From the IMG/VR virus record IMGVR_UViG_3300010150_000048, positions 1-40,261 of that record: a stretch of 40,261 bases of DNA. The stretch is one strand, 5' to 3'. This document shows positions 1 through 40,261 of this stretch, piece after piece. The notes under the pieces are model-generated. The model had not been told where the DNA came from. It made no database searches and was given only the letters and a program-made list of their open reading frames with translations. Position 1 is the stretch's first letter. Each line of letters starts with the position of its first letter. The position numbers and the translations under genes were made by a program. This DNA is from a virus.

Positions 1-125
1 AATTGTCCGCCTGCAAAGAAATACATTGACTCTGTAGCAAACTTTTCTTTCAACATTCTTCTTTGGTTATTAAGAGTCGCGGAATAGTTTCCAAATTCTA
101 AGGCTTTTGATAGTTTCTCGTCCAT
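1..125 (-). CDS. Small conserved-type phage protein, N-terminal part only
   Basis: The reading frame opens with ATG at 125 and stays open to the window edge, giving 41 residues that begin MDEKLSKALEFGNYSATLNN. The visible part is charged and looks helical, with a YSATLNNQRRMLKEKF stretch. It has no signal peptide or membrane segment. It is the last gene seen in the leftward tail block, 26 bp after the stop of the 306-residue virion protein. I see no Shine-Dalgarno sequence before the ATG; instead the start codon sits in a perfect inverted repeat (123-141). I do not recognise the family with certainty. Short proteins of this look occur near tail genes of marine T4-like phages (recollection, not a search). 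The gene call is fairly safe and the function is unknown. Confidence 0.65.
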   Translation of the reverse strand, partial: MDEKLSKALEFGNYSATLNNQRRMLKEKFATESMYFFAGGQ

Positions 126-141
126 AGTAATATTTACTATG
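123..141. promoter_or_regulatory. Perfect inverted repeat over a start codon
   Basis: The sequence CATAGTAATATTTACTATG has 8-bp arms around a 3-bp centre. The left arm contains the ATG (complement of 123-125) of the partial leftward gene. In RNA the start codon would be paired; in DNA this could be an operator-like palindrome. The minus strand also reads GTAAATAT here, a weak resemblance to the late-promoter core. Which of these matters cannot be told from the sequence. Confidence 0.35.
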
Positions 142-151
142 TAATTAGAGA

Positions 152-1072
152 TTAAAGTGTATTTGTGGTATTAAATGTTGGGGAAGTTAAAGAAACTCTT
201 GACCCTGTAGGTAGTCTTTCGCCAACCACACTTTGTAGTGTACCTGTTACTGATTCATCTTGTGGGTTGAATGCACCATCGTTGTTTGTGTCATCACCAA
301 TGTCATCATCTCTGAATTGAATAGTAAATTGGATTGTTGTTGAATTTAACTCTTTTGCTTTGATGTTATAATCGTTTTCAGTATAAACGCCTGTACCATC
401 TTTTTGGAATACAAGTTGATCAGTAGCAGTTAAATCAAAGTTACCAACGTTAAATGCTGTTCCTGGTGAACTTCCAACTGATGTACAGTTTTCTGATTTA
501 AATAAAACTGTTCCCATGTTTGCTAACAATGAATTCCAGTCGTTGTTCTTACCATTTGAAGACGCTGGATCTAAATCAGCAGTAAATCTAATTTCACCGC
601 CTGCATTAAAAAAGTGTCTACGTGCATCTGCATTAGCAAAAGTTACTGTTGCAGTATGATCAACTATACCTGACCATGCAGTTGTTCTTGATGTGTTTGT
701 TTTGTTTGCTGTAATTGTGCTTTGTGAAGTATCAGCAGTATAAATTACGTCTTTGTTTGTTTCAATTAGAGTTGATAAGTCTTCGTATTGTAAGATACCT
801 TTTGCAGTACCTGTGTCAGTTGCATCTTCTTCAATAACATCACCTGCTGATATTGACGCTAATGAATTAGGAACACTACCTACTTGGTGTACTCTTGCAT
901 TAATTAAGTCAGTATACAGTGTGGACATATGTCCTGAGTCGATAACAGTATCTGCCGCAACTTGCGAACTTGCTAAAGTTTGTCCGTATCCGAACTGTCC
1001 AGCACCATTGCCCATTATGTTTGCTACTGTCGATTGTAATGAGTTATATCTTGCCGCTGTAATTATAGCCAT
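152..1072 (-). CDS. Virion structural protein, 306 aa, unknown role
   Basis: This 306-residue protein starts with MAIITAARYNSLQ. A good Shine-Dalgarno sequence (AGAGGAAG) lies about 6 nt before the ATG at 1072, which supports that start. Residues 1-60 look helical. The rest alternates Thr/Asn/Asp-rich segments typical of beta-rich virion proteins, including 'IRFTADLD', 'TLLFK'-like strands and an Asp-rich loop (residues ~255-270, DDDIGDDTNNDGAFNPQDES) that might bind metal. There is no signal peptide or membrane segment. It follows three fibre-type genes, 17 bp after the previous stop, with no separate late-promoter motif, so it is probably cotranscribed with them. The N-terminal form (MAIITAARYN.LQ) is familiar from virion proteins of marine myophages (recollection). 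A tail or fibre-associated role is inferred from position only. Confidence 0.8.
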   Translation of the reverse strand: MAIITAARYNSLQSTVANIMGNGAGQFGYGQTLASSQVAADTVIDSGHMSTLYTDLINARVHQVGSVPNSLASISAGDVIEEDATDTGTAKGILQYEDLSTLIETNKDVIYTADTSQSTITANKTNTSRTTAWSGIVDHTATVTFANADARRHFFNAGGEIRFTADLDPASSNGKNNDWNSLLANMGTVLFKSENCTSVGSSPGTAFNVGNFDLTATDQLVFQKDGTGVYTENDYNIKAKELNSTTIQFTIQFRDDDIGDDTNNDGAFNPQDESVTGTLQSVVGERLPTGSRVSLTSPTFNTTNTL

Positions 1073-1089
1073 TTCTTACTTCCTCTATT

Positions 1090-2568
1090 CTATACTTTCA
1101 AGAATGTTTCTACTAATTTTTCTTCGTGTCTATCGTTTGATTCTAAAGCAATACCAATTAAATCGCCTTCGTCTGCTTTTTGTGCAGTACCGTTAGCACC
1201 TACGTATAGTTTGTCGCCTTTGCTAACAGGTCCCATAACTCTTACTGGAACTCTACCTTTAAGTGCAACTGCTTGTCCGTCTGCTTCTGCATTCATTAAG
1301 TATGCTGGCTTAGTACTAATAACACCAATTGGCATGTCTGTCATTGGACACCAAGTTGCTTCACTACCTTCGTCAGTGCCTATTGTCATAATAGTTCCTA
1401 CTGGATACTGATCGTCTGTTGTGTATTTCTCTGCCAAGTCAGCATATTTTGCTGAACTTGCAATACCTTGGAAGTTATTAGCAAACAAGTCACCGTTTGA
1501 ATCTCTAACTGCAACTGTATCGTTAGTTGCTGATGTACTTGCTGTTCTATTGTTTGATCCAACAACCATTGCGTTTGCACTTGTTGCCGTACCGTTAAAT
1601 GTCGTTGCCCATATATTGCTAAATTTTAATGAACTTGAACCAATGTCAAAAGTTGTATTAGCACCTGGGAAAATACCCTCTGCTTTAAACTGTACTGGTT
1701 CTGTTGATTGTGCTGATGCATTATCAACTTTAAATCTAATTACAGTACCAACATCGTTACTAATAACTGCTTGGTTTCCGTTTTCAATTTTAACTGATAA
1801 GTCATTTGAGTCACCAACTGTATAACCTGCGTCTGCAAATCTTACAACTTCAGCAAATGAAGTTACTGCTCCTGGAACTGATACAACGTATTCGCTTGCC
1901 GCTCTACCGCCTAATTTCTCTGCGTTAGTTGCTGTACCCCAGAATCTGTGTGCTGTTGAAGTAACACCTTGTTGTGCATTAGTAGTATTCTTTAAAGTCA
2001 TACCCTGATGAACTACATCGAAACCTGTTATGGCATTGTTTGGGACAGTTGAGTCGATTGTAAAGTCAGAGGCACTTAATACCACTACTACTTCATCATT
2101 GATTGTACCTTTGATTACTGTTCTTTGTACATTTGCAATGTCTGTTACTGAATCAGTTACAAATGATGTAACTGTAGAACCTTGTGACTGTGGACCAATT
2201 AGTACAAATCCTGCACCAGTGTTCGCATACAACTGATTGTTTGCGTTATCCCACCAAAAGTCACCTTCTGTTAGTCCTGATGGTTGACTTGCACTTACTT
2301 CTGCTCCACCAGTTGTTCTAAATTTTGTTCCGTCATAGAACTTTAATTTGCTCGTTCCCGAGTCAAACCAAAGTTGACCGCTAATTGCTCTGGATGGTGC
2401 ATTCGCACTTGAGAAGTTCTCAAGCAAATGAACGAAGTTTTCGTTCTGAATTTCGCCATATCCAGCGTAGTTTTTACCAACAAGTTTAAGATCAGTAGTT
2501 TGATTGACTGTGCCGTCTTCAACTACTGCAATCTGGCTACCGTCGGTTTTGTTAATAATGTATGCCAT
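1090..2568 (-). CDS. Fibre-type virion protein with shared N-terminal module
   Basis: This 492-residue protein is the third of three paralogues in a row. Residues ~1-130 carry the shared module: MAYIINKTDG, then G-NYAGYGE-NENFVHLLENF, AP-R-ISGQLWFDSG, and LKFYDG. The middle is beta-rich and repetitive in style. The C-terminal ~120 residues include AKYADLAEKYTTDDQYPVGT followed by a compact domain ending KLVETFLKV. I recall this ending from other marine phage structural proteins. ATG 2568 follows GAAGGGG at a workable distance. The late-type 8-mer ATAAATAC at 2592-2599 lies 23 nt before the ATG, so this gene probably has its own late transcript. Unlike the first paralogue it has no tail-collar domain. 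Role: tail or baseplate-attached fibre, by inference. Confidence 0.85.
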   Translation of the reverse strand: MAYIINKTDGSQIAVVEDGTVNQTTDLKLVGKNYAGYGEIQNENFVHLLENFSSANAPSRAISGQLWFDSGTSKLKFYDGTKFRTTGGAEVSASQPSGLTEGDFWWDNANNQLYANTGAGFVLIGPQSQGSTVTSFVTDSVTDIANVQRTVIKGTINDEVVVVLSASDFTIDSTVPNNAITGFDVVHQGMTLKNTTNAQQGVTSTAHRFWGTATNAEKLGGRAASEYVVSVPGAVTSFAEVVRFADAGYTVGDSNDLSVKIENGNQAVISNDVGTVIRFKVDNASAQSTEPVQFKAEGIFPGANTTFDIGSSSLKFSNIWATTFNGTATSANAMVVGSNNRTASTSATNDTVAVRDSNGDLFANNFQGIASSAKYADLAEKYTTDDQYPVGTIMTIGTDEGSEATWCPMTDMPIGVISTKPAYLMNAEADGQAVALKGRVPVRVMGPVSKGDKLYVGANGTAQKADEGDLIGIALESNDRHEEKLVETFLKV

Positions 2569-2591
2569 AGTATATTACCCCTTCATTGTTA

Positions 2592-2599
2592 GTATTTAT
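2592..2599 (-). promoter_or_regulatory. Late-type promoter motif
   Basis: On the minus strand the sequence reads CGATAAATACT, containing the 8-mer ATAAATAC. This resembles the T4 late promoter TATAAATA read by gp55-RNA polymerase. It begins 2 bp after the stop codon of the upstream fibre gene and leaves a short leader with a GAAGGGG ribosome site before ATG 2568. Four more exact copies precede tail genes in this window. Confidence 0.6.
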
Positions 2600-2601
2600 C
2601 G

Positions 2602-4686
2602 TTATACCGCAGAACTTACTCCGCTGGTATAAACCCAGGCACCACCAGTTACAGTACATGTTAATACGTATCTGTCAACTGTTAGTGAAACCGATCCTGT
2701 TACGTCACTAAACTGTACATCTTTTAGTACGGTCTCGTTTTCCTGCCCTGTTTCTGTTACCCTCGATACACTCGCACTATCCGCTGTATATGTACCAACT
2801 TCACTGCTTGTATCTAAGTTTATCTCTATTTCTGTTGAACTTACAATCCTATTAATAGCATATGTACCATTAATCGCTGTAACTCCCAATGCACCTGTAA
2901 TTGTTACATTACGGCCTGCATCATAGCCATGAACTGCATCTAATGTTAAGATGGTTAATACACCTTTAGTAATAGACGCAACTGTTCTTGTTGCTACTGT
3001 AACTGTTTTATCAACTGCTACTGTAGTTTCATCTAATCCTGTATTCAATGCACTTGCTGTTAGTGTAGCACTTGCTGATGTTTGATCAGTTGCATGAATT
3101 TTTGCTTGTGTTCCGTTTACCTTTGTACTTGCTGGAACAATCTCTTCAAGTAGTGTAACAAGTTTAGCACCAAAGGCCGCTCCGCCTCCTGCGCCTGCAT
3201 TGTAACCTAAGCCTGTAATGTTAAGTGCCATTGCAACGCCTTCGCCGTCAATAGCAGTATCTACATAATTTTTAGTTGCCGCATCTGTGCCTGCAACTGG
3301 CTCACCTAATCCTGAAATCTTATTAGTGTTAAGTATTTCAATAACACCTGTTGCTCCTTCAAGTTGTAGGTTACCTACTCCTGTTGAAACTTTTTGTCCG
3401 TCAACACTAACATTATCAACATCTAATGATGTAAGTGTTCCAAGTGTTTGCATTTGTGGAGCACTTGTAATTGTTCCTAATGTTGTACCTGATATAACTG
3501 TGTTACCGTTAATCTTATAACCTGCTGTTGAGTCAAAAAATACATTTGATGTAAATGCGTTTGTTGCAAGTTTCCAAATAAATTCTTTATCGTCTGGTGT
3601 TGCTTTAACAATAATACCTGCATCATTAACATCTGCATCTGGTAATACTGTACTATCACTTGTAATAGCAAGTTCAATATTTTTATCTTTAATTCTTAAG
3701 TTTTCAACATCTGTGCTAAAAGTGTCACCACTAACAGTTAAGTTACCGTCAATTTTAACATCGCCGCCAACGTCAAGTGTTGCTGTAGGTGTTCCTTTGA
3801 AAATACCTGCGTAACTATTTGTAGTATCAATTTTAATTGCTGAAGTTGCACCACTTGCTTTTCTTACTTGGATATCTAAATTTCTATCTCTAACTTGGTT
3901 TGCAATAACTGTTTGGTTTGCAACAATACCAATGTTAATATTATCTTCTGGTCCTACTGTAATACCACCATTGTTAATTGTACTAATAGTACCATTTGAA
4001 GTTGCATTAGCATCAGTAGGCATAAACTGTGATGCGTTTTTCTTAACGCCTTGTGCGTTAATAATTGTATCTGCTGAAGTTGCTGTTCCGTGAAACTTAA
4101 AGTCATCATCAATTACATTAATACCTTTTTCAACTGCGCCAACTATTCCTGTAATAGGATTTGCCGCATTAGGTGTAAATCTAATATTTGAAAGTATTGC
4201 TTCTTTTTGTCCGCCAACGTTTAAGTTAACAAGTGTTCTGTTTGACTGTGTTGTATCTAAAACTGTTTCAGTTGTAAAACCTGATGTTCCTTCTGATGTT
4301 GCAAAGTCAGGACCAACAAGTACTAAGTCTGTTCCGTCAAAGAAATATAACTTATTGTTTTGATTGTCAATCCAAAGATCGCCTGTAACCATTTGTGGTT
4401 GTGTAGGACTTACAATTGGACCACCTGCACTTTTAAATTGTGCGCCATCATATAATTTTAATCTTGCTTCGCCACTGTCATACCATAATTGACCTGTAAG
4501 TGGATTCGCTGGTGCTTGTGTGTTAGTAAAGTTTTCAAGCATCTTAACAAAGTTTTCGTTAATGCTTTCGCCAAAGCCTGAATAGTTTCTACCAACTAAT
4601 GAAATATCAGTTGTTTGTGTGTTTAATTGTCCGTCAACTAAATTTACAAGTAAGTCGCCGTTTGTTTTATTAATCTGATACGCCAT
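2602..4686 (-). CDS. Fibre-type virion protein with shared N-terminal module
   Basis: This 694-residue protein is the second of the three paralogues. Residues ~1-130 repeat the shared module: MAYQINKTNG, GRNYSGFGESINENFVKMLENF, NPLTGQLWYDSG, LKLYDG. Around residues 300-350 is a fibre-like segment with LDVGGDVKIDGNLTVSG followed by 'ENLRIKDKNIELA'. Around 460 is AATKNYVDTAIDGEG, a phrase common in marine phage fibres. The last ~200 residues are Thr/Val-rich beta repeats ending in GVSSAV, with no collar or S74 peptidase signature. Its ATG shares one base with the stop of the gene before it (TAATG), so translation is coupled. Sticks of such paralogues could form different fibres or stacked segments of one fibre; this is inference. 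Confidence 0.85.
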   Translation of the reverse strand: MAYQINKTNGDLLVNLVDGQLNTQTTDISLVGRNYSGFGESINENFVKMLENFTNTQAPANPLTGQLWYDSGEARLKLYDGAQFKSAGGPIVSPTQPQMVTGDLWIDNQNNKLYFFDGTDLVLVGPDFATSEGTSGFTTETVLDTTQSNRTLVNLNVGGQKEAILSNIRFTPNAANPITGIVGAVEKGINVIDDDFKFHGTATSADTIINAQGVKKNASQFMPTDANATSNGTISTINNGGITVGPEDNINIGIVANQTVIANQVRDRNLDIQVRKASGATSAIKIDTTNSYAGIFKGTPTATLDVGGDVKIDGNLTVSGDTFSTDVENLRIKDKNIELAITSDSTVLPDADVNDAGIIVKATPDDKEFIWKLATNAFTSNVFFDSTAGYKINGNTVISGTTLGTITSAPQMQTLGTLTSLDVDNVSVDGQKVSTGVGNLQLEGATGVIEILNTNKISGLGEPVAGTDAATKNYVDTAIDGEGVAMALNITGLGYNAGAGGGAAFGAKLVTLLEEIVPASTKVNGTQAKIHATDQTSASATLTASALNTGLDETTVAVDKTVTVATRTVASITKGVLTILTLDAVHGYDAGRNVTITGALGVTAINGTYAINRIVSSTEIEINLDTSSEVGTYTADSASVSRVTETGQENETVLKDVQFSDVTGSVSLTVDRYVLTCTVTGGAWVYTSGVSSAV

Positions 4687-6749
4687 TATTTCGCCCCCGC
4701 ATAAATTAGATAGTTCATTGCCAAGTACGGATTCATTACATTAAAGTCTTGCCCGACTGCTGTATTGCTTACCACTCCTCCTGAGAATGGAAACTTTTGT
4801 CCTGCATCTGTACCTTGCGGTGCATCTGCTACTGTAGCATCACCATCTACTGGTGTACCTTGTACATCTCTTGTTGCGTAATATTGTGTACCACTTGGTC
4901 CACGTAAATCATGTTCGTGTTCTGGTAGTTCATCAACTGCAATTGGTTTCTTCTCAACACCTGCTGTACCACCCATTGTATCAGCGTTTTCATCTGTAAC
5001 TCTGTTTGCTGGTCCTTGTGATGTTGCCATGTTATCCATACCAAGTGGAAATCTACCACGTAAGTCTGGTAAAGCAAATTTACCTAATGCAGGATTTGCT
5101 TTGAATGATGTACCAATAATTTCATGTAGTTCTGGCCAATCAACAATAAACACTTCACTACCATCACATAGTAACCAACCGTTCAAGTCTAAGACTGATG
5201 TTGCACTACCCGCATATGGTGTAATCATTCCAATTGGGTTAACAGGTAAAGCACTAAACAAGTTACTTCTTGATAGTTTCTTAATACCTGTTCCACTACC
5301 GTTTTCATCGTTAACTCTGTTAACAAGGAATTCGTCATCAAATCTTGATGTTGGAACTGATGTTTTATTTGTAATGAATGTACTGTTAATACTAATGTCA
5401 AAGTTTTTAACAAGTGTTGTTTCGCCTGGCGCACTATATTGTCCGTCAAAGATAACTGGCGGTGCTGTTACATCACCTGTAACTTGGAACGTTGTTCTTG
5501 AAGCAAGTTTATCTGAACTTCCTGAACGTCCTGTAACTGTTCCAGTTACGTTACCAACCAAGTTAGCCTTTACTGTGTTTGCATTAATTTCTGCAAACTT
5601 TAATGTTGTGCTACCAATATTAACTGAGTTTGTAGAATCTGGTAATACTGTACCACCTAATGTAGTTGTACCACCTACTTCTAAACTGTTTCCAATTCTT
5701 GCACTCTTGGCAATACCAATACCACCTGTTGTAGTAATTGCGCCTGTTCCAGTGTTAACTGCTTCTGCAATTCCATTAATAACAAGGTTGTTACTAACAA
5801 TAGCATTACCTGTTACGTCTAATGCTTCTGCTGGTGATAAGTTGTTAATACCAACTTTTTGTGTTGAATCAATTCTTAATACAGGTTGTAAATTTCCTGC
5901 GTTGTTAATACGTAAGTCAATGTTAGCGCCTGATGTATTATTTGAAATAATAGCATTCTGTCCTTCAATACCTATTTGAACAACAGCATCACTACCAATG
6001 CTAACACCTGTGTTATTTTTAATTTGTAAACTTGAATTTGAAATACTTGCAACGTCACCTCTTAAAAAGTTTGATGCCGCTACTGTGGTTGCGCCTACAA
6101 TTAAGTTTTCTGCTTTCTCTGATACACCATAGTATTTTCCTACGCCTGCACCTGTAATGTCTGCTGAACTTAAATTAAATCCTGGACTTACTGTTTGAAA
6201 TCCTTGAATAGTTGCTTTAGGAGTAAATGCACTTGTTGAATAAATTGCAACAACCTTACCGCCTATTTCAACTTGTAATGCTGTGTAATTAATATTGTCA
6301 GTACCAGTTAGTGTAGTAGGTCTAACACCTGCCGCTAATCCGTCACTGAACTCTGGTCCTACTAAGATCCAACCTGAACCTGTAAACAAATATAATTGTT
6401 GGTTGTCTGTGTCTGTCCACAAGTCACCTGCTACTGAATTTGCTACGTCTGGTGCTGAGTCGCCACGCTTTAATCCGCCGGCTTCAATCCAGTTAGTACC
6501 ATCGTAAATTTTAAGAATGTTAACACCAACTGCTGTGTCATACCATAGTTGGCCTTCAATTGGTCTATCTGGTGCTGTACTATTACTAAAGTTTTCTAAT
6601 AGTTGTAAAAAGTTTTGTCCAATTAACGCACCGTAGTCTGTTGTAAATCTACCTGGAATTTGTAATGTAGTAGAAGTATCGGTGGTGTTATCCTCGATAG
6701 CAATACTACCCTTATTCGTAATGTCGGTATAGTTAATAGTATATGCCAT
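4686..6749 (-). CDS. Tail-collar fibre protein (T4 gp12-like C-terminus)
   Basis: This 687-residue protein is the first of the three paralogues. The N-terminal ~130 residues hold the shared module in a diverged form (GRFTTDYGALIGQNFLQLLENF, PIEGQLWYDT, LKIYDG). The middle (300-420) is fibre-like, with repeated 'NLVINGIAEA', 'GGIGIAKSARIGNSLEVGG' phrases. Residues ~505-690 are a phage tail-collar domain: GMITPYAGSA, GWLLCDGSEV, LPDLRGRFPLGMD, then an ELPEHEHDL histidine segment, as in T4 short tail fibre gp12 and relatives, where such histidines bind metal in the receptor-binding tip. The start is 3 bp after the previous stop, with GAGGGA as ribosome site. It is likely a receptor-binding or baseplate-attached fibre. 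The domain call is firm; the exact T4 equivalent is not. Confidence 0.88.
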   Translation of the reverse strand: MAYTINYTDITNKGSIAIEDNTTDTSTTLQIPGRFTTDYGALIGQNFLQLLENFSNSTAPDRPIEGQLWYDTAVGVNILKIYDGTNWIEAGGLKRGDSAPDVANSVAGDLWTDTDNQQLYLFTGSGWILVGPEFSDGLAAGVRPTTLTGTDNINYTALQVEIGGKVVAIYSTSAFTPKATIQGFQTVSPGFNLSSADITGAGVGKYYGVSEKAENLIVGATTVAASNFLRGDVASISNSSLQIKNNTGVSIGSDAVVQIGIEGQNAIISNNTSGANIDLRINNAGNLQPVLRIDSTQKVGINNLSPAEALDVTGNAIVSNNLVINGIAEAVNTGTGAITTTGGIGIAKSARIGNSLEVGGTTTLGGTVLPDSTNSVNIGSTTLKFAEINANTVKANLVGNVTGTVTGRSGSSDKLASRTTFQVTGDVTAPPVIFDGQYSAPGETTLVKNFDISINSTFITNKTSVPTSRFDDEFLVNRVNDENGSGTGIKKLSRSNLFSALPVNPIGMITPYAGSATSVLDLNGWLLCDGSEVFIVDWPELHEIIGTSFKANPALGKFALPDLRGRFPLGMDNMATSQGPANRVTDENADTMGGTAGVEKKPIAVDELPEHEHDLRGPSGTQYYATRDVQGTPVDGDATVADAPQGTDAGQKFPFSGGVVSNTAVGQDFNVMNPYLAMNYLIYAGAK

Positions 6750-6752
6750 CTA

Positions 6753-7367
6753 TTATCCCTCGTTAAAACCAGTTAAACTTTGTACTCTAACAGTATAATC
6801 AATTTGAATTAATCTGTTTAATGATTTTTGTACAGGATGGAAAACAACGTGTGTTAGTAATCTACCTGTTCCTGTTGGACTATAACTTACTAATCCTAAC
6901 TCATCAAACACATACTGATTTTCAGTATCCGTTGCTGTATCGTTTGCTTCTTGACCATTTGGCTCACCGTAGTCTAACAAACACTGTACAATAATGTCTG
7001 TGTAGTTAGTACCACTAACGTGCCTTGTTTCAATTTTGTTTCTATTAGGATCAACGTTGTTTACACTTTGATCATCAACAATTTTCTTGTATGTTTGATT
7101 ATATAAACTTGCGTTTGTACCTGTGCTATTTGGAGTTAGGTAAGTAATAATGCCTGTAGGATCAACACTTGTACCACCATTCCCAAACGCCATTTCGTAC
7201 ACAAATCCTTGTCCTGCATTTGCAAGAGATTCTGCCAAAGCAATACTCATATTTTCATAGTGAATTGCATTGCGTTTATCAATGAAAACTTCTTTTGTTT
7301 CGGGGTTAAAGATCTTAATGTGACCTTGCACTAACACTCCGTTTTTGTCTAATATGTTATCTGTCAT
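6753..7367 (-). CDS. Tail/baseplate structural protein, 204 aa, family not recognised
   Basis: This 204-residue protein sits between the giant virion protein and the fibre genes, where T4 has gp8-gp11. It opens with MTDNILDKNGVLVQGHIKIF and ends in a strand-rich part with GRLLTHVVFHPVQKS and LIQIDYTVRVQSLTGF. This end resembles the beta domain of phage baseplate or fibre-connector proteins in style, but I see no sequence match to T4 gp8, gp9, gp10 or gp11. The start at 7367 has TAGGA about 7 nt upstream, and a late-type motif lies just before that. It could be the connector between the wedge and the fibre proteins that follow at 3 bp; this is inference from order only. Confidence 0.75.
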   Translation of the reverse strand: MTDNILDKNGVLVQGHIKIFNPETKEVFIDKRNAIHYENMSIALAESLANAGQGFVYEMAFGNGGTSVDPTGIITYLTPNSTGTNASLYNQTYKKIVDDQSVNNVDPNRNKIETRHVSGTNYTDIIVQCLLDYGEPNGQEANDTATDTENQYVFDELGLVSYSPTGTGRLLTHVVFHPVQKSLNRLIQIDYTVRVQSLTGFNEG

Positions 7368-7383
7368 TTATGTTTCCTACATT

Positions 7384-7391
7384 GTATTTAT
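7384..7391 (-). promoter_or_regulatory. Late-type promoter motif overlapping a stop codon
   Basis: The minus strand reads CTAAATAAATACAATG, with the exact 8-mer ATAAATAC. The TAA stop of the giant gene (7388-7390) lies inside it. The 204-residue gene begins 16 nt further on, so its leader would be very short but still includes TAGGA. Confidence 0.6.
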
Positions 7392-10300
7392 TTAGGTAAG
7401 TCAACCTCTTCAGCTCTTAAGAACTGTGCTATTGCATTTTTTGTCTTTCCTAACGTTTTTCCTGAATCATTCCAAGTTTTACCAACTTTTCTGACTACTG
7501 TTACCCTAACACCATCCGCTGGTGCTGTTATTAGTGTTAATATATTGCCAGAAACACTAAATTCTGCTGGTGCTGTAATATCGCCTTCTGGACTGTCTTG
7601 AGCAACTGTTGCATCAAACATTGCAATATCACGTTTTCGTAGACGTTTACCGCCTGCGAACACTTCAAATTCGTCAACACCTTTAGTAGGTGTCCAATCT
7701 AATGAGTATTCTGTTGAACTTCCATCACCAATATACGTGTTAATTAGTGTTTTGTCCTGGTAAGGAACAGTTTGTTGGAAACCTTGATCAAAGATTTCAT
7801 CACCTGTTTCGTGCATATCTTTAACTCCAGTACCAAATGTACCTCTACGTAACTGTGTTAAACTGTTACTATCCTTAACCATATACTCAATACGCTCACC
7901 ATTAATGAAAATAACGCCTGGTGTATTTGTAGTTTTATCTGGAACAAACATACTATCTGGGTTATCTACTATAATTTCTTTATCAAATGGTTTGAGGTCT
8001 TGTACTAATCTATATTTATTATTATCTCCAAGACGTTTGTACACTGTTCTGTTAAGCATATCCTTAAATACTCTCCAACCAAACTTTTTAACTGTTGGAC
8101 CTGTTTCAGCGAACTGTATAATCTCAATAATATCATTTGCTGTTAATGGTTGTGCCATTCTTACAAATAAACGATCGTCTGTAACTTTGTAATCAACACT
8201 TGGCGTTTGTAACTTGCCGTTAATAACAATCCAAACATATTCAGCATCAAGTGTTTGTCTTTCAAGTTTAATTAGACCTGCAAGTAAATGATTGTATTCA
8301 ATATCTGCCGCACTTTCAAAGTCAACAGTAGTTCTTGTAATAATATCGTAATTCTTACGATCAATCTCTTGTACATCGTGTTTACTAAAGTGTGTAACTT
8401 TGATTGTAGTATCTATTGCTGGTACAGTATCTAATGTTAGTATGTTGTCAGTAATTGTATAATCGCCATCTGTTGTTACAAATATATCAAGTTTGTCGCC
8501 TGCTTGTGCAACATTCTCAAAAATTTCAACACTTGAGTTAGCAGGACGGAAAATAAAGTCTGAAGTATATGTTAATGCATTACCGTTAAGCAATACAATA
8601 ATATCATCAGCACCTAATGTACCGCCTGGTTGTTGCCAGTTACGTAATTGATATTCTACTCTGCTGTCAATAGTAAATGATTCGTTATAACCTGCATTAA
8701 GAATATTATCGCCAACTCTTACAATTATATTATGACTTGCAGGTAAACTACTAAATGGTGTTGTGCTTAATTCATAACTTGCACTACTTCCATCAGCAAT
8801 CAAGTTATCTGTTTTAATTTCACTAAATGTTTGTGCTTCACTTGCATAAATTGCAAAGTTAATTACTGCGTCATTGCCAGGTGCTACACCAAATGTTATT
8901 GCAACTTTGTTTGCAGTATCATAAGAACTATCAGTTGTTTCTAAAACGTAATCAGGTTTTTCGCCGTCAACGGTTACAATACTATTTAAGTCTTCTCTCC
9001 AGTCAACACTTGTAACAAACTGTATTGTTGAACCATCACCTCGGAATTGATCTAAGTCAAGAATCTTATCACCGTTACCACTCATTGAAAGTATATTAAC
9101 TCTTTCGTTAAGTGCTGGTGCACTTGCCATTGTAATAGTTTTGTTTTTGTAATCAACTGTGTAAGTGGATTGTAATTTAATTATGTTATTAACTTTTACT
9201 AACAATGCATCTTTAGACTGTGGTATGCCGTTATAAGCAAATACCGTAGTTGAATTATCGCCAACGTATGCAACACTTTCAATAACACTTGCGCCACTTC
9301 CAACCCTATCGTAAATTTTCATATCAAGAGTATCTAATACTTGTCCTGGAATTTGTTCTTCAGGACCTTTACTTGTTAACTGTGTTACAAAGCCGTCACC
9401 GTCAATGTTAATATCTTCTGGATTAATACCTGTTGCACTTGCATATGCTAAGTCGCCACCTTGTACTAATGTATCGTATGCTCTTGGATCAGGTACAAAC
9501 GAACCGTCACTTGTATTTTTTCTAAATATTAATACATCGTCAGCACCCGGACTGTTAATACCGTTAATATCTAATCCATCATTGTCAAGGAAGATAGTTT
9601 GTGTTGTACCATCACCTGTTAGTGTTGTAGTCCTTGCGTTTGGATTAGTTGGATTGCTTGGATAATTCGGATCATCAATTCTTGTACCATTCAAGTAAAC
9701 ATTATATTCAACACCATTTTCTAATGGCTTAGAAAGTGTTACACTAATTGAACTTCCGTCTAAACGTATTACTTCATCTTCGTATGTATTATCGTATGAA
9801 TCATAAGCGCCTGTGAACCAACCTTCTGTTCCCCAACCAGAGCCGCCACCAAAGTCGAAACTCTTAACTTGAACGCCACCGTAATCAATACCGTCCATTA
9901 ACTGTCCAAGATCGTTTGCTAACTGTCCTGTAGTTGGATTGTAGAATAAGTTAATTCTATCTTGTGCAGTTAGTAATGAAATTTCTTTCTTATAATCAAT
10001 TGATATATTACTGTTATTAGCCGGAGGTGTTGTAAATGTTATTTGTCCTATGCTACGATTATGCGTTCTTCCTACACTATCAGTAATATTTGAAACTGTA
10101 TAACCACTTGGTAATACTTCAATACCGTCTACCATTACTGATACTTGATCGGATTTAACATCCATTGGCCATTTCAGTTTAAAGTTATACTTGCCACCTG
10201 TGCCTACAAACGTTTCTGTTTCTGCAAGTGTTGTAATAAAGAACGTTCCTGTTACTCTATCAAACTTAACAGTCATGTGTGTAGTTCTTAGGTTTGAGTT

Positions 10301-13300
10301 GCCTATAATTGCACTTGCTTTACCAACTGTGCCACCGTCTGCTACTGTACCGTTAAGTACTATTGTGGGTGCGGACACATACCCCTGGCCCGCATTGTCT
10401 ATTTTAATTTCTGTAATTTTTCCACCACCAACGTATGCTGTTGCTTTGGCTCCTGTTCCGCCACCGCCAACAAACTCTACACCCGGTGCATTTTCATATC
10501 CTGTACCTGCATCAAAAATATCTACTGATTTGATATTAAAACTTGCATTGTCTTTCCAATGCTTACCTGGATAAGTGTCTAAAGGTAATGCTGATTGTAA
10601 TTGATCGTCAACTACTCTAACTGTCTGTGGAATAATTTTTCCTGCAACATCGCTGTATACTGGAGGTAAATCAAAGTCAGTAACCATAGATGATGCTGTG
10701 TCTTTACCTTCGTATGTACTTAGGTATTCTCTAATCTTAGATTTATATGGTTTAACTTCTTTTACATATTCTTCATAACTTTCTAAGAAGTCATTATTAA
10801 ATGTAATATCTTTTCTTAGTGAACCAATATTATGTTTTGCTTTGATAAACGATGTTTTAAACATCCAATCAACAAATTTTTGTTCTGATAAAATGTAACG
10901 CATTTGTGCAAAGAACAATTTATTGTAATCAATAGCAAGTTCGTCAACAAATATTTTATCTCTTAATGCTTTTAAGATAATACGCATTTCATCAATTGGT
11001 TGTAAGTCAAATGCACTGTCGTCATAACCAAATGAATCGTAACCAATTAGTTCTCCGCTGTAATCATACAGTGACTTATCTAATTCTATTGTTGCATTTT
11101 GTCTACCAATAGTTTTATAGTTAACTGTATAGTCTACATTTGCTTGTGAATCTACTTTTTCTAACAGTAACCAACCGCCTGAGCCAACATTATTAATCTT
11201 AACAATACTACCAAACGTGTCTTGTAGTGATTCTAACTTATAAGTTTCGTCAATAACATAGTCTGCTTTTGTTAAAGAATTATAACCTGTAGCATACCAG
11301 TCAATGTAACTCCAATAAGGTTGTACATCATATCTTTGACTCTTAATTCTATTCCAAATTACTGTACCGCCAACATATTCATATAATGACCATTTGTTTT
11401 CGTATGTTGTGTCAGTTGTTGTAAGAACTGTAAATGGTCTTATTCTAATAGTATCTGTTTGTGCATAGTTAGTACCACTTTTAACAACTGTTGCACCTGT
11501 AATCTGTCCTACGTTGTTCATTGTAAGAGTAACTTCAGCACCTGTACCTGATACTGTTGTAATTGCTACTGTTGGTACTGTTTTGTAACCGTATCCTTGT
11601 TCAGTAACGTCTGCTCTTAGCACTTGTCCGTCTTGAATTGTTAAACTAACTGTTGCTTGTTTAAGTCTACCTACTGGTACAAACTGTAATTCGCTATCAT
11701 TGTCAATTTGTCTATCAAATTTTCTTGATGCTATTGTTGGAATAGGATCATTAGTTTCTAAATCACTTAAATCAAAGTCGTCAATTAAGATTTTTTGTTT
11801 TAGTGAGATGTTAACTCGTTCAACAAGTTGTTTTAATGCTTCAATCCTGTTAACAAACATTGTTTGTCTTGGCTCATTAAGAATACCGTACCTATCTTTT
11901 TCAGTTAACTCTCTGGCTGGTACTGGTCTTCCCTGCTCGTCAAATCCAATTAAACTATCAAACCATTTACGTTCTAAATCTGTTTTAGGAACACTTGTTT
12001 CTAACCCGTCTGTAATAATCTTGTATTGATTGTGTACATTTTTATCAGTTTCTTCAATATTCCAATATGCAAATTTAAGAATAGTGTCATCACCTGTAAT
12101 AGAACTTTGTAAGTTATGTAATGTCCATTCGTTCTTATCAAGCATTGTTGCAAATTTTAGTCCTGCGCCTGATGGATCTCTAATTAACTCTTGTACATCA
12201 GCGGCACTAATTGTTCTTCCTGGTACATCTGGTGTTGTTTTCTTATTACGTACCCAGTAGTAATAATAAAGTGTAAATTTTTGTGCTTGGTCGTCATAAA
12301 CACGTCTTGAACTATAAGCATTGTCGCCGTATTTCGATGTACCACTAATTCCTTCTGCTAATCCTGATTCAGTATCCGCTTGTTCGTCCCATTCACTTGG
12401 TAATAAATCACTTTCTACCCATTCGTAAATTTCAACTTCTGTTCCTGGGAACACTGAATTCATTGTATTACTTGTAGTGAAGATATTTCCTGTGTTACTG
12501 TACGGATTAATAAATCTTACAGCATCAATATCCCACCATAATTTACCAACATTGTTTGTTGTGTCAAACATTGTTTCGTCTTTTACAACTGTTGTATCAG
12601 TTGCTATGTTATATGTTGAAGGATCATATGTTGTTTTAAATGTTAACTCTGTTTCAGCCGTTCCTGCAATTTTTCCTTGTGCTGGATCAATGTAATCAAG
12701 ATATTCAGTAACCTGATTTGTATTTTTATTGTATAAACTAATACCTTTAAATCTACTAAGGTCAACTAACGGTCTTTCAGCTCTAATTTTTTCCCATAAT
12801 TTAGTATTAGGAGTTGATCTATAATCTAATATAGTTCCTTTGCTGTCGTTATCATCTCTACTATATGTTGGTATACCAACATAAATGTGGTTACCGTTGA
12901 TGAACATTGTTCTACCAAAGTATAATGCTTTGCTATCTGCAAATTCTAACTTGTCTGCATACACATATCTGTTACCTAACAGTTCATAAAGGAATACTTC
13001 ACCAGTATCAATAAGTGATGTATTGAATAATGTAGTTCCGTTATCAAATGCTGTTATGCCGCCGTCAAATCCTGTAATACTTGTAAGGTCACCACCTGCT
13101 GAATGTACTGCAATTCTATCAGTTCCGTACTTAACAACTGATCCAAACTTCTCGTTTGCAATTCCTTGTGGACCAACCAAGTGTTGTACTTGTTGGAATG
13201 TACCATTAATGCTTTCGTAAATGAATACTGTACCTTGATTTACATAATCAGCACTATATTTAGGAGCACCTACTGCAACAAATCTACCATCATTGGAAAC

Positions 13301-16300
13301 TGTTACTGAACTTCCGTAGCCAATGCCGTCTGCGTATGCATCAATTACTTGACTGAATAAAAAGTGTCCTAATACTTTTCTATAAATTGCTAACTTAGGT
13401 GTATTAATGGAACTATCTACAGCATCTCCGTACTTAACAATAGTTGCTAATACTTCTCCGTCACTGCTGATTCCAAATTGTGTACCAAATTCATATAAAT
13501 TATTATCTTGTATTGCACTGTCGTCACCAATAATAAAGCCTGTGTCGTTTGGTAAGTATCCATTCAGATCAAGACCTTCAGTGATTGCTGTCCAATTAGA
13601 TTCATTCCACGCACCTGCAATAATATTTGTTTGTGCCTGCCAAATTTGTTCAAGATATTTTACATACTCGCCGGTTTTATAAGTTACAGTTGTACTGAAA
13701 TCACCTTTGTAGTCTACATCTTGTCCTAAAATCCAACCTTTTGTTTTGTCGTATTTTATAACATTAATTCTACCTGGTTGTGCAAACGTTCCGTTACCTT
13801 TGCTTAACAAGTATGCAGTATAAGTTCCATCATTGTGTGTAACCATTTCAACTGATGCACCTAAATGTCTACTACTTGCCGCATCTGGCATAATGTAAAT
13901 GTTATGTAAATTATAGAAGTTACTTGCATTTCTTTCGTAGATAGCATATGCACCTTGTCTTGTTAATGCACTTGCTGTACCAGATGAGTTTGCAGTAATA
14001 TTGTAAACTCTTTCCCAGTCGTTATTAGTATTACCTGGAGGATTTGCATCTCTTGGAATACCTGACTGTTCTACACTGTCAAAAATCCAGTATTCAAACC
14101 CTTGTAATGTTCTTGTTGAACCTGGTGTTAAGTTTGTTCCTCTATCTACAACAATAATTGGACCTGCTGTATTTGATTCTAAATGTCTTGTGTTAATTGT
14201 ACCCATGAGTCTTACAACGCCTACGCCTTGTGACCCACCGTCAATGCTTATACTTGTAATGTCGCTGTTATCTGAACCAAACTTCCAAGTACCGTTAACA
14301 TTTTTAACCCATAGTCTGCAAGTATTAAACAGTTTTTCTACTCCTGCAACTTCTGCCGTTGCAAGTGTGTCGTTGTCTTGTACTGTATCTCCAACAATAG
14401 GAATAAAAGGATTACCGTAATTAGGGTTGAAGTCAGCATCACCTGGTGTTGGCGAACCTCTATCATCAAATGCTGTAAGATTTACTTCAATCCAACCGTT
14501 CCAAATATCATCAATAGTATGTTCTGTTCTGTTTAGATAGTCGTGTGTTATCTCTGGACTTATCACAGCCGGATCTTGAATTAAATTATCTGCTGTTGCA
14601 TATTCATTAAAGAAGAAGTTAAATGTATTTCCTATTACAAGACTACTTGTTAAAGTTGCTGGTGCTCTAAATACCCATTTGTCAGAAAGTACATTACCAC
14701 TATCACCTAAGAATGATAAAGTTTCAATATAACTTGTTACTGTAGGATTCTGGTCTGTTAAATTATCTTGAATTCTAAGTGCATTTTCGTAATATTTTAC
14801 ACTACGTGATACACCTGTTTTAATAATGTCTTGAATAACAAGGTATGGTTTAGTTTCAATAGTAGTTGTTGAAGTGAAACTTGAACTCGGTCCGTCAATT
14901 TGCCACCAACCGCCTAATACATTTTCTTCTTGTTGTACTGCTCTTTCAAATGCACCTATTTGAATATCACCAACAAATAATGTACCTGTTGACTCAAACA
15001 ATCCGTTTACATCTTTAACATAAATTAAACTTCTATTATCACCTGTAATGTTTACTTTAGTAACAACTGCAACTGCTGTTGCACTACTAATTGTTTCTCC
15101 TACACTTGGAATAGCCTGTGTATTGTCAATTAATAATATATCATCAATTTTTTCTACAATAGCATGTTCGCCATCTAAAAACGCTTTAGTCATTAATGGA
15201 TCATTGTTGAACGGTGTTACACCACCTGGATATCTTGTGTTAACATCATTCCATAGTAGTTGTAACTTATCACCTACTTCTGTTCCATCGTATTGTCCTT
15301 TAGGTGCTCTAATTAACATGTGATCTGTTAATTCTTCAGGGAAACTAAAATTACCTCTTAATATAAAGTATAAGTTGCTGTACACATTATTTTCTAATGT
15401 ACTAACAAGTGCTTGTAAATGCGAGTTAAATGTTTGATATTCTAAACTTAAATCTTGTGGCTCAACTGTTGTTTTTGCTTTCCAGTACTGGTTTGTAAAT
15501 TTTACAATATCTTGTTGTACGTAAGTGGTAGCACTATTAAAGTCGCCTTTGTAAAAGGACTTAACATTAGAAGCATACGGAATACCAACAACTAACCATT
15601 TACCGTCTGTGGAAATATTTGTACTTTGACCGAAACTGTTTAACCCACCAGTCATAAAGTCTGTTGGAGCCTCAAGTATTTGAGATTGTACAGCCTTAAG
15701 ATTTTCTGATGCTCTAAAGTAAATGTCTACTCTACCATTTGTTGAGTCTTCACTCGATGGTACACCAATTGGAATAATGCTGTTAGTTGCATTTGCACTA
15801 ATACTTGTTCCAAAGTCTCTATCGTCAGTACCTAAAATACCTTCAATACTGTTACTAAACATTTGTTGCGTTTGTGCATATTTGTTTTTATTTTCTACAA
15901 CTGCCCATCTGCCATTTTCGTCTTTGTCAACCCAAACTCTTTCGTTGTTGCTAACATTGTCTCTTGTAATTTTTTCATTAACGCCATTAAGATCAGCAAC
16001 CCTTACACTGTTTAACTGTGTAATGAATCCTGAAATTTCTGGTAAGTCTGGTTGTTCTACTGATGTTGTAGCAAAGATAGTATTAAGACTTGTTCTTTGA
16101 ACTTTAAAGAATCTATCTACATCACCTGTACCAAGCACACTAATAATATCGTCTTTTACGAACGGAGGTGCTTTACCTGTTGTAATCTCTATCATACCCG
16201 AACTATCCGAGTTTACAATAGAACTTACTTTGAATGGTGTTTCAGTTTGGCGCAAGACATCCCATGTTTGGCCTTTTTTAGCAACCCAAATATATTTTCC

Positions 16301-19300
16301 TACATCTATTGTGTTAGGATCAAGTCCAAGTATATCATCATAGTTTGTAACTTTAAATTCAGCATCTGCGTCAGCAACATAACCTGCTGTCTTGATATAT
16401 GAATCATCTTCCGGAATATATTTTGTTGGGAACGGAGCATGATCGTAATCGTCTGGTTTACTGTATACCTCTGATGGTTCATATCTGTAAACAAGATCAG
16501 TTAACAACGGATCAATGCTTGGTACTAATTGAAACGGTTGTGGACTTAATCTAAACTTGCCTTCGTCCAGTTTATATTCAATTTCTTCAAAGCCACCGTT
16601 GGCTCCATATTGGCCAACTTTAAATGCCCACTCTTCAAAAAATTCTAAACTTGAGTTTTCTGTATTTGATAAAGCATCAAACAATTTACTTAATGAATTT
16701 ACTGTTCCTTTATCTTGAATATATCCTTGATAGAATTTGTACTGTGAAACATCATCATTAATAATGTTTTCAATATACTTACGTTTCTGATAACCTGTTA
16801 AGTGTTGTGCAATTCGTTGCTGTTCACTGTCAAAGTTATCTGTATCTAAATCATAAAAGTCTGCAAATTGATTTGCTTTATAATCTAAGTTTGGTACAAG
16901 TTCTGCTGTAGGTTTTTCAGGTAATTTATACCAGTCTGTTTCATCAAAGTTTGTAGAACCTGGAATTTTATATTTTGCACTATAATAAAATGTTTTATAT
17001 AGAACTACTGAAGCAATATCATAATCTACATTTTCTTCCCAATCTTTACACACAACATTATCGTATGTAAACCCAGGAATATTTAAACCACCATTCCAAT
17101 CAGTACTTCTGTAACCTAATATTTTAATACGTGCTTGTCTGTATCCAGGACCTGGATTATAAATTGTGTCATTGAATACTGTTACGTTGTCAATTAAACA
17201 AACATGTTCTTTTTGTACAAGTGGTAATTTTAAAAAGTAAATTCCGTCAGCAGTGTTTTTAAGTTTTAATCCAAAATTGTTTTGATTACTACGTAATGTA
17301 TTTGTAAATTCTTCTTTAAGTTTGCCGCCGTCTGCTTTTAATAACGTATAGTCATAAAAGTTATCAAAGATATTATCTACTACTGAATATGGTCTGCTAA
17401 ACTGTAGATTAATAGCACTTGGACTTAGAGTAAGTAATGCTCCTTCACTCCAGTTTTGTGTAGTCCAGAATAAAAATTCTCTTGCACTTAATTCCCAGTT
17501 TTCAATTGTTTCAAGTTCTCTATTAAATCCACTAAAGTCAAAGCCTTGTTTTATTAAGTACTGTTCGTAACCTAATATAAAGTCAATAACGTCTTGAGTA
17601 GTTCTTAGCATTGTACCGTAATTCAATTTACTTGGAGTACTGTCAAATGCTCGTCTTAGAATTCCTTCTCTGCCACCTTCCATTGGAAGTTCAGCAAGTT
17701 TAACAAAATTTTCATCTGTAATAGTTTGGAAACTTCCTGAATTTTGTACACGGAAAAAGTTAGTAGAAACTCGTATAATTTGTCCTGCTTGGTAACGTTC
17801 TCCTGGTACCCATTCTAAGAAGTTTTCACTAACACCACCTACGTTAACAACTGGGTCAGCGGAACGTTCAATATGTTTGTAATAGTCAAAGTATGGTTTG
17901 CTTTTGTCATAACCTTTAACAACAAATCCTGCTGTACGTTTTTCAATAATTACACCACTGTAAGAAACAGTGTCAACTGGAGAACTTGTGTTTAGAATAA
18001 TTTTATAATTTTCTTCTGGTACAAAAACGTTTCCTTTATTATTAGGAGTTCTTGAATCAAGTAATAACTTGAATTTATCTTTTTCAGTGAAGCCGCCTAT
18101 CTTAAATCCAAGTTGTACTTTAAGGCTCTTAATGTTCTCTTTATACGCTTTGTTAAGTTTAGTTACGTCTGCATTAATATAGTTGAAAATATAGTTAATT
18201 AGACCCGCTGTAGTTACACGAGTAGTATCATCTACGGTGTTAGGGAATACTAAATTCTTAGGTTCTAAACGTTTTTCACTTGACGAATAAACTATGCCGC
18301 CTGCTGGATTACGTTTAATTCTTGCTCTATCAAATCCAACACCTATTACCTTAGCAGGTTGATGAATTAAAAATGCTGTTAGTAATGCAAATGGATATTC
18401 TGCACTTCTGCGCCATGCAGTTTCTACAGGAGATTCGTCACCAAATACAAATGAGTTATTTGTTTCAGGAACAATAAGTCCTTGTGCATATCCACATTCA
18501 TATGGACTTATTAAATTACCTTGTGTGTCTACAGGAATATATTTTGTTAAATCTTTTCTCTTATAATTTGTTTTGTATCTAATAGGATTATTAGGCTCAC
18601 GTACTAAACCTTTCTCAAGGTCTTCCCAAAGAATTAAATTTTCTTTTGTGTACGGTGCTGGGCCATATACTGTTTCCCACCAAGTTGGTTGATCTATGTA
18701 TCCTAAAACTTTCCATGGAGTTGTGTGCGGAGTATCTGTACTTAGATACTCTTTATAAATTGCTCTCCAATATCCTGGTAACGGTATTCCGTCTGGATCA
18801 GACATTATAGAATAATTCCATGTAAATGAATTTGCTCTATCGTAGAATGATATATCTGTGTAGTCAGGATCACCTGCAATGCTTAACCATTCAACAAAGT
18901 CAGTAATAGTAACTTCGTCTGCATCAAGTTTTGTAAATCCTGTGTCTCTTGTTTTATGCCCAAGGAAACTGTCAATATCAAATATGTTAATATCGTAACT
19001 TACTTTAACATTGTTATAAATTCTTTTTTCAATTTCTAAAAGAATATCATCTCTATAATCTTCGTATGCTTTAGTAACACTACCATCATGTCCTTTAATA
19101 AGCACACGCGGTGTACTATATGTGTTGTCAGTAAATATTACTGGTTTGTGTAACGGATACAATCCTAACTTTGTTGGTGTAGGTGGAATAAACGAAGCAT
19201 CTGTTGATTCGTATTCGTAAATTGTAATAGTGTCATCTACAGCAAGAACAAAATCATTAGTAATTTGAATAAAGCCTTCTGTTGTAAATGTATAATCTTG

Positions 19301-22252
19301 ACCGTGTAACATCTGTACATTGTTGTGATATACATAAACTGCGTTAGCACTAATTGTTTTTAAGTCAAATGCTGTTGTTAAACTATAAAATTTGTTGCCT
19401 GGATCTGTAACAGTAAATTCACGCTTGTTATTAGCACCTGAACCAATCATGTCTGTCCAGTAAAATGCTGTTTGCTTTGATTTTTCAGACTGCCATTTCT
19501 CAATTACTTTATCAGTCAAGTATTGTGCTGATCCGTCTAAGCCTAATTTTTCTGAAATATCTACTACTGCTCTTTTAAATTTTGCATATTCTTTTCTTGC
19601 AAATCTAAGTGCTTTTACAATATTATAATCTTTGTTTGTAATATGATACAATGATAACGGAATAGCACCTGAGTGCTGTACAAATTTTGTACCAAGTTTT
19701 GCAAGTCCGCCTAAGTTACGTAAGTTACTTGGTCCTGGAAAAGATCCTTCAAACCCTTTAACGTTACTAATAATAGTGTTTACATGATCAGTTACTTCAC
19801 CATATGTAAAAGTAGTGATGTTTTCATTAAGTGGGTTATTCTGCAAGTTAATCGGAAACTCGTATTTTCCGTTTTCGTTTTTGTCTGCTTCACTTGTAGT
19901 ATGGATTATTAAGTTATCGCCATTTTTTAGTGGAGTAACAAACTGTACATAAGCAATGCCGTTTTGTCTGTTTAATGACCAAGCACTTTGTCTTACATTG
20001 TTTACAAATACTTGTACATCTAAATTATTTAAATCGCCACTTCTGTCATATACATCAATTGCAAAGGTATTGTTTTGTCCATCAACTGTATACTGACGTA
20101 TAACTTTTTGTATACTGTCTGTGTCTGCTTTTTCCCAACCACTTACATTTGTATAAGTGTTTAGTCCTGTATATTTTCTTAAAGTAGACGAATCTGTATT
20201 TTGTGTGTAATCTTTTTGTCCAAGTTGATATGTAAAAGAGTCTGTTAACAAATCAAAGTTAAAAACAATATCTCCACTGTTTTCAATATTTCTATAAGTT
20301 AACGGTATTCCTATTACAGGATCATTAGCACCTGTACCTTGTTTGTAACTAAACAAACAACTACCTGTAAATGTATTTGCATTATACGTATCAAAACTTA
20401 CATCAGTGATATCATAAAGATTAAATTTAGGTTTTTGATTTGTTGTTAATTTGTCTTGTGCTTTGATCCACTTAGATCCATTGTACCAGTAAATCTTACC
20501 TGAGTTTACTGTACCACCTGCAACTAATACTGTTTCATTTTCTAAAGGAGTAGTATCTGTTTCATCTTGCAACGCAATTTGTCTTTGACCGTTGTGTGTG
20601 ATAAATTTTACTTTGTAAATTCTACCATTAACTCTGATGTCAGGATCTTTAGTAAACAATACACGCAGTCCTTCAGTAAGTTCAACACCGTCAACGTTAT
20701 AACCTTCACTGCCTTCAATAGTACTAAACACATCACCTGTAAAGTCGTCAATCAAATCAACGTTTGTTTTCTTCATACTACCAAAGTTATACAAACGTAA
20801 CCCTGCATTAAATTCAATAATAGGACGTTTAGCACGTTGCGTTTGATCTAACGAAACTTCTGTACCATTTGCTATCGCAGTTTTTTCAATAGTGTCTTTG
20901 TGGAACCATCTGTTGTGTCTACTCCATTGGTTACCGTCAATACTTGCTCTATTGATTGTAATATAGTCTTGTTCTTTAGGATAGTTAAGTGCTTGACCAA
21001 AAGGTAACTTATCAAAGTTTTCTGTATCAAATGGTACAAATATATTTGAACTATATGCTCCAGTAATTTCAAGATCTGCTTTGTTGATTAGTTGTATAGA
21101 TTCACCAACACCTTCAACATACCAATATCCTTCGCTGTACTTTGCTGGTGTTACATCACCTAAAAACTCTACTAACATACCATTGGATAAATCAGTATCT
21201 GTTCTTGTTGTGTAAGTTAACTTTTGTAGAATTTCTTTTTCTACATCTATCTCTGTATTTTCTAAAATATTATAAAGTGTAACTAAGCCTGATGTGTTTA
21301 CATCATTTTGACTGATATAAAATAATGTATCAGGTGCATCAAGTGGCACTGTAAATTTAAGTGTGCCTTTTTCTACATACACTGTTGCTGATTCTACACC
21401 GTCGGTATATAATGTAGAGATATTATCTCCGTCCTTGAATCCAGTTATACCGCCTTCGACAGGCTCTACTATGTATTCACCTGTGTCGTAGCCATCGGTG
21501 TCATATAATTCTGCTTCAAACTTACCAGATGCCAACACACCTTCAACTGTCTCAGTTATAATCGCTTGTCCTGGAGTAAATGCTCTATTGGTTGCAAATG
21601 CTATTGGGTGTCCAGGTGTATCAATCTCGAATATGTAAGTTTGACCTTTGTAAAGTTTTAGAGTAGGATTTTGTGTTAAACCTGTTGGGGTAAATTTATA
21701 CGCTACATTGTCATCATTCTCCTCCACGGATACTTTAAAAGTAGATACAATTTCTTTGTTCTGTCCAAAGATAGGTAATACTTGTGGTCCTGCTGGAAGC
21801 CAATAGTATTCTCTAAAGTTTGTAAACTTATCCCAATCAATATGTGGTTGCCACGCATAATATTCTTGTGCGTTAATTTTACTATGATCAGGATTTCTAT
21901 TACCAAACGCTCTTAGTTGGTTTATGTAATCATTATAGTCTTTGTAAAAGTCAACATTGTCTGCGTTGTCTTTTAAAACAACTGCTGGTTCTAATTGGTA
22001 ATTTTGTCTATCGTCTGAAACGTCACTAATATAGTTGTCTGTTGACTGAACTGCTTTTGCGTCTCTACGCCCATAGTATGAATTAAGTTTTTCAACTTCT
22101 CCTGGATTCATAAACTGATCCAGTGTGCTTGTTAAAAACTTTTTATTCGCTGGTGTTCTAAAATACTTAGGTAAGTGACTTACACTTGTTCGATTCTCGC
22201 TATCGTCGTTTGGACCAATTGGAATATCATTCTGGTCATTATCGTAAGCCAT
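7388..22252 (-). CDS. Giant virion (baseplate/tail) protein, 4954 aa
   Basis: One uninterrupted 14.9-kb frame encodes this protein. Its start overlaps the gp6 stop as TAATG, and its place is that of T4 gp7 (about 1,030 residues), so it is nearly five times larger. Visible parts (approximate residues): N-terminus with HLPKYFRTPANKKFL and YYAWQPHIDWDKF; carbohydrate-binding-like W/Y motifs near 1480, 1735, 2235 and 2850; a wedge-like KGTVNSLSKLFDAL segment near 1850; FG-GAP-like propeller blades near 2145-2210 and again 2920-3120; GxGY..P repeats near 3555 and 3915; serial beta domains opening with GDGS/T..F near 4210-4540 and 4840; and a C-terminal end with FINGERIEYM, LRRGTFGTG and IAQFLRAEEVDLP. 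There is no signal peptide or membrane segment. It is probably a wedge-to-fibre scaffold that also contacts the host surface. Its equation with gp7 rests on position and a few gp7-like phrases. Confidence 0.9.
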   Translation of the reverse strand: MAYDNDQNDIPIGPNDDSENRTSVSHLPKYFRTPANKKFLTSTLDQFMNPGEVEKLNSYYGRRDAKAVQSTDNYISDVSDDRQNYQLEPAVVLKDNADNVDFYKDYNDYINQLRAFGNRNPDHSKINAQEYYAWQPHIDWDKFTNFREYYWLPAGPQVLPIFGQNKEIVSTFKVSVEENDDNVAYKFTPTGLTQNPTLKLYKGQTYIFEIDTPGHPIAFATNRAFTPGQAIITETVEGVLASGKFEAELYDTDGYDTGEYIVEPVEGGITGFKDGDNISTLYTDGVESATVYVEKGTLKFTVPLDAPDTLFYISQNDVNTSGLVTLYNILENTEIDVEKEILQKLTYTTRTDTDLSNGMLVEFLGDVTPAKYSEGYWYVEGVGESIQLINKADLEITGAYSSNIFVPFDTENFDKLPFGQALNYPKEQDYITINRASIDGNQWSRHNRWFHKDTIEKTAIANGTEVSLDQTQRAKRPIIEFNAGLRLYNFGSMKKTNVDLIDDFTGDVFSTIEGSEGYNVDGVELTEGLRVLFTKDPDIRVNGRIYKVKFITHNGQRQIALQDETDTTPLENETVLVAGGTVNSGKIYWYNGSKWIKAQDKLTTNQKPKFNLYDITDVSFDTYNANTFTGSCLFSYKQGTGANDPVIGIPLTYRNIENSGDIVFNFDLLTDSFTYQLGQKDYTQNTDSSTLRKYTGLNTYTNVSGWEKADTDSIQKVIRQYTVDGQNNTFAIDVYDRSGDLNNLDVQVFVNNVRQSAWSLNRQNGIAYVQFVTPLKNGDNLIIHTTSEADKNENGKYEFPINLQNNPLNENITTFTYGEVTDHVNTIISNVKGFEGSFPGPSNLRNLGGLAKLGTKFVQHSGAIPLSLYHITNKDYNIVKALRFARKEYAKFKRAVVDISEKLGLDGSAQYLTDKVIEKWQSEKSKQTAFYWTDMIGSGANNKREFTVTDPGNKFYSLTTAFDLKTISANAVYVYHNNVQMLHGQDYTFTTEGFIQITNDFVLAVDDTITIYEYESTDASFIPPTPTKLGLYPLHKPVIFTDNTYSTPRVLIKGHDGSVTKAYEDYRDDILLEIEKRIYNNVKVSYDINIFDIDSFLGHKTRDTGFTKLDADEVTITDFVEWLSIAGDPDYTDISFYDRANSFTWNYSIMSDPDGIPLPGYWRAIYKEYLSTDTPHTTPWKVLGYIDQPTWWETVYGPAPYTKENLILWEDLEKGLVREPNNPIRYKTNYKRKDLTKYIPVDTQGNLISPYECGYAQGLIVPETNNSFVFGDESPVETAWRRSAEYPFALLTAFLIHQPAKVIGVGFDRARIKRNPAGGIVYSSSEKRLEPKNLVFPNTVDDTTRVTTAGLINYIFNYINADVTKLNKAYKENIKSLKVQLGFKIGGFTEKDKFKLLLDSRTPNNKGNVFVPEENYKIILNTSSPVDTVSYSGVIIEKRTAGFVVKGYDKSKPYFDYYKHIERSADPVVNVGGVSENFLEWVPGERYQAGQIIRVSTNFFRVQNSGSFQTITDENFVKLAELPMEGGREGILRRAFDSTPSKLNYGTMLRTTQDVIDFILGYEQYLIKQGFDFSGFNRELETIENWELSAREFLFWTTQNWSEGALLTLSPSAINLQFSRPYSVVDNIFDNFYDYTLLKADGGKLKEEFTNTLRSNQNNFGLKLKNTADGIYFLKLPLVQKEHVCLIDNVTVFNDTIYNPGPGYRQARIKILGYRSTDWNGGLNIPGFTYDNVVCKDWEENVDYDIASVVLYKTFYYSAKYKIPGSTNFDETDWYKLPEKPTAELVPNLDYKANQFADFYDLDTDNFDSEQQRIAQHLTGYQKRKYIENIINDDVSQYKFYQGYIQDKGTVNSLSKLFDALSNTENSSLEFFEEWAFKVGQYGANGGFEEIEYKLDEGKFRLSPQPFQLVPSIDPLLTDLVYRYEPSEVYSKPDDYDHAPFPTKYIPEDDSYIKTAGYVADADAEFKVTNYDDILGLDPNTIDVGKYIWVAKKGQTWDVLRQTETPFKVSSIVNSDSSGMIEITTGKAPPFVKDDIISVLGTGDVDRFFKVQRTSLNTIFATTSVEQPDLPEISGFITQLNSVRVADLNGVNEKITRDNVSNNERVWVDKDENGRWAVVENKNKYAQTQQMFSNSIEGILGTDDRDFGTSISANATNSIIPIGVPSSEDSTNGRVDIYFRASENLKAVQSQILEAPTDFMTGGLNSFGQSTNISTDGKWLVVGIPYASNVKSFYKGDFNSATTYVQQDIVKFTNQYWKAKTTVEPQDLSLEYQTFNSHLQALVSTLENNVYSNLYFILRGNFSFPEELTDHMLIRAPKGQYDGTEVGDKLQLLWNDVNTRYPGGVTPFNNDPLMTKAFLDGEHAIVEKIDDILLIDNTQAIPSVGETISSATAVAVVTKVNITGDNRSLIYVKDVNGLFESTGTLFVGDIQIGAFERAVQQEENVLGGWWQIDGPSSSFTSTTTIETKPYLVIQDIIKTGVSRSVKYYENALRIQDNLTDQNPTVTSYIETLSFLGDSGNVLSDKWVFRAPATLTSSLVIGNTFNFFFNEYATADNLIQDPAVISPEITHDYLNRTEHTIDDIWNGWIEVNLTAFDDRGSPTPGDADFNPNYGNPFIPIVGDTVQDNDTLATAEVAGVEKLFNTCRLWVKNVNGTWKFGSDNSDITSISIDGGSQGVGVVRLMGTINTRHLESNTAGPIIVVDRGTNLTPGSTRTLQGFEYWIFDSVEQSGIPRDANPPGNTNNDWERVYNITANSSGTASALTRQGAYAIYERNASNFYNLHNIYIMPDAASSRHLGASVEMVTHNDGTYTAYLLSKGNGTFAQPGRINVIKYDKTKGWILGQDVDYKGDFSTTVTYKTGEYVKYLEQIWQAQTNIIAGAWNESNWTAITEGLDLNGYLPNDTGFIIGDDSAIQDNNLYEFGTQFGISSDGEVLATIVKYGDAVDSSINTPKLAIYRKVLGHFLFSQVIDAYADGIGYGSSVTVSNDGRFVAVGAPKYSADYVNQGTVFIYESINGTFQQVQHLVGPQGIANEKFGSVVKYGTDRIAVHSAGGDLTSITGFDGGITAFDNGTTLFNTSLIDTGEVFLYELLGNRYVYADKLEFADSKALYFGRTMFINGNHIYVGIPTYSRDDNDSKGTILDYRSTPNTKLWEKIRAERPLVDLSRFKGISLYNKNTNQVTEYLDYIDPAQGKIAGTAETELTFKTTYDPSTYNIATDTTVVKDETMFDTTNNVGKLWWDIDAVRFINPYSNTGNIFTTSNTMNSVFPGTEVEIYEWVESDLLPSEWDEQADTESGLAEGISGTSKYGDNAYSSRRVYDDQAQKFTLYYYYWVRNKKTTPDVPGRTISAADVQELIRDPSGAGLKFATMLDKNEWTLHNLQSSITGDDTILKFAYWNIEETDKNVHNQYKIITDGLETSVPKTDLERKWFDSLIGFDEQGRPVPARELTEKDRYGILNEPRQTMFVNRIEALKQLVERVNISLKQKILIDDFDLSDLETNDPIPTIASRKFDRQIDNDSELQFVPVGRLKQATVSLTIQDGQVLRADVTEQGYGYKTVPTVAITTVSGTGAEVTLTMNNVGQITGATVVKSGTNYAQTDTIRIRPFTVLTTTDTTYENKWSLYEYVGGTVIWNRIKSQRYDVQPYWSYIDWYATGYNSLTKADYVIDETYKLESLQDTFGSIVKINNVGSGGWLLLEKVDSQANVDYTVNYKTIGRQNATIELDKSLYDYSGELIGYDSFGYDDSAFDLQPIDEMRIILKALRDKIFVDELAIDYNKLFFAQMRYILSEQKFVDWMFKTSFIKAKHNIGSLRKDITFNNDFLESYEEYVKEVKPYKSKIREYLSTYEGKDTASSMVTDFDLPPVYSDVAGKIIPQTVRVVDDQLQSALPLDTYPGKHWKDNASFNIKSVDIFDAGTGYENAPGVEFVGGGGTGAKATAYVGGGKITEIKIDNAGQGYVSAPTIVLNGTVADGGTVGKASAIIGNSNLRTTHMTVKFDRVTGTFFITTLAETETFVGTGGKYNFKLKWPMDVKSDQVSVMVDGIEVLPSGYTVSNITDSVGRTHNRSIGQITFTTPPANNSNISIDYKKEISLLTAQDRINLFYNPTTGQLANDLGQLMDGIDYGGVQVKSFDFGGGSGWGTEGWFTGAYDSYDNTYEDEVIRLDGSSISVTLSKPLENGVEYNVYLNGTRIDDPNYPSNPTNPNARTTTLTGDGTTQTIFLDNDGLDINGINSPGADDVLIFRKNTSDGSFVPDPRAYDTLVQGGDLAYASATGINPEDINIDGDGFVTQLTSKGPEEQIPGQVLDTLDMKIYDRVGSGASVIESVAYVGDNSTTVFAYNGIPQSKDALLVKVNNIIKLQSTYTVDYKNKTITMASAPALNERVNILSMSGNGDKILDLDQFRGDGSTIQFVTSVDWREDLNSIVTVDGEKPDYVLETTDSSYDTANKVAITFGVAPGNDAVINFAIYASEAQTFSEIKTDNLIADGSSASYELSTTPFSSLPASHNIIVRVGDNILNAGYNESFTIDSRVEYQLRNWQQPGGTLGADDIIVLLNGNALTYTSDFIFRPANSSVEIFENVAQAGDKLDIFVTTDGDYTITDNILTLDTVPAIDTTIKVTHFSKHDVQEIDRKNYDIITRTTVDFESAADIEYNHLLAGLIKLERQTLDAEYVWIVINGKLQTPSVDYKVTDDRLFVRMAQPLTANDIIEIIQFAETGPTVKKFGWRVFKDMLNRTVYKRLGDNNKYRLVQDLKPFDKEIIVDNPDSMFVPDKTTNTPGVIFINGERIEYMVKDSNSLTQLRRGTFGTGVKDMHETGDEIFDQGFQQTVPYQDKTLINTYIGDGSSTEYSLDWTPTKGVDEFEVFAGGKRLRKRDIAMFDATVAQDSPEGDITAPAEFSVSGNILTLITAPADGVRVTVVRKVGKTWNDSGKTLGKTKNAIAQFLRAEEVDLPK

Positions 22253-25200
22253 TAGTAACCTCCGCTACTTGAACTTGATGAACTGCTTGATGAACTTGAA
22301 CTTGAAGTCGAAGTTGAAGTTGTTGTACTCGAACTTGTTGTACTTGTATTTGCACTTGATGTAATCCCTGCATTTTCTGTTGTGGCTGTACTTACTACAC
22401 TACCTGTTGTTTTTAGTCTTGATGCTGTAAGGCTATCAATTATTTCAACATTATCAACAGTTGCTCCACTAATGAAAATTTCATCATTCTCTGTTGACAC
22501 TTCGTATAAACTTCCAAATGCTTTCTCTGATTGATTAGGTACTAACACAAGTGTTGTAATGTCTGGTGCTAATACATTAACAATATATGTAGACAGTTCT
22601 GTAAAACTAAACTTGTCTCCGAAGTCCCAGAATTCTAAAGCAAAAAATTCATTAATTGCTTGTACAATTCTTAACTTAACATCATTGTCATTGGTTATTA
22701 CTTCTGAATTTTTAACAACTTTAAATGTTGCTTGTAAATCTGAATCTGCTTTGTCACCAAATAATATTTTATAGTTAACTGGGTGATAAATTACTTCATC
22801 ACTGATTGATTTAATCTTATTAATTTCTGCTCCAAAGTTCTGGAACAATTCATCTGAACTTGGTGGTAACGGTTTAGTAGTTATAGTATTTGCCAAGTAC
22901 TGTCTAAATGATCTATCATATGTTTTTGTTAACAAGTATGTGTCAATAATATTAGAACTACTTGGATCTAATCTATTGTTCTCGTCAGCACTGTGTACGT
23001 ATTGGAATACAAGTTTGTCTCTACCTTGATATGCTTTATATCCTGTTTGTAATGTTAGGTTTGCGTTTGCTTTGCTGTATACTTTAAAAACATTGTTGTC
23101 TACAAAGTAAAATATTGCACCGTCATCATATTGTGATAACGCACCAGTTGATGTTTCTGATGCAAACGCTCTAATATTTTCTACTGCGGCATCTACGTAA
23201 TCATAATTTGTAGATTGATTGTTTGAAACCTTTTCTTTTACAAAAACCCATTTTGTTAACGAATTAGTATCTTGTGCAACAAAGTCATCAAACAACGATG
23301 GATTATCAACTACACCGTCGCCGTCACTGTCAAAAAATCCTACTTCTACTTTTTTACTATTAATATACCCTTCATCATCTCTAAACTCTTTAGTAACTTG
23401 CCAAGGATAATCAATAGTTGCAGGTGATACTGAATCTGGTTTCTTGTTAATAGACATTAAGTTAATTTTATCTCTAATAACTTGTCCTGTTCTACTATCG
23501 TAAATTCTATCTGTTTCGTCAAAGTAAAACTTAACTTCCTTATCACTTTCAAAAATGTATCTAACACCTCTGTAAGTAACAGTATACTTTTCGCCATCTG
23601 TTTCAAATAACATTAACCAACTTGAGTCTAAGTTCTGTCCTGACGTGTCGCCAGTCTTGCCCATGTTAAACGCATTACCAATACTTAAATTATTATTAAG
23701 AATTACACGCCATTCTCTATCTGTAGTACTGTAACGTACTCCAAATGTTTTATATGAAAATATTTGATCAATAATTTGTGTTGTAACATCAGTTGTTAAG
23801 TTTGTTGCAAACTTAGGCTTAACTTCATCTAATATTGCACCAGTTGGAATAACATCGTTAAAAATAATTGGTCCTTGACCGTCTTCGTAATCTTCAGTAC
23901 CTTTATCGTTTACTCTAACAACCTTTGTCCAAATGTATGTTGTAGCACCTGGATGGTCTGCATCGCCAGCCATTAATGCATGACTGTTGTCTTTCATAAA
24001 GTGTTGTCCTGCAGGAGCAACAAATTTAACCATTGCACCTGGCTCTACAAACTTTAATGTACTACCAGTAAATGTTCCTACTGTTAATTTAATATCTAAT
24101 GAGTCTGATATGTAACCGCTGGAGTTATTAGTTTGTTTTGCAACTTGTGTCCAGTCTGCCGCTAAATCTGCTGTTGATATTTTAGGAAACTGATTTAAGA
24201 AAAAGTTTTTAATTACATTGTTTGAAAGTAACGGTGTAATTACGTTTTGTATATTTCCTTCTACATCTGTTTTTGTATTAAAAGAAAAACTAAGTTTTTT
24301 ATCAAACACATCTTTATAGATAACACCATCGTTACCAAATATGTTTGTACTTGAATACTTTCCTGTTGAATCAATTAAATCAAAGTATCTTGAAATACCT
24401 GAACTTGTTCTATTGATACTTTTTACTTTAACTACTTCTTGACTAACTGCTCTTGGTGCAACATTATAGTCCTCACCAGTAATCATTCTATTTTGTGTAT
24501 AGTATGTACTTGGAGCATTTTCTTTAATGCTTTTTGAAGTTTCTGGTCCACTTGCATTATCAACTGTGTATTTTAATGAACACACAAATGTAAATGTTTC
24601 AGGCGTACCTGCACGACTTGTATATGGTACACTAATAGTTACGTTAGTTAATTCTTCAGGTTGGATTGCAAACTTGCTACCAAGTCCTTTTCTAAAATAA
24701 CATCTAAATTGTCCTTTAGGTAAATCACCGAATGTTCCGTCTGCAAATAATAAACTAATTCTGTCATCAATACGTGATTGCACAGCATACAAACTTCTGT
24801 TCTGTTTGTTAACACTATTATAAATTACATTGTTACCTTCAGTTGCTTCAACCTTAGTCCATAATTTTGTTTCGTTTCCGTTACTGTCTAATTGATAAAG
24901 CCAAACATCTGAATTGTTAATGTTTGTTGTGTCAATTGCAACTGCTTGATTAGTAGTTGGATTTTCAATTGAAAAATTACCTGTGTCTAATATACCTTGT
25001 CTAAAGTGTACAAAATATCCTGAGTTTGAACTACCAGCGCCTTTGCCATCTTCTCTATATAAAAATGCTAAACTGTTACCTGGTAACGGATCTTCTTCGT
25101 AAATTTTATTAGCATCAATAGTTGAAGATGTTACTTCAAATACAATATTCTTTTCGCCTACGTTTTTATTAAAACTGTAAACAGGTAAGTTTGTGTTTGA

Positions 25201-25773
25201 TGCATTGAAACGATATTGCTCAGTTGTAATACCTGCAATAGTTTCTTTCTTTACTGGCTTACCTACAATACTGTTTTCTGGTAATGCCGCATTTAAAATT
25301 TTTCTAAACTGTTCTGCCCAATCAGGATTTGATGGATCGTTCCATTGTATAGATTGTCCTGATAAGTTAACACCATTAGTGTCTTGAATTTCTTCTGTTG
25401 TTTGTACACTTTCAAACTTCATTAATCCGTTTGCTGATTGGTTACGCTTTGGATTATAAGAAAGTAAACGTGCTAAACGTAATACGCTTTCTCTACGTTC
25501 TGCTAATTCAAGGAAGTTTTCACGTGCATTTAAATCAACACGGAATGCCATGTTTTGTCCAAGATATGCAATAAGATCAATTAGTGCAAGGTATTCTGAA
25601 CTTTCAATGTAATCATTAAAGTCTTCTGGATAGTTCTCACGCAAATATGCGATCATAGTTCTGCGTAAACTATCAAAATCATACGATTTGAAGTCCGCAG
25701 TTTTAAATGTTTGATATACTCGCTTCCAATCTTCAGCAAGTAATAATCTATTTTGTCTATCCGTTGTTGACAT
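22252..25773 (-). CDS. gp6: Baseplate wedge protein gp6-like
   Basis: This 1,173-residue protein is close to twice T4 gp6 (660). The N-terminus is the recognisable part: DWKRVYQTFKTADFKSYDF, LRRTMIAYLRENYPEDFNDY, YLALIDLIAYLGQNMAFRVD, and ENFLELAERRESVLRLARLL. This is the conserved start of gp6/baseplate J-type wedge proteins, which form the ring that ties wedges together. The middle carries long strand-rich insertions. A second recognisable stretch near residues 980-1090 (FKVVKNSEVITNDNDVKLRI, FALEFWDFGDKFSFTEL) matches the usual C-terminal wedge fold. The last ~35 residues are almost only Ser/Thr and end GGY, a tail not expected for gp6. ATG 25773 has AGAGGAAA upstream and a late-type motif 18 nt before the start. 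Its stop overlaps the giant gene. Confidence 0.9.
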   Translation of the reverse strand: MSTTDRQNRLLLAEDWKRVYQTFKTADFKSYDFDSLRRTMIAYLRENYPEDFNDYIESSEYLALIDLIAYLGQNMAFRVDLNARENFLELAERRESVLRLARLLSYNPKRNQSANGLMKFESVQTTEEIQDTNGVNLSGQSIQWNDPSNPDWAEQFRKILNAALPENSIVGKPVKKETIAGITTEQYRFNASNTNLPVYSFNKNVGEKNIVFEVTSSTIDANKIYEEDPLPGNSLAFLYREDGKGAGSSNSGYFVHFRQGILDTGNFSIENPTTNQAVAIDTTNINNSDVWLYQLDSNGNETKLWTKVEATEGNNVIYNSVNKQNRSLYAVQSRIDDRISLLFADGTFGDLPKGQFRCYFRKGLGSKFAIQPEELTNVTISVPYTSRAGTPETFTFVCSLKYTVDNASGPETSKSIKENAPSTYYTQNRMITGEDYNVAPRAVSQEVVKVKSINRTSSGISRYFDLIDSTGKYSSTNIFGNDGVIYKDVFDKKLSFSFNTKTDVEGNIQNVITPLLSNNVIKNFFLNQFPKISTADLAADWTQVAKQTNNSSGYISDSLDIKLTVGTFTGSTLKFVEPGAMVKFVAPAGQHFMKDNSHALMAGDADHPGATTYIWTKVVRVNDKGTEDYEDGQGPIIFNDVIPTGAILDEVKPKFATNLTTDVTTQIIDQIFSYKTFGVRYSTTDREWRVILNNNLSIGNAFNMGKTGDTSGQNLDSSWLMLFETDGEKYTVTYRGVRYIFESDKEVKFYFDETDRIYDSRTGQVIRDKINLMSINKKPDSVSPATIDYPWQVTKEFRDDEGYINSKKVEVGFFDSDGDGVVDNPSLFDDFVAQDTNSLTKWVFVKEKVSNNQSTNYDYVDAAVENIRAFASETSTGALSQYDDGAIFYFVDNNVFKVYSKANANLTLQTGYKAYQGRDKLVFQYVHSADENNRLDPSSSNIIDTYLLTKTYDRSFRQYLANTITTKPLPPSSDELFQNFGAEINKIKSISDEVIYHPVNYKILFGDKADSDLQATFKVVKNSEVITNDNDVKLRIVQAINEFFALEFWDFGDKFSFTELSTYIVNVLAPDITTLVLVPNQSEKAFGSLYEVSTENDEIFISGATVDNVEIIDSLTASRLKTTGSVVSTATTENAGITSSANTSTTSSSTTTSTSTSSSSSSSSSSSSSSGGY

Positions 25774-25791
25774 CTATTTTCCTCTTACAAT

Positions 25792-25799
25792 GTATTTAT
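25792..25799 (-). promoter_or_regulatory. Late-type promoter motif
   Basis: The minus strand reads TTAAATAAATACATTG in the 55-bp gap between gp25 and gp6. The 8-mer ATAAATAC is followed by AGAGGAAA and ATG 25773 at a spacing that fits a short-leader late transcript for gp6 and the giant gene. Confidence 0.65.
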
Positions 25800-25828
25800 T
25801 TAAACGAGATATCTGAGTACTTAATTCC

Positions 25829-26275
25829 TTAAGACGCAAAGCCTGCATCTTTGTCGAAACTAAATTTCATTTGTTCAGATATGTTGTACGGTAAGTATTG
25901 AAGTTCACACTCAATTTGAATACCGCTCTCGTATTGATCAACAACAATTCCGGTTGCATTTATTCTTGGATCGCCGTTGATTATTTCTGTTACATTGTCT
26001 ATAATTGCTTGTTTCAATGAATCTGTTAAAGGTTCAAACAAAACGTCCCAAATGATTGTCCCAAACTCAGGATTTTCAAGTTTTTCGCCTTGTCTAATAT
26101 GAAAGTGATTTAGTAAATCTTGTTTAATTAAGCCAATGTCATACAATGCATAAGAAGTGTTCTCAGGATTGACTGTACTAAGGCCTTTGTATGCTCTACC
26201 TTTGACAGGCGGTTGTTCCTTGACATTAGATTTTACTCTAACATTTCTTACTGTATTTTTCTCTAAACTGCTCAT
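25829..26275 (-). CDS. gp25: Baseplate wedge protein gp25-like
   Basis: This 148-residue protein is slightly longer than T4 gp25 (132). It carries the hallmark order of the gp25/GPW family: YALYDIGLIKQDLLNHFHIR, a GEKLENPEFGTIIWDVLFEP core, 'LKQAIIDNVTEIINGDPRI', and a final strand IQIECELQYLPYN. In T4 gp25 joins the gp6-gp7-gp53 wedge and helps nucleate sheath assembly. The first ~30 residues are basic and Pro-containing, an extension compared with T4. It sits between gp5 and gp6, in the same neighbourhood as in other marine T4-like phages. No close Shine-Dalgarno is visible before ATG 26275. AAAGG lies about 16 nt upstream, within the end of gp5. Confidence 0.92.
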   Translation of the reverse strand: MSSLEKNTVRNVRVKSNVKEQPPVKGRAYKGLSTVNPENTSYALYDIGLIKQDLLNHFHIRQGEKLENPEFGTIIWDVLFEPLTDSLKQAIIDNVTEIINGDPRINATGIVVDQYESGIQIECELQYLPYNISEQMKFSFDKDAGFAS

Positions 26276-26279
26276 ATCA

Positions 26280-26287
26280 GTATTTAT
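26280..26287 (-). promoter_or_regulatory. Late-type promoter motif overlapping the gp5 stop
   Basis: The minus strand reads ACATAAATACTG. The 8-mer ATAAATAC contains the TAA stop of gp5 (26284-26286) and ends only 4 nt before the gp25 ATG. If used like a T4 late promoter, transcription would begin at or next to the ATG, giving a nearly leaderless message. The motif may therefore be chance, or an unusual case. Confidence 0.4.
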
Positions 26288-27828
26288 GTGCCTTTCTTAA
26301 AGGTGTCTGGAGTATTGTCATAGTCAAAACTTTCAGGTATTGTTTGTGTATTCAGTCTATTTGTTCGTATCGGTTTGTACGCAAACGGATCAACATTTTC
26401 ATGGTGTGGCCAAGGTTCGTGTTGTGGCAAACGCTTGTGCAACGATGTTAATGCAGTGTCTGTTGGTACTTTGAAAGGTCCTCCGGGAACAACGTGTGTG
26501 GTAAACGGCGTAGCCGCGGTAGCGGTAGCGGCCTGCGGTCCATTCATATGGATTTCGGGTGCAGTTTCTGTATGGTTGCCTCCGCTGAGTATATCAGTAG
26601 TTCCGCCTGCTGTAAGTTTGTTTGCTCCTGTTGTGTTTAGATCGTAATCTAACAATGTTGTAACTTGATTGTTTCCTGCAACATACGTTACCATATCTGT
26701 ATTTGTTTCAATCTGGATATCTTCTTTTGACAATACGTTAAAGTTACGTCCTGCGTTTAGGTTAATGTCTCTATCCGCTGTTAGATTGAAATCGTTTTCA
26801 GTGTGCATACTAATACTGTCTTTTGAATACACATCAATTTTACCATTAGCAGTCATTTCTATCCAACTGTTACCACTGCCATGATCTATACGTATTAGAT
26901 CTTCTGTTTGGTGTAATAGTATTTGGTGTCCTGTACGTGTTCTAATACGCACAAGTTCGTTGTGTGGTACTGTGTAGTCTCCGCCCTTTTCACCTTTTTC
27001 GTGATTGACAAATTCCTTTTTAGTTGTACCTGCGGGACCTTTACGTAAAATTTTGTCATCACCGTCATCCATTACAAAACTTGTTCCGCCAAGTCTGTTA
27101 AAAGGAATTTGTGCTGACTGTCCTGCTGGACCGTATCCTGCTTTTGGTGCTCCAGGTCTTTTGTCATATGGTCCTGGTGTGTTTATACCAAACACCATAC
27201 TTGGTAATTCTCTTCTTGCACTACTTGTTGTTAAACCTCTTGTGCCATCTGCTTCAAGTCCTTGAGCAAATAATAAGTCCATCCATTGTTCATTAATAGA
27301 CTTTTTAAATTTTGTAGGATCGTTACCTTTGTTGTCTGCAAGATTCTTTTTATTAATTTCACCAACTACAACTTTGCTTGTTTTTGCTATTGCTGATTTT
27401 GCACCTTCGCCTACGGCTTTGCCTGAAAAGAAACTTGTTGCAACTTTGTCTGGTACATTAAGGTTAATGTAGTTGTCAGGTATACACCCAATCCAATAAC
27501 CCATATTAGCCGCACCTTCAACAAACGTTACAAGTACTCTACTGCCAACGTCTGGTGGTGTCATCCACATACCATAAGCAGATTGTGTGTATGCAAAACC
27601 TTGATTAGCACTAATACCGTTAACAGGTGTTTGTCCGTAAAATGGACTTGCATAACTTACTTTAAATGTTTGTCCGCCAGCGTCATCATTGTTTGCTACT
27701 TGACCTTTGAGCAGTTGTACTTCAAGAGATCCCATATAGTTAGGATCAAGATGTCCTACAACTCTTCCAATATACGGTCCTGCATCTAATTTGGCTTCTT
27801 GGCCGACTGTACGTGTTTCGTTAGACAT
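26284..27828 (-). CDS. gp5: Baseplate central spike gp5-like, without lysozyme domain
   Basis: This 514-residue protein has residues ~15-130 as the gp5 OB-fold (YIGRVVGHLDPNYMGSLEV, PPDVGSRVLVTFVEGAANMG, YWIGCIPDNYIN). Residues ~265-440 form a repetitive needle: GHQILLHQTEDLIRIDHGSG, WIEMTANGKIDVYS, DFNLTADRDINLNAGRNFNV, the stepwise strands of a gp5/VgrG-type triple beta-helix. Between them (130-260) is a Gly/Lys-rich linker with NRLGGTSFVMDDGD. No T4 lysozyme-type catalytic domain is present, although T4 gp5 has one between OB-fold and needle. The last ~60 residues (His/Pro-rich, LPQHEPWPHHENVDPFAY) are extended. The start overlaps the hub gene stop (TAATG). It is the membrane-piercing spike of the contractile tail. 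Confidence 0.92.
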   Translation of the reverse strand: MSNETRTVGQEAKLDAGPYIGRVVGHLDPNYMGSLEVQLLKGQVANNDDAGGQTFKVSYASPFYGQTPVNGISANQGFAYTQSAYGMWMTPPDVGSRVLVTFVEGAANMGYWIGCIPDNYINLNVPDKVATSFFSGKAVGEGAKSAIAKTSKVVVGEINKKNLADNKGNDPTKFKKSINEQWMDLLFAQGLEADGTRGLTTSSARRELPSMVFGINTPGPYDKRPGAPKAGYGPAGQSAQIPFNRLGGTSFVMDDGDDKILRKGPAGTTKKEFVNHEKGEKGGDYTVPHNELVRIRTRTGHQILLHQTEDLIRIDHGSGNSWIEMTANGKIDVYSKDSISMHTENDFNLTADRDINLNAGRNFNVLSKEDIQIETNTDMVTYVAGNNQVTTLLDYDLNTTGANKLTAGGTTDILSGGNHTETAPEIHMNGPQAATATAATPFTTHVVPGGPFKVPTDTALTSLHKRLPQHEPWPHHENVDPFAYKPIRTNRLNTQTIPESFDYDNTPDTFKKGT

Positions 27829-30383
27829 TAGGTGAATATCCTCTCGTCGTCATTTGTTGTTCTGTTTGCGGCATCTTCAATAGTTCCATCTTCACGTTCA
27901 GTACCTTGTGCATCACCTGGTTTAAGTTCTTGTGTTCCTTTTTCACCACTGTCTGCTGTTGGTGTCTCAGACATCTGCGGTCTTTTCACAAGTTCAAGTG
28001 TTTGTTTAAACTGACCTGCTGTGAAAGAGTTCTTAACACTAATTACCATATATAATCCGCTAAAGAAATCAACTGGCACAGTATCATCTGGGAAACCCAT
28101 AATACCGTTATCTCTATAATCAATTGGAGTTCTAAATAATACTTCAACATCTACTTCACCGTATTGATAATCTATACTTCCATCTGCATCAAGATTAATA
28201 AATTGTGTGTTCTCTGAGTTATAGTTTCCTATTCCGCTATCAGCAATATAATAAGGGTCGCCCATGATTTCCATATCGATTGTTAATAAGTCAACATCAC
28301 TGTTTACAATCGCTTCGTTAAATCTACGAGCAATGTCAACACGCATATCATCAAGACTAACTGCACCTGCCGCCTTGGCATTGTTGTTACGAGTTTCTAA
28401 TGCTTTACCATTAACTTGTGTGTCATTGTTAGGAGAAGTCATTGTAGTTTTCAAGAGTGGATCTTCACCTTCTTTAGAACCGTCTGCAAGATTGTTCTTT
28501 GGAAGTACTCCTGGAGATACACTTTTAAAGAATGTATTATCAAGATTAATTTCAAGATCTAAAATATCTTCGTTTGCACCACTATAGATATAATTGTAAC
28601 GTTTACAACATTGCATTCTTAAAGCATTTAAACCTGCTGGTGTTTCGTCTGGAGCAATAAATTTACTTTCGTGTACCATATAAGGTAAAACTCTAAACAC
28701 ATATATTCTTGGTGGCACACCTGTTTTCTTTTCTGTTTTTCTATCTGTAATATTAAAAACTTGTGTATCAATTTTAAACCAAGGACGCATACCTTTTACT
28801 GCTGGTGCATCAATAATGTTTCTACCATAATCACTTAAAATTATACATTCTTCAATAATATCTTGAATACGTGTTCCTGCTAAAAACTTAATTGTACCAA
28901 GTCCTGGATCTATTTGTAACTGTCCGCTTGATCTTACCCAAACTTGTTTTTCTTTGTCATATGTAAATGAAGCATCACCGAACGGTTGTTGAGTTGTACC
29001 AAGTGATTCAAGATTAAACATTTTTGACATTCCAATATTGTTAGAATGTTTTGCGCCTGTTTGTTTTTCTTTAATATCTTGACCAAGTTGTGTAGTTGAA
29101 ACTAAACTTTTAACTTGTTCAGCCCAAGCCGAGAATTCATCTGGGGGTGGCCCGCCTTGTGCAATCTGGCTGTACAGTTCTTCCAGTTTGTCTACACTAC
29201 TTTGTTTACGATCAGTTAAGATTGGTCCAACACTTATTTTTGATGCTTCTGACTCACTTGCAGAGCCATCTGTAGCACTGGTGTTTGTTCCGTAATAGTT
29301 ACTGGAAAGTTTTCCTGCACTTGCACGGTCTTTAGGAAATACAACAAAGTATTGATTGGCTGTAAATATTTTGCCATCTTTTGCTTTTTTTGCTTCGTGA
29401 GCATTTAGTTCTTGTGCTAAACTTTTTAGGTTACTCTGTAACATTTGTTCTAAGTTTCTACCTGTCAGTGTAACGTCAACTGGAATACGCTGTGTATGAT
29501 CTACTAATGCCGCTTCGTTATATGCAACACCTTCGACTACATAAGCACTGCCGCCTTCAGTTACACTTAAATCACTACCAACAAGTTTAAATGGAAGATT
29601 CTTTGATGCTTCTGGAACTGTGTAAACTTTTCCATTATCATCGTATCCGACAAAATCAATAGTAAGTAAAAATGGAGATTCTAAGTAGTTTTCGTGTCCT
29701 GCTTGATATGACGCAAGTTGTAGAGTTTGCAAAAACAATCCCATACTATAAGGTTCTTGAATTTCTAATCTAAATCCAACTGCGTTAGTTGAACCTTTCT
29801 TACGTGTAGGAGCAATAATAGTTTCAATTTCTAAACCATTAATAAAGTATTCTACTTTTTTACCTATTGATTCATAGGCTGTTAGAACTTTCTTTTCTCC
29901 AAGTCCGCCACCACTTTGTAGAATAGCATACTTTGGTTTTTTAACTTTATAAGATTCGTCTGGATTATTAAGTTCTTCGTTAGTTAATGCATACAATCCT
30001 ATTTTGTAATTAAAACTTGAGTAGTTTCTTAAACTGTTTGGTAACGGTAATGATATAACTCTTCCGTCAGCAGTACGCGATTCGTATTTGTCTGCTTCAG
30101 CAAACTGATGTGGAGACCCTGACTCGTCGGTCTTCATCTTGTCCATGTTTGCTTGGTCTCTGGCTTGTTTGTCTTTTACAGTGTCAACCTTTGAAGCGTC
30201 AGTGTCAATTACTGTAGCATCTTTTGTTTTAGACATGTCGTCTACCATGAACACTTGTGGTCCGTCTGTAACTACTGTGTTTGCTGGTGCATTAACATCA
30301 TTAGATTCGAAACCGTCACCGATATCATCAGGCTCGCCTGTTGTACCAAATCTTTCTAATGTTGTTAATTTCTTCTGTGCCAT
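27828..30383 (-). CDS. Large baseplate hub-type protein (position of gp27)
   Basis: This 851-residue protein is placed directly before gp5 with a TAATG overlap, so it is likely made in step with the spike. Residues 1-110 are acidic and disordered-looking. Then comes a folded region with RVISLPLPNSLRNYSSFNYK, YSMGLFLQTLQLASYQAGHE, LESPFLLTIDFVGYDDNGKV, and LPFKLVGSDLSVTEGGSAYV. The C-terminal part (700-820) has DLLTIDMEIMGDPYYIADSG and FFSGLYMVISVKNSFTAGQF followed by KQTLELVKRPQ. Endings of this last type (G.Y.V..V...F..G.F.Q.L...R) occur in hub and spike-base proteins of marine myophages (recollection). T4 gp27 is only 391 residues and shows no direct match that I can see, so the hub call rests on position and these phrases. 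The final ~40 residues are acidic and disordered. Confidence 0.75.
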   Translation of the reverse strand: MAQKKLTTLERFGTTGEPDDIGDGFESNDVNAPANTVVTDGPQVFMVDDMSKTKDATVIDTDASKVDTVKDKQARDQANMDKMKTDESGSPHQFAEADKYESRTADGRVISLPLPNSLRNYSSFNYKIGLYALTNEELNNPDESYKVKKPKYAILQSGGGLGEKKVLTAYESIGKKVEYFINGLEIETIIAPTRKKGSTNAVGFRLEIQEPYSMGLFLQTLQLASYQAGHENYLESPFLLTIDFVGYDDNGKVYTVPEASKNLPFKLVGSDLSVTEGGSAYVVEGVAYNEAALVDHTQRIPVDVTLTGRNLEQMLQSNLKSLAQELNAHEAKKAKDGKIFTANQYFVVFPKDRASAGKLSSNYYGTNTSATDGSASESEASKISVGPILTDRKQSSVDKLEELYSQIAQGGPPPDEFSAWAEQVKSLVSTTQLGQDIKEKQTGAKHSNNIGMSKMFNLESLGTTQQPFGDASFTYDKEKQVWVRSSGQLQIDPGLGTIKFLAGTRIQDIIEECIILSDYGRNIIDAPAVKGMRPWFKIDTQVFNITDRKTEKKTGVPPRIYVFRVLPYMVHESKFIAPDETPAGLNALRMQCCKRYNYIYSGANEDILDLEINLDNTFFKSVSPGVLPKNNLADGSKEGEDPLLKTTMTSPNNDTQVNGKALETRNNNAKAAGAVSLDDMRVDIARRFNEAIVNSDVDLLTIDMEIMGDPYYIADSGIGNYNSENTQFINLDADGSIDYQYGEVDVEVLFRTPIDYRDNGIMGFPDDTVPVDFFSGLYMVISVKNSFTAGQFKQTLELVKRPQMSETPTADSGEKGTQELKPGDAQGTEREDGTIEDAANRTTNDDERIFT

Positions 30384-30386
30384 GGA

Positions 30387-30680
30387 TTAGATCCCCAGCA
30401 ACGTTCGTAATCTACTACCCTTTGGAACACGTATCTCAGTACCAACTCTAAAATCAAATATAGGATCTTTGAGGATATCCATGTTACGCTGTGAGTACAC
30501 CCACCACAACTTCGGATTGCCATACATGTCGTATGCAAGTAAGTCGGGTCGTTGATGATACTGTGCTTCTATCTCGTAAACTACATCATCATTGTCTGCG
30601 GGAACTGGTCTAATATTTAGAATATCTAAATAGTTCCCTCTTCTATTAATTTTTGTTTTAGCCCACGGTGAACTTGACAT
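30387..30680 (-). CDS. gp53: Baseplate wedge protein gp53-like
   Basis: This 97-residue protein is about half of T4 gp53 (196). It keeps the recognisable core: YHQRPDLLAYDMYGNPKLWW, VYSQRNMDILKDPIFDFRVG, then IRVPKGSRLRTLLGI, a LysM-like or gp53-type fold whose 'PDLLAYD.YG...WWV...RN...DP..DF..G' pattern is characteristic. gp53 joins wedges together in the T4 baseplate. The N-terminus is short (SSPWAKTKINRRGNYLDIL). ATG 30680 shares its A with the stop of the tail-tube cap gene (TAATG). The hub gene starts 3 bp after its stop. Confidence 0.88.
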   Translation of the reverse strand: MSSSPWAKTKINRRGNYLDILNIRPVPADNDDVVYEIEAQYHQRPDLLAYDMYGNPKLWWVYSQRNMDILKDPIFDFRVGTEIRVPKGSRLRTLLGI

Positions 30681-31534
30681 TAAATAAATCCTTTATTATT
30701 TGATCCAAGATAACCACCTTTTGCAAATTTGTCTAAACTAAATTTCTCAACAAGTGCTCTTGAGTATATTGGTTGAATTGTTACAGTCATTTGACTTTCT
30801 GTTGGGACATACGATTTGTCACCTTCTGTGTTTGTAATTTGTCCAGAATTAATAATTTCATCCAGAGAATTCCAATCTCCTAAATCTGTCATGTCGACTG
30901 CAATGTAGTCAACATCAGTAGGCATATCAAGTGTAAAGTTTGTTACAATACAAGGAACATCTTTAAACACAAAATCTCCGTAGCCATTTAATTTTACTAC
31001 TGGAGGTGGAGCACCTTGATTAGATCCTGCGCCATAAAACATTTTTGTAATTGATCTTAGATAATGTAATGCACCTATCCAATATTGTCCTTCTAAATCG
31101 TTCTGACAATAAAACTGCCCTGTAAGTGTCATAGCGTCCACTTGTGAGTTCTGGTACGCAAAGAACGGATAATTACTATGTACAGGGGTTACTGCACTGT
31201 ACGAAGCGGCGTGACTCATAATAATTGTCGGAGTATATGGAAACGCAAGTCCGCCTGTTGCTACTAACGGTGCTAAAATGTTACTATCTTGAAAGGAATC
31301 GATGTTAGGAATACTTAATTTAACACGCCAATCTTTACCATTAGGGTCCGACGCCCATTTTGCTGAAGTAACTTGTAATTCATCTGGTTCGCCGTCTTTA
31401 GGTATTAAACGCGAACGTATACCTTTCATAAAGCCATCTGCGCCATCAGAGATTGCCTGCACACTATCACGTGCTAATTTCGAAATCTTGTCAACGGTAA
31501 TACCGTCTTTTTTATTATCTACTGGGTCTGCCAT
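30680..31534 (-). CDS. Tail-tube cap/junction protein, gp48/gp54-like
   Basis: This 284-residue protein is the first gene of the leftward tail block. Residues ~85-200 show the pattern of the gp48/gp54 family that joins the tail tube to the baseplate hub: FPYTPTIIMSHAASYSAVTP, HSNYPFFAYQNSQVDAMTLT, EGQYWIGALHYLRSITKMFY, GAGSNQGAPPPVVKLNGYGD, then VPCIVTNFTLDMPTDVDYI. The first 60 residues are charged and probably helical; the C-terminal 30 are Gly/Lys-rich. T4 gp54 is 320 and gp48 364 residues, so length does not separate the two; I lean to gp48-type but leave the symbol empty. The late-type motif at 31560-31567 lies 25 nt before the ATG, with AGGA between. Confidence 0.85.
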   Translation of the reverse strand: MADPVDNKKDGITVDKISKLARDSVQAISDGADGFMKGIRSRLIPKDGEPDELQVTSAKWASDPNGKDWRVKLSIPNIDSFQDSNILAPLVATGGLAFPYTPTIIMSHAASYSAVTPVHSNYPFFAYQNSQVDAMTLTGQFYCQNDLEGQYWIGALHYLRSITKMFYGAGSNQGAPPPVVKLNGYGDFVFKDVPCIVTNFTLDMPTDVDYIAVDMTDLGDWNSLDEIINSGQITNTEGDKSYVPTESQMTVTIQPIYSRALVEKFSLDKFAKGGYLGSNNKGFI

Positions 31535-31559
31535 TTTATTTTGGTGTCCTAACTATAAA

Positions 31560-31567
31560 GTATTTAT
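31560..31567 (-). promoter_or_regulatory. Late-type promoter of the tail block
   Basis: The minus strand reads TCAATAAATACTTTATAG, with the exact 8-mer ATAAATAC, before the first tail-block gene. Its upstream end shares base 31567 with the -35 element of the opposing gp55 promoter, so polymerases bound at the two sites would exclude each other. Confidence 0.7.
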
Positions 31568-31595
31568 TGACTTTTTAATAAGAGTAGTTTATAAT
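31567..31595 (+). promoter_or_regulatory. Sigma-70-type promoter of the gp55-like gene
   Basis: TTGACT at 31567-31572 and TATAAT at 31590-31595 have a 17-bp spacer, very close to the bacterial housekeeping consensus. The TTG start of the gp55-like gene follows 23 nt after the -10 element, with AGGAG between. It is expected to be read by unmodified host polymerase early in infection. Confidence 0.75.
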
Positions 31596-31618
31596 AAGAG
31601 TTCAAATAGGAGAATATC

Positions 31619-32515
31619 TTGAAAAAAGTAAATTATTTAAACAATAAGGACTTATTAAAAGAAATACACAAGTCCAAAACAACGTATTGTAGTTATGTTG
31701 ACCAGAGTTATGCTGACTTTGATATTATACTGCCAAGTATAGATAAAATTAATGTTCGGACTATTGCTGAAGCAAAACGTAACAAAGCCAAGAAATTAGG
31801 AACCGCAGATTACGAAGCACGTAAACTTGCTGGTGAAAAAGTAAAACAAGCAGAATGTGCCATTGATTACAGAAAAATGGAGAAGAACGAATTAATTTTT
31901 AGAATTATGACCTTTGATCATATTCCAGAAGAAAAAGGACGTAAAAAGAATCCAAAGACTGTAGCAGATACAAGAGTTAAGTTAAACTTTCCTCCATTCC
32001 AACATTTTAAGTTTGATGAAGAAACACAAGAATTATTGTGTGTTGGTAAAAGTCATTGGGAAGGTGGTATGGAAAACGGTGCGTTTAGTTTGAAGCATGG
32101 TAAGACTACTGAAAAACTTGCTCGTATGTGGATGAAGTTATGTGATAGATACGCAACAAGAGGCAATGTACGTGGATACACATACAATGACGAGATGCGT
32201 GGACAAGCAATTTTACAATTAACACAAATAGGATTACAGTTTGACGAATCTAAGTCTGCTAATCCATTTGCATATTATACTGCGGCAGTAACTAATTCAT
32301 TTGTTAGAGTTATTAATATTGAAAAACGTAATCAAAACATTAGAGATGATATTTTAGAGATGAACGACATGACTCCATCATTTACAAGACAGCAACAAGG
32401 TGAATGGGAAAGACAAGTCGAAGACCAAAGAAAAGCAATGGCGAAGCAAGAAGCACAAAAAATTACTAAGAAACCATTTGTTCCGCCTACTATTAAAGCC
32501 AAGGTGCCGAGATAG
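31619..32515 (+). CDS. gp55: Late-transcription sigma factor, gp55-like
   Basis: This 298-residue protein is well above T4 gp55 (185). The sigma-like core lies near residues 165-245: MWMKLCDRYATRGNVRGYTY, NDEMRGQAILQLTQIGLQFD, SKSANPFAYYTAAVTNSFVR, then INIEKRNQNIRDDIL. This matches the T4 gp55 pattern 'RY..R.N..GYTY.DEM...A......FD..KS.NPFAY'. gp55 directs host RNA polymerase to late promoters of the TATAAATA kind. The N-terminal ~150 residues are charged and carry no domain I know. The C-terminal tail is Lys/Pro-rich and may hold the clamp-binding end. The start is TTG at 31619, set by AGGAG 6 nt upstream; no ATG lies nearby in frame. The stop is 70 bp before gp47. Confidence 0.9.
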   Translation: MKKVNYLNNKDLLKEIHKSKTTYCSYVDQSYADFDIILPSIDKINVRTIAEAKRNKAKKLGTADYEARKLAGEKVKQAECAIDYRKMEKNELIFRIMTFDHIPEEKGRKKNPKTVADTRVKLNFPPFQHFKFDEETQELLCVGKSHWEGGMENGAFSLKHGKTTEKLARMWMKLCDRYATRGNVRGYTYNDEMRGQAILQLTQIGLQFDESKSANPFAYYTAAVTNSFVRVINIEKRNQNIRDDILEMNDMTPSFTRQQQGEWERQVEDQRKAMAKQEAQKITKKPFVPPTIKAKVPR

Positions 32516-32525
32516 CCAAATAAGG

Positions 32526-32554
32526 TTGACTTTCATCAACAAATGCAGTACAAT
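32526..32554 (+). promoter_or_regulatory. Sigma-70-type promoter of gp47/gp46
   Basis: TTGACT at 32526-32531 and TACAAT at 32549-32554 again have a 17-bp spacer. It lies in the 70-bp gap after gp55 and has the same TTGACTTT opening as the gp55 promoter. The TTG start of gp47 follows 31 nt after the -10 element, preceded by AAGGA. Confidence 0.7.
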
Positions 32555-32585
32555 ATAAAGAGTATAGTAATTAGAAGGAAATATT

Positions 32586-33590
32586 TTGTTTAAAAAATGT
32601 GCAGTATTCACAGATATTCACTTTGGACTCAAGTCCAATTCAGTGGCTCATAATCAAGACTGTGAAGCGTTCGTAGATTGGTATATTGAACAGGCAAAAG
32701 CCGAAGGTTGTGAAACAGGCATCTTTATGGGTGACTGGCATCATAATAGAAATAGTCTAAACATTGTTACAATGGATTATTCAATCCGATGTCTTGAAAA
32801 ACTTGGTAAAGCATTTGAACAGTTTTTTTACTTTCCTGGTAACCATGACTTATATTATAAAGATAAAAGAGATATTCAGAGTGTTGAGTTTGCAAAGCAC
32901 ATTGACGGCGTAACTGTAATTGATGAAATTACAACAATAGGCGATAGTACTATGGTGCCGTGGCTTGTTGGTGAAGAATGGAAGAAGATTCCTAAGATTA
33001 AAACAAAATATATGTTTGGTCATTTTGAACTTCCTAATTTTTATATGAACGCAATGGTACAAATGCTTGACACAGGTGAATTACAATCTAAACATTTTGT
33101 ACATCAAGATTATGTTTTTAGTGGACACTTTCATAAACGTCAAACACAAGGAAATGTAACATACATTGGTAATGCGTTTCCACACAACTATGCAGATGCA
33201 TGGGATGATAAACGTGGTATGATGATATTAGAACATGGCGGAGAACCACAATATGTTGATTGGACAGATTGTCCTAAGTATAGAACTGTAAAACTAAGTC
33301 AACTAATTGATGAAAAAGATTCATTACTAAAAAGTAAAATGTATCTAAGAGTTACACTTGATATTAACATTAGTTACGAAGAAGCAAGTTTTATCAAAGA
33401 AGAATTTATGAGGAACTACAGTTGTAGAGAACTTACATTAATTCCAAGTCAGCAAGATGACGAAATAAACAGCGACATTGACATTACAAAATTTGAAAGT
33501 GTAGATCAAATTGTTGCAGAAGAAATTAATGCTATTGATTCAGAAAACTACAATAAGCAAACACTACTAAACATTTACAACGAGTTATAG
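32586..33590 (+). CDS. gp47: Recombination endonuclease subunit gp47 (Mre11/SbcD-like)
   Basis: This 334-residue protein is close to T4 gp47 (339). All five metallophosphoesterase motifs are present: D10-I-H12, G49-D50 (GDWHHN), G85-N86-H87-D88, G145-H146 and G180-H181-F-H183. These bind the two metal ions of the Mre11-type nuclease. Together with gp46 it resects double-strand ends for recombination-dependent replication and host DNA breakdown. The start is TTG at 32586, fixed by AAGGA six bases upstream and by the MFKKCAVFTDIHFG beginning; the next in-frame ATG (M48) would cut off the first motif. gp46 follows after one base, so the two subunits are translated together. Confidence 0.95.
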   Translation: MFKKCAVFTDIHFGLKSNSVAHNQDCEAFVDWYIEQAKAEGCETGIFMGDWHHNRNSLNIVTMDYSIRCLEKLGKAFEQFFYFPGNHDLYYKDKRDIQSVEFAKHIDGVTVIDEITTIGDSTMVPWLVGEEWKKIPKIKTKYMFGHFELPNFYMNAMVQMLDTGELQSKHFVHQDYVFSGHFHKRQTQGNVTYIGNAFPHNYADAWDDKRGMMILEHGGEPQYVDWTDCPKYRTVKLSQLIDEKDSLLKSKMYLRVTLDINISYEEASFIKEEFMRNYSCRELTLIPSQQDDEINSDIDITKFESVDQIVAEEINAIDSENYNKQTLLNIYNEL

Positions 33591-33591
33591 A

Positions 33592-35364
33592 ATGATATTA
33601 ATTAAAGACCTAACAGTAAAGAACTTTATGAGTGTGGGTAACCAGACTCAAGCAGTTAACTTTAATAATAAGCAATTAACCTTAGTCCTTGGAGAAAACT
33701 TAGATCAAGGTGGTGACGACAGTGGGTCACGTAACGGTACAGGTAAGACCACAATCATTAATGCATTATCTTACGCATTGTATGGTGTGGCACTAACTAA
33801 CATTAAACGCAATAACCTTATCAATAAAACAAACGGTAAAGGTATGCTTGTTACTCTTAACTTTGAAAAGGCAGGAGTAAATTATCGCATTGAAAGAGGA
33901 CGTGGTCCTAACTTATTAAAGTTTTTCATTGACGATACAGAACAAGACATTGAAGATATGAGTCAAGGAGATAGTCGTAAGACTCAAGCAGACATTGGCG
34001 AACTACTACAAATGAGTCATACAATGTTTAAGCACTTGGTTGCATTAAACACATATACTGAACCGTTCTTAAGTCTAAAAGCAAACGATCAACGTGAAAT
34101 CATTGAACAGTTACTTGGTATTACTATACTTTCTGAGAAAGCAGAAGAATTAAAAGTAAAACAAAAAGAAATTCGTGACGCTATTACAGAAGAAACTGCA
34201 CGTATTAATGCTATACAAACAAGTAATGATAAGATAGGCGAAACTATTAACAGTTTGCAAATTAAAAGTACTGCTTGGAAAACGCAAAATGCAAAAGACT
34301 GTGAACGCTTACAAACAGGCATTGATGAATTAGAACACTTGGACATTGAACAAGAACTTTCTAATCATGAATTACTTTCTAAGTGGGAAGAAACTGATGC
34401 TTCAAGAAGAAACTTAACTAAAGAAAAAGCAACACTTGAAAGTGCATTATCACAAACAGATAAACAGGTTGCAAAAGCAAGTGGAGAACTTGAACACATT
34501 GATGAAGCAAAATGTCATGCTTGTGGACAAGACTTGCCAGAAGAAAAGATTGACGAAATACAAAAGAAATTAGAAGAAGAATATGCTGACACAATGTCCT
34601 ACTTAATGGAGATTGATACAAAGTTTCAAAAGGTACAGGCTAAACTTGCTGACTTAGGCGAAGAACAAACAAAGCCAAATACATTTTATGAAACTGCAAA
34701 AGAAGCATATGAACACAGAAGTAATGTTGATAATTTAAAATCAGCACTTGGTGCAAAAGAAACAGAAACAGATCCTTACGTTGATCAAATTGACGAACTA
34801 AACAATAGTGCTATTCAAGAAGTTGATTGGAATTCAGTTAACGATCTAAATTCAATGAAAGAACATCAAGACTTCTTGTACAAACTATTAACAAATAAAG
34901 ATAGTTTTATTCGTAAAAAGATTATTGAACAAAACCTTGCATATCTAAACAACAGATTAACAAATTACTTAGACAAGATAGGATTACCGCACAGTGTTGT
35001 ATTCCAAAACGACTTAACAGTATTAATTACACAACTTGGTCAAGACTTAGACTTTGACAACTTGAGTAGAGGTGAGCGTAATAGACTTATACTTGGTATG
35101 AGTTTTGCATTCCGTGATGTATGGGAAAGTTTATATCAGAATATTAATTTAATGTTCATTGATGAGTTGATTGACAGTGGAATGGATACAGCAGGTGTTG
35201 AACAAAGTCTTGCAATCCTTAAGAAGATGGGTAGAGAACGCAAAAAGAATATCTATCTAATATCACACAAAGACGAATTACAAGGTCGTGTGCAGAATGT
35301 ACTTAAGGTTGTAAAAGAGAATGGCTTTACATCATACGCAAACGATATTGATATAGTACAATGA
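33592..35364 (+). CDS. gp46: Recombination endonuclease subunit gp46 (Rad50/SbcC-like)
   Basis: This 590-residue protein is near T4 gp46 (560). It is an ABC-type ATPase with split head. Walker A is near 45-54 (SRNGTGKTT) after the GEN at 34-36. Two coiled-coil arms (~190-300 and ~320-400) flank a zinc hook C308-H-A-C311. The ABC signature LSRGE is at 491-495, and Walker B ends at D524-E525 (LMFIDELIDSGMD). The arms are short, as in other phage versions. It works with gp47, whose gene ends 1 bp upstream. Its TGA overlaps the ATG of the next gene as ATGA. Confidence 0.96.
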   Translation: MILIKDLTVKNFMSVGNQTQAVNFNNKQLTLVLGENLDQGGDDSGSRNGTGKTTIINALSYALYGVALTNIKRNNLINKTNGKGMLVTLNFEKAGVNYRIERGRGPNLLKFFIDDTEQDIEDMSQGDSRKTQADIGELLQMSHTMFKHLVALNTYTEPFLSLKANDQREIIEQLLGITILSEKAEELKVKQKEIRDAITEETARINAIQTSNDKIGETINSLQIKSTAWKTQNAKDCERLQTGIDELEHLDIEQELSNHELLSKWEETDASRRNLTKEKATLESALSQTDKQVAKASGELEHIDEAKCHACGQDLPEEKIDEIQKKLEEEYADTMSYLMEIDTKFQKVQAKLADLGEEQTKPNTFYETAKEAYEHRSNVDNLKSALGAKETETDPYVDQIDELNNSAIQEVDWNSVNDLNSMKEHQDFLYKLLTNKDSFIRKKIIEQNLAYLNNRLTNYLDKIGLPHSVVFQNDLTVLITQLGQDLDFDNLSRGERNRLILGMSFAFRDVWESLYQNINLMFIDELIDSGMDTAGVEQSLAILKKMGRERKKNIYLISHKDELQGRVQNVLKVVKENGFTSYANDIDIVQ

Positions 35365-35570
35365 GCATTGAAGACGACACACATGATAAGTTAACCAAGG
35401 CATACTTGGAATATTACAAAGAACTTGCACTATACCAGAAGCATGGTGGAGAACGTACCATGCAATCAAGCCGAAAATGGCTCAGAGAGATACGCACACT
35501 GGCTAAAATACGTATGGACGAGATTAAATCCGACTTTGATGCCAAGAAAGAGGCGAGGAAAAGATCGTAA
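35361..35570 (+). CDS. Small highly charged helical protein
   Basis: This 69-residue protein starts with MSIEDDTHDKLTKAYLEYYK and is Lys/Arg/Glu-rich throughout (SRKWLREIRTLAKIRMDEIK). It probably forms one or two long helices. It overlaps the gp46 stop (ATGA), so translation is coupled to the recombination genes. The coding region is compact, with an in-frame stop at 35570. I do not recognise a named family. Small proteins of this form next to gp46 recur in marine T4-like phages (recollection). It might assist gp46/47 or bind DNA or polymerase; no sequence motif decides. Confidence 0.75.
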   Translation: MSIEDDTHDKLTKAYLEYYKELALYQKHGGERTMQSSRKWLREIRTLAKIRMDEIKSDFDAKKEARKRS

Positions 35571-35584
35571 CAGTAAGTAAGTTC

Positions 35585-36007
35585 ATGCAGTGGACTTATA
35601 AAAACAAAAAAGTTAAAGAAATCCCAGAAGGCGTAGAGGGGTTTGTGTACATAATCACAAATACCACTAACAACAAAAAATACATAGGCAAGAAGTTAGC
35701 AAAATTTAAGACCACTAAACCACCACTTAAAGGCCGTAAGAACAAACGCAGAGGTTACAAAGAGTCAGATTGGCGTGACTACTGGGGAAGTTCAGACAAA
35801 CTCAACGAAGACGTACAAGCATTAGGCACTGATAAATTCACAAGAGAGATACTTTACTATTGTAACAGTAGAGGCTTGATGAGTTACCTTGAGGCAAGAG
35901 AACAATTTGAACGCCGTGTGTTAGAGAGCGACGATTATTACAACGGTATTATTAATGTTAGAGTTGGCGGTTCAAAAATTCTCCGAGAAGCACTAAACAA
36001 ACTATAG
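35585..36007 (+). CDS. GIY-YIG-type nuclease
   Basis: This 140-residue protein has a degenerate GIY motif as G19-F-V-Y22, and YIG is intact at Y33-I-G35 in the expected spacing. There is a basic Lys/Arg-rich loop at 45-60, then DWRDYWGSSDKL (62-73) and a C-terminal LEAREQFERRVL with E103/E106 as candidate metal-binding glutamates. This is the minimal size for a GIY-YIG domain, with no extra DNA-binding domain, so it is either a free-standing homing-type nuclease or a phage repair/degradation nuclease. ATG 35585 is the first usable start in frame, yet the nearest good Shine-Dalgarno (GAGGAAA, 35555-35561) is some 23 nt upstream. Initiation may be weak or noncanonical. It is the last gene before the structured intergenic region. 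Confidence 0.82.
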   Translation: MQWTYKNKKVKEIPEGVEGFVYIITNTTNNKKYIGKKLAKFKTTKPPLKGRKNKRRGYKESDWRDYWGSSDKLNEDVQALGTDKFTREILYYCNSRGLMSYLEAREQFERRVLESDDYYNGIINVRVGGSKILREALNKL

Positions 36008-36031
36008 GCTATATACAGCACATAAGGTTAG

Positions 36032-36372
36032 CAGGCCAGTATAATATACTGCTGAGTAAAAGGTCCCGTGATAAGGACACTCGTACATATTGATCGACTA
36101 CCCAGAGGTAGGAAGCCAACAAACAAATTGGGCTCACTGGTTGATATAGATTGAATGCTGTCAGTCGAAAAACACAAACACGTACATAAAAACTCTTTAG
36201 CAATAGGAACGAAGCGAGAGGTAGTTGGAAACAACGATGTCGACGTAGGTTGGGAAAGGTCAGAGCCCATTGTACTTTGTGTATAAACAAATTACCTATT
36301 TCCAAGTCTTGGCTGTGACGAGCTCACATGATGTTCAAGATTAGATGGAACCCTTAAACAGGTTCCGTCTGA
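36032..36372 (+). ncRNA. Candidate structured RNA, no known family
   Basis: This stretch has no credible gene and about 42% G+C over 36061-36360, against about one third in a nearby gene counted by hand. Helices seen: 36032-36054 (CAG+CAGTAT with ATACTG+CTG, 2-nt bulge); 36098-36111 (CTACC/GGTAG); 36180-36187 with 36237-36246 (ACGTACAT with ATGT+ACGT, 2-nt bulge) enclosing CTCT/AGAG and a GTTG-GAAA-CAAC hairpin at 36224-36235; 36250-36260 with 36294-36305 (11 pairs, one bulged A) enclosing TTTGT/ACAAA; 36307-36340 (TCTTG/CAAGA around TGTGA/TCACA); 36341-36372 (12 pairs, 8-nt loop). Three G-U pairs (254-301, 342-371, 346-367) and the GNRA loop work only if the plus strand is transcribed. It could be a stable RNA or the long 3' UTR of the gp47/46 transcript. 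I matched it to no known RNA family. Confidence 0.5.
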
Positions 36373-36501
36373 CTGAAACAATCTACATGATGCTAAATTG
36401 CTTCGCAATTATTATATCATTAATTAAAAGATATAATGTTTGAGCGTAAGCGAAAACATAGTTGCTCAAAGAGCAACTTATAGCATTTTAATATGTTTCA
36501 G
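36373..36501. other. Compact multi-hairpin junction between converging genes
   Basis: An outer stem CTGAAACA (36373-36380) with TGTTTCAG (36494-36501) and a second stem ATGCTA (36390-36395) with TAGCAT (36481-36486) enclose four hairpins placed end to end: 36396-36410 (AATTGC/GCAATT), 36411-36437 (ATTATATC/GATATAAT), 36438-36457 (GTTT/AAAC with an inner CG/CG) and 36460-36478 (AGTTGCTC/GAGCAACT). Only about four bases at the junction are unpaired. All main pairs are Watson-Crick, so the fold is possible on either strand. No long U-run follows, so it is not a textbook intrinsic terminator. It could be a two-way terminator, a 3'-end protector or the closing domain of the RNA before it. Confidence 0.5.
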
Positions 36502-36514
36502 TATTCAAACAGTT

Positions 36515-36697
36515 CTAATCGTATAAATCAGGATCACGTCCTAATCCATTTGGTCTTTCCGGATGTACTTCGAGTATTATATACTCTTCATCTGGTTTAA
36601 CTTCTTTTAATTGTTGTACCGTCTGAAATGCTTCACTCTGCGAAAGTGCGGATATGACTACATTTTTAGGAACAACTACAAATTTTGTCTCTGCCAT
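36515..36697 (-). CDS. Small hypothetical protein, 60 aa
   Basis: This 60-residue protein starts with MAETKFVVVPKNVVISALSQ. A short strand (KFVVVP) is followed by a helix (residues ~18-33), a second strand EEYIILEV and a Pro/Gly/Asp tail ending DPDLYD. The layout looks like a compact alpha/beta fold. It runs leftward and converges on the GIY-YIG gene across the structured region. No clear Shine-Dalgarno precedes ATG 36697, and no strong promoter is visible in the 64-bp divergent gap, where a late-type motif points the other way. Coding potential is supported by its balanced composition and by comparable small proteins in marine T4-like phages (recollection). The function is unknown. Confidence 0.65.
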   Translation of the reverse strand: MAETKFVVVPKNVVISALSQSEAFQTVQQLKEVKPDEEYIILEVHPERPNGLGRDPDLYD

Positions 36698-36727
36698 CGT
36701 AAGATTATTTAAAAGAATCTGATTGGA

Positions 36728-36735
36728 ATAAATAG
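36728..36735 (+). promoter_or_regulatory. Late-type promoter motif, plus strand
   Basis: The plus strand reads GGAATAAATAGTTATAG, with ATAAATAG differing in one base from the ATAAATAC of the tail block. It lies 26 nt before ATG 36762, which has AAGGA at 36750-36754. It would place the two virion-type genes to the right under gp55-type late control. Confidence 0.55.
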
Positions 36736-36761
36736 TTATAGTTAAAATAAAGGACTATTTC

Positions 36762-37409
36762 ATGAAAGTTACACAGATCGTTGCTGAATCCACTAAAAAA
36801 CCTGTTTCCGAGGCGCCTGTATCAGGCTTAGCACAGTTTGGTAAGAAAGTTCTTGCTAAAACAGCCGCAAAAGTAGGTGCAAAAAATTTCGCGTCTGGCG
36901 TTGCAGGCAACGTTGACACAGGTGCTGAAGCAAACGAATTACGTAAAGCATGGCAAAATCATCAAGGTTCTATTGGCGGTAAAATGGGTGCTAACGATCC
37001 AGCAGAGTTTAAGCAATGGTTACTTAACAATGGCTTTAAAGGCAAAGATGCAGTCATTGATAAAGCAATGACAGATAATAAAATTACAGGACCGTTTGGT
37101 AAAGGTCCACTTGATAAAGCATTATTACAAATAGTACAGAATTCTAAAAAGGCGTCGGCACAAGGTGCTGGTGCAGATCAAACAGCCACAAAAGCACAAG
37201 CAGGGGCTACAGCAGGTGCAGGTAAAGGCGCTACAGCAGGAGCAAGTGCTACAGCAGGTGCAGGTAATGAAATTCCACAAGGAATTAAAGATCAATTAGA
37301 TCAACTTACACCTGGAGAGAAAAAATATTTAAGTGATACACTTGGTCAAGGTAGTGCTCCACCTAAGGCTACTCCAGCACCAACGGCACCAGCAGGAGCA
37401 ACAGCATAA
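36762..37409 (+). CDS. Virion-type protein, Ala/Gly-rich, 215 aa
   Basis: This 215-residue protein has residues 1-20 resembling a short leader (MKVTQIVAESTKKPVSEAPV). Residues 22-50 are a basic amphipathic stretch. Residues 60-105 hold a helical module (LRKAW, PAEFKQWLLNNGFKGKDAVI) that recurs in the next gene. Residues 130-170 are a low-complexity Ala/Gly/Thr repeat (AGATAGAGKGATAGASATAG), and the C-terminus is Pro/Ala-rich. Proteins of this build are found among structural proteins of marine T4-like phages (recollection). A capsid-internal or ejected role is possible but not shown. The start has AAGGA 7 nt upstream and a late-type promoter before it. The 923-residue gene starts one base after its stop. 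Confidence 0.78.
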   Translation: MKVTQIVAESTKKPVSEAPVSGLAQFGKKVLAKTAAKVGAKNFASGVAGNVDTGAEANELRKAWQNHQGSIGGKMGANDPAEFKQWLLNNGFKGKDAVIDKAMTDNKITGPFGKGPLDKALLQIVQNSKKASAQGAGADQTATKAQAGATAGAGKGATAGASATAGAGNEIPQGIKDQLDQLTPGEKKYLSDTLGQGSAPPKATPAPTAPAGATA

Positions 37410-37410
37410 C

Positions 37411-40182
37411 ATGAAACTTAATGAAGTAACAGCATACAATCTTAAGTCACAAGCAATATTAACAGAATCTCAGTCATGGGAAATGTTAACTGAGCAACAA
37501 AAAATCTATGTTGGTTCATGGGAAAAGAATGTTTGGCCATTAGTTGAGCAGTACAGCAACTTAATGGAAGCCGATCTTAAACCTGACGAAATACAAAAAA
37601 TATTTACACAGGCTGAAAAAATATCAATTGAAGGCGGTGAGAATTTAACAGCATTAGGTAAAGCAGGTAAAGTAACTGCTGAAGTTTCAGGCAAGATGAA
37701 AACTGAAATTGACAAGTTAATGGATGCCGCGGCAAATAGCGGACCTGTTAAAAACTTTGATGCACAGTTTGAAAAACTAAAAACACAATTAAAGACCAAA
37801 GTAAAAGATATGCCCGGCGGTCAAAAAATCCTTGCAGGAGTTGACAAGTGGGGCGGATTTGCAAAAGACAATCCAGCCAAGAGTGCATTTATTATTGGTG
37901 CAATGACATCAGTACTTGCATTTGCAAGTGGTGGTATTTTAAGTGGTGCCGCAATTGGTTTCTTCTTAAAGTTAGCAAACAACACTATTAAGGGCGATAA
38001 ACTATCAACAGCAGTTGCTAAAGGTGTTAAAGGCGCGGCAATTGGTGCTATTGCAGGTGCGTTGGGCGATGCTATATCAGGAACAGCAGAAGATATGTTC
38101 CCAGCAGAGATTACACAAACATTTATGACTACCAATGGCGAGATAGATATAACAGAACTAACAGCCATGGGTGCAGACAGTATCGAAGACTTAGATTCTG
38201 AAGCAGTTAAAGAACTTATTCAAACACGTACAGCAATGATACAGATGATGCCTAAATTAGACGATGAAGCATCAGCAGTATTAGATAAACAGTTAGACGC
38301 ATTAAACGATAAAATATTCGAACTTGAACCAGATGGTAAAAATGTAAAACAAGCAATTGACAATCTTCAAACTAAATTTAACATTGAAGGTGAAGGCATT
38401 GACGTTGTTGTAAAATCAAACGTTACAGGTGATGCAAACGTTACTTTAGCAGATCCAGATAAGTTAGGTGATGAAGGCGACTACGGTTCAGGACCTGAGC
38501 AAGATGTAGGTGGTACTGGCAAAGACACAGTTGACACAACAAGTACTGCTGACCCAGACGGAGATGTAGGTGCTGAAGGAACTGTAAAAGCACAGTATAG
38601 CAAAGAAGAAATGAACGAACTTGGTATGGACACAAGTGAACAACCAACAAGTACAGGAATTGCTAAACTTGGTGACGAACTTGATTTAAGTCCAGAACAA
38701 GTTGAAAAACTTCAATCAGTTTATCAAATGGAAAAAGCAGTTTCAACCAGAGAGTTTATGGGCATAAAAATGTCCGCTGACACTTCAATAAAAGATTTTG
38801 CAGGTAGTACACCACAAGTAGTTGACGGACTTGAAGGCGAGTATGAAGCAGGATCAGTATTTAAAAAGACTATTGAAACTAAAATTCCAGGTTCAGACAA
38901 ACCATGGAGTGCATTAGTTACAGGTTCAGTTGAAGGTGTAGATGCAGAAGGAAATATTGTTTACTCAATGTCTAAAGTATTTGTAGGTCCGGAAGTAATG
39001 GACAGTGAATTCTGGGCAATCATTGATTCACTACCAGAAGACCAAAAAGACAGAATGATGGACATGTTTGATACATGGAAAGAAACAGCAGAATTAGAAA
39101 CAGGCATTGATACATTCAAACAAGACATGGCTGAAAAAATCATGCAAGGTGCGGCGGCAGTTGCACTTGGTGGAGCATTAGCCAAATCAGAATATGTAGA
39201 AAAAGGTGCAAAGAAAGAATCAAAAGTTTATAAAAATGCAGAACAGTTAGAAGAACAATACTTTAACGAGTTAGAAGATTACATTCTTAATGAAATAGAC
39301 ATTAAACAAATGGCTAAGAAAGCCGCGGCAGGTGCGGCTAACATAGGTAAAGCGGCGGCTAAAGGTACAGGTAAAGCAGTAGGCGCTGGCTTAGACAAAG
39401 CAGGTGCAGTAGCAAACAAAGGTATTGGCAAGGCTGTAGGCGCAGTTTCAGGCGCGGCTAAAAAAGCAGGTAAAGAATTAGGACAGAAAGTTACAACACG
39501 TAAACTTAACAAGGCTTGGACAAAAGCAGGTGAACCTACAGACATTGGTTCTATTACTAATATACTTTCAGCACAAGGATTAAGCGATGAGCAGATCGGT
39601 ACAGTTGCTAAAGATACAGGGCAACCTCTTAAGAAAGATCCAAACGCCGGTGGACAAGATCCAGAAGGCGAAACTGGTAGCACGGCGAGTTCGGGAGGTG
39701 TTAAAGGTGGTAAAGGAACTAAATCAAGTCCAGACCCTAAAGCAGACAAAGACGGTGACGGAATAGCAGACGGAAGTAGTGCATCAACATTACAAGGCAA
39801 GGCTTCCAAAGATCCATTTAACGATGGGCCGTTCGATATGAAGTCAAGTCCACCTAAGGGTACAAACGCAGGTGCAACTAAAGATGACTTTGAATGGAAA
39901 GGCGCACAGTGGATTAGCACATCTACAGGAAAAGTTGCAGACAAGGCAACAGCGGCAAAACTTGGTAATCCTAAAATAAACGAATTAATACGTGAGATTC
40001 AAAAAGCAAAAGTTGAAAAACTTGTTGTAGATTATCTTGCAGGATCGGATAAGAAAGCACCAGCGGCTAAACCAGCGGCTAAACCAGCAGTTACAAAAAC
40101 AATGACTTCTAAAGCGGCTAAGAAAGCACCAGCACCAGCACCAGGCGATGCAGGTGGCAAGTACGCTTCAATTCAAAACTAA
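37411..40182 (+). CDS. Large virion-type protein with hydrophobic Gly/Ala segment, 923 aa
   Basis: The start is ATG 37411 (MKLNEVTAYNLKSQ), one base after the previous stop and with AGGAG 13 nt upstream. An upstream ATG in frame at 37333 lies within the 215-residue gene and adds an implausible His/Gln-rich leader. Residues ~20-150 are helical and acidic. Residues 157-222 are a Gly/Ala-rich hydrophobic stretch (AFIIGAMTSVLAFASGGILS, then GAAIGAIAGALGDAISG) that could insert in a membrane. Residues ~320-430 are acidic. Residues ~640-690 are Lys/Ala/Gly repeats (AKKAAAGAANIGKAAAKGTG). Residues ~699-738 repeat the L.KAW module of the preceding protein. A DKDGDGIADG calcium-type loop is near 780, and the C-terminus is Lys/Ala/Pro-rich. 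It could be an internal head protein or one ejected with the DNA. No family is recognised. Confidence 0.82.
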   Translation: MKLNEVTAYNLKSQAILTESQSWEMLTEQQKIYVGSWEKNVWPLVEQYSNLMEADLKPDEIQKIFTQAEKISIEGGENLTALGKAGKVTAEVSGKMKTEIDKLMDAAANSGPVKNFDAQFEKLKTQLKTKVKDMPGGQKILAGVDKWGGFAKDNPAKSAFIIGAMTSVLAFASGGILSGAAIGFFLKLANNTIKGDKLSTAVAKGVKGAAIGAIAGALGDAISGTAEDMFPAEITQTFMTTNGEIDITELTAMGADSIEDLDSEAVKELIQTRTAMIQMMPKLDDEASAVLDKQLDALNDKIFELEPDGKNVKQAIDNLQTKFNIEGEGIDVVVKSNVTGDANVTLADPDKLGDEGDYGSGPEQDVGGTGKDTVDTTSTADPDGDVGAEGTVKAQYSKEEMNELGMDTSEQPTSTGIAKLGDELDLSPEQVEKLQSVYQMEKAVSTREFMGIKMSADTSIKDFAGSTPQVVDGLEGEYEAGSVFKKTIETKIPGSDKPWSALVTGSVEGVDAEGNIVYSMSKVFVGPEVMDSEFWAIIDSLPEDQKDRMMDMFDTWKETAELETGIDTFKQDMAEKIMQGAAAVALGGALAKSEYVEKGAKKESKVYKNAEQLEEQYFNELEDYILNEIDIKQMAKKAAAGAANIGKAAAKGTGKAVGAGLDKAGAVANKGIGKAVGAVSGAAKKAGKELGQKVTTRKLNKAWTKAGEPTDIGSITNILSAQGLSDEQIGTVAKDTGQPLKKDPNAGGQDPEGETGSTASSGGVKGGKGTKSSPDPKADKDGDGIADGSSASTLQGKASKDPFNDGPFDMKSSPPKGTNAGATKDDFEWKGAQWISTSTGKVADKATAAKLGNPKINELIREIQKAKVEKLVVDYLAGSDKKAPAAKPAAKPAVTKTMTSKAAKKAPAPAPGDAGGKYASIQN

Positions 40183-40185
40183 TAA

Positions 40186-40261
40186 TTAAAAGAACGGCAA
40201 TCCGGACTTCTTAGTAGTTTCCATATTATCTTCTACGATTTTTTTGACCATGTCTCGGTCT
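40186..40261 (-). CDS. 3' end of a minus-strand gene, product unknown
   Basis: A minus-strand frame entering from the right edge ends with TAA at 40186-40188. It reads ...DRDMVKKIVEDNMETTKKSG and then LPFF before the stop. The visible 25 codons are a charged helix with a hydrophobic end, and the stop lies only 3 bp from the stop of the converging 923-residue gene, as is usual for tightly packed phage genes. Too little is present to name it. Confidence 0.5.
   Translation of the reverse strand, partial: DRDMVKKIVEDNMETTKKSGLPFF

Follow-up and report, generated by a model that had tools for sequence, protein, structure and literature searches.

A conserved, pseudoknotted plus-strand RNA with twin repeat loops in uncultured T4-like phages

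T4-like marine phages are abundant, and few structured RNAs of theirs have been described. Among the phage RNAs that invite comparison, GOLLD and ROOL are large and pseudoknotted, of unknown function, and often found near tRNA islands (659 nt in one ROOL example and more than 800 nt in many GOLLD RNAs; PMC12286853). Cyanophage S-PM2, a T4-like marine phage, has a noncoding RNA, CfrI, that is associated with a homing endonuclease gene; it is about 225 nt long and antisense to both that gene and psbA (PMC2984593). Polynucleobacter-1 (RF01718) is a motif in a 2010 table (PMC2864571), with a model of 141 positions.

The window analysed here, the whole of a virus record of 40,261 bases, encodes on its plus strand an RNA roughly 380 nt long. 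Its fold comprises about twelve helices with two pseudoknots, and it is kept at a single locus in uncultured T4-like phages, with well over 100 IMG/VR sequences conserving it. It is large and pseudoknotted and lacks a known function, as do the longer GOLLD and ROOL, but has no match to their Rfam models and no tRNA in the window. With CfrI it has in common that it is noncoding, comes from a T4-like phage of the sea and is associated with a homing endonuclease gene; unlike CfrI, it is sense and lies beyond that gene. As for Polynucleobacter-1, in one relative (L080) this motif is the 5' domain, 3' of SegE and followed by a 3' domain of the kind modelled below as R2, with the 3' domain and its twin loops falling beyond the L080 match. 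The RNA is mostly undescribed, one 5' domain variant having been known since 2010; apart from the Polynucleobacter-1 table line, no description was found in the literature searched, from which subscription journals were mostly missing.

The locus and its distribution

An earlier note on this DNA had proposed a new structured RNA at 36032-36372, in a stretch with no credible ORF. The structured RNA held, supported by strong covariation, plus-strand folding energy and the lack of a conserved frame; the unit is slightly longer than claimed (Table 1), with a 5' boundary inferred from conservation rather than from a mapped transcript. The claim about ORFs held as well. Those of at least 50 aa over the region lie on the minus strand only (98 and 80 aa), and of 85 homologues only 7 keep the 98-aa frame free of stops for 86 residues or more. 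The longest stop-free run has a median of 79 aa, against 63 in shuffles, and 80 of these 85 homologues have it on the minus strand, but in differing frames, and no reading frame is conserved through the RNA among them. A protein gene on either strand was rejected on the ORF positions and the 7 of 85 count. The G+C content is 42.2%, close to the 42% claimed and above the 35.8% of the whole window, yet it is weak evidence alone, because 90 of 1996 sliding stretches of 341 nt are as rich and a nearby gene (36762-37409) reaches 43.2%.

Comparison with shuffled sequences, which that note had suggested, favored the plus strand clearly over 36008-36500 (z = -3.78, 0 of 100 shuffles as good) and modestly over 36020-36380 (z = -1.84, 1 of 100, unremarkable alone), and did not favor the minus strand (z = -0.11, 49 of 100). 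The note's failure to recognize a tRNA, tmRNA or intron was borne out: ARAGORN found 0 tRNA or tmRNA genes in the window and 0 in six loci, and the Rfam models of group I and group II introns were not matched in the window or its relatives. The suggested Rfam covariance search placed the window in no family, with no gathering-level match in the stretch and none even at E<=10 over 35900-36760. The word "new" held only in part, needing qualification because L080 carries RF01718 as a 5' domain.

Upstream of segE in the window lie a late-transcription sigma factor gene (31619-32515; phrog_12791, E 5.7e-78), a calcineurin-like phosphoesterase gene and an AAA_23 ATPase gene, which we take to be gp55, gp47 and gp46, named after T4. 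Only a few bases separate the segE stop (36007) from the start of the RNA (about 36012); downstream are a small minus-strand ORF (36515-36697) and a plus-strand ORF starting at 36762. A scan of 35400-36800 gave no promoter-like site on the plus strand. Among the small hairpins past the RNA, that at 36460-36478 looks like a terminator when read on the minus strand, and that at 36438-36457, GTTTGAGCGTAAGCGAAAAC, is short and lies soon after the RNA. The motif of the latter, GAGCGNNAGCGAAA, is single-copy in the window and recurs after many homologues, in some of which, judged by eye, GC/GC has become GT/AC. Elsewhere in the window, a 4954-aa minus-strand ORF fills 7388-22252 in the tail-gene region.

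Queries yielded at least 80 loci for SegE and 27 for gp46, and blastn in loci so selected found the region again on the 3' side of SegE, conserved with identities of about 68-100%. A pattern for the core of class A, the window's class, matched at least 119 IMG/VR stretches and two stretches in bacterial genome contigs; class A comprises 123 unique cores, with truncated copies counted apart. A second pattern, for classes B, C and D, was drawn from more distant relatives downstream of SegE and matched at least 120 stretches, 103 of them unique. Both bacterial-contig copies come from one MAG and have SegE beside the RNA. That MAG is labelled Neomarinimicrobiota; as its two contigs (L348 and L349, 335 and 153 kb) bear T4-like phage genes along with the RNA, they are likely to be phage contigs binned with a bacterium. 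In the cultured-phage collection, the window as DNA query gave 57 records at E<=10, the best a partial match of 44 nt (E 0.04, 8% of the query), and L080, L323 and L315 gave no DNA match at E<=0.01. The SegE of cultured phage Melnitz is 73.2% identical; neither covariance model described below (R1, R2) matched in 7.4 kb around it.

SegE lies upstream in 115 of the 123 class-A cores. Forty-one of these cores were first obtained from loci selected by SegE or gp46; among the remaining 82, SegE is present in 74. Among the eight without it, seven have no more than 252 nt of upstream sequence and one, L142, has 6.9 kb. In the 103 B/C/D cores, only 12 of which were SegE-selected, SegE is on the same strand in 86, on the opposite strand in one (L325) and absent from 16, six of which have 3.1-8.6 kb of upstream DNA. 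It is also absent in 6 of 12 records searched, all fragments. Extra genes stand between SegE and the RNA in some loci, and in four B loci (L049, L058, L060, L066) gp46 is inverted downstream while SegE and the RNA are still together.

The first downstream ORF is convergent in seven of the eight T4-like loci in one comparison that hold downstream DNA; in L287 a plus-strand ORF comes next. Convergent genes often follow the RNA in SegE-less loci, for example a T4_baseplate protein in L323 (PF12322, E 3e-18; also phrog_150, baseplate hub), a homologue of which (34% identity) follows the RNA in the SegE locus L348 with other genes between. No baseplate-type gene occurs after the RNA before the window's end. 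L142 represents a different phage type, sharing no gene with the other loci compared; an HNH-like ORF and a weak terminase-small-subunit match are nearby (5023-5421 and 7583-8089). Clusters of GGCA, often 9 nt apart, precede B/C/D RNAs (for example in L264, L323 and L045), with 94 sequences averaging 2.96 per 250 nt and their dinucleotide shuffles 1.13; the class-A values are 2.85 and 1.34, but there the stretch is largely segE coding sequence.

Fold and covariation

The fold model has 66 pairs in 12 helices, with pseudoknots formed by P1 and P7 (Table 1), and was scored on 41 sequences at no more than 85% identity. In these it is 96.7% paired, against 87.6% in shuffles. Two-sided changes occupy 247 cells, against 73.2 in shuffles (0 of 500 as high) and 20-30 when the model is slid, and are found at 29 pairs against 19.7 (0 of 500). 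Further pair types exceed the shuffles only slightly (76 against 70.9, 15 of 500) and are less decisive, and the derivation of the model from the same family favors it over its slid versions.

Table 1. Features of the window at and around the RNA; paired and two-sided values are from the 41-sequence set
Feature	Position	Strand	Details
SegE-type GIY-YIG endonuclease gene	35585-36007	+	140 aa; PF19835, E 1.6e-34, residues 3-123; usual RNA neighbour
Structured RNA, class A	about 36012-36393 (5' boundary inferred)	+	homologue alignment, covariation
P1	36015-36020 / 36156-36161	+	pseudoknot into P6 loop; 99.6% paired; 3/6 pairs two-sided
P2 hairpin stem	36030-36034 / 36049-36053	+	100% paired; 2/5 two-sided
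P3	36054-36056 / 36080-36082	+	100% paired
P3b	36063-36066 / 36075-36078	+	87.1% paired; 4/4 two-sided
P4	36087-36093 / 36141-36147	+	encloses variable domain; 98.6% paired; 3/7 two-sided
P6	36149-36153 / 36162-36166	+	98.5% paired; 5/5 two-sided
P7, long-range	36182-36186 / 36271-36275	+	second pseudoknot, crosses X1 and X2; 94.1% paired; 5/5 two-sided
P8	36193-36196 / 36217-36220	+	surrounds conserved AGGAACGA; 97.4% paired; 3/4 two-sided
P9 hairpin, GAAA loop	36224-36235	+	length varies among homologues
X1	36245-36252 / 36379-36386	+	98.8% paired; one-sided changes only
P11	36245-36250 / 36294-36299	+	excludes X1; 100% paired; 5/6 pairs invariant
X2	36258-36263 / 36369-36374	+	99.6% paired; one-sided changes only
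P12	36307-36311 / 36336-36340	+	surrounds first repeat loop; 80.1% paired; 2/5 two-sided
First repeat loop ACATGATG	36326-36333	+	sequence; covariation by identity
P14 hairpin	36345-36352 / 36361-36368	+	98.8% paired; 1/8 two-sided
Second repeat loop ACATGATG	36385-36392	+	sequence; covariation by identity
Small hairpins past RNA	36396-36410, 36438-36457, 36460-36478	+	positions and scan

The covariation check proposed in the earlier note thus found strong covariation among homologues, both in this model and in our own tree-aware test, which is R-scape-like and uses 20 null alignments, resolving E to 0.05. In 85 distinct class-A sequences the test put 27 column pairs at E<=0.05. Complementarity is 80% or higher in 16 of them, 68-79% in three and below 50% in eight, the last group including neighbours of true pairs and one repeat pair. 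Support falls on P1 (columns 3-151, E 0; 6-148, E 0.05), P4 (78-136 and 79-135, both E 0), P7 (174-287, E 0) and P9 (215-248, E 0, paired in 80 of 85 with five pair types). In 91 B/C/D sequences there were 11 column pairs at E<=0.1, seven of them complementary and four in repeats.

The helix blocks that had been folded by hand fared unequally: 36341-36372 held as the conserved hairpin P14, 36307-36340 corresponds to the weaker P12, and 36250-36305 overlaps the mutually exclusive, nearly invariant pairings P11 and X1. The GAAA tetraloop held (P9), and the inference of the plus strand from G-U pairs is favored, since G-U is the commonest pair at several alignment columns (86-168, 37 of 41; 87-167, 39 of 41; 356-506, 41 of 41). 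X1 and P11 share GUAGGU, each about 99-100% paired with little variation, and because both hardly vary, covariation proves neither; a switch between them is possible and has not been shown. The variable domain within P4 has a longer insert in L126, L163, L191 (alignment A2) and L134, and that of L126 contains GGTTCGAATC, which resembles a tRNA T-loop; ARAGORN found no tRNA in the P4-insert loci.

Class relationships and Polynucleobacter-1

Two covariance models address the relation between classes, R1 for the class-A 3' domain and R2 for the B/C/D 3' domain, built without class A. R1 scores 157.6 bits in the window and 90.3 bits in L142, with no match in five cultured-phage controls. Among 90 B/C/D-type sources it has seven matches at E<=1 (best 3.7e-4, two from one contig), each just 3' of the motif; it finds L316 (E 0.0057), and does not find L080, L325, L026, L251 or L323 at E<=10. 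R2 finds the window at 36225-36393 (27.0 bits, E 2.9e-4), which satisfies the test of membership in the wider RNA family proposed here, and five of nine class-A sources in all, the window included; it misses L142, L026, L029 and L325. Its best control match (L228, 15.9 bits, E 0.088) is inside an annotated coding gene. Each model picks up members of the other's class where they should lie, and on this evidence the classes are homologous, with the caveat that cross-class matches are few.

R2 also finds the 3' domain of L080 (858-1037; 34.0 bits, E 7.8e-6). In that locus RF01718 matches at 547-687 with 71.8 bits, directly 3' of SegE and before the 3' domain, and this position suggests a larger RNA of which Polynucleobacter-1 is one 5' domain variant. 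By score, the window falls outside RF01718: the gathering threshold (37 bits) is met neither by the window nor by 14 of 15 loci tested, and nine loci, six of which belong to these 14, give no match at E<=1.

Twin loops and candidate roles

The two ACATGATG loops flank hairpin P14, so that the window also meets the second mark of the wider family, a pair of identical repeat loops on either side of a hairpin. Within each phage the two are mutually identical, yet they vary between phages; in L142 the loop is ATCATCAAGT, twice. In the 91 B/C/D sequences, repeat columns are identical in 87 of 88, 88 of 88 and 81 of 83 cases, each at E 0, and complementary in 0, 0 and 2; a fourth column pair is identical in 44 of 88 (E 0.05). 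In class A, columns 344-405 reach E 0.05 by identity, with 1 of 85 complementary, and columns 342-403 only E 0.8. One of 22 loop forms, six to ten letters long, fits 191 of 202 RNAs, the list having been drawn up by hand after inspection of the data and leaving 11 unfitted. The repeat finder takes the longest exact repeat and is thereby biased toward identity, a bias from which the B/C/D alignment test is free.

Because the loops are identical without complementarity, a single outside partner meeting both is suggested, by inference only. No excess of loop copies or complements was found in the 202 RNAs (copies 32 against 28.0, sd 5.0; complements 6 against 8.7, sd 3.0) or in their 4-kb flanks (397 against 381.4, sd 18.8; 189 against 211.3, sd 14.8). 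This search used the first six letters of each repeat, and a distant or protein partner stays possible.

The explanation we prefer, as somewhat more likely than not, is a trans-acting phage noncoding RNA whose twin loops meet one fast-evolving partner; both the role and the transcript are inferred. The RNA would probably be co-transcribed with the gp46-segE genes in the window, and its folded scaffold would present two identical short loops to one protein or RNA encoded elsewhere. That partner would evolve fast, both loops following each shift in its specificity, and the exclusive P11 and X1 pairings may act as a switch that exposes or holds the second loop. Against this stand the lack of any known transcript, the lack of a plus-strand promoter-like site in 35400-36800 and the position of SegE upstream in most class-A cores, which also fits a 3' UTR.

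As a 3' UTR element of the segE mRNA, the structure would stabilise, end or regulate that transcript. In its favor, 115 of 123 class-A and 86 of 103 B/C/D cores have SegE immediately before the RNA in the same orientation, and in the window few bases lie between the segE stop and the RNA, but it is unlikely: SegE is absent from six B/C/D cores and from L142 despite ample upstream DNA, extra genes intervene in some loci, and the structure is far larger than a terminator. Since SegE is missing from 6 of 12 fragments and on the opposite strand in L325, the RNA is not always its 3' UTR. A cis-regulatory leader of the downstream gene is very unlikely. Polynucleobacter-1 is marked "y" in what is taken to be the cis-regulatory column of the 2010 table (PMC2864571), but the next ORF in the window is on the minus strand, the next plus-strand ORF is well beyond it, and convergent genes directly follow the RNA in several loci; as the first downstream ORF can be convergent, the RNA is not always a leader.

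A free-standing group I-like ribozyme kept beside a homing endonuclease is just as hard to sustain. The neighbour is indeed a GIY-YIG endonuclease, in L142 an HNH endonuclease ORF lies some 1.5 kb from the RNA, and the crossing of X1 and X2 by P7 resembles, by loose analogy only, the pseudoknot order of the P3/P7 core of group I introns. However, Rfam intron models match neither the window at E<=10 nor nine relatives at E<=1, and no interrupted gene was seen. A DNA element, or an overlooked protein gene, with merely incidental folding is all but excluded. The minus strand is more open than shuffles, and direct repeats could be DNA sites, but the open runs are in different frames, that of the window is rarely kept, and two-sided compensatory changes and G-U pairs are marks of RNA. 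Guidance of SegE by the RNA was also considered (SegE has only 140 aa, most of them covered by the Pfam domain) and was lowered, as the RNAs occur without SegE.

A bolder version of the trans-acting reading, which we regard as unlikely, makes the RNA a device on which one partner docks with both loops or with each in turn, the P11/X1 switch being built in and the loop serving as a specificity code that changes quickly and is perhaps read through base pairing to a target elsewhere in phage or host. Whatever the partner, loops that evolve in step by identity rather than complementarity are an unusual signal, one that predicts a shared partner and can be tested, in an RNA that appears to take in the orphan motif of 2010 as one of its 5' domains.
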